A model generated the notes under the pieces. The model ran no database searches. It worked only from the letters and a program-made list of their open reading frames with translations, and was not told the DNA's origin. A stretch of 64,000 nucleotides of DNA. Source: Fluviicola sp. Lineage in GTDB: Bacteria; Bacteroidota; Bacteroidia; Flavobacteriales_D; Crocinitomicaceae. Position numbers and translations under genes: made by a program. Each line of letters starts with the position of its first letter. The stretch's first letter is position 1. This document shows positions 1 through 64,000 of this stretch, one piece after another. Location: positions 62,001 to 126,000 of the forward strand of contig JARWZO010000019.1 in assembly GCA_029866325.1 (NCBI GenBank). The letters run 5' to 3'.

Positions 1-2268
1 GGACCTCAAGGAGTTTTTAACACGACAAATCAACCAGGTAGTTCATGGGTTTATTCCGACTGGAAAGCATTAGACGGTACCTTTTATATGTTTGGTAACG
101 TTGATTTTTCAATCGGAAGTCAGACAAGTGTGATGTGGCGCTTTGATCCGACGATCAATCAATGGGCATGGGTCGGTGGTAGTATTACGCCTAATCAAAC
201 TAGTTCTTTCAGTGCTCCATGCACATTTTCGCCCAATAACATTCCTTCGACCGGTTTGGAGTTTACAGCAACCTGGACAGATCTTTGCGGTAATTTTTGG
301 GGATACAACGAAAATGAAGGCTACCTATGGTGTTACGATCCAAACATCAACCAATTCGCGCTCATTGAAGGTGATTTTAACCCCAATGATGCTGTTTTGG
401 GTGCAATCGGTGTTTCTTCCCCAACTAATGATCCCGGGCAAACCTTTGGTCCGCCGGCATGGACAGATTTAGACGGAAATCTTTGGAAATTAGGGACAAC
501 TGTTGCAGGAGTCGGTAACAGCGCCATGGTGCGTTATGTTATTGATCCAGCATGTATTGCTTCTTCAGGGAATGTAAACATTGTAGCCAATCCAACTCAA
601 GGATGCGTGGCTCTTGATGTAGCTTTTTCACCCTCAACCATTTCATCAACTGTTAGCTATCAATGGGATTTTGGCGTAACTGGAATTACGACTGATACCA
701 GTTCACTTGCCTCACCATCGTTCACTTACACCTCAACAGGAACTTATACAGCACAATTGATTACATCTGGAAACATTGGATGCGGTTCGATAATCGACAC
801 TACTTTTGTTACTATAACTGTTGTTGATCCTCCTATCGTATCTGTAAACGATCCTTCTGTTTGTCTTGGTGCAATGGCCACGCTTACAGCCACTGGTGCT
901 ACAACCTATTCTTGGTCACCCGCTGCCGGACTCAATACAACAGTAGGGCCAACTGTTCTAGCTTTGAATGCAAACAGTGCCACTTATATCGTTACAGGAA
1001 CAACCAACGGCTGTTCGTCAACTGACACGGCTGTGGTGACTGTTAATCCATTGCCTACAATTGTAGTGAACTCACCTACAATCTGCGCGCAAACGGATAC
1101 CATACTTACTGCCACTGGTGCTGATACTTACTCATGGACTCCTGCTGCAACACTGAGTTCTTCCACTGGGGCTTCTGTTACTGCTAGTCCTACCACAACA
1201 ACTGTTTATACGGTGACGGGTACAAATGCCACAACACTTTGTTCCAATACCGCGCAAGCTACCATTACTGTAGAAACAGTGCAAGTAGCGGTCAATTCAG
1301 ATACCAATTGTCTAGGAAATCCGGCGGATGTATCTACGCTCACCGCAACGGGTGCTACAACTTATGTTTGGTCTCCAGCCACAGGTTTGAGTGCTACTAC
1401 AGGAGCTACTGTTACGGCAACACCGACTCAAACAACCATTTATACAGTGATTGGAACTACCGCAAACGGATGTTTGGATACCACAACAGCTACCGTAACT
1501 GCAGTTCCCGACTTTACATTAACTGTAAATTCGGATAGTATTTGTGTCGGTGAGTCGGTATTACTCTCCGCAAACGGAGCAACTACTTATACATGGTCTC
1601 CTGCAACAGGACTCAGCGCTACCACCGGAACGGAAGTTGTAGCGAGCCCAACTATCACAACGGTTTATACCATAACCGGAACCACGGCAGGATGTTCGGA
1701 AACAGCCACTTCAACGGTTACCGTTTTGCCTCTTCCGGTAGCTTCTATTTTTGCGAGTCCGAATCCTACAAGTACGGTAGAATCGACAGTAACGATACAA
1801 ACTAGCAGTAACAACAATGTAAATTCAACAAACTGGTATCTGGATGATTCTTTGGTTTCACAATTAAACTCTTTTGCTTACACGTTTCCAAACGAACCGG
1901 GAAGCTACGTAGTACAATTAATTGTGACGAATGCACTTGGCTGTTCGGATACGGGTTATGTGACAATTGTGGTTCAGGAAGATATTATTTTTTACATTCC
2001 GAACTCGTTTACACCCAATGATGATGACTTTAATAACATCTTCATTCCGATCATCACTTCAGGAATCGACACGAAAAACTATGCGTTTAACATCTTCAAC
2101 CGTTGGGGTGAGTTGGTCTTTGAAACAAACGAAATCGGCGTTGGTTGGGACGGAACGTACAAAGGTGTTAAAGTGCAAGATGGAACCTATACCTGGACAT
2201 TGAAATTTAAGTCGAAATACAACGACGGGATCTTTGAGCATACCGGACATGTACTTTTGCTTCGTTGA
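1..2268 (+). CDS. Partial T9SS-exported adhesin-like protein (5' end outside window)
   Basis: The reading frame is open from base 1, so the gene starts upstream; the first in-frame ATG at 88 lies inside a propeller-like repeat and is not a credible start. The visible part has Trp-rich Kelch/galactose-oxidase-like repeats (motif QWAWVGG), a PKD domain (YQWDFG), about four Ig-like repeats of roughly 75 residues (motif GATTYSWSP), a second PKD-like domain, and a C-terminal tail beginning IPNSFTPNDDDFNN with NRWGE. That tail matches the gliding-motility-associated C-terminal domain (CHU_C/TIGR04131 type) used for T9SS export and surface attachment. It is a close paralogue of the gene at 3815-6829. 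Surface adhesin or filament protein is inferred; no enzymatic motif is seen. Confidence 0.85.
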   Translation, partial: GPQGVFNTTNQPGSSWVYSDWKALDGTFYMFGNVDFSIGSQTSVMWRFDPTINQWAWVGGSITPNQTSSFSAPCTFSPNNIPSTGLEFTATWTDLCGNFWGYNENEGYLWCYDPNINQFALIEGDFNPNDAVLGAIGVSSPTNDPGQTFGPPAWTDLDGNLWKLGTTVAGVGNSAMVRYVIDPACIASSGNVNIVANPTQGCVALDVAFSPSTISSTVSYQWDFGVTGITTDTSSLASPSFTYTSTGTYTAQLITSGNIGCGSIIDTTFVTITVVDPPIVSVNDPSVCLGAMATLTATGATTYSWSPAAGLNTTVGPTVLALNANSATYIVTGTTNGCSSTDTAVVTVNPLPTIVVNSPTICAQTDTILTATGADTYSWTPAATLSSSTGASVTASPTTTTVYTVTGTNATTLCSNTAQATITVETVQVAVNSDTNCLGNPADVSTLTATGATTYVWSPATGLSATTGATVTATPTQTTIYTVIGTTANGCLDTTTATVTAVPDFTLTVNSDSICVGESVLLSANGATTYTWSPATGLSATTGTEVVASPTITTVYTITGTTAGCSETATSTVTVLPLPVASIFASPNPTSTVESTVTIQTSSNNNVNSTNWYLDDSLVSQLNSFAYTFPNEPGSYVVQLIVTNALGCSDTGYVTIVVQEDIIFYIPNSFTPNDDDFNNIFIPIITSGIDTKNYAFNIFNRWGELVFETNEIGVGWDGTYKGVKVQDGTYTWTLKFKSKYNDGIFEHTGHVLLLR

Positions 2269-2412
2269 GTATTCGGTAGTATTTATTGAGTAAACCAAGG
2301 CAAACTCAATGTAAACGAAAACACCATGTAAAGTATTTCATTTTTCATATTAACCATGCAACAAACACATGGTTCTGAATGTTTTATCTCTAGTATATAA
2401 TAAATCATTGTT

Positions 2413-3762
2413 ATGAAAAATAATGCATTCGTCACTCTTTTGTTTGTTGCTTTTACATTGACCGGTTTATGCCAAGACAATGTTATTTATGGCATAAAAA
2501 ACAAAAACTATTACACACTTGTAACTGATCCGAACGATCCACTCAATCAATTTGAGCAGTTTGATTCAACAGTTAGCCGATTGGTGAGTATTGATCCGGT
2601 AAATGGCCAACTTGCCAACATTGGCTCTTATACTTTTACAGAAGGTTTAAATGGAACCGGCGGAACAATTGATCCGTACAACAATTTTTACCTTGTTTCC
2701 ACAGCTGGGGGTAATTCGTTTAAGTCCATTGATTTAGTAAACGGGAATCTGGTGAATAATCCCGCTGTTGCTCTTCCAAACGGCATAACCTCGTTTCAAG
2801 AATGGCGATTTAATAATTCTGATACAACTGTTTATGGACTTGCAATAAATCAAACTGAACAATACCTTTCCAAAATAAATCCTGTAACGGGAGCCGTTTC
2901 ACTCATTTCTCAGAATCCAATTACCCCAAATGGCTATGGAAGTGGCAATACGACAATTGATCCTTATTTCATGGTCTATTATTACACCCAACCGCTGAAC
3001 AATCATTTGGTTGGATTGGATTTATACGATGGCACTGTTTACAACGACGTTCCCATTACTATTTCGGGAAATGCTGAAGGCAAAAGATTTGTCAACCTTG
3101 TTTATAATTGCAGAGACACACTCATTTATGGGTTAGTGCAAGAAACGTATACTTCTCTTGTACCGAACCCAAATGATCCGAATAACCCAACAGAAGAAGT
3201 AGATTCAACAACACTAAAACTTGCCAGAATCAATTCAACAACCGGTATTGTAACGATCTTATCTCCTACTGCTATTAGCTACGGTGGCTTTGATGTAAAT
3301 GGTGGTGTTACAATAGATCCTTTTAACGGGATTTATTACTACAGTTCAGGCACCGCGATTATTGGAATCTCTACAGTATCCGGATTGGTGGTTTCAAATG
3401 AACCGTTCGCAACTCAAGTTAACGAGAACGTAAAACTATTGCGCTTTTACGATAACTGCAAAGATGTTGATCCGATTCGAGAAGATCCGGCGTTAACTGC
3501 AAATCTTGACATTGAGGAGATGATGATGCTTTCAATTTTCCCAAATCCAACCAATGAACATTGCACTATTCAATCCAATTCGCCAATTAAGTCCGTTCAC
3601 GTTTTTGATCAGGCTGGAAGATTAATCAATGAACATTCTATTGATAGCTTTGAAAACAAGATTGATATTTCAACGACAAATCTCAATAACGGATTGTATA
3701 TGTTGGTTATCAATAATGTCAAAACAATCAAATTAACTATTGATCATACCTCGATAGATTAA
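2413..3762 (+). CDS. Secreted protein with T9SS type A sorting domain
   Basis: A 449-residue protein. The N-terminus (MKNNAFVTLLFVAFTLTG) is a signal peptide. The middle contains repeated segments of the form I-D-P-x-N-x-x-Y-Y, as in WD40-like or YVTN-type propellers. The last 75 residues begin with LSIFPNPTN and contain NNGLYMLVI, a typical Por secretion (type A T9SS) tail that is cleaved on export. It lies between two paralogous adhesins, with only a 52-bp gap to the second. Function is unknown; a surface or extracellular propeller protein is likely. Confidence 0.8.
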   Translation: MKNNAFVTLLFVAFTLTGLCQDNVIYGIKNKNYYTLVTDPNDPLNQFEQFDSTVSRLVSIDPVNGQLANIGSYTFTEGLNGTGGTIDPYNNFYLVSTAGGNSFKSIDLVNGNLVNNPAVALPNGITSFQEWRFNNSDTTVYGLAINQTEQYLSKINPVTGAVSLISQNPITPNGYGSGNTTIDPYFMVYYYTQPLNNHLVGLDLYDGTVYNDVPITISGNAEGKRFVNLVYNCRDTLIYGLVQETYTSLVPNPNDPNNPTEEVDSTTLKLARINSTTGIVTILSPTAISYGGFDVNGGVTIDPFNGIYYYSSGTAIIGISTVSGLVVSNEPFATQVNENVKLLRFYDNCKDVDPIREDPALTANLDIEEMMMLSIFPNPTNEHCTIQSNSPIKSVHVFDQAGRLINEHSIDSFENKIDISTTNLNNGLYMLVINNVKTIKLTIDHTSID

Positions 3763-3814
3763 TCGGCTTCTCTATGAAAAATTGCTTTCGGTCTCCGTTG
3801 TTCCAATCCGGTTT

Positions 3815-6800
3815 ATGAAAAAACCAGCTATAATCCTCCTTGTTACGTGTCTTTCCTATTTAGGAAGGACACAAACTCCCGGTGAATGGACGTGGGTATC
3901 AGGATCTAATAATAACAATACAACGGTATTTGGAACTCAGGGAGTTCCATCTATTTCGAATACACCCAATTATAGTTATGAAAGCAGAAAATGGACAGAT
4001 GACCAAGGTAATTTTTGGTTGTATGGAGGATTCGACCTCACCAGTGGTGTTACATTATGTGATTTATGGAGATTCAACCCTGTGACAACAGAGTGGACAT
4101 GGATGAAAGGTAATGGCTTAGGAGATCAGCAACCTGTTTTTGGGGTTCAGGGGGTATCCTCACCATTAACCAACCCCGGTATTTGTAACTTAGGTAATTC
4201 AGCTTCGTGGAAAGATTTACAAAACAACTTGTGGTTACTGGAATCTAATAACGTAACCAATACCTGCATTCTTTGGAAATATGACCTTGCTCTGAATGAA
4301 TGGGCATGGATTTCGGGAAATATTCCTGCCAATTACGGAACAATCGGTATTCCTTCACTACTGAATAATCCCGAGCCATTTTTCGAGACGCCGGTTTCGT
4401 GGACAGATGATGAAGGCGATTTGTGGTTTTTGGATGGTTATAATGGTGGTGTGATGTGGGAATATGATATTGCTACCAATCAATGGACTTGGATGAACGG
4501 AGATCCTTCTTCTTTCAATTTTGGTGTTTACGCACCAAAAGTTTTGGGAACTCTTGGTGTTTTTTCACCTACCAATACTCCCGGTAGCGGGTGGTATTAC
4601 ACACTTTGGAAAGCAAATGACGGAACATTTTATTTGTTTGGTGGCAATAGTTATTTGAGTTCAGATGAATATAGCGCCATGTGTCAGTTTGATCCGGCAA
4701 CGAATCAATGGGCATGGGTAGGTGGCTTCATGATTTCAAATTTAGACACAACTGCCTCTTTTGTAGGTGAATGTGTTTTTGACCCAAACAATTTTCCACT
4801 CAGTACACTAGAAAACACCTCGTGCTGGGTTGATGAATGTGACAGATTGTGGGCTTATGAAAACTATGAGTCGTATTTATGGTGTTATGATCCAGTCATC
4901 AAACAATTTGCGCTTGTTGATGGAGATGTTCTCGCAGGAGCTCCATCTTCTCCAGCATACGGAATCCAAGGCATTTCTTCTCCAACGAATGATCCCGGAG
5001 CAGCAACAGGAGCATCTGCATGGGTAGATTCAAACGGCAATTTATGGCGATTGGGGTCACTTGATCCGAATAGTCCTTCCGTTTTCATAAACTCACTATG
5101 GCGTTATGCCATTAATCCTAATTGTCTAACCATAAACGCACTGGCGGTGGCAACCCCTTCAACCGGTTGTGGTCCTCTCAACGTTGCATTTACAGCCTCT
5201 CCTCTTTCTTCTACGTATAACTATCAATGGGATTTTGGGGTGCCAAATCTTACCACAGATACTAGTTCGGTTCAGAATCCCTCTTATGTTTATACGTCCG
5301 CAGGTACTTATACAGCACAATTAATTGTTTCCGGAAACATCGGCTGCAACGGTGCTGTTAGTGATACTGCAACCATAACCGTCACTGTTACCAATCCGCC
5401 AATTGTCAATGCAAATGACACTGCTCTTTGCACGGGATCAACCGTTGCCTTAACAGCAACAGGAGCTACAACTTATACATGGTCGCCTGCTGTTGGATTG
5501 AATACAACTGTCGGAGCAACCGTACAAGCTTCACCAACTGTTACCACAAGCTACATCGTAACGGGTACTACAGGCGGCTGTTCTGCGACCGATACGGTTA
5601 TCGTAACCGTTAATCCGCTCCCAACGATTACAGTGAATTCGCCGACAATCTGTCCACAGGGAAATGCCACGCTTACAGCCAATGGCGGAAATAGTTATTC
5701 ATGGACTCCGACGGCTACCTTAAGTTCTTCAACAGGTTCTCCTGTAACGGCCAGTCCTTTGGTGACAACTGTTTATACAGTAACCGGAACAGATACAACC
5801 ACACTTTGTTCCAATACGGCACAAGCTACCGTTACAATCGAGATTTCGCAAATCGCGGTAAACTCTGATACCAATTGTTTAGGAAATCCGGCGGATGTGT
5901 CTACGCTCATCGCAACGGGTGCTGCAACTTATGTTTGGTCGCCTGCCACAGGTTTGAGTGCTAGCGTAGGAGCTACCGTTATAGCAACACCAGCTCAAAC
6001 AACCGTTTATACAGTAATCGGGACCACCGCAAACGGATGTTTGGATACGGCAACGGCTACTGTGACCGTCATTCCCGACTTTACGGTAACTGTAAATTCT
6101 GACAGTATTTGTGTAGGACAATCAGTGTTATTAACAGCAAATGGAGCAACTACTTATACATGGTCGCCGGCAACAGGACTCAGTGCTACCACCGGAACAG
6201 AAGTAGTGGCAAACCCAACTTTAACAACCGTTTACACCGTGACAGGAACAATCGCAGGATGCTCTGAAACGGCAACTTCAACCGTTACGGTATTGGCAAT
6301 ACCCATAGCTTCTATAACAGCTAATCCGAACCCTGCAAGCACTATCGAATCTACCGTTTCATTACAAACAAACGGTAATGGTAATGCCACAAACTGGTAC
6401 TTGAATGATTCGTTGATTTCGCAGCTGAACTCATTTGCTTATACATTTCCGACAGAGCCGGGAAGCTATGTAGTGCAATTGATTGTAACCAACCTCCTAG
6501 GCTGCGCAGATACCGGTTATGTTACTATTGTGATTCAGGAAGACATCATTTTCTACGTTCCGAACTCATTTACACCCAATGATGATGACTTTAACAATGT
6601 CTTCATCCCGATTATCACTTCGGGAATCGATCTAAAGAATTACGAATTCTCTATTTTCAATCGCTGGGGTGAACTAATATTTGAAACAAGTGAAATTGGT
6701 GTAGGCTGGAATGGAACGTACAAAGGTTTGAAATGTCAGGACGGTGTCTATACCTGGAGTTTGAAATTCAAATCAAAATACAACGACGGAATCTTTGAAC

Positions 6801-6829
6801 ATACAGGGCATGTAACGCTGGTTCGTTAA
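3815..6829 (+). CDS. T9SS-exported adhesin-like protein (propeller, PKD, Ig-like repeats)
   Basis: I place the start at 3815 because MKKPAIILLVTCLSYLGRTQ is a signal peptide; the ATG 33 bases upstream would bury it. The protein is about 1004 aa. From about residue 25 to 430 there are Kelch-like repeats (EWTWVSG, QWAWVGG, WxDxxGNxW). A PKD domain (YQWDFG) follows, then about four Ig-like repeats with GATTYTWSP, another PKD-like domain and a gliding-motility-type C-terminal domain (VPNSFTPNDDDFNN, NRWGE, GTYKG). The order is the same as in the partial gene at position 1, so the two arose by duplication. A surface-exposed adhesin is inferred. Confidence 0.85.
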   Translation: MKKPAIILLVTCLSYLGRTQTPGEWTWVSGSNNNNTTVFGTQGVPSISNTPNYSYESRKWTDDQGNFWLYGGFDLTSGVTLCDLWRFNPVTTEWTWMKGNGLGDQQPVFGVQGVSSPLTNPGICNLGNSASWKDLQNNLWLLESNNVTNTCILWKYDLALNEWAWISGNIPANYGTIGIPSLLNNPEPFFETPVSWTDDEGDLWFLDGYNGGVMWEYDIATNQWTWMNGDPSSFNFGVYAPKVLGTLGVFSPTNTPGSGWYYTLWKANDGTFYLFGGNSYLSSDEYSAMCQFDPATNQWAWVGGFMISNLDTTASFVGECVFDPNNFPLSTLENTSCWVDECDRLWAYENYESYLWCYDPVIKQFALVDGDVLAGAPSSPAYGIQGISSPTNDPGAATGASAWVDSNGNLWRLGSLDPNSPSVFINSLWRYAINPNCLTINALAVATPSTGCGPLNVAFTASPLSSTYNYQWDFGVPNLTTDTSSVQNPSYVYTSAGTYTAQLIVSGNIGCNGAVSDTATITVTVTNPPIVNANDTALCTGSTVALTATGATTYTWSPAVGLNTTVGATVQASPTVTTSYIVTGTTGGCSATDTVIVTVNPLPTITVNSPTICPQGNATLTANGGNSYSWTPTATLSSSTGSPVTASPLVTTVYTVTGTDTTTLCSNTAQATVTIEISQIAVNSDTNCLGNPADVSTLIATGAATYVWSPATGLSASVGATVIATPAQTTVYTVIGTTANGCLDTATATVTVIPDFTVTVNSDSICVGQSVLLTANGATTYTWSPATGLSATTGTEVVANPTLTTVYTVTGTIAGCSETATSTVTVLAIPIASITANPNPASTIESTVSLQTNGNGNATNWYLNDSLISQLNSFAYTFPTEPGSYVVQLIVTNLLGCADTGYVTIVIQEDIIFYVPNSFTPNDDDFNNVFIPIITSGIDLKNYEFSIFNRWGELIFETSEIGVGWNGTYKGLKCQDGVYTWSLKFKSKYNDGIFEHTGHVTLVR

Positions 6830-6902
6830 TCTTCCCTAGGTTATTCATTAAGAGCCTGTGACTGATTCTACCAAAATTAGTACCTTGCTTCTTTTTTATA
6901 TC

Positions 6903-8330
6903 ATGAAATTGTTCGCGTCTTTTGCATTGCTACTTTTCGGAGCACTTTTTACTACTAATACATACTGTCAGTCGGTAGTTCAAATTGGCGGTCTGTTGGA
7001 AGATGTTCGCTCGGAACCCATTCTTTTGGCTTACCATTATGGCAGCAAGCAATACATTTCGGATACCGCTCAGGTAGATGCGAAAGGAAAGTTTCTTTTC
7101 TCATCCGATACGATTCTTGAACCGGGGGTTTACCTATTTGTATTTCCGAATAGAGCCAATCTTTATGTTGAATTTATAGTAGATAAAGATCAACAATTCA
7201 GTTGTAAAGGAAAAATCGCGGATTTTCTAAATACCGCAACGTTTACCGGATCAACAGAGAATACACTTTTCTATACACATTTAAGAAAACAAGATTCTTT
7301 TCGCCAAAAAGAAAACAAATGGATGGCTGTAAAAGAACGTCAACAAGCAGGTGGCAGCGCAGATTCGATAAAACTTGCCGAATCAACCATTGAACAAAAC
7401 AGTGCCGCTTACCAAAGCTATCTGAAAGAATTTATCAAACAACATTCAACTTCTTTTCTTGTTAAACTCATGCGTTTTGGTGAAAGACCGGAATTACCGC
7501 AATCATTGAACAAGGACCAACAGTTTTATTATTATAAAAATCATTTCTTCGATAATCTTGACTGGTCTTTTAAAGGCGTTATCAGAAGCCCGTACTATCA
7601 GCAATTGCTTACTGAATACATCGATAATCTAACGGTTCAACACCCCGATTCCATTAGCGTTGGCTGTGATGTAATACTTCAAAAAACCAAAGGAAATGAT
7701 GAGTTGTTCAAGTATACGCTCATTGAATTACTCAATAAATATGCTCGCAGTTCAACCATTTGCTTTGATGCAATCTACGTTCATTTAATCGAAACTTATT
7801 ACCTCAAAGGTCAAGCTTTTTGGTTGAATCCGGCAGTTGAAAAAGATAAAGTCGAGTTGAAAAAACTCGAAGATGCCGCCGCTCGATTAAAACCTGTGTT
7901 GTGCGGAAGTTACGCCTACAATTTCACCTTAGCAGATGAAAAAGGTGTGAAACATGAATTACGGAAAGTTTCGGGAGAACGCACCATTTTGGTCTTTTGG
8001 TCATCCGACTGCCACAAATGCGAAGCATTTATGAAAGAACTTTCTACAATAACCGATTTGTGTACCAAAAAAGGCGTTTCTATCGTGAGTGTCGATAACG
8101 GAACTGACCCTACATTATGGCGTCAAAAATTGGAGAAATACCCGGTCAAAAACATGATTGCCCTCACCTCTTCTAACTCCGAAGAATTGGCCGTATTGAT
8201 TGAACAGTATGATTTGTACTCTACTCCTATTGCACTATTATTGGATCAGGACAAAAAGATTTTGTACAAAAAGCTAGAGGTAGACCAAATCAAAGAAATA
8301 ATAGATCGATTACCGGATGTAACACATTAA
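6903..8330 (+). CDS. Thioredoxin-fold secreted protein (DUF4369-like N-terminus)
   Basis: The start is taken at 6903, where MKLFASFALLLFGALFTTNTYC gives a signal peptide; the longer frame from 6858 adds only an unlikely leader. The mature protein begins with a beta-rich region resembling DUF4369 (residues about 25-130), followed by a helical middle. The C-terminal thioredoxin/TlpA-like domain runs from about residue 345 and has the redox motif CHKC in a WSSDCHKC context and a cis-Pro-like TPIA. A periplasmic thiol-disulfide role is inferred. The protein is about 475 aa. Confidence 0.75.
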   Translation: MKLFASFALLLFGALFTTNTYCQSVVQIGGLLEDVRSEPILLAYHYGSKQYISDTAQVDAKGKFLFSSDTILEPGVYLFVFPNRANLYVEFIVDKDQQFSCKGKIADFLNTATFTGSTENTLFYTHLRKQDSFRQKENKWMAVKERQQAGGSADSIKLAESTIEQNSAAYQSYLKEFIKQHSTSFLVKLMRFGERPELPQSLNKDQQFYYYKNHFFDNLDWSFKGVIRSPYYQQLLTEYIDNLTVQHPDSISVGCDVILQKTKGNDELFKYTLIELLNKYARSSTICFDAIYVHLIETYYLKGQAFWLNPAVEKDKVELKKLEDAAARLKPVLCGSYAYNFTLADEKGVKHELRKVSGERTILVFWSSDCHKCEAFMKELSTITDLCTKKGVSIVSVDNGTDPTLWRQKLEKYPVKNMIALTSSNSEELAVLIEQYDLYSTPIALLLDQDKKILYKKLEVDQIKEIIDRLPDVTH

Positions 8331-8350
8331 TTCTTATAGCCGGAGCTGAT

Positions 8351-9805
8351 TTACGAAATGGCTTTCTCAAATACTGCAATGGCTTCTATGTGACTTGTAT
8401 GTGGAAATTGATCTACCAGCGACAATTTTTGCATCACATATCCTTCTTTTGCCATGCTATCGGCATCGCGGGCTTGCGTAGCTGGATTGCAGGAAATGTA
8501 AACGATACGTTCGGCACCCAATGCCATAACTTTTAACAAGGTTTTAGGTGCAATTCCGGCACGTGGCGGATCCAGTACAATTGTATCGATTCTGCCTTGG
8601 TATTCGGGATGCAATGAAAGAAATTTCCCCACATCGGCGGCAAAAAAATGCAAGTGCGACAATCCGTTGAGTTGAGCATTTCGTTTGGCATCTTCAATCG
8701 CTTCTTCAACAATGTCCACTCCAACGATTTCGCCCACGTTTACGCGCTGAGCTATGAGCTGACCGATGGTTCCTGTTCCGCAAAACAAATCCATGATTAC
8801 ACCTCCTTCTTTCGCTGTTTCACAGACATAATCAATGGCTTTGGTATAGAGTCGTTCGGCGCTTTTAGGATTGGTTTGAAAGAAACTTTCCATGCTGATT
8901 TCAAAAGAAAGCCCAAGCATTTTTTCTACTACAACCGCATTTCCGACCAATAATTTACTGCTTCCGTTTTCAATTTTGGCGCGGTCGGCAACATTATCAT
9001 TTACGGTATGCCATACACCGGCCAATCGTTTACCCAATCGTTCTTGTAAAAAAGCGACCACCTTTGCCGTATCGAATTTTTTCAATCCGTGGGAACTTGT
9101 TACAAAATGAATCAGCAATTGATCTTGGTCGAATGATTTGCGCACCACAATGTGGCGGAAAAAGCCTTCTTTTTTGGGTGGATGCCATGCAGGAAGTCCG
9201 CTTGATTGAAGTAAACCGCGTAGTTCAATCAATATGGTTTCCCATTGTTCATCAAACAAACCACTCGGTTTATTGAGGTTTTCAACTTTCCACCACGTTC
9301 CTCTTCGCTTGAATCCGAGCGCAAATGCGTCATCGATTTCTTCGCCGGTTTCGGGAACGTGTTCAATACAGGAAAAACTGTATTCCATTTTATTGCGGTA
9401 GAAAAAGGAATCTGGTGAAGCAATAAACGCATCAAATAAGGTTTCTACGTTTTTTACATTCCCGATTCTGCGGTAAACTTCGAGCGTAGTTTTTTGTTTG
9501 CATTCCTGCTGCAGTGCGGTTGGAACGAAAATATAAGGTGCTCCTGAAATTTCCTGATAAGGCAATTCAATTTCTTGCGGAGAGCGTTTCAACACTTCTA
9601 GCAATTTACATTCGCCATGGCGCTTGCGTTTTTTGTCAACTCTAGCGCGCACAAACTGTCCGGGAAAGGTGTTTTCTATAAATAATACGAATTCGCCTTC
9701 ATCGCTTCGTAAACGGGCAATTCCCTGACCGCCGAATGCTAAATCTTCTACCGTAATTTCAATGATTTCACCTCTATGTACCACGCTTCTAATTTGAGGG
9801 TGCAA
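8351..9805 (-). CDS. rlmD: 23S rRNA (uracil-5-)-methyltransferase RlmD/RumA family
   Basis: A SAM-dependent methyltransferase for uridine C5 in rRNA (the family also includes RlmCD and TrmA-like members). The N-terminal TRAM domain is visible (GEIIEITVEDLAFGGQGIAR). The catalytic domain has the SAM motif DLFCGTGTIGQ, then LDPPRAGI, and the catalytic cysteine motif YISCNPATQARD. At 484 aa the length fits. The frame opens with TTG at 9805; a GTG at 9784 is an alternative start. Family is certain; the exact target uridine is inferred. Confidence 0.9.
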   Translation of the reverse strand: MHPQIRSVVHRGEIIEITVEDLAFGGQGIARLRSDEGEFVLFIENTFPGQFVRARVDKKRKRHGECKLLEVLKRSPQEIELPYQEISGAPYIFVPTALQQECKQKTTLEVYRRIGNVKNVETLFDAFIASPDSFFYRNKMEYSFSCIEHVPETGEEIDDAFALGFKRRGTWWKVENLNKPSGLFDEQWETILIELRGLLQSSGLPAWHPPKKEGFFRHIVVRKSFDQDQLLIHFVTSSHGLKKFDTAKVVAFLQERLGKRLAGVWHTVNDNVADRAKIENGSSKLLVGNAVVVEKMLGLSFEISMESFFQTNPKSAERLYTKAIDYVCETAKEGGVIMDLFCGTGTIGQLIAQRVNVGEIVGVDIVEEAIEDAKRNAQLNGLSHLHFFAADVGKFLSLHPEYQGRIDTIVLDPPRAGIAPKTLLKVMALGAERIVYISCNPATQARDADSMAKEGYVMQKLSLVDQFPHTSHIEAIAVFEKAIS

Positions 9806-9921
9806 AGATAGGGATTTCAGGTGATCAACCGTCCCGTAGGAATGTAATATCGTAACATGAAGCTAATCTGTAAATATCCACCAGCCTCAAACGGGTCTCG
9901 TGACAAAACATTAACAACGTC

Positions 9922-9988
9922 TTACCCCTACGGGGTAAAATGGTTCTGATAACGATTTTTTTTTACCATATCACGTCCCTACGGGACG
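9922..9988. repeat. Two short perfect hairpins (CCCTACGGG type)
   Basis: Upstream of rlmD two perfect hairpins share a TAC loop: TTACCCC-TAC-GGGGTAA (9922-9938) and CGTCCC-TAC-GGGACG (9974-9988). A related half copy, GTCCCGTAGG, sits near 9831. They resemble the dispersed palindromic (REP-like) units common between genes in Bacteroidota; no function is visible. Confidence 0.6.
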
Positions 9989-10006
9989 ACGATAGAAGAC
10001 AAAATC

Positions 10007-10441
10007 TTAACTCACTAATCCGGGAATTTCCTGATCAATAATATCCTGAATGGATTTGTTTTCGAGAATGCGCAAGGTTTCATTCCGCACATCGATCATT
10101 ACTTTGTTTAGACCGCAAAGTGTTTCGCTGGTACATTCATCACACGGTTGGTAATAATTGAGACTGACACACGGTAGCAAAGCAATGGGTCCGTTGAACA
10201 AACGAATGATAGTAGAAATGGTAATTTCCTTCGGTTCGTGACGCAGAAAATACCCTCCTCCTTTCCCCATTTTGGAAGCAAGAATACCTTGTTTTTTAAG
10301 GTCAAGTAAGATGGATTCCAAAAACTTACGCGGAATATGTGCTTGCTCGGAAATCTCAACAATCAACGTAGGATTATCGCTTCCCTTTTTGGCAAGGTAA
10401 GTGAGCGCGTGGAGTGCGTATTTGGTTTTCTTAGAAAGCAT
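10007..10441 (-). CDS. Rrf2 family transcriptional regulator
   Basis: A 144-aa winged-helix regulator. The N-terminus MLSKKTKYALHALTYLAKKG and KMGKGGGYFL are typical Rrf2/IscR features. Three or more cysteines in the region PCVSLNYYQPCDECTSETLC fit the Fe-S cluster ligands of the family (CxxC plus a further Cys). It may sense Fe-S status, redox or NO; the target is unknown. It lies downstream of lpxA with a gap of about 85 bp and could be an independent unit. Confidence 0.85.
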   Translation of the reverse strand: MLSKKTKYALHALTYLAKKGSDNPTLIVEISEQAHIPRKFLESILLDLKKQGILASKMGKGGGYFLRHEPKEITISTIIRLFNGPIALLPCVSLNYYQPCDECTSETLCGLNKVMIDVRNETLRILENKSIQDIIDQEIPGLVS

Positions 10442-10526
10442 ACAATCAGTTCGATAGGCTAAATATACGTCTTATTCAACCGGTAGAGTCATCCAGAAAT
10501 TCATTTGAAGGTGCATTATTGAAACC

Positions 10527-11303
10527 TTAAATCATTCCTCGAATTACCCCTTTGTCTGACGCTTGAATAAACCCGATAATTTCTTCGCGAAGCGGTGATG
10601 CAGGCATGGTATCCAATACACCTTCGATTCCTTTTGAAATCACATTGTTTTGTACGTAGATAATTCGGTAGATGTCTTCAATTTCGCGTACTTGTTCGTC
10701 AGTAAAACCACGTCTTCTGAGACCAACAGAGTTTACACCTGCAAACGTAATCGGTTCGCGTGCAGCTTTCACATACGGAGGAACGTTTTTACGAATCAAG
10801 GTAGCTCCCGCAACAAAAGCATGTGCTCCGATATGCATGAATTGTTGAGCGGCAACCATGCCTTCCAAAATAGCATAATCATCAATTGTCACGTGCCCTG
10901 AAAGACCCGTGTAACCCGCAAGAATAACGTTATTACCGATATGACAATCGTGCGCTATGTGTACGTAAGTCATCAGCAAACAATTGTTTCCGATTTTGGT
11001 AACCCAGCGATCTTTTGTAGCACGGTGAATGGTTACACCTTCGCGAATAACCGTGTTGTTTCCGATTTCTACCGTGGTATCTTCACCAACGAATTTCAAA
11101 TCTTGCGGAATAACACCGATACAAGCTCCGGGGAAAATTTCACAATCTGTACCGATACGCGTACCGGGATAAATGGTAACATTGGGATGTATTTTTGTAC
11201 GAGCACCAATAATTACATCTTCGTAGATCGTTGTGAACCCTTCTACCGAAACACCTTCACCCAGCTGAGCTTTCGGTGAAATATTTGCCAAGTTACTTAT
11301 CAT
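10527..11303 (-). CDS. lpxA: Acyl-ACP--UDP-N-acetylglucosamine O-acyltransferase LpxA
   Basis: First step of lipid A synthesis: it transfers a hydroxyacyl chain from ACP to UDP-GlcNAc in the cytoplasm. The 258-aa protein is a left-handed beta-helix of hexapeptide repeats (for example IGARTKIHPNVTIYPGTRIG). The catalytic histidine region HIAHDCHIGNNVI is present, and the C-terminal helical part (FTDEQVREIEDIYRIIY) is typical of LpxA. The ATG follows the lpxC/fabZ stop codon immediately (stop 11304-11306, start 11303), so translation is probably coupled. Confidence 0.95.
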   Translation of the reverse strand: MISNLANISPKAQLGEGVSVEGFTTIYEDVIIGARTKIHPNVTIYPGTRIGTDCEIFPGACIGVIPQDLKFVGEDTTVEIGNNTVIREGVTIHRATKDRWVTKIGNNCLLMTYVHIAHDCHIGNNVILAGYTGLSGHVTIDDYAILEGMVAAQQFMHIGAHAFVAGATLIRKNVPPYVKAAREPITFAGVNSVGLRRRGFTDEQVREIEDIYRIIYVQNNVISKGIEGVLDTMPASPLREEIIGFIQASDKGVIRGMI

Positions 11304-12704
11304 TTATTCTTTGTCTTTAATCACTTGCGCCAACATTTCCGCTTCCATAACCGCTTTACCGTTTACGAAGGCTGTCCCTCCCATGTGAACGAGTCCGCGA
11401 CGCATTGGTGACAATAGTTTCAATTCAAAGACTATGGTATCGCCAGGCAATACTTTTTGCTTGAATTTCACATTATCTATTTTCATGAAGTAGGTAGAAT
11501 ACAAATGCGGATCGTCTACTTTACTCAACGAAAAAATACCACCAACCTGTGCCATTGCTTCAATTTGAAGCACTCCGGGAAATACCGGATTTCCAGGGAA
11601 ATGTCCGGTGAAAATCGGTTCGTTCATCGTGATGTTTTTCACTCCGACAATTGTATCATCCGTGATGTACATTACTTTATCCACCAACAAGAACGGGTAA
11701 CGGTGTGGAAGCATGCGCTCGATGTCGTTGATGTTGTACAACGGATCTGTCGTTACATCAAACACTCGTGCCGCTTTTTCCTGTTTCTTGATTTGTTCTT
11801 TCAATACTTTTGCAAAACGCACATTTCCAGAATGTCCTGGACGCGCGCCCAAAATGTGAGCTTTGATCGGTTTACCAATAAGGGCCAAATCACCGACAAT
11901 ATCCAATAATTTATGACGAGCCGGTTCATTTTCAAACTGCAACTTAAGGCTATTCAATACCCCGATTCCGTCGTAATTAACGGTTAAATTTTCTTTTCCT
12001 AGTAATTTCGCCAGACGGTTTAATTCTTCCTGACTAACATCGTTTCGTTCTACCAACACAATAGCATTGTCCAAATCACCGCCCTTAATGAGGTTGTTAC
12101 TTGCCAAAAACTCCAATTCACGTAAGAAGCAGAAGGTACGACAAGGTGCGATTTCTTTTTCAAAAGCATCGATGTTATAGATGGCTGCGTGCTGTGTACC
12201 CAAGGCAGGCGAATTGTAATCGACCATTACGGTAATACGGTAACCGTTGTCCGGCACAGCCAAAAACTCAATTCCTTTTTCGGTGTCTTCCCATTTCACA
12301 TTTTCATCGAGGATAAAATAATCTCTCGTCGCTTCTTGTTCCTGGTAACCAACACGCACAATTTCCTTTACGAATGGCAGTGAACTGCCGTCCATAATCG
12401 GAATTTCAGGTCCGTCAATTTTAATGAGTGCGTTATCAACCTCCATACCGTAAAGCGCCGCCAGAACGTGCTCTGTAGTATATACGCGCGCACCTTGGAA
12501 TTCCAATGTGGTTCCGCGATCAGTGGCAACTACCAAATCGGCATCGGCTTTGATGATCGGTTGGTTTTCCAAATCTACTCGTTGGAATTTGTAACCGTGA
12601 TTATCCGGAGCCGGACAGATTTCCATTGTTACAGGTTCTCCGGTATGAAGTCCAACCCCTTTAAAAACAATGGCTTCCTTTATGGTTCGTTGCTTTTCTG
12701 ACAT
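11304..12704 (-). CDS. lpxC/fabZ: Bifunctional LpxC deacetylase / FabZ dehydratase fusion
   Basis: One 466-aa chain carries two enzymes. Residues about 1-300 are LpxC, the zinc deacetylase committing to lipid A: TTEHVLAALYG and HKLLDIVGDLALIG hold zinc ligands, and GHSGN is present. Residues about 315-466 are FabZ, the 3-hydroxyacyl-ACP dehydratase hotdog: MLPHRYPFLLVD, GHFPGNPVFPG and EAMAQ include the catalytic His and Glu. The fusion is characteristic of Bacteroidota. The ATG at 12704 (MSEKQRTIKEA) is preferred because the longer frame upstream overlaps lpxD and matches nothing. It is the middle gene of lpxD-lpxC/fabZ-lpxA. Confidence 0.95.
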   Translation of the reverse strand: MSEKQRTIKEAIVFKGVGLHTGEPVTMEICPAPDNHGYKFQRVDLENQPIIKADADLVVATDRGTTLEFQGARVYTTEHVLAALYGMEVDNALIKIDGPEIPIMDGSSLPFVKEIVRVGYQEQEATRDYFILDENVKWEDTEKGIEFLAVPDNGYRITVMVDYNSPALGTQHAAIYNIDAFEKEIAPCRTFCFLRELEFLASNNLIKGGDLDNAIVLVERNDVSQEELNRLAKLLGKENLTVNYDGIGVLNSLKLQFENEPARHKLLDIVGDLALIGKPIKAHILGARPGHSGNVRFAKVLKEQIKKQEKAARVFDVTTDPLYNINDIERMLPHRYPFLLVDKVMYITDDTIVGVKNITMNEPIFTGHFPGNPVFPGVLQIEAMAQVGGIFSLSKVDDPHLYSTYFMKIDNVKFKQKVLPGDTIVFELKLLSPMRRGLVHMGGTAFVNGKAVMEAEMLAQVIKDKE

Positions 12705-12705
12705 A

Positions 12706-13752
12706 TTATTCAGCTGATTTTGATAATGTTTTAACTTTTTGTTCGAGTTCGTTGATCTTTTGTAATAAGAACGGCAATTTTCTGAATCCGAAATATGACT
12801 TTTTAAAGTCTTCAATTGGAATGCCCGGTGACCCCATGAGCGTTTCAGCTTTTTTCACGGAACTCGGGATGCCTGATTGAGCAACAATTTTGGTTCCATC
12901 GGCAATAAACAAGTGTCCGCTGATTCCGGCCTGACCGCCTACCATGACATGTTTACCGATTTTAGCAGAACCTGCCACTCCTACTTGAGCCGCAAGAGCG
13001 GAATGTTCACCAACTTCCACATTGTGTGCTAAATGAACCAAGTTATCTATTTTGACACCTTTGCGCAAAACGGTTGAACCAAGTGTAGCACAGTCAACAG
13101 TTGAATTGGCACCGATTTCCACATCGTCTTCGAGCACTACGTTTCCGATTTGTGGAACGCGTGAGAATACCCCTTTTTCATCGGGCGCATATCCGAATCC
13201 ATCACTCCCGATCACAACACCTGCATGTAAAATGCAACGGGCGCCGATCACACAATCTGCATAGATGCGCACTCCTGGATGTAAAATGGTATCGTCACCT
13301 ACAGTCACTCCATCGCCAACATATACATTCGGGTAAATTTTTACGTTGTTACCGATTTTGGCTCCGTCTGAAATGTAAGCAAAGGCTCCCAAGTAAATTC
13401 CTTCGCCGACCTGAGCGGTTTCGCTGATAAACGACGGTTGTTCGATTTTGGCTTGTTTCTGACGCATCTGACTGTAAACATCCAGCAATTTCGCAAAACA
13501 GGCATAAGCATCTTCCACTTTTACAAGCGTTAATGTTTCAGGAAGAGGTTTTAGAGGCTCAAACGTTGCATTTACAATACAAATAGAAGCACCTGTAGTG
13601 TAGATATACTCTTCATATTTAGGATTCGAAAGAAAGGAAAGGGTTCCAAGTGTACCTTCCTCAATTTTAGCCAAACCCGACACAGTCACGTCCGGGTTTC
13701 CAACAACCTCACCATGGAGAATTGCTGCTATTTGCTGTGCTGAGAATTCCAT
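12706..13752 (-). CDS. lpxD: UDP-3-O-acylglucosamine N-acyltransferase LpxD
   Basis: Third lipid A step: it adds the N-linked hydroxyacyl chain. The 348-aa protein has an N-terminal uridine-binding domain (MEFSAQQIAAILHGEV; LSNPKYEEYIYTT) and a hexapeptide-repeat helix with the catalytic HLAHNVEVG region, then a C-terminal helix. I chose the ATG at 13752; the 8 extra residues of the longer frame do not look like LpxD. It is the first gene of the lpx operon, with a 1-bp gap to lpxC/fabZ. Confidence 0.95.
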   Translation of the reverse strand: MEFSAQQIAAILHGEVVGNPDVTVSGLAKIEEGTLGTLSFLSNPKYEEYIYTTGASICIVNATFEPLKPLPETLTLVKVEDAYACFAKLLDVYSQMRQKQAKIEQPSFISETAQVGEGIYLGAFAYISDGAKIGNNVKIYPNVYVGDGVTVGDDTILHPGVRIYADCVIGARCILHAGVVIGSDGFGYAPDEKGVFSRVPQIGNVVLEDDVEIGANSTVDCATLGSTVLRKGVKIDNLVHLAHNVEVGEHSALAAQVGVAGSAKIGKHVMVGGQAGISGHLFIADGTKIVAQSGIPSSVKKAETLMGSPGIPIEDFKKSYFGFRKLPFLLQKINELEQKVKTLSKSAE

Positions 13753-13891
13753 CGAACAAATGTAATAAAAAGACAAATGACACTATTCTGCATTTTCATG
13801 AATTATTAACACGAAATTGGTTAATTCGCAAATAAATCTGTTATCCCGGCAACTTTAGGCAACAGGGAAGTACCAATCTCCCAATCTGTGC

Positions 13892-14596
13892 TTAATATGA
13901 GCCGCAATCCAAGGTATCTTTCAATAAGAATTCCGTAAATTGAATGTGTTCCTGGTACCAATATGTTTCGGCTGCTACTTCTACTCCTTTTTTGGTAGTA
14001 AACAGGATGTATTGCTTCGGTTGCGGTTGCGCTTTCAGTTTTGATTTGGAAAAATCGATTTTCCCCGTTTTTTTCATGCGCTTTACAATCTCTTTCGGAG
14101 AAATTAGCCCCAGTTTATCTTGTTGACAAGTCAATCGTTTGTTGGAATCAAGGTACACAATGCTTTCTACATTTGGAAAATGCAACATTGATCCCATTCC
14201 TTCTGTGGTGTTTTTTGTAGCAAAAATGGAACCTTTCGGATATTTTACTTCAGCAATGTAGGCATCAGCAGGAATGGTAAACCACAGTTCGATATCTTTC
14301 CCATTGACTTCTTTCGTAATACTGTAAACCTGTGGGTTTCCTTCTTTCTTGCTCTTTCCGAAATCAACGTCACCATCGTTCAAAAAGGCTACCACCTCAT
14401 CTTCGGTAAGTCCTTTTGAATAAAACAATTGTTTGTCTTTATCACTGGTTACCAATACACGTCCAAGGATCGTGTTTTTCACACGATTTGATGGCAACCA
14501 GGTGCATCCACGGTTTTGAAAAAAGAAGAAAACAAAGATGATTCCGATACCAAAACCGAAGCCGTAGAATTTTAGTCGTCTTAAAAAGTTTTTCAT
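13892..14596 (-). CDS. Membrane-anchored protein of unknown function
   Basis: A 234-aa protein with a single N-terminal membrane segment (GFGIGIIFVFFFFQNRGC) followed by a soluble, presumably periplasmic part. The region after the anchor (RVLVTSDKDKQLFYSKGLTEDEV) contains two similar segments (here and LGLISPKEIVKRMKKTGKIDFSKSK) of a helical D-V-D-F/I-D-F type. It is reminiscent of DUF4258-containing proteins in Flavobacteriia, but I am not sure. It stands alone between the lpx operon and trxA. Confidence 0.6.
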   Translation of the reverse strand: MKNFLRRLKFYGFGFGIGIIFVFFFFQNRGCTWLPSNRVKNTILGRVLVTSDKDKQLFYSKGLTEDEVVAFLNDGDVDFGKSKKEGNPQVYSITKEVNGKDIELWFTIPADAYIAEVKYPKGSIFATKNTTEGMGSMLHFPNVESIVYLDSNKRLTCQQDKLGLISPKEIVKRMKKTGKIDFSKSKLKAQPQPKQYILFTTKKGVEVAAETYWYQEHIQFTEFLLKDTLDCGSY

Positions 14597-14686
14597 TTGT
14601 AAGCTTAATTAGTGTTCTCTCACTGATCCGTTTGGAAGGGCAATCAAAACAGCTGCGAAGTTACACTCTAAAATTGAACTGCAACA

Positions 14687-14715
14687 AAAAAGGCTTGTTA
14701 AAAACAAGCCTTTTT
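14687..14715 (-). terminator. Rho-independent terminator of trxA
   Basis: A 13-bp perfect stem (AAAAAGGCTTGTT / AACAAGCCTTTTT) with a 3-nt loop, ending in T residues in the - direction, 22 bp past the trxA stop codon. Confidence 0.85.
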
Positions 14716-14736
14716 AATTCAATGTGTAGTCGCTCA

Positions 14737-15054
14737 TTATAATAGCGCGTCTAATTTTGCCGTAAGTTGTGTTTTCGGAACTGCACCAACCGATTTGTCA
14801 GCAATTTCTCCTCCTTTTACGAATAAAATAGTAGGGATATTACGGATACCGAACTTAGCTGATACCTCAGGGTTTAAGTCAACGTTTACTTTTCCGATCA
14901 CTGCGCGTCCTTCGTACTCACCTGTCATTTCTTCAACGATTGGTCCGATAAGACGACAAGGACCACACCATTCTGCCCAAAAGTCTACTAATACTGGTTT
15001 GTCTGATTTTAATACAAGCTCTTCGAAGTTTGCATCTGTGATTTCTAATGCCAT
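14737..15054 (-). CDS. trxA: Thioredoxin
   Basis: A 105-aa cytoplasmic thiol-disulfide reductant. The active site WAEWCGPCR, the motif DFWA, the cis-Pro site RNIPTILF and the C-terminal GAVPKTQL give a classical thioredoxin of normal length. It is monocistronic, with its own terminator downstream. No signal peptide is present. Confidence 0.97.
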   Translation of the reverse strand: MALEITDANFEELVLKSDKPVLVDFWAEWCGPCRLIGPIVEEMTGEYEGRAVIGKVNVDLNPEVSAKFGIRNIPTILFVKGGEIADKSVGAVPKTQLTAKLDALL

Positions 15055-15137
15055 AATATGATAAGTTTAATTGCGATCTATCGCCGGGTTAAAATTACTA
15101 TTTCGTTTATTAGTTAGCAACTACTTTGCCACTCATT

Positions 15138-15623
15138 TTACACTGTCATCTTGTCATGCTGAATGAACATCCGCTTCATGGTTTTTTGGTTTTCACTTTG
15201 CAAACAGTAAAAATAAATGCCATCGGTGAGCGATTCGGTGTTGAACCGCAAGATATGTCCACCACTTTGATAATCCTGATCAGTGACGGTCTGCAGCGGT
15301 TTCATTTCTTGATCAAGTATGGTAAAAAGAATGTGTTTCGGTTGATTCATGGTAAAATAGAATTCCACTTCGCCGGTTATTTTTTGTTTTTCCAATCCGA
15401 AAAGCACCGCATAATCTTCTTTCACAACACTTCCTTTACCGAAGCGTCTCAACAATTCCTTGTATGCAATGAACAATACCAAAACCCCCATGAGTGAAAA
15501 CAACACTGCCAATGCATTTGCCTCCATGGAACGATCACGCACTACAAACCGAAACAGGTAGTATGCAACTGACATTACTACCAAACTGATCAAGACCAGA
15601 ATAACACTCGTTCTTTTTTTCAT
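15138..15623 (-). CDS. Small membrane protein of unknown function
   Basis: A 161-aa protein with two N-terminal membrane segments (SVILVLISLVVMSVAYYLF and ALAVLFSLMGVLVLFIAY), then a soluble domain of about 100 residues. The C-terminal part (ILRFNTESLTDGIYFYCLQSE) resembles the beta-strand ending of T9SS type A tails in composition, but no sorting role is claimed. It overlaps the DUF493 gene by 4 bp and is the last gene of the terC operon. Confidence 0.6.
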   Translation of the reverse strand: MKKRTSVILVLISLVVMSVAYYLFRFVVRDRSMEANALAVLFSLMGVLVLFIAYKELLRRFGKGSVVKEDYAVLFGLEKQKITGEVEFYFTMNQPKHILFTILDQEMKPLQTVTDQDYQSGGHILRFNTESLTDGIYFYCLQSENQKTMKRMFIQHDKMTV

Positions 15624-15886
15624 AAGGCAATTAACCCTTTAATTTCCGCAGCACGGATGTAAATTTCAATAATGGAGTCTACGTCCATCATCACTTCTTT
15701 TGCACTTACACTGATGTATTTCCCCGTTTTGGATTCGTGCAACGCTATTTCAGCTAATTCACCGAAAAGTGACATGACTTTCGCCAATAAATCCGATTCA
15801 TTGGGCACAATAAACTTGAAGAGGTATACATTCGGCCATTCTTGTAATGCTAACTGTTCTCTTAACTTCACGAAGGGATCACTCAC
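15620..15886 (-). CDS. DUF493 family protein (YbeD-like)
   Basis: An 88-aa ferredoxin-like fold protein. The motif WPNVYLFKFIVPN and the pattern S-KTGKYISVSAKEVMMDVDSIIEIY match the DUF493/YbeD family, thought to be small ligand-binding regulatory domains. Overlaps of 4 bp with both neighbours show an operon. The function in this phylum is unknown. Confidence 0.85.
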   Translation of the reverse strand: MSDPFVKLREQLALQEWPNVYLFKFIVPNESDLLAKVMSLFGELAEIALHESKTGKYISVSAKEVMMDVDSIIEIYIRAAEIKGLIAL

Positions 15887-16461
15887 GGATACAAATAATT
15901 TTTGAGCAAAGATAACCGCTTTAACGCGAGGAGCAATTCATTTGGCAAGTTGTTTTTTGATGAATAGAGTAATGGTAGGGTATTTCTGCCCAACGCGAAC
16001 TGTTCTTTCAATTGCTGTTGCATGAGCATTACGTCCGGTTCAGCACCTAATACCACGGCACTTTCCGTCCAATCATCAAGACCTTCAAACAGTTGAACAA
16101 ATGAGCGTTCCAGTTCCAATAATTGCTTTACACAGTCTGAAACTGCAACCGCATTTTCTGCCGAAGCATTGATTTGTTTGAGTTGATTTCTTCGCAAATG
16201 ATACATCGAGAAACTTTCCTGAAAATCATTCGAGAATGTAACTGACTCAACTGAAATCGGTAATGACGGAGATGTTCCACCCAATGTTTGGTACGCGGCT
16301 TGTAATTGCGCGAGGCGTTTCATTTTTCCTTCGGCTGTTTTCCAAAGAATGGGCTTGGTAAGAAAGTGCTGCTTGAGCTCGAAGAGCTGATTCTCATAAG
16401 CTTCTTCTGCATCGTCAACCGAATCGATTGACAAATAAACAAGCGCTTCCTGATGAGTCAT
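15883..16461 (-). CDS. Hypothetical protein with J-domain-like helical N-terminus
   Basis: A 192-aa, mainly helical cytoplasmic protein. Residues 1-60 (MTHQEALVYLSIDSVDDAEE, then a helix ending AQLQAAYQTLGG) resemble the topology of a J-domain, but the HPD motif is absent. The rest is predicted coiled or helical. It sits between terC (6-bp gap) and the DUF493 gene (4-bp overlap). I do not recognise a specific family. Confidence 0.6.
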   Translation of the reverse strand: MTHQEALVYLSIDSVDDAEEAYENQLFELKQHFLTKPILWKTAEGKMKRLAQLQAAYQTLGGTSPSLPISVESVTFSNDFQESFSMYHLRRNQLKQINASAENAVAVSDCVKQLLELERSFVQLFEGLDDWTESAVVLGAEPDVMLMQQQLKEQFALGRNTLPLLYSSKNNLPNELLLALKRLSLLKNYLYP

Positions 16462-16467
16462 TTCGAA

Positions 16468-17238
16468 CTATTCAGATTCACCTTTGTTTTTCCGCATCCG
16501 AATATTGAGAAACTCAACAAACAGAGCGTAAACCATTGCGAAATAGATGTAACCTTTAGGGATATGCTGACCGAAAGATTCGGCGATCAACAACACACCG
16601 ATCGTTACTAAAAATCCAAGAGAAATCATCTTAATGGTTGGTCTTGAATTGATGAAATCCGAAATTGGTTTCGCAAACAACAACATGATAATCATGGAGA
16701 TGATCACGGCAGCAAAAATAATAATCAATGGATCACCGTGCGTTTCATGTCGAATATCATTGGTCATACCAATCGCTGAAATCACTGAATCGAAACTAAA
16801 GATGAAGTCAATCATAACAATTTGTAACACAACAGCGCTTAGTCTCACTTTTTTGGTTTTCTTGCCTCCTTCTTCTCCCCCCTTTACGCTGGAGTGCATT
16901 TCAGATACTGATTTATAAATCAAAAACAATCCACCTATAAGCAACACCAAACTATGTCCGGTAATCATCTCTGTGGTGTATGGGAAATACTTGAAGTTAT
17001 CAAACAAAGGCTCTGTATCAAGCTTCATTATCCAGGACACAATGCTCAGAAGTAGTATTCGGATAATGAGCGCAAGACTCAACCCGAGGATACGAGCTTT
17101 ACGCTGATCTTCTTTCACTAACTTGTCAGTAATGATCGAGATAAAAATGATGTTATCTATACCTAGAACGATTTCAAGAAGCGTTAATACGGTAAGGTAA
17201 AAAATGCCGACTCCGGTCAGTAAAATTGAAAAATCCAC
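16468..17238 (-). CDS. TerC family integral membrane protein
   Basis: A 256-aa protein with about seven membrane helices. The motif EIVLGIDNIIFISI near the start and DFIFSFDSVISAIGM in the middle carry the paired acidic residues of the TerC family, which handles metal ions (often manganese efflux linked to exported metalloproteins). It is the first gene of a four-gene operon with the 192-aa, DUF493 and 161-aa genes. Substrate is inferred only from family. Confidence 0.9.
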   Translation of the reverse strand: MDFSILLTGVGIFYLTVLTLLEIVLGIDNIIFISIITDKLVKEDQRKARILGLSLALIIRILLLSIVSWIMKLDTEPLFDNFKYFPYTTEMITGHSLVLLIGGLFLIYKSVSEMHSSVKGGEEGGKKTKKVRLSAVVLQIVMIDFIFSFDSVISAIGMTNDIRHETHGDPLIIIFAAVIISMIIMLLFAKPISDFINSRPTIKMISLGFLVTIGVLLIAESFGQHIPKGYIYFAMVYALFVEFLNIRMRKNKGESE

Positions 17239-17643
17239 GATTCAGTTTTGTGCAAATTTACTCAGTGTTTTTCATAAATCCGTTATTAATTCGCGATTTC
17301 AGTGATGAAAGGCGCAAATAAGTGAATTTAGATTTGTTTTAGATAAATTGTGGTTGTACATTAGTACCATTGAACCTATGCCTGTGTTTTACTACACAGC
17401 ATTCAAACCAATCGGAGAGTTCCTGTTATTTTTTAGTAGTAGTTTTTAATAACAGGGCTCTCTTTGATTTTCCCGGAAGGTTTCTAAAAAAATTCATGTT
17501 GCACACAAGTCTGGAATCAGATTCTTTGAACCCAAATATTTCATCGAAAACAAGCTGTTTAACCGTTCGTAATTTTGCGAATTCACGAACGAATAGTTGA
17601 TATGCCAATTCGCAAAATTACGAACGGTTTTTTGTGTGAAAGA
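17239..17643. other. Intergenic gap between terC and menD
   Basis: No gene is convincing here. The gap separates two - strand genes and contains the perfect long hairpin at 17561-17629. Small frames in the region run through that hairpin and lack coding character. Confidence 0.6.
17561..17629. repeat. Perfect 23-bp inverted repeat downstream of menD
   Basis: The left arm 17561-17583 (AACCGTTCGTAATTTTGCGA plus ATT) is exactly complementary to the right arm 17607-17629, with a 23-nt loop. In the - direction it ends with AACGGTT lying 15 bp past the menD stop. It may act as a terminator, although the arms are far longer than usual. Its GTAATTTTGC core relates it to the hairpins at 19411 and 42628. 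Confidence 0.8.
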
Positions 17644-19338
17644 TCAGGCTTTACTTTGCTCGAAATAACGGTTCAATACCTCACTATTCTTTAATCCTGC
17701 CGTTTGAATTTCCATGAGTTTCGGCATTCCATTGGCTTCGTGTGTAAAAAACGCTTGTAGCTGTTGTTCAAACGTTTCTACCGAAGCTGCAGTATAATAT
17801 TCCACTCCGTATGCTTTACAAATGTGTTCAGCAGAAAAGTCGTGTTGCGCCACAAAGTAAGTGTCTTTCTGAGTGGTAGTATCCGGCCCGGGAATGATGT
17901 TAAAAATATCGCCACCGCCATTATTCAAGACAAAGATGCGCAGATTAGCCGGTTTGTGATTGCTCCAAAATGCGTTGGAATCATAGAAAAAAGACATATC
18001 TCCACTGATCAATACATGCCAGTTTTCGGGTTCCATCAACGCTGCACCACAGGCGGTAGAAGAACTCCCGTCAATGCCGCTTGTACCACGATTGCACCAA
18101 TAACGAAGGCTCTTTATTGGGTCGAACAGCAACACATATCGAATGATCGAACTGTTTCCGATATGCAATTGGGCATTTTCAGGAACCACATCCAGCACCA
18201 CTTCCATGGCTTTTAGGTCGGAAAAAGGAACAGTTTTCAGGATTTCCTCGTGCTTCATACCGGAAATAAGGTCGAGTTGTTTCCATTGCGTACCGAAACG
18301 CGATGCCGGTAATTCAGACCGGTTGTTTACATGCAATGTGCGAATTACTTCTGCAGCATCAACAGCCGTTGTGAATGTCAATGATTGGTAAGTATCCATG
18401 AATGGAAAATCATTCCCGACACGAATGGTGATTGCATTTGCTTTACGCAAGAAGGTTTTAATGCGTTTAGAAACTATCGCTCCGCCAATCACAACAATCA
18501 CTTCAGGATGAAAATCGATTGTTTTTTCTGACGGTATTTGATTCAATGATCGATCAATGCAGTGAATAAACTTCGAATCGTGCAGGTTGGATGTATGTTC
18601 CACCAAAACAGCTATGGAAGGATCTTTGGCCAATTCGCCCAATTCTTTCTCCAGACGTGGATCTTTCTGCATCTGTCCACAAATGACCATGCGCTTTTGG
18701 GCGTTGTTCCAGGTTTCCGACAACCATTTTTCTTCATGCGTGGTCAAGCGCAGTTCACCTTCAGCCAACTGAATCCACTGATTCAATTTCTCAGGTGATT
18801 CGGTGGTTTCGTAAAGCGGTTCGGTAAACGGAATATTGAGGTGAACGGGGCCTTTACGTTTGCCGTTGGCGCGCTGAATTGTTTCACAGCACCGACGCTC
18901 AAATAACCAGCGTTGCTGCGGTGTGTGAATAGCATTCAATTGTGCCTGCGCCAATACATGCGTTCCGAAAACACCCGTTTGAACAATCGTTTGTCCATCG
19001 CCCTGATCAACCCATTCCTGCGGTCGGTCTGCTGTGAGAACAACCATTGGTACACCTTGATAATAGGCTTCGGCGATGGCAGGAAAATAATTCAGCGGAG
19101 CAGAGCCAGAGGTACAAGCAATAGCAACTGGTTGATTGAGTTGTTGTGCCATTCCCAGCGCGTAAAATGCAGCCGAGCGTTCATCAGGGATCACATAAGT
19201 TATAAAATCGGGATGTTCATCAAAAGCAATGGAAAGAGGTGCGTTGCGCGATCCGGGAGATAAAACGATGTGTGTAATTCCTCCTTTGAGGCAGGCATCA
19301 ACCAGCAATTGCACCTCTAATTTTGCACTTGATTTCAT
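17644..19338 (-). CDS. menD: SEPHCHC synthase MenD (menaquinone biosynthesis)
   Basis: A 564-aa ThDP-dependent enzyme that condenses 2-oxoglutarate with isochorismate to make SEPHCHC. The N-terminal domain has LSPGSRNAPLSIAF and the ThDP-activating glutamate in PDERSAAFYALG. The C-terminal domain has the ThDP motif GDMSFFYDSNAFW and NNGGGDIFNIIPG. It lies downstream of the isochorismate synthase gene, which makes its substrate. Confidence 0.96.
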   Translation of the reverse strand: MKSSAKLEVQLLVDACLKGGITHIVLSPGSRNAPLSIAFDEHPDFITYVIPDERSAAFYALGMAQQLNQPVAIACTSGSAPLNYFPAIAEAYYQGVPMVVLTADRPQEWVDQGDGQTIVQTGVFGTHVLAQAQLNAIHTPQQRWLFERRCCETIQRANGKRKGPVHLNIPFTEPLYETTESPEKLNQWIQLAEGELRLTTHEEKWLSETWNNAQKRMVICGQMQKDPRLEKELGELAKDPSIAVLVEHTSNLHDSKFIHCIDRSLNQIPSEKTIDFHPEVIVVIGGAIVSKRIKTFLRKANAITIRVGNDFPFMDTYQSLTFTTAVDAAEVIRTLHVNNRSELPASRFGTQWKQLDLISGMKHEEILKTVPFSDLKAMEVVLDVVPENAQLHIGNSSIIRYVLLFDPIKSLRYWCNRGTSGIDGSSSTACGAALMEPENWHVLISGDMSFFYDSNAFWSNHKPANLRIFVLNNGGGDIFNIIPGPDTTTQKDTYFVAQHDFSAEHICKAYGVEYYTAASVETFEQQLQAFFTHEANGMPKLMEIQTAGLKNSEVLNRYFEQSKA

Positions 19339-19410
19339 GCTGCTAAAATTACTTATTTTTCATTCGTTTAACAGGTAATTTGAAGGAAATTAAGTGTCAA
19401 AAAAAATTCA

Positions 19411-19428
19411 GTAATCCCGCAATATTAC
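19411..19428. repeat. Short hairpin of the GTAATATTGC family
   Basis: Between menF and menD, on the - strand, the 18-mer GTAATATTGCGGGATTAC forms a 5-bp hairpin. It differs from the hairpin at 42631 only in the purines of the loop. It belongs to the dispersed family reported in the findings. Confidence 0.55.
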
Positions 19429-19479
19429 GGAACTAAAAAGGCTGAAAATCAACTACTTGGCATTGCTCCGTAGTAAAAG

Positions 19480-20442
19480 TCACACTTTCTCCATACAATT
19501 CAACAGAGTCCTGCTTTTATTTTCTGTTTCGTCCCATTCCAGGTCAGGGATCGAATCGATTGTATAACCGCCTCCGAGGTACAGAAACGCCTTATCCTGC
19601 TGCAATTGCGCGCACCGAAGGTTCACAAACAACCGACTTCGTTCTTCGCTATACAAACCAATGACACCTGCATATAAAAACCGATCATGCATTTCACGCG
19701 ATGTCAATAAATCAAGAGAAGCCATGCGAGGCGTACCGCAAACTGCGGGTGTGGGATGTAAATCCATCGCAATTTGCCAGGCGACGGTATCTCCCATTTT
19801 TGCAGTGAAATCCGTTTGTAAATGCTGCACAGGACCAGCTGTAACTACTTTCGGACCGTCATTCATCGTAATGGCACACTGATTTCTTAGCAAGGTTTCA
19901 GCTATGGCTTTTACCACAAAATCGTGCTCTTCGTATTCCTTATTTGTCCATGCTGATGAGTCGTTTGCCGAATGCGTACCCGCCAGTGCTATTGTTTTTA
20001 ATTGATCCTTCTCCGTATTCACCAAGGTTTCGGGAGTTGCGCCTATCCAGGTTCCGAATTGAGCCGATGAAATAAGGTAAACACATGCATTGGGATAGGT
20101 TTGTGCTAGTTCATGAAACAGTTTCTCGCTTTTTTCAATTGGAAAACTGACTGCTTTTACGCGTGAATAAACGGCCTTCTCCACTCCCATCACCGGAAAA
20201 GCGTGCAACATGGCTTGGGCTTCTATTTGGTAATCGCGCTGAGATATCACAACAGGTTGGTCGGAATGAATGTGCCACAGCGGTGTCGACTTTTCAACCG
20301 AAGGAACGAATTGAAAAATGCGCTGGTGAAGAAAATCGGAAACCACAAATCCGTTAGGAATCGTCCCTTTAACGAGTTCAAACTGCCCTTGTTGGTGAAC
20401 AAACTCATTCTCTGCGGGCAATCGGTAATAGATACAATCCAT
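19480..20442 (-). CDS. menF: Isochorismate synthase (MenF/EntC family)
   Basis: Converts chorismate to isochorismate, the entry to menaquinone synthesis. The 320-aa chorismate-utilising domain shows HLQTDFTAKM, HPTPAVCGTPR, YAGVIGLYS and the Mg-binding end AFLYLGGGYTIDSIPDLEWDE (GGG-T-S plus the Glu). The start at 20442 (MDCIYYRLPAENE) overlaps the stop of the upstream thioesterase as ATGA, which decides between it and the much longer frame. The protein is short, as in other Bacteroidota. Confidence 0.92.
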   Translation of the reverse strand: MDCIYYRLPAENEFVHQQGQFELVKGTIPNGFVVSDFLHQRIFQFVPSVEKSTPLWHIHSDQPVVISQRDYQIEAQAMLHAFPVMGVEKAVYSRVKAVSFPIEKSEKLFHELAQTYPNACVYLISSAQFGTWIGATPETLVNTEKDQLKTIALAGTHSANDSSAWTNKEYEEHDFVVKAIAETLLRNQCAITMNDGPKVVTAGPVQHLQTDFTAKMGDTVAWQIAMDLHPTPAVCGTPRMASLDLLTSREMHDRFLYAGVIGLYSEERSRLFVNLRCAQLQQDKAFLYLGGGYTIDSIPDLEWDETENKSRTLLNCMEKV

Positions 20443-20864
20443 CAGCTTCGGGGAACAATCATGATGGTCAATCGACCGGTGCAAACCAGTTTTTCGGTGG
20501 TTTGATCGTAAATATCTACCTGCCAAACATGCGAACGTTTTCCTGCGTGAATGATTTTACCAATAGCTTTTACGCTTCCTGATTTTACCGAACCAAGGTG
20601 ATTGGCATTGATTTCGATTCCAACAGGTGCTTCTTTTGAAAGGTCAATCAACAAAGTCGAGCCCATAGAACCAATCGATTCGATCAATGCAGCACTTGCT
20701 CCTCCGTGCAACAATCCCATTGGCTGATGTGTTCTATGATCTACCGGCATGGTAGCAATCAGGTAATCATCACCCAATTCAATACACCGAATATCGAGCA
20801 CTTCCATCAGTGTATTTTTTCGGAAAGCATTGATTTGTTCGAGCGGAACTTGTTGGAGTTTCAT
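20442..20864 (-). CDS. Hotdog thioesterase (PaaI/MenI-like)
   Basis: A 140-aa hotdog-fold acyl-CoA hydrolase. The motif MGLLHGGASAALIESIGSMG contains the conserved HGG and catalytic Glu of the PaaI/YdiI/EntH group. Its 4-bp overlap with menF suggests that it is the 1,4-dihydroxy-2-naphthoyl-CoA hydrolase (MenI) of menaquinone synthesis; that is inferred from context. General phenylacetyl-CoA-type thioesterase activity is the alternative. Confidence 0.85.
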   Translation of the reverse strand: MKLQQVPLEQINAFRKNTLMEVLDIRCIELGDDYLIATMPVDHRTHQPMGLLHGGASAALIESIGSMGSTLLIDLSKEAPVGIEINANHLGSVKSGSVKAIGKIIHAGKRSHVWQVDIYDQTTEKLVCTGRLTIMIVPRS

Positions 20865-21050
20865 GCTGGTTGTTTTCTTTCTGTAAAATTAAACAACGGT
20901 TCCGGAAATGCCATGGGTTTTCACTATTACCTTTGGAAATATGGCGCATGGGAGCGTTTAGAGCCTACTATATACTCGTTTTAGGGCAAAATTCAACTAG
21001 CTGAAATTCCCGATTAATACTATCTTCGTTGAACAACAACAATTCATCGT

Positions 21051-21956
21051 ATGCGACTACTTTCTCAACTCCAGTTTTCAATCAATGGCATTTTTGAGCT
21101 ATACATCACTCAAGGAAGACGTTTTTACGGATTTAGTATTCTATTTGCGATTTTTTCGAGTATTTGGAGCGTGATACTGGGATTAATTGTGGTTTACGTT
21201 TACTTCATTATTGCGAGCTTGCTTGATCTTAATCCAACGAATTTCAACAAACGCTTCTTCGACAACGGAGATTCATGGTACTATGCAACAAACGCCGCAG
21301 CATTTATCATGATCATCAACATGAGTTTATATGCCATTGCATTGAATCGCTTTAAGCGAGTATTAAAAGAACGCCTTTCTTTCGGGGGATTTTTTCGGTC
21401 GATCAATTCTTCCACCTGGGGACTTTACTTCATTTGTAGTTCAGCAGGTGTCATTATCATGAATCTTTTGACTGATTTCGCAACACCTTCGCCAAATTAT
21501 GCCGGAGGTTCCATGCAACAATTACTGAACTCATACGAAGGGTCATCGGCTACGAATTTATTCTTTTCATTTTTTGTGTTTCTATTGCAATTCACGCCTG
21601 TCGTCCTTGGCTTTCTTATTCTATATCGTTCATTGAAAAAAACGGGGATAGAACTTCAGCAAAAAGAGGTCGGACGAACATTAGTTACGGTTATCATTTT
21701 GTCATTTGTGATCTACATTGGTGCAACTTCGATTTCAACGTTCGTCAACAATTACATCGTTCGATTAATCTCCATGCCGTTTCAGGAACCACTTATTCCG
21801 TCAATATTAACGCTGGTGATTTACGTTTTCCTCATTGGTGTATTTTATCTTGGTTTTGCCAGTTCTTTCCTCCTACCCTTTCTTTTCCATGAAAATGATG
21901 AGGTCGGAAAACGCGACATCATCCTTAATGAAAACTCACCTATAGACGAATTATGA
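21051..21956 (+). CDS. Polytopic membrane protein of unknown function
   Basis: A 301-aa protein with about six membrane segments (for example FAIFSSIWSVILGLIVVYVY and LVIYVFLIGVFYLGFASSF). It has no charged or catalytic motif I recognise and ends in a short acidic tail. The stop overlaps the next gene by 4 bp (ATGA), so the two are co-translated. A TATCTTCG element at 21021-21028 is a possible -7 box. Confidence 0.65.
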   Translation: MRLLSQLQFSINGIFELYITQGRRFYGFSILFAIFSSIWSVILGLIVVYVYFIIASLLDLNPTNFNKRFFDNGDSWYYATNAAAFIMIINMSLYAIALNRFKRVLKERLSFGGFFRSINSSTWGLYFICSSAGVIIMNLLTDFATPSPNYAGGSMQQLLNSYEGSSATNLFFSFFVFLLQFTPVVLGFLILYRSLKKTGIELQQKEVGRTLVTVIILSFVIYIGATSISTFVNNYIVRLISMPFQEPLIPSILTLVIYVFLIGVFYLGFASSFLLPFLFHENDEVGKRDIILNENSPIDEL

Positions 21957-22453
21957 TCGCAGAAACCGAACGCTTGATTTTACGCGAAATGACACCTGAT
22001 GATGCTCCATTTGCGTTTGAGTTAAATAGCAACCCGGAAGTATTGATGTATACGGGTGACGATCCGTTTGACTCGGTGGAACAAGCTCGTGCGTTTTTGG
22101 AAAACTATTCCGATTACCAACGCAATGGTTTCGGTCGCTGGGGAGTGGTTTTGAAAGAAACCGGAAAGTTGATCGGATGGTGTGGTTTGAAACGAGATCG
22201 TGAAACATTGGAGGTTGATCTCGGTTACCGCTTTTTTCAGGAAAGCTGGAACAAGGGTTTTGCTACCGAAGCCTCAGTGGCTTGTCTTGAAATTGGAGCT
22301 TCTGAATTTGGGCTGGAACGCATTATAGCACGAGCGCGGAAAGAAAATCCGGCTTCATACAGAGTAATGGAAAAACTAGGTTTTAGCTTTGAAAAAGAAT
22401 ACTTGGAAGATGATGAAACCTGGGTTCTATATGCTATTATTTTGTCAAAATAG
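21953..22453 (+). CDS. GNAT family N-acetyltransferase (RimJ/RimL-like)
   Basis: A 166-aa acetyltransferase of the Acetyltransf_3 type. It begins TERLILREMTPDDAPFAFEL; the acetyl-CoA loop region is QESWNKGFATEA and the C-terminal motif NPASYRVMEKLGF. The substrate could be a protein N-terminus, an amine or an antibiotic; nothing in the sequence decides. It is translationally coupled to the membrane protein upstream and overlaps the convergent lipoprotein gene by 17 bp. Confidence 0.88.
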   Translation: MIAETERLILREMTPDDAPFAFELNSNPEVLMYTGDDPFDSVEQARAFLENYSDYQRNGFGRWGVVLKETGKLIGWCGLKRDRETLEVDLGYRFFQESWNKGFATEASVACLEIGASEFGLERIIARARKENPASYRVMEKLGFSFEKEYLEDDETWVLYAIILSK

Positions 22454-22799
22454 TCGTGTCGCCGGCAACATCTTTTAGAATCAACTTGCTATCTTCTTGC
22501 TGAAGGATATCGAAAAATGTTGCTTCATTGCCCGATACAATAGTAATTCTGCTGTTTTTCACGAAATATGTCATATCGCTTTCAAAAGCCTCGCCTGCAA
22601 TGATGTAACGAGCGCTCCCTGTTCCTTCACCGCGTTTTTCCATAGCAAATGTAAAACTGGCTCCAAAACTGGAAGTGGTTTCAACACCTTGATAAACCTT
22701 GGCTGTCCAGGAACCTTCGAGTTTTTTACTCACCCGTTGGTTTTTTGAACAGGAAAGGGCAATGAACACGATTGCTAAAACGGCGATAAAAGGTCTCAT
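22437..22799 (-). CDS. Small lipoprotein, lipocalin-like
   Basis: A 120-aa lipoprotein. The signal MRPFIAVLAIVFIALSCSKNQ ends with the lipobox cysteine (ALSC). The mature part begins RVSKKLEGSWTAKVYQG and is beta-rich, like small lipocalin-type (GSW motif) proteins. It is a paralogue of the next gene, with which it shares SKxQR and the strand pattern. The start at 22799 is chosen because it gives a proper signal; the 18 upstream residues do not. Confidence 0.75.
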   Translation of the reverse strand: MRPFIAVLAIVFIALSCSKNQRVSKKLEGSWTAKVYQGVETTSSFGASFTFAMEKRGEGTGSARYIIAGEAFESDMTYFVKNSRITIVSGNEATFFDILQQEDSKLILKDVAGDTTILTK

Positions 22800-22856
22800 A
22801 CTTATTGGCTTTGAAACAAAAATACAAGAAATAACCATAAAATTCGGCATCAACGA

Positions 22857-23222
22857 TCAATCCTTTTCCAGAATGGTCGCGTCGCCATAATTATCGGTAA
22901 GTGTTATTTTCTTTCGGGTAATATCGTTGATGGTAAATACCACAGCATCCTGATCAATAATCATCGTGAGGTAATCGTTCTTGATGAAATACTCCACACC
23001 GTATACATCTTTTGTGTTCCAGTCGGAATAGACCATCGTTCCTGTACCTTCTCCCTTGCTGTCTTTGTTGAAGGTAAACTTGATTTCTTCGTCGGGATCG
23101 AGGTTGCTTCCCATAAAGACCGTTGCTTTCCAATCACCATCAATTCTGCGGTTAATTCGTTGATCTTTGGAACAAGCGGTTACTAAAAAGATAATTGTAA
23201 GAATGGTTAAGATGCTACGCAT
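22857..23222 (-). CDS. Small lipoprotein, lipocalin-like (paralogue)
   Basis: A 121-aa lipoprotein with signal MRSILTILTIIFLVTACSKDQ and lipobox VTAC. The mature part (RINRRIDGDWKATVFMG, EGTGTMVYSDW, DGDAT-like ending) parallels the gene at 22437-22799. The two lie in tandem on the - strand with a gap of 57 bp, which points to duplication. Function is unknown. Confidence 0.75.
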   Translation of the reverse strand: MRSILTILTIIFLVTACSKDQRINRRIDGDWKATVFMGSNLDPDEEIKFTFNKDSKGEGTGTMVYSDWNTKDVYGVEYFIKNDYLTMIIDQDAVVFTINDITRKKITLTDNYGDATILEKD

Positions 23223-23300
23223 AAGGTGTTTTTTAAGTTATAAATAGAACAAATTCACATTCCGTTGTGTAGTTTTGGGAGAACCAATCGCGTATTATTT

Positions 23301-23891
23301 ATGCTTGATAACTCCATTCAACTAAGCACAGAACGTTTTTTAGTGCGCCTTCTTACAACAAATGACGTACCAGAATTGCTTTCGTTTATCGACAACGAAC
23401 CCGAACTGTGGAAATATGCCTTGGTTCCCTGCAATGACCGACCTTCGATGCAGCAGTATTTAGATGAAGCTTTTGCTGATTATGAAAAAGGAAATGCCTT
23501 TCCGTTTGTGGTGATTGATCGCAGTACGGGAAAGATTGTCGGTTCAACGCGGTTTTACGATTTTCAACTAAAAAACAGTTCCACATTACTCGGATACACA
23601 TGGTATTCGAAGCACCAGCAAGGAAACGGAATCAATGCACATTGCAAGTTCCTGATGCTTCAGTTTGCTTTTGAGGTTTTGCAGCTGGAACGGGTGGAAT
23701 TGCGGGCCGATTTACGCAACGAACGCAGCATTGCCGCCATGCGGAAGATCGGATTTACACAAGAAGGAATTTTACGAAATCACCTGCCGGTGGCCGATGG
23801 CACTAGAAGAGATAGTATTATTTTCAGTGCGTTGAAGAAAGAGTGGTTTGGCGGGATGAAGGCGAATCTGGAAAGCGTTATTTCGAGATAG
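23301..23891 (+). CDS. GNAT family N-acetyltransferase (RimJ/RimL-like)
   Basis: About 196 aa. It begins LSTERFLVRLLTTNDVPELL and has SRYDFQ-like strand IVGSTRFYDF, the acetyl-CoA loop QQGNGINAHCK and the end NERSIAAMRKIGFTQEGILR, a standard Acetyltransf_3 layout. Start at 23301 (MLDNSIQL) is preferred to 23265. A TAGTTTTG at 23270-23277 fits a -7 promoter box. It diverges from the lipoprotein pair; the substrate is unknown. Confidence 0.85.
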   Translation: MLDNSIQLSTERFLVRLLTTNDVPELLSFIDNEPELWKYALVPCNDRPSMQQYLDEAFADYEKGNAFPFVVIDRSTGKIVGSTRFYDFQLKNSSTLLGYTWYSKHQQGNGINAHCKFLMLQFAFEVLQLERVELRADLRNERSIAAMRKIGFTQEGILRNHLPVADGTRRDSIIFSALKKEWFGGMKANLESVISR

Positions 23892-23896
23892 ATTTT

Positions 23897-23960
23897 GGGA
23901 ATTCGGGTGTTCGGGATATTGCGAACACTCAAATTGTCGAATTCCCGAATTTCGTTTCCT
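23897..23960. repeat. Hairpin after GNAT gene
   Basis: GTGTTCG-GGATATTG-CGAACAC forms a perfect 7-bp hairpin, nested within an outer inverted pair GGGAATTCG / CGAATTCCC. It lies directly after the acetyltransferase stop and may serve as a terminator; the ATATTGCGAA core is similar to the GTAATATTGC hairpins. Confidence 0.55.
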
Positions 23961-23998
23961 AAAATCACCTATTTTAGTGTCTGATTAAACACTCGACC

Positions 23999-24829
23999 AT
24001 GTCAAAACCTATAATTACCTTTCCGTGCAAGTACCAACCCAATGACCTGGAAAAACGGGGCGATTCTCATTTTTGCCAATCGTGTGATCATTCGGTGATT
24101 GATTTCCGAAATGCTACCGAAGCTGAAATTAATAGCACTTTGACTTCCTCCGAAAAGAAAACCTGCGGGATTTTTCACTCGAATCAAGTAACGCAAAAAA
24201 CAACTATCATTCCAATCGGAATCCAACGAAGAATTGGTTTGTCCCTGTTTGGTATTTTGGGATTGATTAGTCCGGTGGTTACTTCGTCATGTGAAACGGA
24301 AACACCAGAGAATACAGAATCGAAAAACCTATTTGACAACTTTAAATTCCCGTTATTTCTGAGAGGAAAACTGGTGGATCAAGAATCGAAAGCACCGTTG
24401 AAGAATGCTGTAATAAAAGTTCTTCAACAAGACAAGATTTTAGTGGCAGGAGTGACAAACGAAAACGGAGATTTTATTGTGGCACTCAACAGAGATGAAC
24501 TTTCCGATGAAAAATTTGATTTGATTCTTGAAAACACAGGCTACATATCAGATACAATTAAAAAGAACAAATACTTTCCCTCTACTTTTTTGGAATTAGT
24601 GATGAAGGTTGAGCCTACTCTACCGGATTCATATACTTATAATCGGGAAAACGTAACCTCAATACCCTTGTTTACGCATGCTACACTTGGATTCGTGGGC
24701 TTAGAACGTCCAACTAGTTTTGAAAGCAACCCACTTTTTTGTTTAGAACTCAAAAAGAAAAAGGAAAATAATGCACCTGTTTTCGATGCTAACAACCCAC
24801 TTTACTGGTTGGATACGTTAAAAAAATGA
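23999..24829 (+). CDS. CxxC-module protein with carboxypeptidase-regulatory-like domain
   Basis: A 276-aa protein. The N-terminal 60 residues hold a cysteine module typical of Bacteroidota (PCKYQPNDLEKRG, FCQSCDHSVIDF, KTCGIF) that may bind zinc. A membrane segment follows (IGLSLFGILGLISPVVTSSC), then a CarboxypepD-reg-like beta-sandwich (FLRGKLVDQESKAPLKNAVI; GVTNENGDFIV). It is probably anchored in the inner membrane with the beta-sandwich outside. Function is unknown. Confidence 0.7.
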   Translation: MSKPIITFPCKYQPNDLEKRGDSHFCQSCDHSVIDFRNATEAEINSTLTSSEKKTCGIFHSNQVTQKTTIIPIGIQRRIGLSLFGILGLISPVVTSSCETETPENTESKNLFDNFKFPLFLRGKLVDQESKAPLKNAVIKVLQQDKILVAGVTNENGDFIVALNRDELSDEKFDLILENTGYISDTIKKNKYFPSTFLELVMKVEPTLPDSYTYNRENVTSIPLFTHATLGFVGLERPTSFESNPLFCLELKKKKENNAPVFDANNPLYWLDTLKK

Positions 24830-24884
24830 CCTGTTTTTTTTAACGAATTAAGCCCAATTTGCTAATTTGATTTCACTCTACAAA

Positions 24885-24910
24885 AAAGCCCCGATTTTCA
24901 CCAGGGCTTT
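24885..24910 (-). terminator. Terminator of lon
   Basis: On the - strand AAAGCCC, a 12-nt loop, then GGGCTTT followed by six T residues, 18 bp past the lon stop codon. It lies between convergent genes and may also end transcription from the + side. Confidence 0.75.
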
Positions 24911-24927
24911 CAGTTATTTATTTCTAC

Positions 24928-27351
24928 TTATCTCTTCACTTTCTCCAGCGCCAAATCCAATACCTCCCGCATGCTTTTAACATAATGAAATGTCAACCCC
25001 TTCACATAATCAGCAGTGATTTCTTCGATGTCTCTGCGATTGCGATCACACAAGATGATTTCTTTGATATTGGCGCGCTTGGCAGCTAAGATTTTCTCTT
25101 TGATTCCACCTACAGGCAATACTTCGCCACGCAAGGTAATTTCGCCGGTCATCGCCAAGTTTTTCTTAACCTTGCGTTTACTGAACGATGATGCCAACGA
25201 AGTCAACATCGTAATTCCGGCACTTGGTCCGTCTTTCGGCGTAGCACCTTCAGGAACGTGAATGTGCACGTTGGTTTCGTCGAACAATTCTTGTGTTAAG
25301 CCCAACCAGTCGGAGTGCGATTTCAGAAATTCCAGCGCAATTACGGCCGATTCTTTCATTACATCCCCCAAGTTTCCGGTAAGTGTGAGTTTGCCTTTCC
25401 CTTTGGTCAGCGACGATTCAATAAAGAGAATATCGCCGCCAACACTCGTCCAAGCCAAACCTGTCACCACTCCGGGCACATCGTTGTTGTCGTACTTTGT
25501 TTTTTCGCGACCTGCGCCCAAAATGCTTTGCAATTGGTCCAATTCCACTTTTACGTCGTATTCTTCTTCAATGGCAACTTGTTTGGCACGATGACGCGAT
25601 AATTTCGCCAGTTGTTTGTCTAACCCACGAACTCCCGATTCATTGGTGTATTGTTCAACGATACGTTCCAGCGTTTTTTTATCTACCGTAAGGTGTTTTT
25701 TCGTAATTCCGTGTGCTTCCAATTGTTTTGGCAGCAAGTGATTTTTAGCAATTTCGATCTTTTCTTCTACCGTATAACCATTCACTTCGATGATTTCCAT
25801 ACGATCAAGCAGCGGTCCCTGAATGGTGGACAAACTATTGGCCGTAGCAATGAACATTACTTTTGAAAGATCGAATTCGGTTTCAACGTAATTGTCATAA
25901 AAAGCACTGTTTTGCTCAGGATCCAACACTTCCAATAAAGCCGACGAAGGATCGCCGTGGTTGCTTCGTCCCAATTTATCCACCTCATCCAATACGAATA
26001 CCGGATTGGCAGAACCGGCTTTTTTAATATGTTGGATCACACGACCCGGCATGGCGCCAATATACGTTTTACGGTGTCCGCGAATCTCAGCTTCGTCGTG
26101 AACGCCACCAAGCGACATACGCACGTAGTTGCGACCCAAAGCTTCCGCAATTGATTTCCCCAACGAGGTTTTACCAACTCCCGGAGGACCGTAAAAACAC
26201 AAAATCGGTGATTTCATATCGCCTTTGAGCTTCAAAACGGCCAAGTATTCCAAAATGCGTTCTTTCACTTTTTCCAAACCGAAATGATCGCGTTCCAAAA
26301 TTTTGGCGGCACGTTTCAAATCGAGGTTGTCGATTGAAAACTCATTCCAAGGCAAGTCGAGCAAGGTGTCGAGGTAATTTAACTGTACCGTATATTCAGC
26401 TCCTTGCGGATTCATGCGCTGCAATTTGTCCAATTCTTTTTTGAACAACTTCGCCATTTTTTTATCCCACTTTTTCTTTGAAGCACGCGTTTCCATGTCG
26501 CGTACATCTTGTTCTTGCGGGTTATCGCCCAATTCGTCTTGAATGGTGCGAATTTGTTGATTCAAAAAATATTCGCGTTGCTGGCGATCCATATCCTGGC
26601 GCACCTTGGTTTGAATTTCGTTGCGCATTTCGAGCAACTGCGATTCTAGAGTCAGGTGTTCCATCACCATTTTGGCGCGTTTACGGAAATTCAATTCTTC
26701 CAGCATGCCTTGTTTTTTATTCACATCGGCATTCATATTGGAGGAAATGAAATTCACCATAAAGGTTGGGCTTTCAATGTTCCCGATGGCAAACGAAGCT
26801 TCAGACGGGATATTCGGACTGTCGCGGATAATTTGCAAGGCCAAATCTTTAATGGAACGGAATACCAACTCCATTTCAGCATCTTTTTTCTCAGGCATTT
26901 CTTCGGTCAGAAAACGCACTTTGGCACGCATATACGGTTCTGTCTGATACGGCTCAACGATCTCGAAGCGGCGTTTTCCTTGAATAATAACCGTAGAACT
27001 TCCGTCGGGCATTTTCAGCATACGGATGATTTGAGCCACCGTTCCTACTTTGTGTAAATCCACAAATTCGGGTGCTTCTTCTTCCTGATCAAGTTGAGAA
27101 ACCACACCGATGATGCGATTTCCTTTGTGCGCTTCCTGAATGAGCCGAATGGATTTATCGCGTCCTACTGTAATCGGAATCATGACTCCGGGAAACAACA
27201 CATTATTGCGTAAAGGCAAAATGGGTAGGTCTTCCGGAAATACTTCTTTGTTCATATTTTCCTCTTCGTCGGGTGACATCAGAGGCAAAAAATCGGCATG
27301 TTCGTCGATGTCTGCTGACAAAATAAGGCTATGTTCGAATGAATCTTTCAT
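24928..27351 (-). CDS. lon: ATP-dependent protease Lon
   Basis: An 807-aa cytoplasmic serine protease of the AAA+ class that degrades misfolded and regulatory proteins. The N-terminal LON domain (LPILPLRNNVLFPGVMIPI) is followed by a coiled coil, then the ATPase with Walker A GPPGVGKTSLGKSI and Walker B VFVLDEVDKLG. The protease domain has the catalytic Ser in PKDGPSAGITM and the catalytic Lys in GGIKEKILAAKR. The length is normal. Confidence 0.97.
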   Translation of the reverse strand: MKDSFEHSLILSADIDEHADFLPLMSPDEEENMNKEVFPEDLPILPLRNNVLFPGVMIPITVGRDKSIRLIQEAHKGNRIIGVVSQLDQEEEAPEFVDLHKVGTVAQIIRMLKMPDGSSTVIIQGKRRFEIVEPYQTEPYMRAKVRFLTEEMPEKKDAEMELVFRSIKDLALQIIRDSPNIPSEASFAIGNIESPTFMVNFISSNMNADVNKKQGMLEELNFRKRAKMVMEHLTLESQLLEMRNEIQTKVRQDMDRQQREYFLNQQIRTIQDELGDNPQEQDVRDMETRASKKKWDKKMAKLFKKELDKLQRMNPQGAEYTVQLNYLDTLLDLPWNEFSIDNLDLKRAAKILERDHFGLEKVKERILEYLAVLKLKGDMKSPILCFYGPPGVGKTSLGKSIAEALGRNYVRMSLGGVHDEAEIRGHRKTYIGAMPGRVIQHIKKAGSANPVFVLDEVDKLGRSNHGDPSSALLEVLDPEQNSAFYDNYVETEFDLSKVMFIATANSLSTIQGPLLDRMEIIEVNGYTVEEKIEIAKNHLLPKQLEAHGITKKHLTVDKKTLERIVEQYTNESGVRGLDKQLAKLSRHRAKQVAIEEEYDVKVELDQLQSILGAGREKTKYDNNDVPGVVTGLAWTSVGGDILFIESSLTKGKGKLTLTGNLGDVMKESAVIALEFLKSHSDWLGLTQELFDETNVHIHVPEGATPKDGPSAGITMLTSLASSFSKRKVKKNLAMTGEITLRGEVLPVGGIKEKILAAKRANIKEIILCDRNRRDIEEITADYVKGLTFHYVKSMREVLDLALEKVKR

Positions 27352-27552
27352 GTGTTTTTGTTATGTTTTGTCGCGCCAAAATGGCAGATTGTTTACCGTT
27401 TCCACATTTAGAAAACGCTACAATCACTGTTTTAGCATAGCGGACACTGATAGTTCAAGAGCCGTGCCAATGGAAGAAAGCGGAAATTTTGTCGGGTTTT
27501 GTGACATTTTTAATTTATTTACAACCATAGGCATAACTGCGCATCAACCGTG

Positions 27553-27560
27553 TATATTTG
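27553..27560 (+). promoter_or_regulatory. Candidate -7 promoter element (TATATTTG)
   Basis: TATATTTG exactly fits the Bacteroidota TAnnTTTG box and lies 8 bp before the ATG at 27568, so the transcript would be almost leaderless. No clear TTTG is seen at the expected -33 position. Confidence 0.4.
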
Positions 27561-27567
27561 TTACAGT

Positions 27568-29133
27568 ATGAAAAAAACACTACCTCTTCTTGCCATTCTC
27601 ATTTCACATCTAAGCTTCAGTCAAGACGCAACTTTTTCTAAACTTTTTTATGACACGAATGGTGTCAATTTATCAACGCAAAATGCCATTTCAAACCATG
27701 AAAACGGTGTGCTTTTAATCGGTAATTATGGCGTTAGCAACGAGAAAGGCAGTATCATTCTTGTAGACTCATTGGGAGCAATCGTCTGGAGTAAAACGCT
27801 TGACTGCGGGCCCATCAGCGCCACTTATCCCGGGAAATTGACAACTGCTATCGCTACCTCCGATTCAGGTTATGTAATTACCGGCATGGGGTTCAATCCC
27901 GTCTCAGGAAATTACGACGCCTTGACGTTTAAATTGAATGCGCAAGGAGATACTTTGTGGACCAATAGCATTAATAGCATAACTACTACCGGCATGGAAG
28001 GAGCTTCGGTAATTGAGACGGCTGATTCGGGATACATGGTTTTGGGTAATAATGACGCCGACTCGGAACTGTTTTTAGCAAAATTGGATCAAAGCGGCAC
28101 ATTGGTCGAATCCTTTGCTTTTAGCGCTCCAGAAACAATTCATGCAGAGACCGTGAAACAGGCACCTGATAGCTCATATTACATAGCCGGAGATTATACA
28201 ACTAGCCTCGGAACGAATGGTTTTATTGCACATATTAGTTCCAACGGGCAATTTGATTGGGCGAAAGAATATGAAAACTACCCGATTAAAGATATCATTG
28301 TGACTGAAACCGGAATACTGGCTCAAGGAATTCACCAAGTACCATTTTCTAATCGACTAGCAGTAATGAAAACCGATATTAGTGGAGCATTTTCTTGGGA
28401 AAGAGAATACACCGGCCCTCTATACCTCTATGATTACTCACGTATTATTCAACTGACCGACACCACTTTTGCAATATTCGCTAATGAACAACCGAATTAT
28501 GGAAGTATTACTATTATTGACGAGAATGGTAATATGCCTATTTTTAATCAGTTTTGGGTATCGATGTTTACAACTTCAATCTCGGCGGCCACCGATGGCA
28601 CTATTTATATTGCAGGGAATGGTCCAAATTCCGCGCTCGATACTTCTATGTTGATGACACGAGATTATATCGGCTTGGTAAAATATGATTATTTGAATTA
28701 TAATCCTTTGCACTGTATCGTTTATGGAGATGTATTCTTCAATGAAACAGCAGTTATAACCAGTTCTAATCTGAACTTTTCGAATGGAACAGGAAAAATT
28801 AGTCATTCCATTTTTGTCGATTATTCAGATTTAGAAGTCTCTTCAACACTGGCTTGTTTAGGGGGCGGTCCCGGAATTGAGGAATATATGATGACTGATC
28901 TTTCTGTTTACCCCAATGCGTCGGCAGGTAATTTTTATTTTGATCAGGAAACACAGAATCGTACCATTCAGCTAGTTGTGTTTGATTCATTTGGTAAAAA
29001 AGTGCATCTGCAGGAACTCTCCGGAAATTCAACGCTTGTTAACTTATCTGCATTGGCTAGTGGCGTTTATTATTACAGAGCTATGGGATCTGATTCAACT
29101 TCAACAACAGGTAAATTGATCATCGAAAAATAG
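27568..29133 (+). CDS. Secreted beta-propeller-like protein with T9SS type A tail
   Basis: About 521 aa. The start at 27568 gives the signal peptide MKKTLPLLAILISHLSFSQ. The body contains repeats of about 50 residues with the pattern DSGYVITG-x-N-x-G-D-x-L-x-K-L (delta-60/propeller-like). The last 75 residues (LSVYPNASAGNFYF, FGKKVHLQELSG, ASGVYYYRAM) form a type A T9SS sorting domain. Extracellular; function unknown. Confidence 0.8.
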   Translation: MKKTLPLLAILISHLSFSQDATFSKLFYDTNGVNLSTQNAISNHENGVLLIGNYGVSNEKGSIILVDSLGAIVWSKTLDCGPISATYPGKLTTAIATSDSGYVITGMGFNPVSGNYDALTFKLNAQGDTLWTNSINSITTTGMEGASVIETADSGYMVLGNNDADSELFLAKLDQSGTLVESFAFSAPETIHAETVKQAPDSSYYIAGDYTTSLGTNGFIAHISSNGQFDWAKEYENYPIKDIIVTETGILAQGIHQVPFSNRLAVMKTDISGAFSWEREYTGPLYLYDYSRIIQLTDTTFAIFANEQPNYGSITIIDENGNMPIFNQFWVSMFTTSISAATDGTIYIAGNGPNSALDTSMLMTRDYIGLVKYDYLNYNPLHCIVYGDVFFNETAVITSSNLNFSNGTGKISHSIFVDYSDLEVSSTLACLGGGPGIEEYMMTDLSVYPNASAGNFYFDQETQNRTIQLVVFDSFGKKVHLQELSGNSTLVNLSALASGVYYYRAMGSDSTSTTGKLIIEK

Positions 29134-29221
29134 TTCATACTCATTCATCGATTTCAATAGGCTTCAATCAAAAAAGCAGTTAATTTTGTCCAACGCTTGA
29201 ACTATCAAGCTGGTGCTTTCC

Positions 29222-29695
29222 ATGAACAACAACGACATCATTCGCCGCATACGCTATACCTTCGATTTGAACGACGATACCATGATGAAGCTATTTACGT
29301 CAGCCGGATTGGAAGTGACGCGCGCCGACATCAGCGATTGGTTGAAAAAGGATGACGATCCGTTACAGAAAAAACTCAACGACAACAAATTGGCTTATTT
29401 TCTCAACGGATTCATCATCAAAAAACGTGGGAAACAAGACGGTCCGCTTCCGGTTGCCGAAAAACAGCTCAACAACAACATTATTTTCCGCAAGTTGAAA
29501 ATTGCTTTAGCCTTGCAGGATGACGATATCATTGAGATTCTTCAAAGTGTTGATTTCCGTTTCGGAAAACACGAATTGAGCGCTTTGTTTCGCAAACCGG
29601 ATCACGATAAATTCAGACCCTGTAAAGATCAGGTATTGCGTAATTTCATCTACGGACTGCAGGAAAAATTCCGTCCGAATGGTGAGCGCGATTAA
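29222..29695 (+). CDS. DUF1456 family protein (YehS-like)
   Basis: About 157 aa made of two similar helical repeats: IIRRIRYTFDLNDDTMMKLF with DISDWLKKDDDP, and IFRKLKIALALQDDDIIEIL with ELSALFRKPDH. This twofold pattern defines DUF1456. The ATG at 29222 (MNNNDI) is chosen as the family start; an ATG 9 bases upstream is possible. Its role is unknown in all species. Confidence 0.85.
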   Translation: MNNNDIIRRIRYTFDLNDDTMMKLFTSAGLEVTRADISDWLKKDDDPLQKKLNDNKLAYFLNGFIIKKRGKQDGPLPVAEKQLNNNIIFRKLKIALALQDDDIIEILQSVDFRFGKHELSALFRKPDHDKFRPCKDQVLRNFIYGLQEKFRPNGERD

Positions 29696-29730
29696 GCAAT
29701 TGTTGTAGTTTTAAATCAAATCCTTTCTTT

Positions 29731-30123
29731 ATGAATCAGTTTCGCTATACCATTTTGTATGTGAAAGACGTTACGGCAACGATTTCTTTCTACGAACAAG
29801 CTTTCGGGTTTGAGCGCATCTTTATTTCGCCGGACAATGACTACGGTGAATTGAATACCGGTTCAACCACTCTTTCGTTTGCGTGTTTGGAATTGGCGCA
29901 TTCGAACTTACGTGCCGGTTTCACAGAAAGTAATTTGACCAACAAACCATTTGCGATGGAAATTGGGATTACAACAGAAAATGTTGACACCACACTAAAA
30001 CTAGCACTTGAAGCCGGAGCCACTTTATTGGAAGAACCGAAAACCAAACCTTGGGGACAAGTGGTGGCTTACGTGCGTGATTTAGATGGTTTTTTGATTG
30101 AGATCTGTACACCGATGGGGTGA
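29731..30123 (+). CDS. VOC family protein (glyoxalase/bleomycin-resistance fold)
   Basis: A 130-aa single-module vicinal oxygen chelate protein. It starts MNQFRYTILYVKDVTATISFYEQAFGF and ends WGQVVAYVRDLDGFLIEI, with the typical paired beta-alpha-beta-beta-beta motifs. The metal-binding Glu near the end (IEICTP) is kept. Substrate unknown. Confidence 0.85.
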   Translation: MNQFRYTILYVKDVTATISFYEQAFGFERIFISPDNDYGELNTGSTTLSFACLELAHSNLRAGFTESNLTNKPFAMEIGITTENVDTTLKLALEAGATLLEEPKTKPWGQVVAYVRDLDGFLIEICTPMG

Positions 30124-30146
30124 TTAACGAACAAACTTTTACTACT

Positions 30147-30866
30147 ATGAAAACCTTTCAAACAATAATCACTTTTTTACTTATCCATTGGGGAATTAGC
30201 TGTCAGGAAACGCGAAATGAGCTTCGTTTTGTAATTGACTATTATCCATTCCCACCAGTTTGTTCGGTTTGTTCACCCGATGAGAAAAGCGGCGAATGTA
30301 ATGAAGTTTACCTTCAAAAAGGGACATATCTGATTGACGAATCGGAAGTAACAGTCGTCATCGGTGAAAACGGTAAACCGAATGGAAGCTGCGTAAAGAA
30401 GGATATGCTCATGGAAATTACCTATAATATAGAAAACGGTTCACTCAAAAGCTACAGCACTGTAAACAATATGATGCCAGAGAAATTATACGTTTCCGAG
30501 TTGATTGACAGCACCATTATTACCAACAGCTTTATTGGAAAAACGAAAGTGAGTACAAGTAAAAACTATCTCTGGTCTCCGGGACAGCCGAAATTACTTA
30601 TTGAATATAATGCCTCAGGAAAACCAAAGACCATTGAACAAATAATAGGTTACAATACACTGAAACTGTATTACCAAAACGAACAGCTTTATAAAGTAGA
30701 GCAATTGGAAGATTTAACGGAAGTGATTCTCACTATGACAATTGATTATCAATCAGAAAAACCGACCTATAAAACAGTTGATGCTGACGGAAAAATTATT
30801 GAAAAAGGTGATTATAACTTAGCGAAATTAACAACGTTATTCCCTGATATTTTTCTTGATAGATAA
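30147..30866 (+). CDS. Lipoprotein of unknown function
   Basis: About 239 aa. The signal MKTFQTIITFLLIHWGISCQ ends in a lipobox-like GISC. Soon after comes a cysteine-rich stretch (VCSVCSPDEKSGEC) that could form disulfides or bind metal, then beta-rich sequence resembling toxin-immunity or MORN-like strands (KPKTIEQIIGYNTLKLYY). I chose 30147 over the GTG at 30120, which overlaps the VOC stop. Not recognised beyond lipoprotein. Confidence 0.6.
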   Translation: MKTFQTIITFLLIHWGISCQETRNELRFVIDYYPFPPVCSVCSPDEKSGECNEVYLQKGTYLIDESEVTVVIGENGKPNGSCVKKDMLMEITYNIENGSLKSYSTVNNMMPEKLYVSELIDSTIITNSFIGKTKVSTSKNYLWSPGQPKLLIEYNASGKPKTIEQIIGYNTLKLYYQNEQLYKVEQLEDLTEVILTMTIDYQSEKPTYKTVDADGKIIEKGDYNLAKLTTLFPDIFLDR

Positions 30867-30888
30867 AAAATCCTTTTTTTGTGACGCT

Positions 30889-32028
30889 TTATCGATTATT
30901 AGAGAGCTCCTCAAAAATCGCCAAGTCGCCTTCGTTTAATTCCAAGCCACGGCGTCTCATCATCTGATTCGCCGCTTCAATGGCTTTTTCCAATTTAAAC
31001 GGAACCAATTCATCAGCGCCTCCCCATGAAAACGATGGAAGGAATTTAGCGGGAAATCCGCCTCCGTAGATGTTGCACGAAACGCCTACAACTGTAGCGG
31101 TATTGAACATGGTATTGATGCCACATTTGCTGTGATCGCCCATTGTAACGCCCATGAATTGTTGTCCGGTTTCGGTTTCAGCTTGTTGTTCGTAAGAATA
31201 AGTGCGAACGGCGCTGTAATTGTTTTTGAGGTTGGATGTATTGGAATCGGCACCAAAGTTACACCACTCACCTACTAATGAATTTCCTAAGAAACCGTCG
31301 TGACCTTTATTGGAATACGCCTGAAACAAGGTATTGGAAACTTCACCTCCTACTTTGCAATACGGACCAATGGTTGTAGCTCCGTAGATTTTCGCTCCCA
31401 TTTTCAAAACGGCATGTTCACCCAATGAAAACGGTCCGCGAACCAAACAACCTTCCATGATTTCAGCGTCATTAGCAATATAAATCGGTCCGGCGGTTGT
31501 ATTGAGAATACTCGCTTCTACTTGCGCGCCTTCTTCCAGAAAAATCAATGCTTCATTTCCGATTACGGTATTGGTTTCTGATAGCGGTTGCGATGATCGG
31601 CCACCTGTCAACAGGAAAAAGTCGGCCACCAATACTTCGTCGTTTAAAGAATATAAATCCCAGCGTTGATTGATCACAATCGGTTCTTGTCCGGTAAACT
31701 GTACTTTCTCTGAAGCATTTCCTCTTCGTGCCAGCCAGTTTTCGCCCATCACTAATTGCTCATTTTCGCCCAAACACACCACAGCTGCCGCCAATTCTTC
31801 ATTGGGAATAACTGCCGCATTGATTTCAACGTTATCCTGAGCTTCAACTCGCGGAAATTTTTTCGTCAAGTACGCTTCCGTTTGAAAAGAGATTGTAGCT
31901 TCCGGAATCCATTTTGCCCAGCGTTCGGTGTTGGTCAAAATTCCCATGCGTAAATCGCCCACCGGACGTGTGAGTGTCAGTGGCGCAAAGCGCAAGTGTA
32001 AACCGTTATCGTGAAGTATGATGTTCAT
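30889..32028 (-). CDS. GlmU-like sugar nucleotidyltransferase (alternative bacterial GlmU type)
   Basis: A 379-aa protein. The N-terminus MNIILHDNGLHLRFAPLTLT with RPVGDLRMGIL is the signature of the Bacteroidota alternative GlmU family (TIGR03991 type); the C-terminal half is a left-handed beta-helix (IYGATTIGPYCKVGG, GEWCNFGADSNTSNLKNNY). A role as UDP-GlcNAc pyrophosphorylase/GlcN-1-P acetyltransferase is taken from the family. The 3' end abuts the convergent lipoprotein gene with a 22-bp gap. Confidence 0.8.
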   Translation of the reverse strand: MNIILHDNGLHLRFAPLTLTRPVGDLRMGILTNTERWAKWIPEATISFQTEAYLTKKFPRVEAQDNVEINAAVIPNEELAAAVVCLGENEQLVMGENWLARRGNASEKVQFTGQEPIVINQRWDLYSLNDEVLVADFFLLTGGRSSQPLSETNTVIGNEALIFLEEGAQVEASILNTTAGPIYIANDAEIMEGCLVRGPFSLGEHAVLKMGAKIYGATTIGPYCKVGGEVSNTLFQAYSNKGHDGFLGNSLVGEWCNFGADSNTSNLKNNYSAVRTYSYEQQAETETGQQFMGVTMGDHSKCGINTMFNTATVVGVSCNIYGGGFPAKFLPSFSWGGADELVPFKLEKAIEAANQMMRRRGLELNEGDLAIFEELSNNR

Positions 32029-32043
32029 GGTGTAAAAATAGGA

Positions 32044-32220
32044 ATTCTTTAAAAACTCCCATTTTCTTTAGACTTCAATCTATTCATGTAAAATAATGGG
32101 GGTCAACTTTACACGTTCAGTTTGTCATGTAAAGGATTTTAGTTTTTCTTTACACGTTATAGACTTCATGTAAAGATAATTGGAAAAACTTTACACGTTA
32201 GTTGTCTCATGTATAGAAAA
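32044..32220. repeat. 41-bp tandem repeat array with inverted half-sites
   Basis: The motif CATGTAAA recurs at 32085, 32126 and 32167 with an exact period of 41 bp; a variant CATGTATA is at 32208 and a decayed unit starts near 32044. Each full unit also holds CTTTACACGTT 22 bp after its start, so the half-sites TGTAAA and TTTACA alternate as inverted pairs. It lies upstream of the GlmU-like gene and downstream of the symporter gene. It could be an array of operator sites or a hairpin ladder; no spacer-like unique sequence is present. Confidence 0.75.
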
Positions 32221-32231
32221 TGATCTTTTCT

Positions 32232-33773
32232 TTAGGCGTGATCCAAAATGGTGGTTGAAGGTGCAGGCACTGCCGGTTTTGAAATGGCATACAATCCTAA
32301 AAAGGTCAATAATCCGTTCAGAATCAGCATTTCGTTACCGAAAATGTAACCACCTTGCCACTTTCCGTCGGGTAACAAAACACCACCTGTCATTGCTTGC
32401 GAGTATTTACTGATGAAAAAACAAATCACCGGAACAAGCACACATACGAACGGAACTAGAAACTCGGTTAAGCGACGTTTTAGGAAAATCCCGAAGGCAA
32501 ATAGGCCCAACAATGGTCCGTAAGTATAACTCGCTATTTTCAGGATCAGTGTAATGAGATCTGTTTTTGGGTTAGCATCTACATACCATTTTGTACCGAA
32601 AATAATGAGCAGGAATGCTAAGGAAAATCCGATGTGAACAATCAGTTTCAGTGATTTTTTTTGCTTTTCTTCGCGTTTGTTGAAGTTCAAGAAGTCGATG
32701 CAAAAACCTGTGGTCAGAGCCGTTAAAGCACTATCCGCCGAAGCATACGAAGAAGCTGTGATTCCTAGAAGGAAAAATACCCCAGCTATGGTTCCGAAAT
32801 TATTAAATGCCAAGGTTGGAAACGTATGATCGGTATTGGTTGGCAAATCTACACCTTTTGTATTTGCGTAAACATAAAGTGCACCGCCCAACAGGAGAAA
32901 CAAAAAATTGGTGATCACCAAAATGGTCGTAAACGAATACATGTTTTTCTGCGCATCGCCAATCGATTTACAGGTGAGGTTTTTCTGCATTAAATCTTGA
33001 TCAAGTCCGGTCATGGCAATCGCTAAGAACATCCCTCCGAAAAATTGTTTCGGGAAAAACATCGGTGAATTAGCATCATCAAAGAAGAAAATGCGCGACA
33101 TGGAATAACCATTGGAAGTTTTGGAAGTTGTTATCTTATCATACAATCCGCTTAAATTCACATCCAATGAATTGGCAATGATAATGGTGCAGATAATCAC
33201 TGAACTCACTAAGAAAATGGTTTGGAAAGCATCGGTGTATACAATGGTTTTTACACCACCTTTAAACGTATAAATCCAGATTAAACCAACGGTGGTGAAC
33301 GCAACAACCCAATACGGCACTCCAAGCTGATCGAACAAAAACAATTGCAGAACAACTGTTGCCAGGTACATTCTTACAGCCGATCCGAGCGTACGCGAAA
33401 GCACAAAAAAAGCAGCACCGGTTTTATAACTTACGATCCCGAAACGCTGATTCAGGTATTCGTAAATGGAAGTTACATTGAGTTTGTAATACAGCGGCAT
33501 CAATATTTTCGCGATGACGAGATAACCTAAAATATACCCCAATACAATCTGGAAATACCCCATTCCTTCAGATGCTACTTTTCCGGGAACAGAGATAAAC
33601 GTGACGCCCGAAAGCGACGTTCCGATCATTCCGAAAGCTACCAAATACCAAGGACTCTGACGATTTCCCGTAAAGAACGTATCCGTATTCGCTTTTCTGG
33701 AAGTCAGGTAAGCGATCACAATAAGGGCTAAAAAGTACCCGATCAGAATAATTGCTACTAGTGTTGGAGTCAT
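32232..33773 (-). CDS. Sodium:solute symporter family transporter
   Basis: A 513-aa inner-membrane protein of the SSS family with about 13 helices. Early motifs: YFLALIVIAYLTSRKANTDT with FFTGNRQSPWYLVAFGMIGT, and SLSGVTFISVPG, which matches the sodium-binding region. Also YEYLNQRFG and YASADSALTALTTGFCIDF. The solute is unknown; sugars, sialic acid, amino acids or vitamins are known for the family. Confidence 0.88.
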   Translation of the reverse strand: MTPTLVAIILIGYFLALIVIAYLTSRKANTDTFFTGNRQSPWYLVAFGMIGTSLSGVTFISVPGKVASEGMGYFQIVLGYILGYLVIAKILMPLYYKLNVTSIYEYLNQRFGIVSYKTGAAFFVLSRTLGSAVRMYLATVVLQLFLFDQLGVPYWVVAFTTVGLIWIYTFKGGVKTIVYTDAFQTIFLVSSVIICTIIIANSLDVNLSGLYDKITTSKTSNGYSMSRIFFFDDANSPMFFPKQFFGGMFLAIAMTGLDQDLMQKNLTCKSIGDAQKNMYSFTTILVITNFLFLLLGGALYVYANTKGVDLPTNTDHTFPTLAFNNFGTIAGVFFLLGITASSYASADSALTALTTGFCIDFLNFNKREEKQKKSLKLIVHIGFSLAFLLIIFGTKWYVDANPKTDLITLILKIASYTYGPLLGLFAFGIFLKRRLTEFLVPFVCVLVPVICFFISKYSQAMTGGVLLPDGKWQGGYIFGNEMLILNGLLTFLGLYAISKPAVPAPSTTILDHA

Positions 33774-33835
33774 AGTGACAAATGTAATAATTCAAGGGAA
33801 TATCGAAATACGCTAAAATTTCAACACAAAGGTAA

Positions 33836-33951
33836 TTCAACGCAAAGGCGCAGAGAACGCAAAGAACTGACGTGTTAACTGCTAATCATACGAGTATGGT
33901 CCATCCAATATTATTCTTTCAACTTTGCGAACTTTGCGCCTCTGCGTTGAA
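33836..33951. repeat. Near-perfect 29-bp inverted repeat (GCAAAGGCGCAGAG type)
   Basis: The arm 33836-33864 (beginning TTCAACGCAAAGGCGCAGAG) and the reverse complement of 33923-33951 (beginning TTCAACGCAGAGGCGCAAAG) differ at only about four positions. The element lies between divergent genes and contains no gene. Similar CAAAGGCGCAAAG-type units are dispersed in Bacteroidota genomes. Confidence 0.7.
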
Positions 33952-33996
33952 CATTTCACGAATGACTTTCGTTTGCACCATCTAAACAATATCACT

Positions 33997-34004
33997 TATT
34001 TTTG
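33997..34004 (+). promoter_or_regulatory. Candidate -7 promoter element (TATTTTTG)
   Basis: TATTTTTG fits TAnnTTTG, with TTTG 21 bp upstream at 33972-33975. The predicted transcript would begin about at the ATG of 34010. Confidence 0.45.
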
Positions 34005-34009
34005 ATGCA

Positions 34010-34369
34010 ATGACGGTAAACGGAAAAGAACAGCGACTGGCCGAATTGGTGCTTATCTTGTGGATGACACTTCAAGCATTCTATTGGGTTTCGCTGTTTG
34101 ATACCACAACCATGTTTCTTCCAATGGTGCTTGCTTTCGGATTGAATTTCAGCTTGACCGCACTGCATGTATGGTTTTATTTAACACATTCAACCGTTAA
34201 ACGCCGATGGTTGCTTATTGCTCAGGGTGTGGTAACAATTACTTTTTCAATGGTTGTTTATTTGTTGGTACGCAACTGTGGTTGTTATGTCATAACATGG
34301 CTCGATTTCCTTCCTAATATGTTAACGCTAGTGTTGTTGGGAATTGTAGGGGTGCGGTTTGTGCGGTAA
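34010..34369 (+). CDS. Small membrane protein of unknown function
   Basis: A 119-aa protein with about four membrane segments (LAELVLILWMTLQAFYWVSL, MVLAFGLNFSLTALHVWFYL, VVTITFSMVVYLLV and MLTLVLLGIVGVRFV). Charged residues are few and no motif is recognised. It is preceded by a good -7 element and followed by two palindromic repeats. Confidence 0.6.
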   Translation: MTVNGKEQRLAELVLILWMTLQAFYWVSLFDTTTMFLPMVLAFGLNFSLTALHVWFYLTHSTVKRRWLLIAQGVVTITFSMVVYLLVRNCGCYVITWLDFLPNMLTLVLLGIVGVRFVR

Positions 34370-34384
34370 TTCATTGCATTCATT

Positions 34385-34457
34385 GGCTCGGAATGCGTTC
34401 CGAGCCTACCGCACCAAACATTCATTGTATTCATTGGGTCGGAATGCCTTCCGAACC
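34385..34457. repeat. Two tandem GGCTCGGAATGC-type hairpins
   Basis: GGCTCGGAA-TGCG-TTCCGAGCC (34385-34406) is a perfect hairpin. A second, diverged copy lies at 34436-34457 (GGGTCGGAATGCCTTCCGAACC). Each is preceded by ATTCATTG, and the period is 51 bp. They are REP-like units between the small membrane protein and the DUF5686 gene. Confidence 0.7.
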
Positions 34458-34511
34458 TACTGTAACTTTTTGGGGTCTTTTCTGTCTTACCAACAACAAA
34501 ACGATTACTGC

Positions 34512-37004
34512 ATGATTCGATTGCTACTTATTATCTGCTTTATTCCATTTTCTTCGGCGGTTTTTTCACAATTACTGAAAGGCCAAGTAACCGACGCGCT
34601 CGGTGCACCTATTCCTTTTGCACGCGTGGGAATTGAAAACACCAGTTACGGAACCGTTGCCAATGCACAGGGAAATTTTCAGCTTGAATTGAAGTATGAA
34701 AGCTATACGGTCACTTATTCTGCAATGGGTTATGAAACGATTACCGAGAAAATTGACATTCAACAGGATGTTACACTAGTGACCATTGTATTGAAAGACG
34801 AAGCCACCGAGCTAGAAGAAACGGTTATCACCGTGAAATCACAAAAAAATCTCGGAAAAGAGATCATGAAACAAGTCATCGATAAACGTCCTTATTTCCG
34901 TGATCAGTTTTCAGAATACCAATGCAATACGTACTGCTTTACTTCGCTTGAAAAAGAAGAAGCCGACAGCATAAAAACCGATAGCATCATTTCCCGCAAA
35001 AAAATGAATCTGGTTGAATGGAACGGAACATCTTATTACAAAGCCAATAACCGTTATAAAGACGTTATTACCGCTTTTATTGATCTCACTGAACCGGCTC
35101 AAAATACAGGAAGCGTTTCGGTAGTAACCGGAGGCATGGATGACGAAATTCTGGAACCGTCAACCGGTATGGATGTCAATCCGTATTTGTTTGTAAACGG
35201 AATCAAAGATGCCGATATCAATATCTTCGACAACCTGATTGAAGCACCGGGACTTTCCATACGACCACTCATTTCGCCAATGGCATACAATGCCTTTTTG
35301 TACTACAACTTTTATGTCGAAAGTTCATTTTACGAGGACAATCAGAAAATTTACCAAATCAGAGTAGATCCGCGTTTCAGGGAAGAAGCCCTGTTTGAAG
35401 GCTCGTTATACATTCGTGATACGTCATGGGAATTGGTTTCATATACCCTGAACATTAACAAAGGTGCCCTCACCTACTTCAAAGAAATGCACTTGGTAGC
35501 CGACTTCGAAAAAATGGGACCGCGCATTGTACCAACTCGTCGCGAATATGTTTACCTCATCAAAGAAGGTAAGAAAAAAATTCACGGAAATGTGCGCCTG
35601 ATGCATTCCGACTACGGCTTTGCGATTGAAGATAACAACGGTAAATTCTGGTTGGAATCGACTGTCTACACGCCAGAAGCCTTCAACCGCGATTCGGCCT
35701 ATTGGAGCAGTATTCGTCCGTTTCACCTGAAACAGGAAGAAATCAATTTCATTCACCAGCAAGACAGTATCGCCAAATACTACGCCAGTGAAGACTATTT
35801 GAAACAGCAGGACAGCACTTATAATACGTTGAATATTTGGGATTTCCTTTTCAACGGTGTCGGCTTTAGAAATACGTTTAAAAAACAGGAAATCTACATC
35901 GACGGACTCATCGATCAGGTAGTTCCATTCGGTGTGGGTGGTTACCGCCACAGACTTACGGTTTCTTATGATAAAGCATTTAAGAACAACCACGAACTTT
36001 CCATCAATCCGATGGTTGATTACGGGTTCCACAACAAAGATCTCAAAGGACAATTGGGAGTTGGTTACATGTACAACCCCAAACGATTTGCCAAGTTTTT
36101 CATTGAAGGAGGCGATGTGTACGATTTTGTAACGGGTTATCAAAGTATTCAGGGAACTTTTGCTCCGGCCAACCGCGTACGCAACCGGAAACTAGAAATC
36201 TATCACCGATTGGAACTCATCAATGGATTGTACTTCAAAGCCGGAATCTTTTATTCGAACCGTTCATCAATCGACAACATCGAATACCCAAGTTGGGTGG
36301 ATAATTTTGGTTTCTTTTCAAAACCTGAACCGTTTGAAGGCTACAAAATTTTCATGACCGATTTCGAGTTTTCGTATCATTTTCGCCAGAAATACATTCT
36401 GAAAGGCAATCAAAAAATCATTATTGGTTCACAATGGCCGGTGCTATCACTTCAATATAAAAAGGGAATTCCGAATGTATTTGGCGGTCAGTCCAACTTT
36501 GATTATGCCGAATTGCGCGTGACCGATGAAATCAATCTCAATTCACTCGGACAATCGGAATTTAAGTTTACAGCCGGGTCATTTTTGAGAAAACAAGACT
36601 TGCGTTTGATTGAACACAAATACTTCCGTACGTCTGACAAGTTCTTCTTCTCAAACCCAATCAACTCGCAACAATTGCTCGACACAGCATTGAATACTTC
36701 CAACAGCTATATCTCGTTCAATGCCATTCACCACTTCAACGGCTTTTTCCTCAACAAAGTGTGGCTGCTCAATCGCCTGAAACTGGAGGAAACCGTGGGA
36801 GGAAGTTTTTTAGCCATCCCCGACGCCAATTTTGTGCAAGCTGAGTTATATGTAGGAATTGAACGGGTGATTCGTATTAGGAAACAACGTTTTAAAGTAG
36901 GTGTATATGCCGTGACAGCCGCTTCTTCGTTCAGCAAGGCAGATGTGCAACTGAAATTCGGGATCAACTTTTATGACTCGTTCAGAAGGAAGTGGGATTA
37001 TTAA
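34512..37004 (+). CDS. DUF5686 outer-membrane protein with CarboxypepD-reg-like domain
   Basis: About 830 aa. The start at 34512 gives the signal MIRLLLIICFIPFSSAVFSQ; the long upstream extension of the frame is translated repeat DNA. Residues 22-110 form a CarboxypepD-reg-like plug (LLKGQVTDALGAPIPFARVG; YSAMGYETITEKI). The rest is the DUF5686 region, rich in beta strands, and ends with FGINFYDSFRRKWDY, a C-terminal aromatic as in outer-membrane barrels. Function unknown; an outer-membrane location is inferred. Confidence 0.82.
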   Translation: MIRLLLIICFIPFSSAVFSQLLKGQVTDALGAPIPFARVGIENTSYGTVANAQGNFQLELKYESYTVTYSAMGYETITEKIDIQQDVTLVTIVLKDEATELEETVITVKSQKNLGKEIMKQVIDKRPYFRDQFSEYQCNTYCFTSLEKEEADSIKTDSIISRKKMNLVEWNGTSYYKANNRYKDVITAFIDLTEPAQNTGSVSVVTGGMDDEILEPSTGMDVNPYLFVNGIKDADINIFDNLIEAPGLSIRPLISPMAYNAFLYYNFYVESSFYEDNQKIYQIRVDPRFREEALFEGSLYIRDTSWELVSYTLNINKGALTYFKEMHLVADFEKMGPRIVPTRREYVYLIKEGKKKIHGNVRLMHSDYGFAIEDNNGKFWLESTVYTPEAFNRDSAYWSSIRPFHLKQEEINFIHQQDSIAKYYASEDYLKQQDSTYNTLNIWDFLFNGVGFRNTFKKQEIYIDGLIDQVVPFGVGGYRHRLTVSYDKAFKNNHELSINPMVDYGFHNKDLKGQLGVGYMYNPKRFAKFFIEGGDVYDFVTGYQSIQGTFAPANRVRNRKLEIYHRLELINGLYFKAGIFYSNRSSIDNIEYPSWVDNFGFFSKPEPFEGYKIFMTDFEFSYHFRQKYILKGNQKIIIGSQWPVLSLQYKKGIPNVFGGQSNFDYAELRVTDEINLNSLGQSEFKFTAGSFLRKQDLRLIEHKYFRTSDKFFFSNPINSQQLLDTALNTSNSYISFNAIHHFNGFFLNKVWLLNRLKLEETVGGSFLAIPDANFVQAELYVGIERVIRIRKQRFKVGVYAVTAASSFSKADVQLKFGINFYDSFRRKWDY

Positions 37005-37844
37005 CCTGAGTTCGTAAAGAAATTAACCACATAGACAACACTAGGAAACATAGGTTTGTTAAGACCAATTTCTAGGTACTCATTGTGAATTACGGTGATT
37101 GAAAACAGTGAAAATTGATTAGTCGCAATCATACCACAATTTCCCCTTACTTTTTGCCAAGGCTGAAAAAGTAAGCAAAACATCCTTTTTGCGCCATTCA
37201 TAGCCGCTCGTGAATAATGGCTCTTTCTGTGTTTTAAGGTCAAAAGTGGCAGATCAGGATCTGAAACGCAACGCACAGCAGATTTGGCAATCGCTGCGTG
37301 TTTTAGCGCTTTTGACAAAACACAACGAAACAGCCATTTTTCTTACTTCGCTTCCTTGAATTGGCGCTGTACTTAAGCTCAATATTAGATTAAAAGAAGG
37401 TTATTCGATACGAATCGTTGATTTTACAAAAATCGTCTAGTGCGTAATGAAGACTAATCAAAAATGAAATAGACAAAAATTGAACAGAAACCAACTTTGC
37501 GTTAAGACAAATAAAAAAAGAGGCTAACCGCGACAATTAGCCTCTTTTTTGCGCTTTTTTCGGGTCTCTTCTAATCCCCTAACTAAAAATGGACTCATTA
37601 ACGTGAAGCGATAATGAACGCCCTAATATACTGACTTTAAAAGAATTGTAATCGAAAAAAGTGTTTTTTTTCTAACAAAATCCAAAAATCAGTAATTACC
37701 GTAAGTTCAAACAAGAAACCACTTCGGTAAGCCGACAAATTGTGAAGCGGGATACCGTAATCAATCAACGATCTACCGTTTCAGAGTTGCGGAAAACCGA
37801 ACAACAACATGAAAATTGCTGTTGAAAAACGATGAAACGAAACT
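37005..37844. other. 840-bp noncoding gap between DUF5686 gene and ruvC
   Basis: No supported gene. Around 37140-37370 the sequence looks like degenerate repeat DNA, with a palindrome CAGATC-AG-GATCTG near 37233-37262 and an imperfect inverted pair around ACGCAACGCACAGCAG and CGCTGCGTGTT. At 37514-37550 there is a strong terminator-like hairpin. From 37560 to 37844 I see nothing. Confidence 0.6.
37514..37550. terminator. Strong bidirectional terminator-like hairpin
   Basis: A perfect 14-bp stem, AAAAAAGAGGCTAA / TTAGCCTCTTTTTT, with a 9-nt loop. It has U-tracts in both directions. It is about 300 bp past the ruvC stop (- strand) and 510 bp past the DUF5686 stop (+ strand), so it may end a long ruvC 3' UTR or an unannotated small RNA. 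Confidence 0.75.
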
Positions 37845-38402
37845 TCAACGAACTTTTCGGTCGGGATTCTGACTTAAAAAAGCACTCCAACCACTTACTT
37901 TCGATTTGTTGTTCTCACCAATTCCTCCTGAAAAATGGTGACAAACCGCTGCCGCCAAACCATCCGTAGCATCCAGGTATTTGGGCATTTCTTCGAATTT
38001 GAGCAAGGTTTGTAACATAGCTGCTACTTGTTCTTTGGATGCATTTCCATTTCCGGTAATGGATTGTTTGATCCGCTTGGGAGTGTATTCTTCGTAAGGA
38101 ATATCGCGGCGTAAGGCAGCTGCAATGGCAACTCCCTGAGCACGACCTAGCTTCAGCATCGATTGTACGTTTTTACCGAAAAACGGAGCTTCAATAGCCA
38201 TTTCATCGGGTTTGTATTCTTCCATCAATCCATCGATGCGATCAAAAATGCGCTTCAGTTTATCGGGCTGATTGGTGAGTTTATTGAGCTGGATAATCCC
38301 GAAATTGAGCATTTCCAGTTTCTTTCCCTTCACATGAATGAGTCCGTAACCTAGCACCGTAGTTCCGGGGTCAATTCCAAGAATTATTTTATCTTCAACC
38401 AT
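37845..38402 (-). CDS. ruvC: Holliday junction endonuclease RuvC
   Basis: Resolves Holliday junctions with RuvAB. The 185-aa protein has catalytic acidic residues in [16 protein letters not shown], the EAPFFGKN motif with [12 protein letters not shown], and [13 protein letters not shown] near the end. I set the start at 38402 ([13 protein letters not shown]), which gives the normal length; the longer frame overlaps the divergent gene. The intergenic distance to 38419 is 16 bp. Confidence 0.96.
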
Positions 38403-38418
38403 TATTAGCGTGTGACGA

Positions 38419-39360
38419 ATGCAATCAGCTTCTAAAGCTAGGAAAAATGTGCGACTGAGCAGAACTGTTTTGAAAGTGGTTTTACTGCTAGCATTGCTTA
38501 GCTTCATTACTTGGCAACTCATTTCGCAGGATTGGTCGAAGATGAATGCGTTTCACCTGAAACACCCTGTTTACCTCATCTGTGCGTTGGTCTTGGTAGT
38601 GGCCAATCAAGGCTGCGAATGGTTCAAGTGGAAACGTGTGGCACGATCACTGACCTCTGACCCGAAATTGATTCGCAATGCTTTTTTTAGCGGTATCGGA
38701 ACCGGTTTCATGACGCCCAACGGGTGGGGAAATTTTATGGGACGTATGGTTTATTTCCGCAAGCGCGACCGACTTTACATTGTCTTTTCGTCCTTTATTT
38801 CGAACGTGAGCCAGGTGTTGCCAACCGTGTTTTTCGGTGCTATTGCCTGCTTGTACACTGATCGGCTGAATATCGGAATTGGAGGCTCAGTTTTATTGAT
38901 AGGAACCGTTATTCTACTCGCATTTTTCTTTGGTGAATACCTTATTCCAGAACGTAAAACCCGCAATAGAACACTCAGAAAATTACAATGGATGAAACGG
39001 CGAATGCGTGGTTTACGACTTCCGCTTTTTTTGTGGAGTAACCTCCGATTTATCATCTTTTCAGCCCAATACGTTTTTTTGTTCATGGCGTTTGGTTATA
39101 CCGATTATTGGTTCCTCACCATTCACGTTTGGTTGATTTTCCTGCTTACGTCGTTTGTACCGTCATTGTGGTCGGGCAAATTGCTCATTCGTGAAACAGC
39201 TGCTATCTTTGCCTTTAAAGGTTCTATGGTTGCTATACCGGATGTCGTTTTGGTGAGTTTGCTCATTTGGGTGTTGAACATCATTCTACCCGCCATTGTG
39301 AGTAGTTTTGTGTGGATTCCCGTTTCAAAAAACAAACAACAAGTAAATGTGGTTGATTAG
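38419..39360 (+). CDS. Flippase-like membrane protein (UPF0104/LPG synthase TM-like)
   Basis: A 313-aa polytopic protein with about eight helices. Motifs resembling the lysylphosphatidylglycerol synthase TM/YbhN region are seen: [34 protein letters not shown], and [15 protein letters not shown]. Family members sit in glycolipid pathways. It overlaps the glycosyltransferase gene by 14 bp, so a joint role in modifying or moving a lipid-linked sugar is inferred. Confidence 0.75.
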
Positions 39361-40420
39361 CGGTTGGTTTTTGGCATATTCCTGCTCAATAATGGGATTG
39401 ATCTTCGGAATTCAGCGATTGCGTGCCGAACGAAAAGTAAAAAAGTGTGTCTCGATTGATCAAATCACCGTTTTGGTTCCCTTTCGGAATGAAGCACACA
39501 ACCTGAAACACTTTTTCGACAGTATCAGAAGTCAGAAATACCAACCTGTTCAGTGGATTTTTGTCAATGATCATTCAACCGATGATTTTAGATCATTATT
39601 TGCCGAAATGAGCGTCTTCCCTATTCGTTTACTGAATTTACCGGAGGAACAGGAAGGCAAAAAAGCGGCCATTCGTTTCGGGATGGATCACGCCACCACC
39701 GATTATTGTCTCACGATGGATGCCGATGTGACGTTCGGGAACGAGTACATGAAACAACTACTCACCGTTCCTGTAGCCGATTTGGTGATTCTCCCGGTTG
39801 AAATGACTTCCAAACGCTGGTGGCATTCGTTTTTTACCTTGGAATATTTGTTTACCACCTTGCTCAACCGCGGTATTGCGGGCTGGTCGCGTCCGGTGAA
39901 TGCGAGCGGCGCCAACCTTTTGTTTCGGATCGATGTGTTTGAACAAACCGACGATTATGAGCAACACGAGCACATCGCCAGTGGAGATGATATGTATACA
40001 CTGCGTGCATTTCGTGATGCCGGTAAAACCATTGAAATTGTCGAAAATACCGATTTGGTTGTGTACACTGCAACACCGCTTACGATTGGTCAAACCATGG
40101 ATCAACGCGTGCGCTGGCTGAGTAAAACCGGTCATGTAGGCGATTCACTGAATACCTTTTTAGGATTCTGGGCAGTTGCGTTACACATCGGATATTTTTT
40201 GTTGTTGATTCTTACCTTTTTCGCTCCGGCAATTTGGTTGACGTTACTGGTAATTGTCTTAAAAACCACTTTTGATGTGGTGTTGATTCGTATGATTCGA
40301 AAACAATGGAACCTGGAAACCATCAGCGGGTTGATTTTATTTGAATTGTTTTACCCGCTTTACCTGTTCGCCTTATTGGGTTCGTCGTTGTTTGCGCAAC
40401 CGGAATGGAAAGGGCGATAA
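39347..40420 (+). CDS. Family 2 glycosyltransferase, membrane-anchored
   Basis: A 357-aa protein. The N-terminal helix ([20 protein letters not shown]) precedes a GT-A domain with ITVLVPFRNEAHNL, FVNDHSTDD, the DxD motif TMDADVTFG, and a GDDMYTL / QRVRWLSK acceptor region (Q-x-x-R-W type, as in processive enzymes). Two or three C-terminal membrane helices follow. The sugar donor is unknown. It is translationally coupled to the flippase-like gene. Confidence 0.85.
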   Translation: MWLISGWFLAYSCSIMGLIFGIQRLRAERKVKKCVSIDQITVLVPFRNEAHNLKHFFDSIRSQKYQPVQWIFVNDHSTDDFRSLFAEMSVFPIRLLNLPEEQEGKKAAIRFGMDHATTDYCLTMDADVTFGNEYMKQLLTVPVADLVILPVEMTSKRWWHSFFTLEYLFTTLLNRGIAGWSRPVNASGANLLFRIDVFEQTDDYEQHEHIASGDDMYTLRAFRDAGKTIEIVENTDLVVYTATPLTIGQTMDQRVRWLSKTGHVGDSLNTFLGFWAVALHIGYFLLLILTFFAPAIWLTLLVIVLKTTFDVVLIRMIRKQWNLETISGLILFELFYPLYLFALLGSSLFAQPEWKGR

Positions 40421-40468
40421 ATGTAAAATGTAGGGTTGACTCGCGAGTCAACCCTACATTTTACATTT
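40419..40468. terminator. 50-nt perfect palindrome between convergent genes
   Basis: Bases 40419-40443 are exactly complementary to 40444-40468 around the centre GACTCG|CGAGTC. The outer part contains AAATGTAAAATG. The palindrome starts inside the stop codon of the glycosyltransferase and ends 17 bp before the stop of the - strand gene, so it probably ends both transcripts. A perfect palindrome this long without a loop is unusual. Confidence 0.7.
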
Positions 40469-40485
40469 TCAATTTAGAATTACCC

Positions 40486-40935
40486 TCAAATGCTATTCGA
40501 ATAACCCAGGTCTTTCAACACCTTATTTTTCAGCGGAACATACGTGGAAAAAGCAACTATACCACCAACCGCTATTCCAAGAATAATCTGGTTTCCGGTT
40601 AACATATAAGCAACAATTCCAAAAAGATTGGGACCTTCAAGCAACGCCATGCGAATGATTGTGGTTGATCTGTATCTCTGTAGTTTTTCATCTAGATTGC
40701 TGGCAGTATGAAGTTGTGCTTTCATTCGGTTCCAAAAACCCAACCCACCGGCAATACCCGCTACGATCATTGCTATGGTCATGTATAAATAGAGTTGATC
40801 TTCATTGGCAACTACCGGCGGTTTCAGCACAAAAAAGGTGACTCCTGCAAAGATCAGTTGACCCATTATTAATGCGATAAAAATCAGGATCATCATCGTG
40901 GAGAAGTCATTGAGTTTTTTAGTTTCGTCTTGCAT
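40486..40935 (-). CDS. Small membrane protein of unknown function
   Basis: A 149-aa protein with about four membrane segments in two pairs (MILIFIALIMGQLIFAGVTF; LYMTIAMIVAGIAGGLGFW; LLEGPNLFGIVAYMLTGNQI; ILGIAVGGIVAFST). The layout and the LLEGPNLFG motif recur in small membrane proteins of Bacteroidota. The function is unknown. Confidence 0.65.
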   Translation of the reverse strand: MQDETKKLNDFSTMMILIFIALIMGQLIFAGVTFFVLKPPVVANEDQLYLYMTIAMIVAGIAGGLGFWNRMKAQLHTASNLDEKLQRYRSTTIIRMALLEGPNLFGIVAYMLTGNQIILGIAVGGIVAFSTYVPLKNKVLKDLGYSNSI

Positions 40936-41036
40936 GATTGTAGTGTTTAGTTTTATGAAAATGAGTTAAATATAGAAAATAAAAGTGGGGTCGCGATGAA
41001 TCGCGACCCCACACAAACAATGAATGTTTATTTCAA

Positions 41037-41429
41037 TTAGAACGGAAGATCATCATCATCACTAGCAGCTGTAGAAGCCGGACTAGCAATAGGATCTAAG
41101 CTCATGGCACTTGGTCCGCCTTGTGGAATACCACCACCTTGCGCTACCGCACCAACTTTCTCCAAACGCCAAGCATCCAAGGTATTGAAGTAACGTACTT
41201 CACCTTGTGGGCTTGTCCACTCACGACCGCGCAAGTTAAACGACACTTCGATTTGATCGTTCACATTCAATGCATCCAACAAGTTGCATTTGTCTTGTGT
41301 CAATTGAAATAAAATATCTTGTGGATACATACTTGACGCATCGGTCAAAACAAACTCGCGTTTTGAGAATTTTTCCGATACCTGTACAGTATCATTCTTT
41401 ACTTTTAATGTTCCGGATAATTTAAACAT
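41037..41429 (-). CDS. DUF3127 protein with SSB-like acidic tip
   Basis: A 130-aa protein. Residues 1-90 match DUF3127 (GTLKVKNDTVQVSEKFSKRE; NFNLRGREW-like SFNLRGREW; YFNTLDAWRLEK), an OB-fold-like domain. The remaining part is a Gly/Pro/Ala/Ser linker ending in SDDDDLPF, which is like the DDDxPF tip that bacterial SSB uses to recruit repair proteins. A single-strand DNA-binding or SSB-related role is inferred from this architecture. It is followed at 18 bp upstream by the flavin reductase-like gene on the same strand. Confidence 0.85.
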   Translation of the reverse strand: MFKLSGTLKVKNDTVQVSEKFSKREFVLTDASSMYPQDILFQLTQDKCNLLDALNVNDQIEVSFNLRGREWTSPQGEVRYFNTLDAWRLEKVGAVAQGGGIPQGGPSAMSLDPIASPASTAASDDDDLPF

Positions 41430-41446
41430 GTTATTGGTTTTATTCT

Positions 41447-42340
41447 TTAATCGTTAAATGAGAGCAGGGTCATCCAAGCTCCTTCAATATTGTTTTCGGC
41501 AATGAGTTGTTGCGCACGCAAGTGCAGTTGCAACTCCAATTTTGCCGGTTCGTCTTCTAAAGTTAGGAAAAAATCACTTAATTCCAACAACTTATACTCG
41601 TTTACATCGGTTTCATTTGGTAATTCGGCAACTCCGGCCAATTGCGCCAAGTCATTACCCGTAAGCACTTTACTGTTGCGGATATCTTCGGGAAGTTGGT
41701 CGAAACCGATCCCGATGGTGGTAATTGGCTTAGTGATCTCAAACATCGATGCTTCGTTAGCATGACAGTACCAATTTCCGCCCATTCGAGCCACAAGATT
41801 GATTTTTTTCTGATCAATCATTCCGTTTTCATCGAGTACCGCTTCGCTGATGTGAATTTTGGTCACTTCGCAAATCACAAGGTTTCCTGCTCCGCCTTGA
41901 TCACCCAATTCAATCACTTGATTCACCTTACACTCGAATTGCACAGGCGATTCCATGACCCGCATCGGTCGAATGGTTTCGGAAGCTACCGGAGTAAAAC
42001 CCGCTTTCACAAACTCGTCTACTTCAGGTGCGTAAGGCGAACTGCTGAGACTCATTTGGTGCAAGATATCGTAGTTCACGATGTTGATCACGACTTCGGG
42101 AACCTGCTTCACGTTGTTGTACGTATCTTTAGTAGTATTCGTACGACCGTTTCGTGCCGGTGAAAAAATCAAAATGGGCGGCGCAGCGCTGAATACATTG
42201 AAAAAACTGAAAGGCGAAAGGTTATTGTTTCCGTTTTCATCAATGGTCGAGGCAAAAGCAATCGGTCGCGGACCAATAGCTCCCAACAGGTATTGATGCA
42301 ATTTCGGAATGGGTAATTCTTTCGGATCGTACGTCACCAT
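41447..42340 (-). CDS. Flavin reductase-like FMN-binding split-barrel protein
   Basis: About 297 aa. The N-terminal 200 residues form a flavin reductase split barrel (LLGAIGPRPIAFASTIDENG, NLSPFSFFNVFSAAPPILIF, and the conserved R-N-GRTNTTKDT). The C-terminal 90 residues are unrelated and helical. It probably binds FMN and may be a redox enzyme; the partner is unknown. Start 42340 (MVTYDPKELP) follows the typical family N-terminus. Confidence 0.82.
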   Translation of the reverse strand: MVTYDPKELPIPKLHQYLLGAIGPRPIAFASTIDENGNNNLSPFSFFNVFSAAPPILIFSPARNGRTNTTKDTYNNVKQVPEVVINIVNYDILHQMSLSSSPYAPEVDEFVKAGFTPVASETIRPMRVMESPVQFECKVNQVIELGDQGGAGNLVICEVTKIHISEAVLDENGMIDQKKINLVARMGGNWYCHANEASMFEITKPITTIGIGFDQLPEDIRNSKVLTGNDLAQLAGVAELPNETDVNEYKLLELSDFFLTLEDEPAKLELQLHLRAQQLIAENNIEGAWMTLLSFND

Positions 42341-42820
42341 GACCAAACAATTTTGGGCAAAAGTACGGAAATGAACAGGTGGTTGGGAGGAGAGATTTCA
42401 GATTTAATTAACAATCTGGACATTTAAATTATCAATTGGACAATTATGAATTATCAAGGTGGTTGCTATTACTAATTCTGTCATTCATGATAGATAATAA
42501 GAAAATAGGTTATTCATCACAAAAGTCAACTTGTTCATTGAAAACAGCTTTTGGTTGGTTTCATTCACTGTAAACGCTTCGGCAAGGCTTGGAGCGGTTT
42601 ATCGGATTGGTTGTTAATCAGGTTTGAGGTACGTAATATTGCAAAATTACGTACCGAATATACACACGTAAATTTGCAATATTACGTGGATCGTTTTTGG
42701 TGAAAAACATCGGGTTCAAGGGATCTGCATCAAGATATCGCGCAAACTCAAATCCTCCCTACACACTATCCCCGGTTACCAAACGTTATTATCAACATTC
42801 ATCAACACAAACACCCCTCT
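42341..42820. other. 480-bp intergenic gap with hairpins
   Basis: Between divergent genes. It holds the double hairpin at 42628-42688 and an AT-rich stretch near 42400-42480 with repeated TTATCAA/ATTGGACA words. No gene or RNA is recognised. Confidence 0.6.
42628..42688. repeat. Paired GTAATATTGC hairpins in inverted orientation
   Basis: GGTACGTAAT-ATTGCAAA-ATTACGTACC (42628-42655) is a perfect 10-bp hairpin. CACGTAA-ATTTGCAATA-TTACGTG (42665-42688) is a second one. The 22-nt cores of the two are reverse complements of each other with one mismatch, so the pair forms a larger inverted repeat, as in REP doublets. Confidence 0.7.
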
Positions 42821-44938
42821 ATGTTGATCCGTTTCGTTTTTCTTTTCCTGCTGCTGAATAATTCCGTTCTTGCCCAGCAACAATTTTCACTTGATCAACT
42901 GCGTGAACCCAAAAAGTGCGGACCGCAAATCAGTGCTTTGCTCGGCACACAAGAGATTGCTGCTTTCAAAGACACTACAACTAACACCTTGTTTCTCAGA
43001 AACGGATTTCGCTCGTCGGCGTTTGTGAATGAGGACGATTGGCTGGCAATTCAGGATAGCGTTGATGTTTACCGCATTGATGTGGTGTATTCCAAGTATC
43101 CGCTCAGAAAAGGTGTTTACGAAGAAATTTACCCGCTGTTGTGCAACCGGTTGCTGCATTTATTTGAATTGGATGATGAACTCAACAGCGCGACCATCAC
43201 TTGGAACAAAGTGCTTCAAACCAACTGTCACAACGATCAGGAAGCCGACCAATTGCTGCACGGAATTGTGATTTGGTATAAACCGCAAGTTGAATTGGAA
43301 GAAGTCGTTGAAGCCGACCAACCCGTTGTAGATGCGGAACGAACCGCAGGAGCTGCACAAAGTACGCTGACTGAATTAAATGCCTCGGTGGATTACATAG
43401 CCGGTTCTTCGTTTTTTAGTGATTCGCTAAAGGCGCAATTGGTAGGTAAAACCATTGACGAGCAACGAAAAATCATTCAAACCGCACTGGAAAAAGAATT
43501 GGCTACAAAGCCCGATCAGGATTTATCGAAAATCGATAAGATTAAGCGCAACTTGTACTTGGATGAACTCAACAAGGTGGTGAATTTGTACCGAAGCGAT
43601 TCAACGGTTTACAAAATTCTTTCACGTCACCCCGAATGGCAGGATGTAGCAGTGGTAAATGATTGGACGGGAAGTATGTATGGCTATGGAACGCAAGTGG
43701 TGGAATGGCACATCCGCAACCGGGAAATTTCAGGGATCAAAGAAATTACGCTGTTCAACGACGGTGATATGAAGTCGACCTTCAACAAAAAAATCGGAGA
43801 AACAGGAGGCATTTATACCGAAAAGGCCGACAATGTGGAAAAACTCATCGGGTTGTTTCAATTGGTAATGATGAAGGGCGGCGGTGGTGATGGTCCCGAG
43901 AATGATATTGAAGGTATTTTGGCTGCTCTCGAAGACCGCAACGATATAAAGGAAGTGATCCTGATTGCCGACAATTATCCATGCGTACGCGATATTTCGC
44001 TAGCCAATCGCATTGGCATTCCGGTGCGGGTGATTGTATGCGGTTACACCAAGGAATACGGCATCAATCCCGACTTGGTGTATCTGGCCAAAATCACCAA
44101 CGGCGGTGTGTACACCATTGAAGACGATCTCGAAAATCCGTCAGCTAAGTTCAGCGAAGAGGGTGAACTCCTTTCACAGGAAGAACACCGGTTTAAAATC
44201 GCGAAGAAAAGCTGTGAATCTGACAGAATAACAACTGCAGCCGAAAAGGAAGCGATCAAATCGATCAAAAAAACGCGATTTAAACAGAAAAAGAACATTA
44301 CCCAGCTCGATCTGAGCAACGCTGGACTCACAACCTTGCACAAACGTCTGTATAAACTGACCTCGTTGCAACGCCTCGATCTAAATACTAATAAACTGAC
44401 GCATGTAGCAACAGAGTTAGGTCAATTAACCCTTTTGAGTTACCTGAATCTTGCGCACAATCAGTTGGTAGAGTTGCCCCCTAGTTTCAAACAAATCAAG
44501 TACCTGCAAGAATTGTATCTGGGCGACAACCAACTTAAAGCACTACCGAAGAACTTTCTGAATCTTCCGTTTTTGACCAAGTTGGATTTATCGCAAAACA
44601 AGCTCACCGATCTGGGAAAGGTTACCAACCTGCGCCGACTCAAGGAATGCGATTTGTCCTACAACAAATTGATGACGCTTCCGCGTTCGTTTCAATCGAT
44701 TAAATACCTGCGCGTGCTGTCACTTTCCAATAATCAGTTTTCCGATTTCCCCGAGGCGCTCACCAACTTGCGTTTTCTGGAAGAAATCCACCTCAGTAAC
44801 AACCAGCTGACCAAACTTCCGATGACGATGAGTAGCATGCGTGCATTGAAAATCTTGCATCTGGAAGGGAATAATTTTCCGATAGAAGAACAGGAACGGA
44901 TCAGGAAGGAATTGGGGGAAGTGATGGTTTATTTTTGA
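42821..44938 (+). CDS. Secreted VWA domain plus leucine-rich repeat protein
   Basis: A 705-aa protein with signal peptide (MLIRFVFLFLLLNNSVLAQ). Residues about 280-440 resemble a von Willebrand A domain: VVNDWTGSMYGYG is a MIDAS-like D-x-T-G-S motif and VILIADNYPCVRDI follows. Residues about 490-690 are leucine-rich repeats of 23 residues (LTSLQRLDLNTNKLTHVATE; LQELYLGDNQLKALPKN). A surface protein for adhesion or peptide/metal-dependent binding is inferred. No T9SS tail is present. Confidence 0.8.
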   Translation: MLIRFVFLFLLLNNSVLAQQQFSLDQLREPKKCGPQISALLGTQEIAAFKDTTTNTLFLRNGFRSSAFVNEDDWLAIQDSVDVYRIDVVYSKYPLRKGVYEEIYPLLCNRLLHLFELDDELNSATITWNKVLQTNCHNDQEADQLLHGIVIWYKPQVELEEVVEADQPVVDAERTAGAAQSTLTELNASVDYIAGSSFFSDSLKAQLVGKTIDEQRKIIQTALEKELATKPDQDLSKIDKIKRNLYLDELNKVVNLYRSDSTVYKILSRHPEWQDVAVVNDWTGSMYGYGTQVVEWHIRNREISGIKEITLFNDGDMKSTFNKKIGETGGIYTEKADNVEKLIGLFQLVMMKGGGGDGPENDIEGILAALEDRNDIKEVILIADNYPCVRDISLANRIGIPVRVIVCGYTKEYGINPDLVYLAKITNGGVYTIEDDLENPSAKFSEEGELLSQEEHRFKIAKKSCESDRITTAAEKEAIKSIKKTRFKQKKNITQLDLSNAGLTTLHKRLYKLTSLQRLDLNTNKLTHVATELGQLTLLSYLNLAHNQLVELPPSFKQIKYLQELYLGDNQLKALPKNFLNLPFLTKLDLSQNKLTDLGKVTNLRRLKECDLSYNKLMTLPRSFQSIKYLRVLSLSNNQFSDFPEALTNLRFLEEIHLSNNQLTKLPMTMSSMRALKILHLEGNNFPIEEQERIRKELGEVMVYF

Positions 44939-44952
44939 GGCCGATCTAATGA

Positions 44953-45098
44953 TCACCCTCCTCATTCCTCCCTCAAGGGAGGAAGCCGTTTTCAGTTAGT
45001 CTTTTCGGGTTTCTTTCTACAGCTAAATTCAGTTTTGAATTCACTTAATTTCTAAGGGAAATCAACCTCCTCCCTTGAGGGAGGATCGAGGAGGGTGA
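44953..45098. repeat. 31-bp inverted repeat (CCTCCCTCAAGGGAGG type)
   Basis: Arms 44953-44983 and 45068-45098 match in inverse orientation with two mismatches; each contains its own palindrome CCTCCCT-CA-AGGGAGG or its complement. The 84-nt loop holds no gene. It lies between convergent genes (VWA-LRR and M1 peptidase) and may serve both as terminator. Confidence 0.7.
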
Positions 45099-45129
45099 CT
45101 TAACAAGTCTTCTCCTACTCCACCCGCAT

Positions 45130-46776
45130 CTAATTCACTTTCGGGGCAGAACGTTTTATTTTGATGTAAAAATTCGGATCGATCGCAGAAATCGTTTTCG
45201 TTTTCTTCCATTTGGTGGTAGGTTCTAGCCAGACGTCATCGATGGTTTTTACTTTCATTGAAAAGCCGCTAACACTGTTGATCCAGCGGTATTTCGTAGT
45301 GCGCTTTCCGTATTTTAATTCCAACGTCGGAGGATTGTTGGTGCGCAAATACTGATCGAAAACCGGTTTTAAATCTAGTTTCAGATAGGTCGACATAACG
45401 TTTTCTACTTCGGCTGTGGTGACCATTTGGTGATAGAATGTTGCATTCAATTCACGCAGCATCATTCGGAACAAACTGTCGTTGTTGGCAATCTGGCGAA
45501 TGGTGTGCAGCATATTGGAACCTTTGTAGTACATGTCGCCGCTGCCTTCACTGTTCACACCATATTGCCCAATGATCGGAATGTCGTTTTTGATGTTTTT
45601 CCGCAAACCGATGCAGTATTGATTGGCGTGATTGGTGCCGAACCAATAATCCATGAACAGCGTTTCACCGTAGTTGGTAAACGACTCGTGAATCCACATA
45701 TCGGCAACGTCTTTGGCCGTAATGTTATTGCCAAACCATTCATGACCGCTTTCGTGCACGATGATAAAATCCCATTTCAGCCCCTCGCCCGTTCCGCTGA
45801 GGTCTTTGCCCATATAACCGTTCTGAAAACCGTTTCCGTAAGCAATACCGCTTTGATGTTCCATACCTAAATGTGGTGCCTGTACGAGTTTGTAGCCGTC
45901 TTCGTAAAACGGATAAGCCCCAAACCAGTATTCCAGCGCTTCAAGTGTTCGTGGCGCGTCCATGAATTGTTTTTCGGCTTTGGCTTCGTTGCCACGTAAG
46001 ACCCAATAATCCAATTCCAGCATGCCTTTTTCGCCCTGAAAATGATCGTGAATGTTTACATAATCACCGATGTAGGGAATCATGTTGTAGTTGTTGATCG
46101 GATTGGTGACTTCCCACGAAAAGGTGGTAGTTCCGTTATTGTGTTCTTCGCTTCCTACGAAATGACCGTTGCTCACACACACCAGTTTCGAATCGCAGGT
46201 ATAATGCATTTGCACGCCATTGTCTGGCTCATCTACTTGTGAATCTTTGCACGGAAACCAGACACTAGCTCCCAAGCCTTGACACGCAACGGTAATCCAC
46301 GGTTTTCCGTTTTCGTCTTTCGACCAGATTACGCCACCATCCCACGGAGCTTTTACGGCTTCGCGCGGTTTGCCATGGAAATAGACCGTCATTTTTGTGT
46401 CAGCTATTAACGATTGAACGGGTACATCAATCAACCAAGCGTTGCCAATGTGTTGTATTTGTGATGAAGACAGCGTTTTTCTTGTTGACTCAAAGCGAAT
46501 GCTATCGATGTTCATAGGGGCTTGTAAGTCAATCTGTATGCTATGTTTAACGGTATGAATATCAACTATGGGTTGTACCAACGAAAAATCAATGCAATTG
46601 TAACCACTTATTTCTTTTGTTTTCTCATCAAACGTTACGTGTAGGTCGTAATGTTTCAAGTCCCACCAATCACGTGTGCTACCGTAGCCACCGCGTAACG
46701 AATCAGCCAGGGTGAATTGGGCGTAAGATGCCCCAACGGCACAACAGAACAACAACAAACTAAAAACGGTCTTCAT
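45130..46776 (-). CDS. M1 family metallopeptidase (aminopeptidase)
   Basis: About 548 aa. The start at 46776 gives the signal MKTVFSLLLFCCAVGASYAQ. Catalytic region: HESGHEWFGNNITAKD is HExxH, and the third zinc ligand is the Glu in WIHESF 18 residues later. The substrate motif GMEHQSGIAYGN corresponds to GxMEN. Exported zinc aminopeptidase; substrate not determined. The length is shorter than PepN, as in the secreted Bacteroidota members. Confidence 0.88.
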   Translation of the reverse strand: MKTVFSLLLFCCAVGASYAQFTLADSLRGGYGSTRDWWDLKHYDLHVTFDEKTKEISGYNCIDFSLVQPIVDIHTVKHSIQIDLQAPMNIDSIRFESTRKTLSSSQIQHIGNAWLIDVPVQSLIADTKMTVYFHGKPREAVKAPWDGGVIWSKDENGKPWITVACQGLGASVWFPCKDSQVDEPDNGVQMHYTCDSKLVCVSNGHFVGSEEHNNGTTTFSWEVTNPINNYNMIPYIGDYVNIHDHFQGEKGMLELDYWVLRGNEAKAEKQFMDAPRTLEALEYWFGAYPFYEDGYKLVQAPHLGMEHQSGIAYGNGFQNGYMGKDLSGTGEGLKWDFIIVHESGHEWFGNNITAKDVADMWIHESFTNYGETLFMDYWFGTNHANQYCIGLRKNIKNDIPIIGQYGVNSEGSGDMYYKGSNMLHTIRQIANNDSLFRMMLRELNATFYHQMVTTAEVENVMSTYLKLDLKPVFDQYLRTNNPPTLELKYGKRTTKYRWINSVSGFSMKVKTIDDVWLEPTTKWKKTKTISAIDPNFYIKIKRSAPKVN

Positions 46777-46817
46777 GGTGAATAAGATATAGCGCGAAAA
46801 TAACACTTCTGTGAATT

Positions 46818-46897
46818 GAAAATGTAAAATTGAAAATTGAAAAGAACCCGTTACCCGTAAAACCGCTTGGAGAAATCCTTTTCAATTTTACATTTTC
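46818..46897. repeat. 19-bp inverted repeat (GAAAATGTAAAATTG)
   Basis: Arms 46818-46836 (GAAAATGTAAAATTGAAAA) and 46879-46897 are exactly complementary, with a loop of 42 nt. It lies between divergent genes (M1 peptidase and DUF2157). The arm shares AATGTAAAAT with the palindrome at 40419. Confidence 0.65.
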
Positions 46898-46999
46898 TGT
46901 TGGTATTTTCCGAAAGGTTTTCGAAAGCCAGTCAAAATCGCATTTTATTTTTATCTTTTCACTGAATTAACAAACTGACTCAACACAAATTACCCTGCT

Positions 47000-48337
47000 A
47001 TGAACACAGATGGATTATTCAACTTTCTAGACTCAATGGAGCAAAAGGGAGTTTTAAATGCAGAAGCCAACGGACAAATTCAGCATTTTATAACTAGTAA
47101 AAACACTTCTATCGGAAAGTTGTTTCTTACACTTGCTGCTATTATCGGAGCCTTGTTTATTTCGGCGGGAGTTTTTGCCATCATTTCACACAATTGGGAC
47201 GATTTTCCAAAACATGTGCGTGGTGTATTGAGTTTCGTGCCGTCTGTTGTAGGATTGTTTTTTTACTACAAAGCGGTCTTCAAGCATTCCAAATCAACCT
47301 CCTGGATTGAGGCTTCCTCGTTGTTTCTGATGCTCATGATTGGAGCTTCGATTTCGCTGGTGAGTCAAACCTATCAGCTCGATGGTGATTTTGACAAGTT
47401 CATTACCGTATGGTTGATTCTTACATTGCCATTGTTCTACATTGCGCGCGCATCGGGAATTGCGATCTTTTACCTCATTCTTTCTACCAAATTCTTGTTT
47501 CCGGATATACAGTACGATTTCATCATGCCTTCAGGATATAGCTTAAACGAAAAATACTACTTATTTTGGGTATTTCTTGCAGCTTTTTTACCTCATTTCT
47601 ATTTATCACTCAACCGCAAAGCCACTCGACAAAGTTTCAGAGCCATCTATTTGGGGTGGTTAATTGCCATATTCCTGGTGATCACCATGCCGTTTGCCGT
47701 AAAAGCCGGTTATCTATGGTGGGCGTTGACGTTCATTATGGCTTTTTACTTGGTTGGAAAAAAGTATTATCGCAACAACATTTCGGCCTTGGGGAGACCT
47801 TTTCAAACAATGGCTTTGTACCACATTTTTTACCTCCTAATCAGTTTTTCAAGCGAAGATTTCTGCGACGGCATGTTTCGTATAGATCAACTACGTGATC
47901 TAGCCAATTGGAACAAAGAGCAACTGTTTTTCTTTTTTGCGGCACTTTTGTCATTGGGTGGATTAACAATCGTCGCCATCGTTTGGAGAGTAAAAAATGT
48001 GACACTCAACAGAACTGTAGTTTTTATTCCGGTGCTTTTCGGGCTTTCATTTTTTGCTTTTTGTTTGAATGAGTTCTTCTACGTTGATCTTACATGGTGG
48101 ACTTTTCTGATCTTTAACATCTACGTAATCGTTTTTGGAGTCAACGCCATGGTTCAGGGCAACCGATCGGGAAGTGTTCTTTACATGATTTACGGATTAT
48201 TCCTTGTTTGTTTCCTGTTGTGGGTTCGTTACTTCGACATGGACGTAGCATTTTGGCTCAAAGGATTGTTCTTTATCATTGTGGGTTTACTGTTTTTCCT
48301 CATTCATTTCTTGTCAAAAGAAGAATTTAAAAATTAG
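47000..48337 (+). CDS. DUF2157 membrane protein
   Basis: A 445-aa protein with a soluble N-terminal 40 residues followed by about 12 membrane segments. The region AIIGALFISAGVFAIISHNW with DDFPKHVRG is the DUF2157 signature. It is paired with the GDYXXLXY gene 6 bp downstream, a pairing seen across Bacteroidota. Function unknown. Confidence 0.85.
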   Translation: MNTDGLFNFLDSMEQKGVLNAEANGQIQHFITSKNTSIGKLFLTLAAIIGALFISAGVFAIISHNWDDFPKHVRGVLSFVPSVVGLFFYYKAVFKHSKSTSWIEASSLFLMLMIGASISLVSQTYQLDGDFDKFITVWLILTLPLFYIARASGIAIFYLILSTKFLFPDIQYDFIMPSGYSLNEKYYLFWVFLAAFLPHFYLSLNRKATRQSFRAIYLGWLIAIFLVITMPFAVKAGYLWWALTFIMAFYLVGKKYYRNNISALGRPFQTMALYHIFYLLISFSSEDFCDGMFRIDQLRDLANWNKEQLFFFFAALLSLGGLTIVAIVWRVKNVTLNRTVVFIPVLFGLSFFAFCLNEFFYVDLTWWTFLIFNIYVIVFGVNAMVQGNRSGSVLYMIYGLFLVCFLLWVRYFDMDVAFWLKGLFFIIVGLLFFLIHFLSKEEFKN

Positions 48338-48342
48338 TACCG

Positions 48343-49038
48343 ATGAAAACAAAGAAGATCATATTCTCCGCTTTTGCATTGATTGTTTTACTGATTCCGA
48401 TGTACATGATTTTTCAGTCGGAAGACGTGCTTACCAACGGACACAGGCATAAACTCAGGCTACAAGGCTACGATCCGCTTGATCCGTTTCGGGGAAAGTT
48501 TCTGCGCTTGCGCTTTGAGAACAGAGTTCCATATGAAGCGGGTTTAAAAGAAGGCGATATTGGATTCGTGCTCTTGGAAAAAGACACTTCAGGTTTTTCG
48601 TACTTTTCCTATGTGCAAAAAAATCGTCCCTCGCATTCAGACTACGTTGAGGCAAAAGTGGAGTTGATTTATGCTGAAAGAGCATCCATGGACTTCGATA
48701 ACCTCAATAAGTTTTTTATCAATGAAGACAAAGCCAAGGAAGCAGAAGTAATTCTTTCTGATTATACAGATATGGCATCTGATAAAATCTACTTGACCAT
48801 TAGGATATTGGATGGCGAAGCGCGCATAGAAGACATCATTGTGAAAGCAAAAACATTGTTGAATTACATCGAATCCGGAGATCATAAAACCTTTAAAGAT
48901 GACATCATGAAAGAAATGATGGAACGTATGGAAAGGGAAAACAAGTTAATGGAAGATGCTATGCGTGAGCAATTGGAGTGGCAAGAAGCTGTAGATTCGG
49001 ATGAGTTTCTGCCACCTGTTATCGATGAATCGAATTAA
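48343..49038 (+). CDS. GDYXXLXY-motif protein
   Basis: A 231-aa protein with one N-terminal membrane helix (IIFSAFALIVLLIPMYMIF). Just after it, residues RGKFLRLRFE fit the GDYxxLxY motif of the family in variant form (GKFLRLRF), and RLQGYDPLDPFRG precedes it. The C-terminal region is helical and acidic. It follows the DUF2157 gene by 6 bp and is surely co-transcribed. Function unknown. Confidence 0.75.
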   Translation: MKTKKIIFSAFALIVLLIPMYMIFQSEDVLTNGHRHKLRLQGYDPLDPFRGKFLRLRFENRVPYEAGLKEGDIGFVLLEKDTSGFSYFSYVQKNRPSHSDYVEAKVELIYAERASMDFDNLNKFFINEDKAKEAEVILSDYTDMASDKIYLTIRILDGEARIEDIIVKAKTLLNYIESGDHKTFKDDIMKEMMERMERENKLMEDAMREQLEWQEAVDSDEFLPPVIDESN

Positions 49039-49096
49039 ATACAGTAAAAATTCGCGTGTCATTTTCCTTGAATTCATAAAGAAAACGGATAATTCA

Positions 49097-49127
49097 TTTG
49101 CATGAAATAAAAATATCACTACTTTTG
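49097..49127 (+). promoter_or_regulatory. Promoter of tRNA-Leu (TTTG-N19-TACTTTTG)
   Basis: TTTG at 49097-49100 and TACTTTTG at 49120-49127 are separated by exactly 19 bp, a textbook Bacteroidota housekeeping promoter. Transcription would begin near 49134, about 66 bp before the tRNA. Confidence 0.8.
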
Positions 49128-49199
49128 TCCACCATTTTAACGAATGGTAGATTGAAATAACCTCAACAACGATCAGTCGGATCAACGAAAAGAGGTACT

Positions 49200-49281
49200 G
49201 CGGATGTGGTGAAATTGGTAGACACGCCAGACTTAGGATCTGGTGCCGAGAGGTGTGCGGGTTCGAGTCCCTCCATCCGCA
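49200..49281 (+). tRNA. tRNA-Leu (anticodon UAG)
   Basis: An 82-nt class II tRNA. Acceptor GCGGATG pairs with CATCCGC; the anticodon loop CTTAGGA in the stem CCAGA/TCTGG has anticodon TAG; the long variable arm GTGCCGAGAGGTGTG and T loop TTCGAGT are normal. The discriminator is A and CCA is not encoded. Confidence 0.97.
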
Positions 49282-49288
49282 CTTCATG

Positions 49289-49326
49289 AAAAAAGTCTCG
49301 TCTCGTCATTGAAACGAGACTTTTTT
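49289..49326 (+). terminator. Terminator of tRNA-Leu
   Basis: AAAAAAGTCTCGT (49289-49301) pairs with ACGAGACTTTTTT (49314-49326): a 13-bp stem ending in a T-run, 8 bp after the tRNA. Confidence 0.85.
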
Positions 49327-49356
49327 GTTTTAACAACGTATCAAAAGTAGAACGGA

Positions 49357-50709
49357 ATGAACGTAACTCGTCAAGAAGTGAACGCGCAAACAGCATTACT
49401 CACAGTGCAGGTTTCGCCAGAAGATTACAAAGGAAAAGTAACTGCTTCGCTTGAAAAATACCGCAAGCAAGCTAAGATACCCGGATTCCGTCCGGGCAAA
49501 GTGCCATTGGCTTTGGCGCAAAAACAATACGGAAAATCGGTGCTGGCCGAAGAAATGAATAAATTGGTTTCGGAAGCGCTTTACAAACACGTTGAAGAAA
49601 ACAAGCTCGATATTTTAGGAAACCCTATTCCGAAAGAAGATACGGAAATCAAAGGAGATTTTGAAAATCCGGGGGACTTTGAATTTACGTACGAAATCGG
49701 TTACAAACCGGCTATCAATCTGGAGTTGGGCGCTAAAACCAAATTCGATTACGTCAAAGTAAAAATCGACGATACGTTATTGGACAAACAAATTGATGAT
49801 TTGCGTCGTCGTTACGGAAAATTGATTTCTGCAGACACGGTTGGCGAAACAGATATGATTTTAGGTCAGTTTGTAGAGTTGAATGAAGACGGTTCTATCA
49901 AAGAAGGCGGAATCATGCATTCTTCCACTACTTCAATGGAATTCATTGAAGACGCAGCAGTAAAAGCATCATTGGTAGGAAAAACCATCGGCGATAAAGT
50001 AAGCGTTTCTGCATCGGCGTTGACGCGTGGTGACAAAGACAAAGCGGCTATGTTGGGCGTTACAGAGGAGGAACTTGGGAATCACTCAGACAACTACCAA
50101 CTCACGATCAACGACATCAAACAAATGGAACTGGCCGAATTGAACCAGGAGTTGTTTGACAAATTATTTGGTCCGGGAGCAATTGATTCTGAAAAAGCAT
50201 TGCGTGCACGTATCGCAACCGACTTAGATCAAATGTTTGCCAATGATTCGGATCGTTTGTTAACACGCGAAGTTTACCGCGAATTGGTTGACAAAACACC
50301 TGTTTCGTTGCCGGATGAATTCTTGAAACGTTGGATTCGTTTGCAGAACGATAAACCGATCACGCAAGAACAAGTGGATGCCGAATACGACAACTACGCC
50401 AAAGATTTGAAATGGCAGTTGATTCAGGGTCATATCTTCAAATCCAACGACATTCAGTTGGATCACCAAGAAGCCATTGAATTTACGAAAGGACTATTGG
50501 CCAATCAATACGCACAATACGGTTTACCTGCTCCGGAAGAAGCAGAACTAACGGCTCAAGCTGCCAAAGCATTGGCGAACCGCGAAGAAGCCAACCGTAT
50601 CTACGATATGCTTGCCGAAGCCAAGTTGACGACTTACTTCAAAAGCACCGTAAAATTGAACAACAAAGAAGTTTCCTACGATGATTTCGTAGCTATGGCT
50701 TCGAATTAA
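49357..50709 (+). CDS. tig: Trigger factor
   Basis: The ribosome-bound chaperone for nascent chains. The 450-aa protein has the ribosome-binding signature IPGFRPGKVPLALAQKQYG around residue 45, a degenerate FKBP-like middle domain (VGETDMILGQFVELNEDGS), and the long helical C-terminal domain ending with NNKEVSYDDFVAMASN. The length is typical for the phylum. It follows the tRNA-Leu terminator. Confidence 0.93.
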   Translation: MNVTRQEVNAQTALLTVQVSPEDYKGKVTASLEKYRKQAKIPGFRPGKVPLALAQKQYGKSVLAEEMNKLVSEALYKHVEENKLDILGNPIPKEDTEIKGDFENPGDFEFTYEIGYKPAINLELGAKTKFDYVKVKIDDTLLDKQIDDLRRRYGKLISADTVGETDMILGQFVELNEDGSIKEGGIMHSSTTSMEFIEDAAVKASLVGKTIGDKVSVSASALTRGDKDKAAMLGVTEEELGNHSDNYQLTINDIKQMELAELNQELFDKLFGPGAIDSEKALRARIATDLDQMFANDSDRLLTREVYRELVDKTPVSLPDEFLKRWIRLQNDKPITQEQVDAEYDNYAKDLKWQLIQGHIFKSNDIQLDHQEAIEFTKGLLANQYAQYGLPAPEEAELTAQAAKALANREEANRIYDMLAEAKLTTYFKSTVKLNNKEVSYDDFVAMASN

Positions 50710-50727
50710 GATACATTGCTTACAATG

Positions 50728-50765
50728 AAAAGCTTCTTCTGCCTTTGGTGGAAGGAGCTTTTTTG
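50728..50765 (+). terminator. Terminator of tig
   Basis: AAAAGCTTCTTC, a short loop, then GAAGGAGCTTTTTT, about 20 bp after the tig stop. The GGAGCTTTTTT end recurs in the repeats flanking the DUF433 module. Confidence 0.65.
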
Positions 50766-50785
50766 GTTTTGGGGCGGTTTGGACA

Positions 50786-50942
50786 GGTTGAAACAAGACA
50801 CATAATATTATGATTTTATGTGGCGAATCTTCCTCGTAAATTCATGATATTATGTGGGATTATTTACTCAGATGATTACGTTTATATAACATCACCAAAA
50901 CCCATTCAACGAACGTTTCTTGTTGATTTGGCGAGCTTTTTT
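50786..50942 (+). repeat. Flanking direct repeat, copy A (about 155 bp)
   Basis: Begins GGTTGAAACAAG and ends GAGCTTTTTT. It aligns almost without gaps to 51571-51726, with strongest identity over the first 110 bp. It contains an inverted repeat (arms 50799-50818 and 50837-50856, 2 mismatches). The two copies bracket the DUF433/DUF5615 pair. Confidence 0.85.
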
Positions 50943-50960
50943 ATTGAAAATAAAATTCTC

Positions 50961-51188
50961 ATGAGAGATTACAAGGAAATCATTACTATCGAAGTCGGTA
51001 AGCTCGGCGGAAAGCCTACAATTAGAGGTATGAGAATCAGTGTGGGTGATATTCTGAATTGGCTTGCTTCGGGAATGACAATACCTGAAATACTAGCAGA
51101 CTTTGATGAGTTGACACAAGAAGATATTTTCGCAGCACTCAGTTATGCTGCTGATAGAGAAAACAAAATCTACCAGATTGCTGTATGA
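50961..51188 (+). CDS. DUF433 family antitoxin-like protein
   Basis: A 75-aa winged-helix-like protein: GKLGGKPTIRGMRISVGDIL, NWLASGMTIPEILADFDELT, DIFAALSYAADREN match DUF433, commonly the antitoxin-like partner of PIN-like DUF5615 proteins. The start at 50961 (MRDYKEIITIE) follows the family; the longer frame from 50820 is repeat DNA. Its stop overlaps the ATG of the toxin remnant (ATGA). The gene looks intact. Confidence 0.85.
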   Translation: MRDYKEIITIEVGKLGGKPTIRGMRISVGDILNWLASGMTIPEILADFDELTQEDIFAALSYAADRENKIYQIAV

Positions 51189-51512
51189 GATTACTCTTTG
51201 ATCAGAATACTTAGCATTCTGTCAGACGAGTCTGCAGATTCTACTACCGTAAAGAAAGAAAATCTCATCGATAGCTCAGATAAATCAATTTGGGAATTTG
51301 CAAGAAAAGCCAATTATCTAATCGTAACTCAAGATTCGGATTTCAATGACTTGAATTCTCTTTAAGGATTTCCACCAAAAATAATATGGATTCGAACCTG
51401 AAATATCAGAACTGAAGAATTAGCAACCATTTTGAAAACTCATTTTAAAGAAATTCAAGATTTCGAGAAGAATCCTAATTACGGGTGTTTTGAAATCTTA
51501 ACTTTGAAGTAG
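51185..51512 (+). pseudogene. Degraded DUF5615 (PIN-like) toxin
   Basis: The start codon overlaps the DUF433 stop. Reading gives MRLLFDQNT then a TAG at codon 10, where an intact member would continue with a conserved S-H segment. After a frameshift the frame resumes as SIWEFARKANYLIVTQDSDF, runs to a TAA in place of a coding codon before GFPPKIIWIRT, meets a TGA, and ends NIRTEELATILKTHFKEIQD up to a TAG at 51510-51512. Three in-frame stops and a frameshift make it a pseudogene. The PIN-like conserved D and R are still recognisable. Confidence 0.85.
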
Positions 51513-51570
51513 CATATCATTGCGCTTCAGTTACACAAGAGCTTATTTTATTGAGATCGTTAGTTTTACC

Positions 51571-51726
51571 GGTTGAAACAAGGCACATAATATTATGAAT
51601 TTATGTAGCGAATCATCCTCGTAAATTCATAATATTATGTGGGATTATTTACTCAAATGAGTACGTTTATAAAACATTACCAAAACAGTTTAAGGAAAGC
51701 TTTTTATTGATTCCGGGAGCTTTTTT
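51571..51726 (+). repeat. Flanking direct repeat, copy B (about 155 bp)
   Basis: The counterpart of 50786-50942. Its internal inverted repeat is perfect: CACATAATATTATGAATTTA (51584-51603) pairs with 51622-51641 around an 18-nt loop. It ends GGGAGCTTTTTTT, which also works as a terminator. Confidence 0.85.
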
Positions 51727-51749
51727 TGTTGGTAATTAACGAACCAACG

Positions 51750-52187
51750 TTATTTTAATGACCTATCAATTATTTCTTGATAGAACGAAGCCATTAATGA
51801 CACTCGTAATCTTCTCAATCTGACAAACTTGCCCACTGAGTTCATTTTAAGCGTTACCTCTGTATAACCTTTTTTCTTGTTCAACTTAATGATCATCGAC
51901 TGCCCGCCATACAACAAATATGGTTTCGTGAATTGCTTGCAAACCATTACCTTTTTTCCAAAACTTAATACACGTTCAAAGTGGCAGCTATTCGCTTCTT
52001 CAATCAACCGAATCAATGAATCGGGGTTTCCGGTGTATTTACAGAATCCATATGAATACATGGATGAGTCAGATTCCTTTTTAGGATAAATGACATTCAT
52101 TTTCAAGGTGTCTTGACTTTCGGAAGCGAAACAAACTACTGCGGATGAATTTAGCAGAATCAACCAAAAGAAAATGAGATTTTTCAT
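51750..52187 (-). CDS. Secreted hypothetical protein
   Basis: About 145 aa with signal peptide MKNLIFFWLILLNSSAVVCF. The remainder has no motif I recognise; the cysteines (FCKYTG, NSCHFE, VCKQF) could form disulfides. It lies between the DUF433 module and the recombinase gene, in the same orientation as the latter, with a gap of about 130 bp. Confidence 0.6.
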   Translation of the reverse strand: MKNLIFFWLILLNSSAVVCFASESQDTLKMNVIYPKKESDSSMYSYGFCKYTGNPDSLIRLIEEANSCHFERVLSFGKKVMVCKQFTKPYLLYGGQSMIIKLNKKKGYTEVTLKMNSVGKFVRLRRLRVSLMASFYQEIIDRSLK

Positions 52188-52317
52188 TGTTGGCAAGTTT
52201 TGATTTCATTAAAGTTACAACTATTTATCTGAAATTAATTCGTTCTTTCTGCTGATTGGATGTCTAAACATTTCTCAAAAACAAAGAACCAAGAAGCATT
52301 TACCTAAAGATCAGTTT

Positions 52318-53397
52318 TTATCTATCCAAACAATCCAACGGGCTTTTTACTTTAGAAAGTTGTTGAGAAGAAACGCGTGCATAGATTTCGGTGGTTTTGA
52401 TTTGCTTGTGCCCGAGCAGTTTTTGAATGAACAACATATCGGTTCCGACTTCCAATAAATGAGTTGCAAAACTATGACGCAAGCCGTGAATTCCGATTTT
52501 TTTTGTGATTCCGGCTTTAGTGAGGCATTGCTTAAAGACAGCTTGTGCACTTCTTGTAGAATATGCTCCGCCGAATTGTCCTTCAAACAAGTATTTTTTC
52601 GGTTGAAATGCCATTAGATAATCAGCATACAATTGTTGGATACTTTCTGGCAAATTCACGTATCGATCTTTCTTTCCTTTCGCATTTCTGATATGGACTT
52701 GTTTCCGATCAAGGTCTATGTCACCTATTTCAAGAGCAATCAATTCACTTACGCGTAACCCCATTCCGTAGGCCATTTTGAGTAGCAATAAATGCTTAAA
52801 ATTATCGGTTTGAGCGAAGAGTCGTATGATTTCTTGTTTGCTTAAAACAGTTGGCAACGTTATAGGAGCTTTTGGTCGGATAACCGTATCAAACACCGAT
52901 TCTTTGTTCATGACTAGCTTGAAATAACACTTCACAGCATTCATACGGCTATAAACTTGATTTTCAGAATGGTTCAATTTTTTAATGCAATAGAGAAAAT
53001 AACTATTGAGTTGCTCGGAAGTCAATTCAAGCACCGGTTTTGCTTTGATGAGAATTAGTAGTTGCGCAAATTCACTTAAATAGGTCTCGACGGTGTTTTT
53101 AGAAAACATTTTTTGTTGCAACACATCTCGAAACTTCCTGAATTCGATTTGATTTACGCTATACATTCGATCCATGTATTTGATGCCTTGTTCGGGTAAC
53201 TGAATCCCTAGCCGCTTTCGATACAGCGTATTATCAGGCACAAACCAAGCTTTATTGGTTCTAGACCATTTGGCTGAAGGAAATGCATTTCGAAAGTCTT
53301 TCAACAATTTCGGATCATACGGAAACAGGCAAAAAATCACTTGTTGATTGCGATGTTGGGCGTGTTTGAATGTGAGCTTTTGCGCGTCGAAGTCCAT
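52318..53397 (-). CDS. Tyrosine recombinase, integron-integrase-like (XerC/D type)
   Basis: A 359-aa site-specific recombinase. Residues 1-75 are an extra N-terminal module with a KAWFVPDNTLYRKRL pattern, found in many Bacteroidota recombinases; residues 83-170 are a SAM-like core-binding domain; the rest is catalytic, with R215 (GLRVSEL), K240, H304-x-x-R307 (HGLRHSFATHLLE), H330 (LLGHKQIKTTEIYA) and nucleophile Y339. The end KVKSPLDCLDR resembles integron integrases. Only about 92 residues separate the two arginine boxes, so the IntI-specific insertion is absent. It is transcribed away from the array. Confidence 0.9.
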   Translation of the reverse strand: MDFDAQKLTFKHAQHRNQQVIFCLFPYDPKLLKDFRNAFPSAKWSRTNKAWFVPDNTLYRKRLGIQLPEQGIKYMDRMYSVNQIEFRKFRDVLQQKMFSKNTVETYLSEFAQLLILIKAKPVLELTSEQLNSYFLYCIKKLNHSENQVYSRMNAVKCYFKLVMNKESVFDTVIRPKAPITLPTVLSKQEIIRLFAQTDNFKHLLLLKMAYGMGLRVSELIALEIGDIDLDRKQVHIRNAKGKKDRYVNLPESIQQLYADYLMAFQPKKYLFEGQFGGAYSTRSAQAVFKQCLTKAGITKKIGIHGLRHSFATHLLEVGTDMLFIQKLLGHKQIKTTEIYARVSSQQLSKVKSPLDCLDR

Positions 53398-53499
53398 TTG
53401 TGAAAAAATAAAGTGAATATAGTGTAAACAAATGATTATTAAAAATACGTAATTATAATATCTTTACTTCATTGGCTATGAAAGGATTCTATAGATTTA

Positions 53500-53530
53500 T
53501 TTGAATATACAAAAAAGATGGTTAATTTCA
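53500..53530 (+). promoter_or_regulatory. Candidate cassette promoter (Pc-like)
   Basis: TTTG at 53500-53503, 19 bp, then TAATTTCA at 53523-53530 (six of eight bases of TAnnTTTG). Transcription would begin near 53537 and read into cassette 1. It lies between the recombinase gene and the attI-like junction, where an integron Pc is expected. Position is better evidence than sequence. Confidence 0.4.
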
Positions 53531-53535
53531 TCAAT

Positions 53536-53556
53536 AATTAAGTTATGTGCAACTGT
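53536..53556 (+). other. attI-like recombination junction
   Basis: GTTATGTGC starts at 53542, 145 bp upstream of the recombinase ATG. Its nine bases are exactly complementary to GCACATAAC just before the first 126-nt repeat (54208-54216). This is the predicted crossover G|TTA where cassette 1 joined the resident site. The recombinase-binding core sites of a true attI cannot be defined by eye. Confidence 0.6.
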
Positions 53557-53583
53557 TGCGTTTAACCTATAATTATTGTACAT

Positions 53584-53985
53584 ATGAAAAATAAAACATA
53601 CTGTTTTTTGATTTCACGGATTATCATTTGTTGTACTTTCTTTTATTTTAATGGAATTTCTCAATCTGTATTAGTGCCAAACATAGAATATACAATCGAT
53701 TCCAAAAAGCTAATTGGTGAATGGCATCGGATAGATTCGAGTAGCGACAATATTCGATTTACAGAACAAGGTCGTTTTCTATCGTTGAGTGGAGCTCCCT
53801 TTAACGATGGCTTCCAATTTGAAAAAGATACGACAGGTAATATTAATTCAGCTTCCGGTTTTGTTCACTGGCCTCCTGTCTATTGCAATTTATATTTTCC
53901 ATCCAAGGATACGTTGCATGTAATAAGCTATTCGAGTATGTATGGCAGAATTGCAGACCACTTATATGTAAAAGCTACAAAGTGA
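53584..53985 (+). CDS. Cassette 1: small secreted hypothetical protein
   Basis: A 133-aa protein with a signal peptide (SRIIICCTFFYFNGISQS). The mature part (KKLIGEWHRIDSSSDNIRF, TEQGRFLSLSG) resembles small lipocalin-like beta-barrels through GEW and the strand pattern. It starts 41 bp after the attI-like junction. About 225 bp of AT-rich DNA separate it from its repeat, which leaves room for a lost gene; nothing is recognised there. Confidence 0.7.
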   Translation: MKNKTYCFLISRIIICCTFFYFNGISQSVLVPNIEYTIDSKKLIGEWHRIDSSSDNIRFTEQGRFLSLSGAPFNDGFQFEKDTTGNINSASGFVHWPPVYCNLYFPSKDTLHVISYSSMYGRIADHLYVKATK

Positions 53986-54212
53986 TTTGTTATACTTTTA
54001 AATTGAAGATCAGAAGTAGGATAGCTTCAGTTAACAAAACAACTATTTCAGCGGCAACCAATCGAAAGACCAGTAACGACAACGCTATAAAATTGCTTAG
54101 TTGACTAAAAGTACCTTATAGAACGATGATGAAATAATAAAAAGCAAAGCACTAAACAATAAATAAAGACAGACAAAAGCAAACTAAACGAGGTGAAAAA
54201 TACAGCAGCACA

Positions 54213-54338
54213 TAACACGGGTTTGGCAAAAGTGGCGGTTCAGTGCTCCGCAGACACATTTGTGGTTAAACAAAGTTTGGTTCTCCGCATCAACATTTGT
54301 GGTGAAAATCGCCACCTTCGCCAAGCCCGAAACCGTTA
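54213..54338 (+). repeat. attC-like element 1 (126 nt)
   Basis: Runs from TAAC to GTTA. The stem CGGGTTTGGC / GCCAAGCCCG (10 bp, one G-T) and the inner stem GTGGCG / CGCCAC flank a large central region. The right side carries extra unpaired AAACC before GTTA, as the asymmetric unpaired bases of attC sites do. The centre contains a 21-nt direct repeat (54246-54266 and 54283-54303, CTCCGCA-N3-ACATTTGTGGT). Crossover is inferred between 54335 and 54336. Confidence 0.8.
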
Positions 54339-54373
54339 GTGGCAATTTTACAGAGACAGCGTAACAAAACAAA

Positions 54374-55756
54374 ATGACGACAATTGAACAACTATATCAA
54401 ACTTTAAGTGAACGCAGACGACCAGAAGACGTTGCGGAAATGGTTATTGAATTGACAAAAGACAGTTTAACAACCAAAGAAAGACTTCTTTTAGAAAAAG
54501 CAGCTAAAGGTTCATTAGCAAGAAATGTTTTTGGCTATACTTCAATGCTACAAACTTTCGCTGAAGCTAAAGGAGCAGGAAAACAAATTGCCAAAGCCAT
54601 AGAAATTTTCAAACTTAACAACAAAAATAAATCTGACTATAATAATCAAAAAGACATAGAGGAATTTATCAATTTTGCTTCGCCAATTATTCGTAAAACG
54701 GCAGGAAAAAATGATTTTAAAGCTGACAGACTTAATAAATCACAGAGAAAAGAAAGTGGACTTGATTTATCTAAACGTAACTATAACAAAAAGTGGCGAC
54801 TGCTTACCCGAATAGAAAATAAATTGCTGAAATTTATTAGAGAAAGTAAAAAAATAGAATTTCAAAAAATTGCAAAACACGGTTTAGCACATTCCTTGGA
54901 TTTTACAAATTTCTCGTCAGACATAAACACGGCTTGTTTTATTGCTTATTATAATTCACGTTGCAATCTTAGAAGTGTTTTTACAAATCAAAGTCAAGAC
55001 AGACCATTTGACGAAATAAGTGAAATGCTTCTGAACAGATGTAAAGGAGAAGAAACTAAATTCTTTGACTTTTTTAGAAAAGCTAAAACAGAAAAACCAA
55101 ACAATACAAATTGGTGGGCAATATCACATATTTATACGAGTCAAGCAGTTTTAATGAACTTAACAGACGAGCAAAAAGGAATGTTGTTAGGTAAATGGAC
55201 AACTATTTTGCAAGATATTGCAGAATTATTAGACGAGGTTTGGGCAATAAGCAATATCAATAGAGAAACAATGGTTGTGAAGAGAGGCAATGACTCTACA
55301 ACTTGGAATAATACCGCAGGAGCTTGGAATAAAGCAAGAGATAATTGGATGAATTTAATTTATTCGTTAGGCTTAGATTATATTCTTGAAGAAATTTGTT
55401 TCGGTAAGGTATTACGACTTATGGCAGCCGATGTAGTTGCTTGGCATTTTTCGACAGGCGGAAAACTCGACCCAAACACAGAAGTATGGAACAAGATACC
55501 TTTGCCTTGGGAAGTATTCCAAAATAAAACAGAATGTAACAAAGAATTAGTAATTAAATATTGTAAGCAAGCAGGACTTGACCCAGAAAAATCAGGTTGG
55601 ATAGCACCAAGAGTTCACGGAGTAGCAGAATTTAAACCTACACCCGAACTTGTTCACGGAGTTACAGTTTCCAATCCGTTTTTGGCGACAGTTTTAAAAA
55701 GACATAGATATTTTTCAGGAAAAAATGCAAAACCATTATTCCCTGAAAGAAATTAG
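54374..55756 (+). CDS. Cassette 2: 460-aa protein of unknown function
   Basis: A 460-aa, mostly helical, soluble protein without signal peptide. It opens with MTTIEQLYQTLSERRRPEDV. The segment NTACFIAYYNSRCNLRSVFT with FDEISEMLLNRCKG looks conserved-like, and the C-terminal third has W-rich stretches (TTWNNTAGAWNKARDNWM; LPWEVFQNK). I do not recognise a family and see no nuclease, kinase or HEPN motif. The last base of its stop codon is the first base of the following tRNA, so gene and tRNAs form one unit. A tRNA-related or defence role is only a guess from that context. Confidence 0.75.
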   Translation: MTTIEQLYQTLSERRRPEDVAEMVIELTKDSLTTKERLLLEKAAKGSLARNVFGYTSMLQTFAEAKGAGKQIAKAIEIFKLNNKNKSDYNNQKDIEEFINFASPIIRKTAGKNDFKADRLNKSQRKESGLDLSKRNYNKKWRLLTRIENKLLKFIRESKKIEFQKIAKHGLAHSLDFTNFSSDINTACFIAYYNSRCNLRSVFTNQSQDRPFDEISEMLLNRCKGEETKFFDFFRKAKTEKPNNTNWWAISHIYTSQAVLMNLTDEQKGMLLGKWTTILQDIAELLDEVWAISNINRETMVVKRGNDSTTWNNTAGAWNKARDNWMNLIYSLGLDYILEEICFGKVLRLMAADVVAWHFSTGGKLDPNTEVWNKIPLPWEVFQNKTECNKELVIKYCKQAGLDPEKSGWIAPRVHGVAEFKPTPELVHGVTVSNPFLATVLKRHRYFSGKNAKPLFPERN

Positions 55757-55828
55757 GTAGGTTAGTTCAGTGGTAGAACGTTCGGCTCTTCACCCGAATG
55801 GACGTAGGTTCGAGCCCTACACCTATCT
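55756..55828 (+). tRNA. tRNA with 8-nt anticodon loop (possible quadruplet CUUC)
   Basis: It folds fully: acceptor GGTAGGT/ACCTATC (7 pairs, one G-T), D stem GTTC/GAAC with loop AGTGGTA, anticodon stem TTCGG/CCGAA, variable TGGAC, T stem GTAGG/CCTAC with loop TTCGAGC. The anticodon loop is CTCTTCAC, eight bases. Keeping T33 and A after the anticodon gives the four-base anticodon CTTC. The discriminator is T and no CCA is encoded. Amino acid unassigned. Confidence 0.8.
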
Positions 55829-55833
55829 CGGAT

Positions 55834-55905
55834 TCTGATATAGCTCAGTGGTAGAGCGTCCGGCTCTGGACCGGATGGACACAGGTTCGAGCCCTGTTAT
55901 CAGAA
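55834..55905 (+). tRNA. tRNA-like gene, anticodon CUG (Gln?)
   Basis: Acceptor TCTGATA/TATCAGA is fully paired; D stem GCTC/GAGC; anticodon stem TCCGG/CCGGA with 7-nt loop CTCTGGA gives anticodon CTG; T stem ACAGG/CCTGT with loop TTCGAGC. The T1-A72 pair is compatible with some tRNA-Gln. It shares D loop, variable loop and T loop with the tRNA just upstream, 5 nt away, so they are duplicates with different anticodon arms. The position after the anticodon is G, not A, so charging identity is uncertain. Confidence 0.8.
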
Positions 55906-55930
55906 CAAACGGCAGACAAAAAACTGCCAC

Positions 55931-56056
55931 TAACACGGGTTTGGCAAAAGTGGCGGTTCAGTGCTCCGCAGACACATTTGTGGTTAATCAAAGTTTGGTT
56001 CTCCGCGTCAACATTTGTGGTGAAAATCGCCACCTTCGCCAAGCCCAAAAACGTTA
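55931..56056 (+). repeat. attC-like element 2 (126 nt)
   Basis: Nearly identical to element 1 (a few substitutions, including AAGCCCAAAAACGTTA at the right end, which weakens the outer stem). TGCCACTAA just before and including its left end is the exact complement of TTAGTGGCA at the start of cassette 2. Crossover is inferred at 56053|56054. Confidence 0.8.
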
Positions 56057-56111
56057 GCAGTAAGCGTAAGACAGACCACCAACAAACTTACGAATGACAT
56101 CAAAACTGTTA

Positions 56112-57035
56112 TTATCCGACAACAAGAACAACTTTACCATTGACACCACCAGCCGAGACAAAATCTTGTGCTTTTGCAGCTTCTTCCAATTTGAAAGTTT
56201 TTGCAACAAAGGGTTTTAATTTTCCTTCACTAACCAAAGTCAATCCATATTCCAAACTTTTTGCCGACAAATTAGATGAAATAAATCGGGCATCGACATT
56301 GTATTTTTCTGCCAACTCTGCTGACGGCATACCAGCAATACTTAATAATTTACCGCCTGACTTTAATACTTCAAAAAGTTTAGCTTGTGTTTCGCCACCT
56401 GCACAATCTGCAACCAAATCAACATCTTTAATAAGAGTGGACACGTCTTGTGTTTTGTAATCAATCACTTCATCTGCACCAAGACTTTTAACTAACTCGA
56501 CTCCTTTTCCTGATGCTGTTGCAATTACATAAAGACCTTTGTTTTTGGCAAGTTGTAACATTGTTGCTCCAACCGAACCAGCAGCACCTTGAATTAAAAC
56601 TTTTTGACCTTTTTCTAATTTACCTTCGGTAAACAAAATAGTTTGTGCAGTACCAATATTTACTGCCAATGAAGTGGCCTCTTCAAATGAAATGTTTTTT
56701 GGTTTCAATGAAACAAAATTCTCGTTTGCTACAACATATTCAGCATAAGCATTTCCCATAGTTGCAACTATCACTTCATCACCAACCTTGCATCGAGTAA
56801 CGCCAGTTCCAACAGCAATAATAATTCCTGACGCATCTAAACCCGGAGTAAAAGGCAATTTAACAGGTCGCATTTTTTGCATATATCCCATTCGTATTTT
56901 CATATCTAAAGTATTAATGCTGGCGGCTTTAACTTGAATTAAAACTTCATTTTCACTTTTAATCTCGGGGGTTGAAATTTGCACCAAGTTTATTACTTCT
57001 GAGCCTCCAAAGGCATTGTATTGTATTGCTTTCAT
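56112..57035 (-). CDS. Cassette 3: NADP-dependent quinone-oxidoreductase-like MDR enzyme
   Basis: A 307-aa medium-chain dehydrogenase/reductase without zinc sites. It has GGSEVINLVQISTPEI, the conserved GLDASGIIIAVGTGV, the NADP-binding AAGSVGATMLQLAKN and the YGLTL end. Likely reduces quinones or enones. It is oriented against the array, in line with three further genes starting at 58747. Confidence 0.9.
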   Translation of the reverse strand: MKAIQYNAFGGSEVINLVQISTPEIKSENEVLIQVKAASINTLDMKIRMGYMQKMRPVKLPFTPGLDASGIIIAVGTGVTRCKVGDEVIVATMGNAYAEYVVANENFVSLKPKNISFEEATSLAVNIGTAQTILFTEGKLEKGQKVLIQGAAGSVGATMLQLAKNKGLYVIATASGKGVELVKSLGADEVIDYKTQDVSTLIKDVDLVADCAGGETQAKLFEVLKSGGKLLSIAGMPSAELAEKYNVDARFISSNLSAKSLEYGLTLVSEGKLKPFVAKTFKLEEAAKAQDFVSAGGVNGKVVLVVG

Positions 57036-57047
57036 GTATTTGATTTT

Positions 57048-57932
57048 TTATTGTTTATTAAAAAAGATTATCATGTCATCGCTTAATTCTTCACAGCCTT
57101 TTCCAAAACTAAAAAAGCCATGTGCCGCACCATCATAAATTTTGAACTCAATATCTTTGAATTTTTTACCAATATGTTCTGCCCAAATTTTTGAAGAACG
57201 TAATAATTTATCATTACCTGCACCTACGACAAACAAAGGTGGTAAATTTTCAATATGTTCAAAATCCATCGGAAACAATGGAATATTAGGTGTTGCAGTA
57301 TTTTCCACATACACTTTACTAAATAGTTTGGCACTCGGAAAACCATCTTCAATCCAAGACATTCTATCATTTACACCAAAAATATCTACAACACTTTTGA
57401 TTTTTGGTAAATCATTTACGTCAACCGTATCAAGCATTTTTAATAATTCAGGATTTGAAATGTAAATACCTAACATCATTGCCAAATTACCACCAGCCGA
57501 ATCGCCAATTAAATGTATAGTTGAATATTGAGGGTAATTTTTCTTAATCCAAACCAGCGCCTTTACTAATGAGCGCAACAAATACGGGTGTTGCTGCTCA
57601 GGTGCTAACGGATAATCAAGGCTAAAAATGGGATAACCTTCATTTGAAAATTTCGTTAACGGTTTTGAATAGAAATTACCTTTGCTTCCTGCAACCCAAG
57701 CACCACCGTGAATGTGAACAATCGCAATTTGTTTTTGGCTTTCCTTATTCGGAGCAATGAAATCCAACTTTTCATTTTTTAGACTTCCATAAGAAAACTC
57801 TTTTACAATGATACTGTCAGGATATTTTTTCCCACCAATTTTAGCTATTAAAGGCATCATCATATTTCGCCAAAAGAAAACACCTGCTTTATTTCCAAAA
57901 GTTATTTTTACTTGATTTTGTGTTTGTGACAT
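57048..57932 (-). CDS. Cassette 3: alpha/beta hydrolase (HSL-type esterase)
   Basis: A 294-aa esterase/lipase. HIHGGAWVAGSKG is the HGGA oxyanion motif; the nucleophile elbow is GDSAGGNLAMML; the catalytic acid is in PLFVVGAGNDKLL and the His in YDGAAHGFFSF. No signal peptide. 12 bp upstream of the oxidoreductase start, so co-transcribed. Confidence 0.92.
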   Translation of the reverse strand: MSQTQNQVKITFGNKAGVFFWRNMMMPLIAKIGGKKYPDSIIVKEFSYGSLKNEKLDFIAPNKESQKQIAIVHIHGGAWVAGSKGNFYSKPLTKFSNEGYPIFSLDYPLAPEQQHPYLLRSLVKALVWIKKNYPQYSTIHLIGDSAGGNLAMMLGIYISNPELLKMLDTVDVNDLPKIKSVVDIFGVNDRMSWIEDGFPSAKLFSKVYVENTATPNIPLFPMDFEHIENLPPLFVVGAGNDKLLRSSKIWAEHIGKKFKDIEFKIYDGAAHGFFSFGKGCEELSDDMIIFFNKQ

Positions 57933-57975
57933 TTAATTTGTTTTTTCTATTAAGGTAAATTATTTTTATACGGTT

Positions 57976-58359
57976 CTATTTTTGGTTGGAGGTTTGTTTC
58001 TTATGTGCCAAAAAACAAACTGCGATTATAACCGTTTCGGCAACTAAAGGGACAATGAAATCATTTGACCAGCCATCAGCAATGATGCTTATAATTCGCC
58101 CAAAAATAACAACAGCCATCATCAAAATTGTGGCAATAAACCAAGTTGAGTTCTTTGTTAAAACTCCAATGATCATCATGAACCCACTACCCAAAAGTAA
58201 TCCGCCTATAACTCCTCGAATCGTATTTGAGCCAAATACGCCTAAAGGTTGAAGTTGAAACATGTCAGTGTGGCTTGATTGGACAAACATGGCCAATACA
58301 CCTAAAATTATTAACGGAATTGAGAAAAACAATACCAACATTTTAATACCTGTTTTCAT
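57976..58359 (-). CDS. Cassette 3: DUF4345-like membrane protein
   Basis: A 127-aa protein with four membrane segments. The motif GSNTIRGVIGGLLLGSGFMM is typical of DUF4345-like small membrane proteins. It lies in the same - strand operon, 1 bp from the 128-aa gene. Function unknown. Confidence 0.75.
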   Translation of the reverse strand: MKTGIKMLVLFFSIPLIILGVLAMFVQSSHTDMFQLQPLGVFGSNTIRGVIGGLLLGSGFMMIIGVLTKNSTWFIATILMMAVVIFGRIISIIADGWSNDFIVPLVAETVIIAVCFLAHKKQTSNQK

Positions 58360-58360
58360 A

Positions 58361-58747
58361 TTAATTAATTTTTAAAGTTCTAGTAACCGTTTCTACTGTA
58401 TCAAGCACCTCTTCATTGAAACAAATTTTTGCTCCAATAGCATGTTCATGAATTATATTTATTAATGTTTCCAATAATCGTAACTGGTCTGGACGTTTGC
58501 GTAAACCTGCACCTACCAAAATACAATCGAATTGATTTGCTAAAAGCTCAGTCGATAATGCTTCTGAAGCATTGTTAGATGTGATGTCTATATAACACCA
58601 TTTGGCATCATAGCGCATTGCAATAAGATTATCTTTCGCAATCACTGACTGTCGGTGAATTTCGGCTGGGTCATATCCAGGAATGTTGCTGTTAAGAAAT
58701 TTTGAAGTATCAACTCCAATTAACAGTACTCTATTTTTTATATCCAT
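58361..58747 (-). CDS. Cassette 3: Rossmann-like hypothetical protein
   Basis: A 128-aa soluble protein. VLLIGVDTSKFLNSNIPGYD and FDCILVGAGLRKRPDQLRLL fit a small beta-alpha-beta fold found next to HxlR regulators in other bacteria. No catalytic site is recognised. It is the first gene of the - strand operon and diverges from hxlR. Confidence 0.7.
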   Translation of the reverse strand: MDIKNRVLLIGVDTSKFLNSNIPGYDPAEIHRQSVIAKDNLIAMRYDAKWCYIDITSNNASEALSTELLANQFDCILVGAGLRKRPDQLRLLETLINIIHEHAIGAKICFNEEVLDTVETVTRTLKIN

Positions 58748-58763
58748 AATTATTATTTTTTGC

Positions 58764-58846
58764 TTGACATTGCAAATGTAACTTACTTAGTATATATTTG
58801 CTACTTAGTAGCAATAAAATACAAGTAGTTTTTAAGATACTTACTA
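58764..58846. promoter_or_regulatory. Divergent control region with phased HxlR operator-like sites
   Basis: The 9-bp palindrome TACTTAGTA occurs at 58784-58792 and 58802-58810, exactly 18 bp apart, and a variant TACTTACTA at 58838-58846, 36 bp further. The second lies in the longer palindrome TTGCTACTTAGTAGCAA (58798-58814). A + strand promoter, TTG (58770-58772), 20 bp, TATATTTG (58793-58800), lies between the first two sites, so a bound dimer would cover it. Confidence 0.65.
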
Positions 58847-58858
58847 TAAAATCAACAC

Positions 58859-59197
58859 ATGGAAGTAAAAAATAAACAGCAAGGAATCAAGGTTGTTGGC
58901 GATGTTTTAGACATTGTTGGGGGGAAATGGCGTGGACAAATTCTTGCCCATCTTTGCGACAATCCAAAACGCTTCAACGAACTAAAAACAGTTTTAAATC
59001 GAATTACATCTTCAACGTTGACAAAAGAATTGCGTTATTTGGAAGACATAAAAATGGTTGAAAGAAAAGTAATTCAAGAAACGCCAATGGTAGTAGAATA
59101 TAGACTAACAAAACATGGAATGTCAATAAAAGACCTAATTAAAACCATAGTTGAATGGGGACTTAAACACAGAGAAATTGTATTTAAAAAGAACTAG
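58859..59197 (+). CDS. Cassette 3: HxlR family transcriptional regulator
   Basis: A 112-aa winged-helix protein. VLDIVGGKWRGQILAHLCDN, RFNELKTVLNRITSSTLTKEL, LEDIKMVERKVIQETP and VVEYRLTKHG form the typical HxlR layout. It diverges from the four-gene oxidoreductase/hydrolase operon and probably represses both. One cassette therefore carries its own control. Confidence 0.93.
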   Translation: MEVKNKQQGIKVVGDVLDIVGGKWRGQILAHLCDNPKRFNELKTVLNRITSSTLTKELRYLEDIKMVERKVIQETPMVVEYRLTKHGMSIKDLIKTIVEWGLKHREIVFKKN

Positions 59198-59227
59198 TAT
59201 GCGGACAGAAGTAAAAACGCCTACTGC

Positions 59228-59353
59228 TAACACGGGTTTGGCAAAAGTGGCGGTTCAGTGCTCCGCAGACACATTTGTGGTTAATCAAAGTTTGGTTCTC
59301 CGCATCAACATTTGTGGTGAAAATCGCCACCTTCGCCAAGCCCGAAACCGTTA
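59228..59353 (+). repeat. attC-like element 3 (126 nt)
   Basis: Almost identical to element 1. TACTGCTAA at its left end is the exact complement of TTAGCAGTA at the start of cassette 3 (56054). Right end GTTAGCGG. Crossover is inferred at 59350|59351. Confidence 0.8.
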
Positions 59354-59441
59354 GCGGTCATTGTAGAGCGCACGAAGAATATTGAACATTTGTGCCTCTA
59401 ATTCCCATTTTTCTCAAATCTATAAACCGTTATATATCGTT

Positions 59442-60035
59442 ATGAAAAACACGTCAGACATAGAAAATGCAATAGAAACCATTAGTGAAAATTATTCTCT
59501 CTTGACAGCCGACTGTAAAAGCGATTTAAAGAACTCTTGTAGATTATTAAATCTTGAAAAATTATCCATAATTGTAAAGGAAGGACAGTTTGCGGACAAA
59601 ATGTATTTTATTGTTAGTGGTTGCGTAAGAGCATTTTACCATAAAGATGACAAAGAAATTACAGATTGGTTTGCTTTTGAAGGCGATTTTATGAGTTCTA
59701 TAAACAGTTTCTATCAAAACGTATCAAGCAAACACAATATTGAATTACTTGAAGAAACTACTTTTTTAGAAATAACAAAAGAAACAATTTTCAGACTTAC
59801 AGAAAAACACCATTGTTTTGAGCGATTAGGGCGAATTGCGGTAACGAAAACAATGCTTCAACTACAAGAAAGAATAGTTTCTATTCAGTTTGAGACCGCA
59901 CAACAAAAATATGAAAGTCTGATAAATATGCGTCCTGATATCACACAAAGAGTGCCACTAACATTTATCGCATCTCATTTAGGTATAACTCTTGAAACTT
60001 TAAGCAGAATTCGTAATCCCAAAAATCGAATTTGA
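59442..60035 (+). CDS. Cassette 4: Crp/Fnr family transcriptional regulator
   Basis: About 197 aa. The cyclic-nucleotide-binding-like domain (EGQFADKMYFIVSGCVRAFY; EITDWFAFEGDFM) is followed by an HTH ending with THIASHLGIT-like TFIASHLGITLETLSRIRN. Start 59442 (MKNTSDIENAIE) is preferred; the upstream extension is weak. It probably controls the membrane genes after it. Effector unknown. Confidence 0.85.
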   Translation: MKNTSDIENAIETISENYSLLTADCKSDLKNSCRLLNLEKLSIIVKEGQFADKMYFIVSGCVRAFYHKDDKEITDWFAFEGDFMSSINSFYQNVSSKHNIELLEETTFLEITKETIFRLTEKHHCFERLGRIAVTKTMLQLQERIVSIQFETAQQKYESLINMRPDITQRVPLTFIASHLGITLETLSRIRNPKNRI

Positions 60036-60122
60036 TTTACATCAAATAGGTTTCGCTACTTTTTATAGACCTTTGCGAACCAATAAAAATGGAAATTTTA
60101 AAAAACTAACAACTAATCTATC

Positions 60123-60551
60123 ATGAAAAACACAACTATATTTAAAGTCGGTACGTTAGCTCCTGTTATACTTGGTATAATGCATCTCCTAGGTCATATA
60201 GTGTCTGGGGAATTCGATGTCAAAGACACGGGATTAATTCAAGATATGCAAAACTACAATTTACAATTCATGGGTGCACATAACGTCTTAAAATTCTACA
60301 ACGGATTCAGCATCACAATGGCTTTTTTGATTTCAGCTTTTGGTATCCAATGCTTATTGCTTACGGAGGAAATTTTACTTAATAAAAAAGCACACTATTC
60401 GTTAATCGCTATTACCGCAATTGAATTTATACTGGCTCTATTATATTTTCCAATTTTCGTGTTTAGCACTTTTCTTTTCGCAATACTTTGTTTCGTCATT
60501 GCTTTGAGAAAAAATAAAAACATTGAACAGCAAACAACAAAAATAATATGA
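60123..60551 (+). CDS. Cassette 4: small membrane protein 1
   Basis: A 142-aa protein with four membrane segments (TLAPVILGIMHLLGHIVSG; TMAFLISAFGIQCLL; YSLIAITAIEFILALLYF; FLFAILCFVIAL). It resembles the LIC_13387-like small membrane family by layout, but this is a guess. The stop overlaps the next start by 4 bp (ATGA). Confidence 0.65.
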   Translation: MKNTTIFKVGTLAPVILGIMHLLGHIVSGEFDVKDTGLIQDMQNYNLQFMGAHNVLKFYNGFSITMAFLISAFGIQCLLLTEEILLNKKAHYSLIAITAIEFILALLYFPIFVFSTFLFAILCFVIALRKNKNIEQQTTKII

Positions 60552-60946
60552 ACATAGCAATTTTAATAGCAAACATTCTGACACTTTTAGCCTTTGTAAT
60601 CCACACTTTTGTGGGAGACAAAGAGTTGAAAATAAACGCACCACAAGACCAAATAGACGACAACTTTCAAAAAATAGAAAAATGGACAATGGCAAGGTGT
60701 GGCTGGCATTGGGTTTCATTTGACTTACTTTTTGCAACAATCGGACTTGGACTGATTAACTTTACCAACCACTTTGAAAATGAAAAAACGTTGTTACAAA
60801 TACTAACAATATACTTTTTAGGCTATGCAGTGGTTTGGGCTCTGACAATTGCCATTTCAAAACAGTTTCCGAAAAATTATTTGAAACTCGGACAGTGGAT
60901 TTTACTGTTGCTCATTAGCGGACTTATTTACTTTGGAACAAATTAA
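60548..60946 (+). CDS. Cassette 4: small membrane protein 2
   Basis: A 132-aa protein with four membrane segments. The soluble turn WTMARCGWHWVSFDLLFATI has a conserved-looking W-C-x-W-H-x-x-S. Co-translated with the previous gene. Function unknown. Confidence 0.65.
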   Translation: MNIAILIANILTLLAFVIHTFVGDKELKINAPQDQIDDNFQKIEKWTMARCGWHWVSFDLLFATIGLGLINFTNHFENEKTLLQILTIYFLGYAVVWALTIAISKQFPKNYLKLGQWILLLLISGLIYFGTN

Positions 60947-60954
60947 TATGAATT

Positions 60955-61374
60955 ATGCTTAAACTAGGAGGATACATAAACATACTAATTGCAGCTGCTC
61001 ACATTATTGGGCTACTTTGGGCGGACAAAATGTTTGAAGTAACAGGCGTTGGTAACGAAATGACCAAACTTGCTCAAACTCATTCTTCTTTGCCCTATTT
61101 ATTGACGCTATTTGTTTCAGTTGTGTTTTTTATTTTTGGCTTGTACGGTCTTTCAGCTAGTAACAAATATAGAGAACTGCCATTTTTAAAGCCAGTAGTT
61201 TTTCTAATTGCGGGAATTTATTTACTGCGTGGAATTGGCGAACTCATTTTTGATTTAGAAAAACAACAAGCAAATCAATTTTGGGAAATAATCTACTCAC
61301 TAATTGCAGTTTTTATTGGACTTTTGTTCTTTATTGGTGGACTAAAAAAATGGAAGATAAATGGAGGTAAATAA
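60955..61374 (+). CDS. Cassette 4: small membrane protein 3
   Basis: A 139-aa protein with four membrane segments (INILIAAAHIIGLLWADKMF; LPYLLTLFVSVVFFIFGLYG; KPVVFLIAGIYLLRGIGELI; IYSLIAVFIGLLFFIGGL). The gene overlaps the next by 14 bp. Function unknown. Confidence 0.65.
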   Translation: MLKLGGYINILIAAAHIIGLLWADKMFEVTGVGNEMTKLAQTHSSLPYLLTLFVSVVFFIFGLYGLSASNKYRELPFLKPVVFLIAGIYLLRGIGELIFDLEKQQANQFWEIIYSLIAVFIGLLFFIGGLKKWKINGGK

Positions 61375-61753
61375 ATCAGCGTATATAAAAATATTAACAA
61401 GCATTTCAATAGTTGCTGTATTATTTCATATTTCAATTTTAATGAAAATAGTACCGTATGAAATTACTTGGGGTGGGAAGTTGAAAACGGATAACGAAAT
61501 GTATGTTTTTGAAATTATCTCTATTTTGATAAACTCATTTTTTATTTTTATGCTTTTACTTAAAGGAGATTATATAAAATCGTTTTTTAGTAAGAAATCC
61601 GTTTCAATTATTTTATGGATCTTCTTTGTAATTTTTGTTTTAAATACAATTGGTAATTTATTTGCAAAGACAACTTTTGAAAAAGGTTTTACAATTTTGA
61701 CATTAGTAAATTCAATCCTATTGTGGAAAATAAATAAAACAACGAACCGCTAA
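61361..61753 (+). CDS. Cassette 4: small membrane protein 4
   Basis: A 130-aa protein with about four membrane segments and a lysine-rich turn (LKGDYIKSFFSKKS). Its TAA stop is the TAA of the TAAC that opens the next attC-like element, as happens when a cassette gene ends in its attC. Confidence 0.65.
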   Translation: MEVNKSAYIKILTSISIVAVLFHISILMKIVPYEITWGGKLKTDNEMYVFEIISILINSFFIFMLLLKGDYIKSFFSKKSVSIILWIFFVIFVLNTIGNLFAKTTFEKGFTILTLVNSILLWKINKTTNR

Positions 61754-61779
61754 CAGCACCTACCCAAAAGTGGCGGTAC
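61751..61779 (+). repeat. Truncated attC-like element 4
   Basis: Begins TAAC and keeps CAAAAGTGGCGG from the left half of elements 1-3, but the usual right half and GTTA are missing. ACCGCTAA at its left end is complementary to TTAGCGGT at the start of cassette 4. It is a decayed or fused site. Confidence 0.65.
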
Positions 61780-61846
61780 TGTTGTTCAGTAAATTTTGTA
61801 TGTTTAGGAAGTTTAATCAATTAGAAGAACAGCAAAATTATCTCTT

Positions 61847-62377
61847 ATGATGTCAATGGATGAATTCAAAAAACTTTTTTTTCAAACGGGCGAAAACTCT
61901 AAAATAGCTGCTCTTGTAGGCATGTCTATTGGTATACTCGGCTGTATTACTTTTCTCGTAATGGGCTATAGTATTTATGGAGCAGCTGCGTTTGCATTCC
62001 TCGCAGTGTCTGGAGCATATGGTTATTATTTGAACATCAAACAAGAGGCTCGAATGAAGAGTGGTCACCCTTTGATTAAAGCAATGGAGGCTGGTAATTC
62101 TGATTACATCAAGTGGTTTTATGTCACGGTTTTAACACACAAGCAAACCATCAAAGCGGCTAATTTTAAGACGTATTATATTGATGCTTATGATGATAAA
62201 AAGAATGTTTTGGACATTGGTTTAAAGGATGAAGAGGAATGCGATCGAATGGCGGCATTATTAGCATCAAAGTTCCCGGATGCCGTTCAAGGTTTTTCAG
62301 AGGATATTCGGTTGGAGATGATCTTAAAATATAATTATAAAGGAATCAAGGATCGATATGAGCCCGCAGGTGATTGA
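61847..62377 (+). CDS. Hypothetical protein with two membrane segments
   Basis: A 176-aa protein. Two adjacent hydrophobic segments (IAALVGMSIGILGCITFLVM; YGAAAFAFLAVSGAYGYYL) precede a soluble domain of about 110 residues with TYYIDAYDDKKNVLDIGLKD. Not recognised. An ATG two codons downstream is an alternative start. Confidence 0.6.
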   Translation: MMSMDEFKKLFFQTGENSKIAALVGMSIGILGCITFLVMGYSIYGAAAFAFLAVSGAYGYYLNIKQEARMKSGHPLIKAMEAGNSDYIKWFYVTVLTHKQTIKAANFKTYYIDAYDDKKNVLDIGLKDEEECDRMAALLASKFPDAVQGFSEDIRLEMILKYNYKGIKDRYEPAGD

Positions 62378-62424
62378 CACGCAGGTGATTTTACGCAATC
62401 TATACTAAAGACCTGATTTCGATT

Positions 62425-62826
62425 GTGAAACAAGCAAAAAATAGTAATGAATTGGTTAAAGGAGATGTAAGTGAATTCATTGATTTATTTGGTAAAGATT
62501 TTAAATCGCAAAAACATAAAGTTGTGGTATCAGAACAAAGCACTCTAGATGATTCAATCAAAAATCACCTTATGATTAAAGAAGATGCAATAAAAATAGC
62601 GCAAGAATACATTGATAACAGTTTCAATATGCACGCATCTATTACAGGTCGTGCACAATATATGAATGAATGGGTAATGGATGCGAATTTACATACCGTT
62701 GACCACCCTGTTTGGATAGTGTTTGCCGAAAATCTTAAAACAGGTCCTTTTATAGATGGCGTGAATGAATATTCAATTGTTGTAAGTACCAAAACAAGAA
62801 AAGTTGAAGATGTTAGATTAACGTAA
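62425..62826 (+). CDS. Hypothetical protein with GTG start
   Basis: A 133-aa soluble protein. The C-terminal half (IKIAQEYIDNSF; HPVWIVFAENLKTGPFID; NEYSIVVSTKTRKVEDVRLT) looks like a PepSY-like or small immunity-type alpha/beta domain. The GTG at 62425 is the only reasonable start. Not recognised. Confidence 0.55.
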   Translation: MKQAKNSNELVKGDVSEFIDLFGKDFKSQKHKVVVSEQSTLDDSIKNHLMIKEDAIKIAQEYIDNSFNMHASITGRAQYMNEWVMDANLHTVDHPVWIVFAENLKTGPFIDGVNEYSIVVSTKTRKVEDVRLT

Positions 62827-62889
62827 ACTGAAACGATTTGCAAAATGGTATTTACTTTATTGTAATCGCAGAAAAATAAAACGAAATGC

Positions 62890-62960
62890 TAACATCAACT
62901 AAAAGCCACAGGCTGAACAACTTTAACCAAGAAGCCGCGTCTCCTAGTTGAGAACAGTTA
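62890..62960 (+). repeat. Possible short attC-like element 5 (71 nt)
   Basis: TAAC and GTTA ends; inner arms CAACTA / TAGTTG pair with 2- and 6-nt spacers. The size and layout fit a canonical attC. The end complementarity seen for cassettes 1-4 could not be shown for it, so confidence is low. Confidence 0.4.
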
Positions 62961-62974
62961 CACAATTGACCGGA

Positions 62975-63580
62975 ATGGAAAAACAACTAAAAAGAGTGAT
63001 TTTATCAATGTTCATGATGATAACTTATGTTGTCATAGGACAAAAGGATTCTTCTTACTCCTTTATTGTTCATGTTAATACCGTTTATGGCGACTTAAAC
63101 AAGGATGGTCTTATTGATGTCGCCACTGTTACTCAAGATACATTAAATGAAAACGCTCCGTATAAATTGGACATCTTCTTTAAACAACCAAATGGAGATT
63201 TAAAACTGATTACATCATCTATAAAAGCAATCGGCCCTCAGTTTCCAAATGGCAGAGAAAGCCATACGTGGGGAGATGGATTCGGTCAATTAAGTATTCA
63301 TAATGGAGTGCTATGGATTGAAACAGGATTTATTCGGGGACACATGGAGCATAAATTTCGATATCAGAATGATAAATTTGAACTTATCGGGTATAGCTTT
63401 GCTAATGTTACCGCGGGTCAAATAACAATTATTGACTATAATTTATCTACGGGTAAAAGAATTGTGAAAGAAGGAGCAATCAGTGATGATGACTACAAAG
63501 TGACAGAGGATAAAATCATTAAACTTAATCCGTTACCAAGTCTTGATGAATTTGAACCCTATGTGAATGACTTGTATTAA
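62975..63580 (+). CDS. Secreted hypothetical protein with Ca-binding-like motif
   Basis: About 201 aa. Start 62975 gives a signal (LKRVILSMFMMITYVVIGQ). The motif YGDLNKDGLIDVATV is an EF-hand/FG-GAP-like D-x-N-x-D-G-x-x-D loop; the rest is beta-rich. Its TAA stop directly abuts the TAAC of the next 126-nt element. Confidence 0.65.
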   Translation: MEKQLKRVILSMFMMITYVVIGQKDSSYSFIVHVNTVYGDLNKDGLIDVATVTQDTLNENAPYKLDIFFKQPNGDLKLITSSIKAIGPQFPNGRESHTWGDGFGQLSIHNGVLWIETGFIRGHMEHKFRYQNDKFELIGYSFANVTAGQITIIDYNLSTGKRIVKEGAISDDDYKVTEDKIIKLNPLPSLDEFEPYVNDLY

Positions 63581-63706
63581 TAACACCGGTTTGGCTAAAC
63601 GCCTTTAATCTCGCTTCGAAAACCGATTTTTATGAAAGAAAACAATCTAACTTCGGGTTTGTGTTTATTTTTAAAAGTCGGCACGCCGCCAAGCCAGAAA
63701 CCGTTA
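63581..63706 (+). repeat. attC-like element 6 (126 nt, divergent core)
   Basis: Same length and ends as elements 1-3 (TAACACCGGTTTGGC at the left, GCCAAGCC-AGAAACCGTTA at the right), but the central 90 nt are unrelated. Inner arms such as CCGATTTTTA / TAAAAGTCGG pair. Crossover is inferred at 63703|63704. Confidence 0.75.
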
Positions 63707-63746
63707 GCAGCTAATTATTTGACAGGTAGTAACTTAAAAAATAACT

Positions 63747-64000
63747 ATGGACAAGACCGAAACAACTTTTGACATCATCAGATTCACCGGCGACAAAACG
63801 CTTTATTACGGAGCTTCTATTGAAATGCCCGACATTCTACTCGAGGCAAGAAACTATAAGAAACATACTGAAGTAAATATTCCACTTGGACACTCACGAT
63901 ATGGTGGACCCATTGTTGACTTACCGACTGGTGTTGAGTATCCACAAGGACTTTTTTTCGCTGCTCAACTTGACCTTTCTAAGTTTTCGCCCTTTGACAA
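63747..64000 (+). CDS. Partial DUF1963/YwqG-like protein (3' end outside window)
   Basis: The frame is open from the ATG at 63747 to the window end. MDKTETTFDIIRF opens it; PIVDLPTGVEYPQGLFFAAQ followed by LDLSKFSPFD resembles the conserved FxAQ-x-DL of DUF1963 (YwqG). Start lies 43 bp after the crossover of the preceding repeat, as for other cassette genes. Only 84 residues are visible. Confidence 0.7.
   Translation, partial: MDKTETTFDIIRFTGDKTLYYGASIEMPDILLEARNYKKHTEVNIPLGHSRYGGPIVDLPTGVEYPQGLFFAAQLDLSKFSPFD

What the first reader, a model, noticed from the sequence alone, without database searches (positions are those of the whole stretch)
55756..55905. Two tRNA genes in a cassette, one with an 8-nt anticodon loop
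Both fold into full cloverleaves and share D, variable and T loops. The first has loop CTCTTCAC, which keeps T33 and a purine after a four-base CTTC, as in +1 frameshift-suppressor tRNAs; the second has anticodon CTG. Neither encodes CCA. A mobile tRNA pair could support translation of foreign cassettes, act as a decoy for anticodon nucleases, or suppress frameshifts.
Basis: partly seen in the sequence, partly recalled or inferred. Interest (0 to 1): 0.87.

Follow-up and report, generated by a model that had tools for sequence, protein, structure and literature searches.

The report
Protein gene with hypervariable-loop tRNA-like pair
Two tRNA-shaped genes in a mobile DNA cassette turn out to be the regular companions of an uncharacterised protein gene across bacteria, plasmids and large phages, and their anticodon loop is the part that changes most, so they look like RNA partners or decoys and not ordinary translating tRNAs.

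Summary
In detail: two cloverleaf genes (55756-55828, 8-nt loop CTCTTCAC; 55834-55905, loop CTCTGGA), no encoded CCA. The frameshift-suppressor reading is not supported. The pair belongs to the preceding gene (54374-55756, 460 aa, no curated family). Of 28 related genome loci, 25 carry 1-2 such cloverleaves downstream; L043 has an intact gene with a fused remnant, L057 is cut by its contig end, L058 is decayed. All 5 plasmid loci opened (of 7) and all 13 viral loci have them. Backwards, 8- and 9-nt-loop patterns hit 9 IMG/VR contigs, all encoding the protein; in 395 Bacteroidota genomes protein and pattern fall in the same two. Of 83 cloverleaves kept beside the gene, 79 show GG-CUC...CC, with loops of 5-9 nt that vary while the stems covary and the body is conserved. 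Loops resemble real anticodon loops, displaced by an extra C when the anticodon begins with U or G (moderate support). Best reading: a mobile protein plus non-decoding tRNA-like module, perhaps an anticodon-loop decoy. Function was not tested.

The parts
54374..55756 (+). 460-aa protein gene, the regular partner of the tRNA-likes; stop codon TAG 55754-55756 shares base 55756 with tRNA-like 1
   Evidence: ORF; conserved family; no match over a curated cut-off in Pfam or NCBIfam and none at E 0.1 in PADLOC or PHROGs; dN/dS 0.068 and 0.075 against two Sphingobacterium relatives
55756..55828 (+). tRNA-like 1, loop CTCTTCAC at 55786-55793 (8 nt), A-1:U73 possible eighth acceptor pair
55834..55905 (+). 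tRNA-like 2, loop CTCTGGA at 55864-55870 (7 nt), U-1:A73 possible eighth acceptor pair
54213..54340 (+). attC-like site of the preceding cassette (GTTAG at 54335-54339)
   Evidence: direct repeat family D1; sequence
55931..56058 (+). attC-like site that closes this cassette (GTTAG at 56053-56057); about 54336-56053 would be the mobile unit by the integron rule (recalled)
   Evidence: (fold of 55925-56065: z -4.72)
52318..53397 (-). tyrosine recombinase of XerA/integron-integrase type at the head of the attC-like array
   Evidence: Pfam Phage_integrase; NCBIfam NF040815 199.7 bits (cut-off 220) and TIGR02249 179.2 bits (cut-off 265), both under the cut-off

Best explanation
A mobile two-component module: a mostly helical protein of about 430-460 aa and, as a rule, one or two tRNA-like RNAs on the same strand that are its non-decoding RNA partners. 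Shown by sequence: the tight linkage in both directions, the cloverleaf with a probable eighth acceptor pair, the constant GG-CUC...CC anticodon arm and the variable rest of the loop. Inferred: the protein binds the constant anticodon arm and the T/D elbow, so that the complex displays a loop that imitates a real anticodon loop (commonly Glu, Gln, Lys or Pro), with the anticodon pushed one base 3' by the constant C after U33. Such a complex could act as a pseudo-substrate that occupies or blocks enzymes that attack anticodon loops (anticodon nucleases of toxins or defence systems), the variable loop being tuned to the local threat. My confidence in the non-decoding partner part is about 0.8; the figure below is for the whole statement including the decoy function.
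For: Linkage: tRNA-like(s) downstream in 25 of 28 genome loci, the nearest within 22 nt of the gene in 24 of these and 219 nt away in L050; in 5 of 5 plasmid loci opened, of 7 found; in 13 of 13 viral loci, two of them with identical downstream sequence. Reverse linkage: the 8-nt-loop pattern hit 6 IMG/VR contigs and the 9-nt pattern 4, together 9, all with the protein, whereas 6 of 7 hits of the 7-nt pattern show no such gene in the stretch fetched and carry CAT anticodons. In 395 genomes of the phylum protein and pattern fall in the same 2. Signature: 79 of 83 cloverleaves kept, against 25 of 374 other tRNAs. Structure: 98.4% paired, 254 double-change cells against 75 in shuffles, -1:73 a standard pair in 34 of 42. 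Body conserved, loop variable; Chryseobacterium species with one body carry different loops. Mimicry: 6 of 9 distinct 7-nt loops equal an ordinary C34 loop in register (shuffle mean 0.86, 0 of 20000; column permutation p 0.01); 7 of 21 distinct 8-nt loops equal an ordinary loop one base later (shuffle mean 1.7, p 0.0003; column permutation p 0.07), 2 of 21 in normal register. In family viral loci CCA follows 2 of 22 tRNA-likes but 11 of 26 ordinary tRNAs. RNA-repair genes lie near some copies.
Against: No expression, binding or phenotype data. L043 has an intact gene but only one fused remnant of the two RNAs, so the protein can persist without an intact partner. The mimicry is marginal for 8-nt loops under column permutation (p 0.07); matches of the triplet alone carry no signal (20 of 21, shuffle mean 20.0); several registers and word lengths were tried without correction; for 9-nt loops two registers fit equally (4 of 9 each); loops such as TCACT, TGATC and GATTT match no ordinary loop. 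Distinct loops are not independent lineages. Free loop positions may vary merely for lack of constraint. The host has no match to the one anticodon-nuclease family searched, PF13166. No PADLOC match for the window protein and one weak match (E 0.035) among 27 members. RNA-repair neighbours are usual near phage tRNA arrays (recalled) and were found among 20 proteins that I chose. Many residues of the protein are invariant, more than a passive scaffold would need.
Confidence: 0.45

Rival explanations
1. Tripwire: the complex is a sensor. The displayed loop is bait; when an anticodon nuclease cuts or damages it, the bound protein, an enzyme, is switched on (repair, dormancy or cell death).
For: Same facts as for the decoy; dense invariant residues in the protein (around DSxTWN, KxxRLMAxD....H and TPELVxGV) suggest catalysis; RNA-repair genes near some copies.
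Against: No recognised catalytic fold in PDB searches and no Pfam domain over cut-off in the window protein; phages as well as bacteria carry it.
Confidence: 0.2
2. The protein is an enzyme that acts on its own tRNA-likes (modification, 3'-end chemistry or amino-acyl transfer), which serve as dedicated substrates or carriers.
For: Enzyme-like conservation; a probable eighth acceptor pair that alters the acceptor end.
Against: Does not explain why the anticodon loop is the variable part, nor why N73 and the 3' flank differ between relatives with one body.
Confidence: 0.13
3. The variable part of the loop is a short guide that pairs with a target RNA or DNA, the tRNA body being the handle.
For: Constant handle plus variable loop of changing length beside a protein.
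Against: Only 2-6 variable bases in the 79 scored; they resemble natural anticodon loops more than their own shuffles.
Confidence: 0.09
4. Ordinary decoding: quadruplet (+1 frameshift) suppressors or extra isoacceptors.
For: Good cloverleaf, T33, canonical elbow; C34 plus a natural anticodon could read codon+G.
Against: Loops of 5-9 nt, and 14 nt in one, in one RNA family; N73 of all four kinds on one body, C in 28 of 79 against 0 of 56 host and 11 of 280 other viral tRNAs; host already has Glu(ttc), Lys(ttt), Gln(ttg) and Pro(tgg) tRNAs; does not explain the protein linkage.
Confidence: 0.08
5. Decaying or hitch-hiking tRNA genes, or mere 3'-end processing signals of the protein mRNA.
For: Position right after the stop codon in most genome loci; broken copies in L043 and L053.
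Against: Covariation, conserved bodies beside a protein gene with dS of about 1, upstream position in L083, L091, L092, L094 and L096 and, by eye, L061.
Confidence: 0.05

Closest known systems
Bacterial Ro60 (Rsr) with Y RNA / YrlA
   Same: A protein gene beside RNA genes with a tRNA-like domain, linked to RNA repair. [quoted passage not shown]
   Different: No TROVE match in any of 27 members at E 0.1; full cloverleaf with a variable anticodon loop.
Phage tRNAs with altered anticodon loops proposed to escape host anticodon nucleases (PMC10264068, abstract and passages)
   Same: Anticodon-loop changes in phage tRNAs, proposed to counter anticodon nucleases.
   Different: Those are held to remain decoding tRNAs; the ones here are tied to one protein family, with constant C34, loops of changing length and variable N73.
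Quadruplet-decoding (+1 frameshift suppressor) tRNAs (recalled)
   Same: 8-nt anticodon loop with T33.
   Different: Loop length not fixed, tied to a protein gene, no conserved discriminator base.
tmRNA with SmpB (recalled)
   Same: tRNA-like RNA with a dedicated protein partner.
   Different: Full cloverleaf with an anticodon arm; ARAGORN reports no tmRNA in the window.
Uncharacterised giant-virus proteins A0A3G4ZSE3 (Edafosvirus) and A0A5K0U9D9 (Yasminevirus)
   Same: Predicted fold matches the model (Foldseek E 2.4e-14 and 2.9e-12, TM 0.63 and 0.62 by query length, rmsd 10.9).
   Different: 15-17% identity, about 100 residues longer, no named function; their surroundings were not examined.

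Membership tests
Ro60/TROVE-Y RNA system | TROVE domain (PF05731, accession recalled) | tested here: not met
   TROVE is not among the 11 families matched by any of 27 members in Pfam at E 0.1
Ro60/TROVE-Y RNA system | Ro60 ring fold | tested here: inconclusive
   model of pLDDT 85.3 has no PDB match at E 0.001 and best VIA Z 6.1, to a designed protein; absence from the lists does not exclude it
Ro60/TROVE-Y RNA system | RNA with tRNA-like module encoded beside the protein gene | tested here: met
+1 frameshift-suppressor tRNA | 8-nt anticodon loop as a stable trait | tested here: not met
   79 relatives: 54 of 8 nt, 15 of 7, 9 of 9, 1 of 5; 14 nt in L061 by eye
+1 frameshift-suppressor tRNA | aminoacylation and decoding | not testable with these tools
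   no RNA data
Functional tRNA (isoacceptor) | cloverleaf with canonical D and T loop signals | tested here: met
Functional tRNA (isoacceptor) | consistent discriminator base within one RNA lineage | tested here: not met
   Bacteroidota copies of tRNA-like 2 have A, G, C or T at position 73
Integron gene cassette | flanking attC sites in an array | tested here: met
   141-nt repeats with TAAC and GTTAG ends around the cassette (integron motif recalled); array continues past the window
Integron gene cassette | IntI-type integrase | tested here: inconclusive
   TIGR02249 179.2 bits, under its cut-off of 265

The most novel reading that the evidence does not exclude
A new class of protein-RNA system in which the RNA is a tRNA look-alike with an exchangeable anticodon loop as its specificity element: each mobile copy shows a displaced copy of a chosen anticodon loop (C inserted after U33 when the anticodon begins with U or G) to capture, block or sense enzymes that read or cut that loop, carried by integrons, plasmids and large phages, with a protein fold for which the only clear structural matches found here are uncharacterised giant-virus proteins.
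Probability: 0.35. Interest if true: 0.92.

Novelty: categorically new. Interest (0 to 1): 0.83.

Why it matters
ARAGORN lists these genes as tRNAs of unknown isotype or as tRNA-Gln and the like, and the plasmid records call the protein hypothetical, so a widespread two-part system stays hidden. If the decoy or sensor reading is right, it would be an RNA-based weapon or shield in the conflict over anticodon loops, whose target could change by a few bases, and it would explain one set of natural '8-nt anticodon loop' tRNAs without frameshifting.

Tried and rejected
Function from known families: the 460-aa protein has no match over a cut-off in Pfam or NCBIfam and none at E 0.1 in PADLOC or PHROGs. 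Over 27 relatives, 11 Pfam families each match one member, best E 0.0028 (Phage_TAC_3, window protein, 18.7 bits against a cut-off of 22), and one PADLOC model matches one member at 0.035; I take these as chance. PDB sequence searches gave only hits at E 0.43 or worse. The first AlphaFold model was poor (pLDDT 69.9), the second, with viral relatives, good (85.3). Neither has a PDB match at E 0.001; Ro60 does not appear in those lists, which excludes nothing.

Annotated phages: no match for the window protein or for two viral relatives; an early IMG/VR scan with the window protein alone also found none. The viral copies therefore rest on IMG/VR contigs, some of which may be misassigned. The genome scan reaches close relatives only and is not a census.

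Other shared genes: apart from the protein and from clusters that I read as antisense to it, the widest clusters lie within Chryseobacterium (up to 9 loci); an HxlR-like regulator (name by my reading) recurs in 5 loci and a RlaP-like gene in 4. I found no third constant part.

My first mimicry test was circular, because tRNA-likes called by ARAGORN had entered the reference; one search leaves out all family loci and is the one cited. Its reference of 337 tRNAs repeats some genes, but the test uses distinct 5-mers. Nearest ordinary tRNA by body gives no single isotype (Met 32, Asn 21, Val 11 of 79; 69-74% in the 15 cases printed). Promoter and terminator scans were uninformative for the window and L041. 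In L088 a 13-pair terminator-like hairpin (5535-5565) follows the second tRNA-like, though 2 such sites against 1.3 in shuffles is no excess. The -1:73 pair is Watson-Crick in 52 of 79 tRNA-likes (20.6 expected if independent), but also in 32 of 56 host and 90 of 280 other viral tRNAs, so I rest on the double changes; one of the five measures there, pairs with a change on both sides (15 against 13.3), is not clearly above its shuffles (48 of 500). PF13166 has no match in the host. Paper searches listed no description of this module; the library holds open-licence PMC papers only and matches words only. PMC7609411 and PMC7824862 were seen in passages; the latter speaks of ROT/TROVE proteins with a tRNA-like partner in jumbo phages.

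Rows left out or limited: the script looked at the gene's strand only, 330 bases upstream and about 450 downstream, and gave 95 rows; 12 with low scores and non-CTC loops were dropped, and 4 of the remaining 83 (ordinary tRNAs of L088 and L094) lack the signature. Because rows of low score were kept only with a CTC loop (L095, L097), the 79 are partly chosen by it. They are 69 distinct sequences from 44 loci; L041 and L065 have identical genes over the stretch compared. L061, one copy of L091 and the second copies of L095 and L097 were read by eye and are not in the 79. L053 lacks the first 150 or so residues of the gene and L054's frame is broken; both keep tRNA-likes and are among the 25. 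Plasmid hits H4 and H5 were not opened. The exact patterns reached 9 of the 13 viral loci.

Full report
What is there. At 55756-55828 and 55834-55905 are two cloverleaf genes, confirmed by ARAGORN and Rfam. The first has the 8-nt loop CTCTTCAC, the second the 7-nt loop CTCTGGA. They follow without a gap an open reading frame of 460 codons (54374-55756), whose stop codon shares base 55756 with the first cloverleaf. Three 141-nt attC-like repeats at 54213, 55931 and 59228 (the others 91% and 96% identical to the first) and a tyrosine recombinase at 52318-53397 make this a cassette of an integron-like array, with further matches up to 8.5 kb beyond the window. The protein gene and both cloverleaves share one unit of 1718 bp.

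The pair belongs to the protein. A scan of a collection with one genome per species found 28 loci that encode close relatives, 54-87% identical, in Bacteroidota and one Acidobacteria MAG. In 25 of 28 ARAGORN finds one or two cloverleaves downstream, two in 22 of them, mostly with four-base 'anticodons'. The nearest lies within 22 nt of the gene in 24 of the 25 and 219 nt away in L050. Of the other three, L043 has an intact gene followed by one fused remnant of both cloverleaves, L057 ends with its contig inside the gene, and L058 is a decayed gene without cloverleaf. Two of the 25 have damaged genes, L053 (first 150 or so residues missing) and L054 (frame broken), and keep tRNA-likes. The protein occurs on 7 plasmids of Streptomyces, Hymenobacter and Miltoncostaea. 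I opened 5: four have ARAGORN cloverleaves downstream; in the fifth, 28% identical, I read one upstream by eye with a 14-nt loop CTCTTTCCGACATT. In IMG/VR a pattern of the D arm plus CCGGCTC hit 22 stretches, 3 of which encode the protein beside the cloverleaf; the others were fetched only in part. The protein profile found 10 further viral loci. All 13 have cloverleaves of the signature, upstream or downstream; L095 and L097 share identical downstream sequence.

The link also holds backwards. A pattern for an 8-nt loop hit 6 IMG/VR contigs and one for a 9-nt loop hit 4, together 9 distinct contigs; every one encodes the protein. The same pattern with a 7-nt loop hit 7 contigs: 6 show no such gene in the stretch fetched and carry CTCATAA or CTCATAC loops, that is, CAT anticodons. 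A 10-nt pattern hit none. In 395 genomes of the phylum, the host among them, protein and 8-nt pattern each occur in 2, the same two; the pattern read backwards occurs in none.

Anatomy of the RNAs. My script kept 83 cloverleaves beside family genes; 79 have GG before and CC after a loop that begins CTC, and the other four are ordinary tRNAs of phage arrays. The 79 are 69 distinct sequences from 44 loci. Among 374 other tRNAs in the fetched loci, a set that may hide a few tRNA-likes, 25 have this signature. Loop lengths are 54 of 8 nt, 15 of 7, 9 of 9 and 1 of 5 (which may be read as 6), in 38 distinct sequences. In 42 aligned relatives, chosen for spread, 98.4% of stem cells pair, with 254 double changes against 75 in shuffles; sliding the partners by one column drops pairing to 43-46%. 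Position -1 pairs with 73 in 34 of 42, with both sides changed in 21, a probable eighth acceptor pair. N73 is C in 28 of 79 but in 0 of 56 host and 11 of 280 other viral tRNAs. In the family viral loci CCA follows 2 of 22 tRNA-likes and 11 of 26 ordinary tRNAs (Fisher p 0.02).

The loop is the most variable part. In Bacteroidota copies the mean entropy per position for tRNA-like 2 is 0.13-0.17 bit in the two body halves, 0.24 in the anticodon stem and 1.31 in the free part of the loop; for tRNA-like 1 it is 0.16-0.27, 0.45-0.58 and 1.09 (gaps count as a state, which raises the loop values). Four Chryseobacterium loci with one identical body carry CTCTTCAT (twice), CTCTTCTT and CTCTCTT; for the three of these compared, the protein gene has dS of 0.87-1.42 and dN/dS of 0.065-0.081. 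Free loop positions could vary simply because they are unconstrained. Two facts speak for constraint: the CUC at the start of the loop is constant, and the variable part looks like real anticodon loops. With all family loci removed from the reference, 6 of 9 distinct 7-nt loops equal an ordinary loop at positions 34-38 (shuffle mean 0.86, 0 of 20000; column permutation p 0.01). Of 21 distinct 8-nt loops, 7 equal an ordinary 34-38 when read one base later (shuffle mean 1.7, p 0.0003; column permutation p 0.07), against 2 in the normal register. Triplets alone show no excess, 9-nt loops fit two registers equally, and the tests are not corrected for their number. So 7-nt loops tend to show anticodons that begin with C, and 8-nt loops anticodons that begin with U or G behind an extra C. 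Of 56 8-nt genes, the triplet after CTC is Glu UUC in 18, Gln UUG in 11, Lys UUU in 10 and Pro UGG in 5 (counted). The window's first loop is the Glu loop UUCAC behind CUC; the second, CTCTGGA, can be read as Gln CUG in register or as Pro UGG displaced.

The protein. It is under purifying selection and has dense invariant residues, among them those around DSxTWN, KxxRLMAxD....H and TPELVxGV. The AlphaFold model is good (pLDDT 85.3, pTM 0.84) and mostly helical. It has no PDB match at E 0.001 but matches two uncharacterised giant-virus proteins. Near three copies (L061, L091, L095) lie RlaP nucleotidyltransferases, near L061 also RNA ligase and PTH2, and near L089 a Thg1 (20 neighbours tested, chosen by me).

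How it most likely works. The linkage, the constant arm and the free loop point to a complex in which the tRNA-like is a partner of the protein and not a decoder. Decoding is hard to reconcile with loops of 5-9 nt (14 in one) in one RNA family and with N73 of all four kinds on one body; the host also has ordinary tRNAs for the same codons. Because the loop imitates anticodon loops with a displaced anticodon, and carriers include phages, plasmids and an integron, I think a pseudo-substrate or decoy for anticodon-loop enzymes is the likeliest function, with a tripwire sensor next. Nothing here tests function. A similar idea has been put forward for YrlA, the tRNA-like partner of bacterial Ro60 (PMC7790460, passages), and phage tRNAs are proposed to escape anticodon nucleases by loop changes (PMC10264068, abstract and passages). 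By Pfam the protein is not a TROVE protein, so it may work like that system without being a member.

Novelty. Ten paper searches listed no description, within an open-licence library searched by words only. I rate it categorically new as a system, with the function open.

Noticed in passing
52318-64000: Integron-like array in a Bacteroidota genome headed by a XerA/integron-integrase type recombinase under both NCBIfam cut-offs; attC-like repeats at 54213, 55931 and 59228, partial ones near 61765 and 63687, more beyond the window and two look-alikes elsewhere in the genome.
   Followed up: partly
56054-59350: The next cassette unit (about 3.3 kb) holds several genes on the opposite strand (alcohol dehydrogenase-like, alpha/beta hydrolase and others), large for one cassette.
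   Followed up: no
50820-51530: DUF433 gene followed by a reading frame that starts MRLLFDQNT and soon meets stops; perhaps a decayed DUF433 toxin-antitoxin pair (pairing recalled).
   Followed up: no
L043:4311-4500: Chryseobacterium indologenes locus in which the 5' half of tRNA-like 1 is fused to the 3' half of tRNA-like 2, as if by recombination between the T arms, beside an intact protein gene.
   Followed up: partly
L068: One viral contig carries four cloverleaves of this signature around the protein gene, with loops CTCGGGA, CTCTTCAT, CTCTTAC and CTCATAA.
   Followed up: partly
L089:2214-2924: A Thg1-like tRNA-His guanylyltransferase gene two genes upstream of the family gene in a viral contig.
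   Followed up: no
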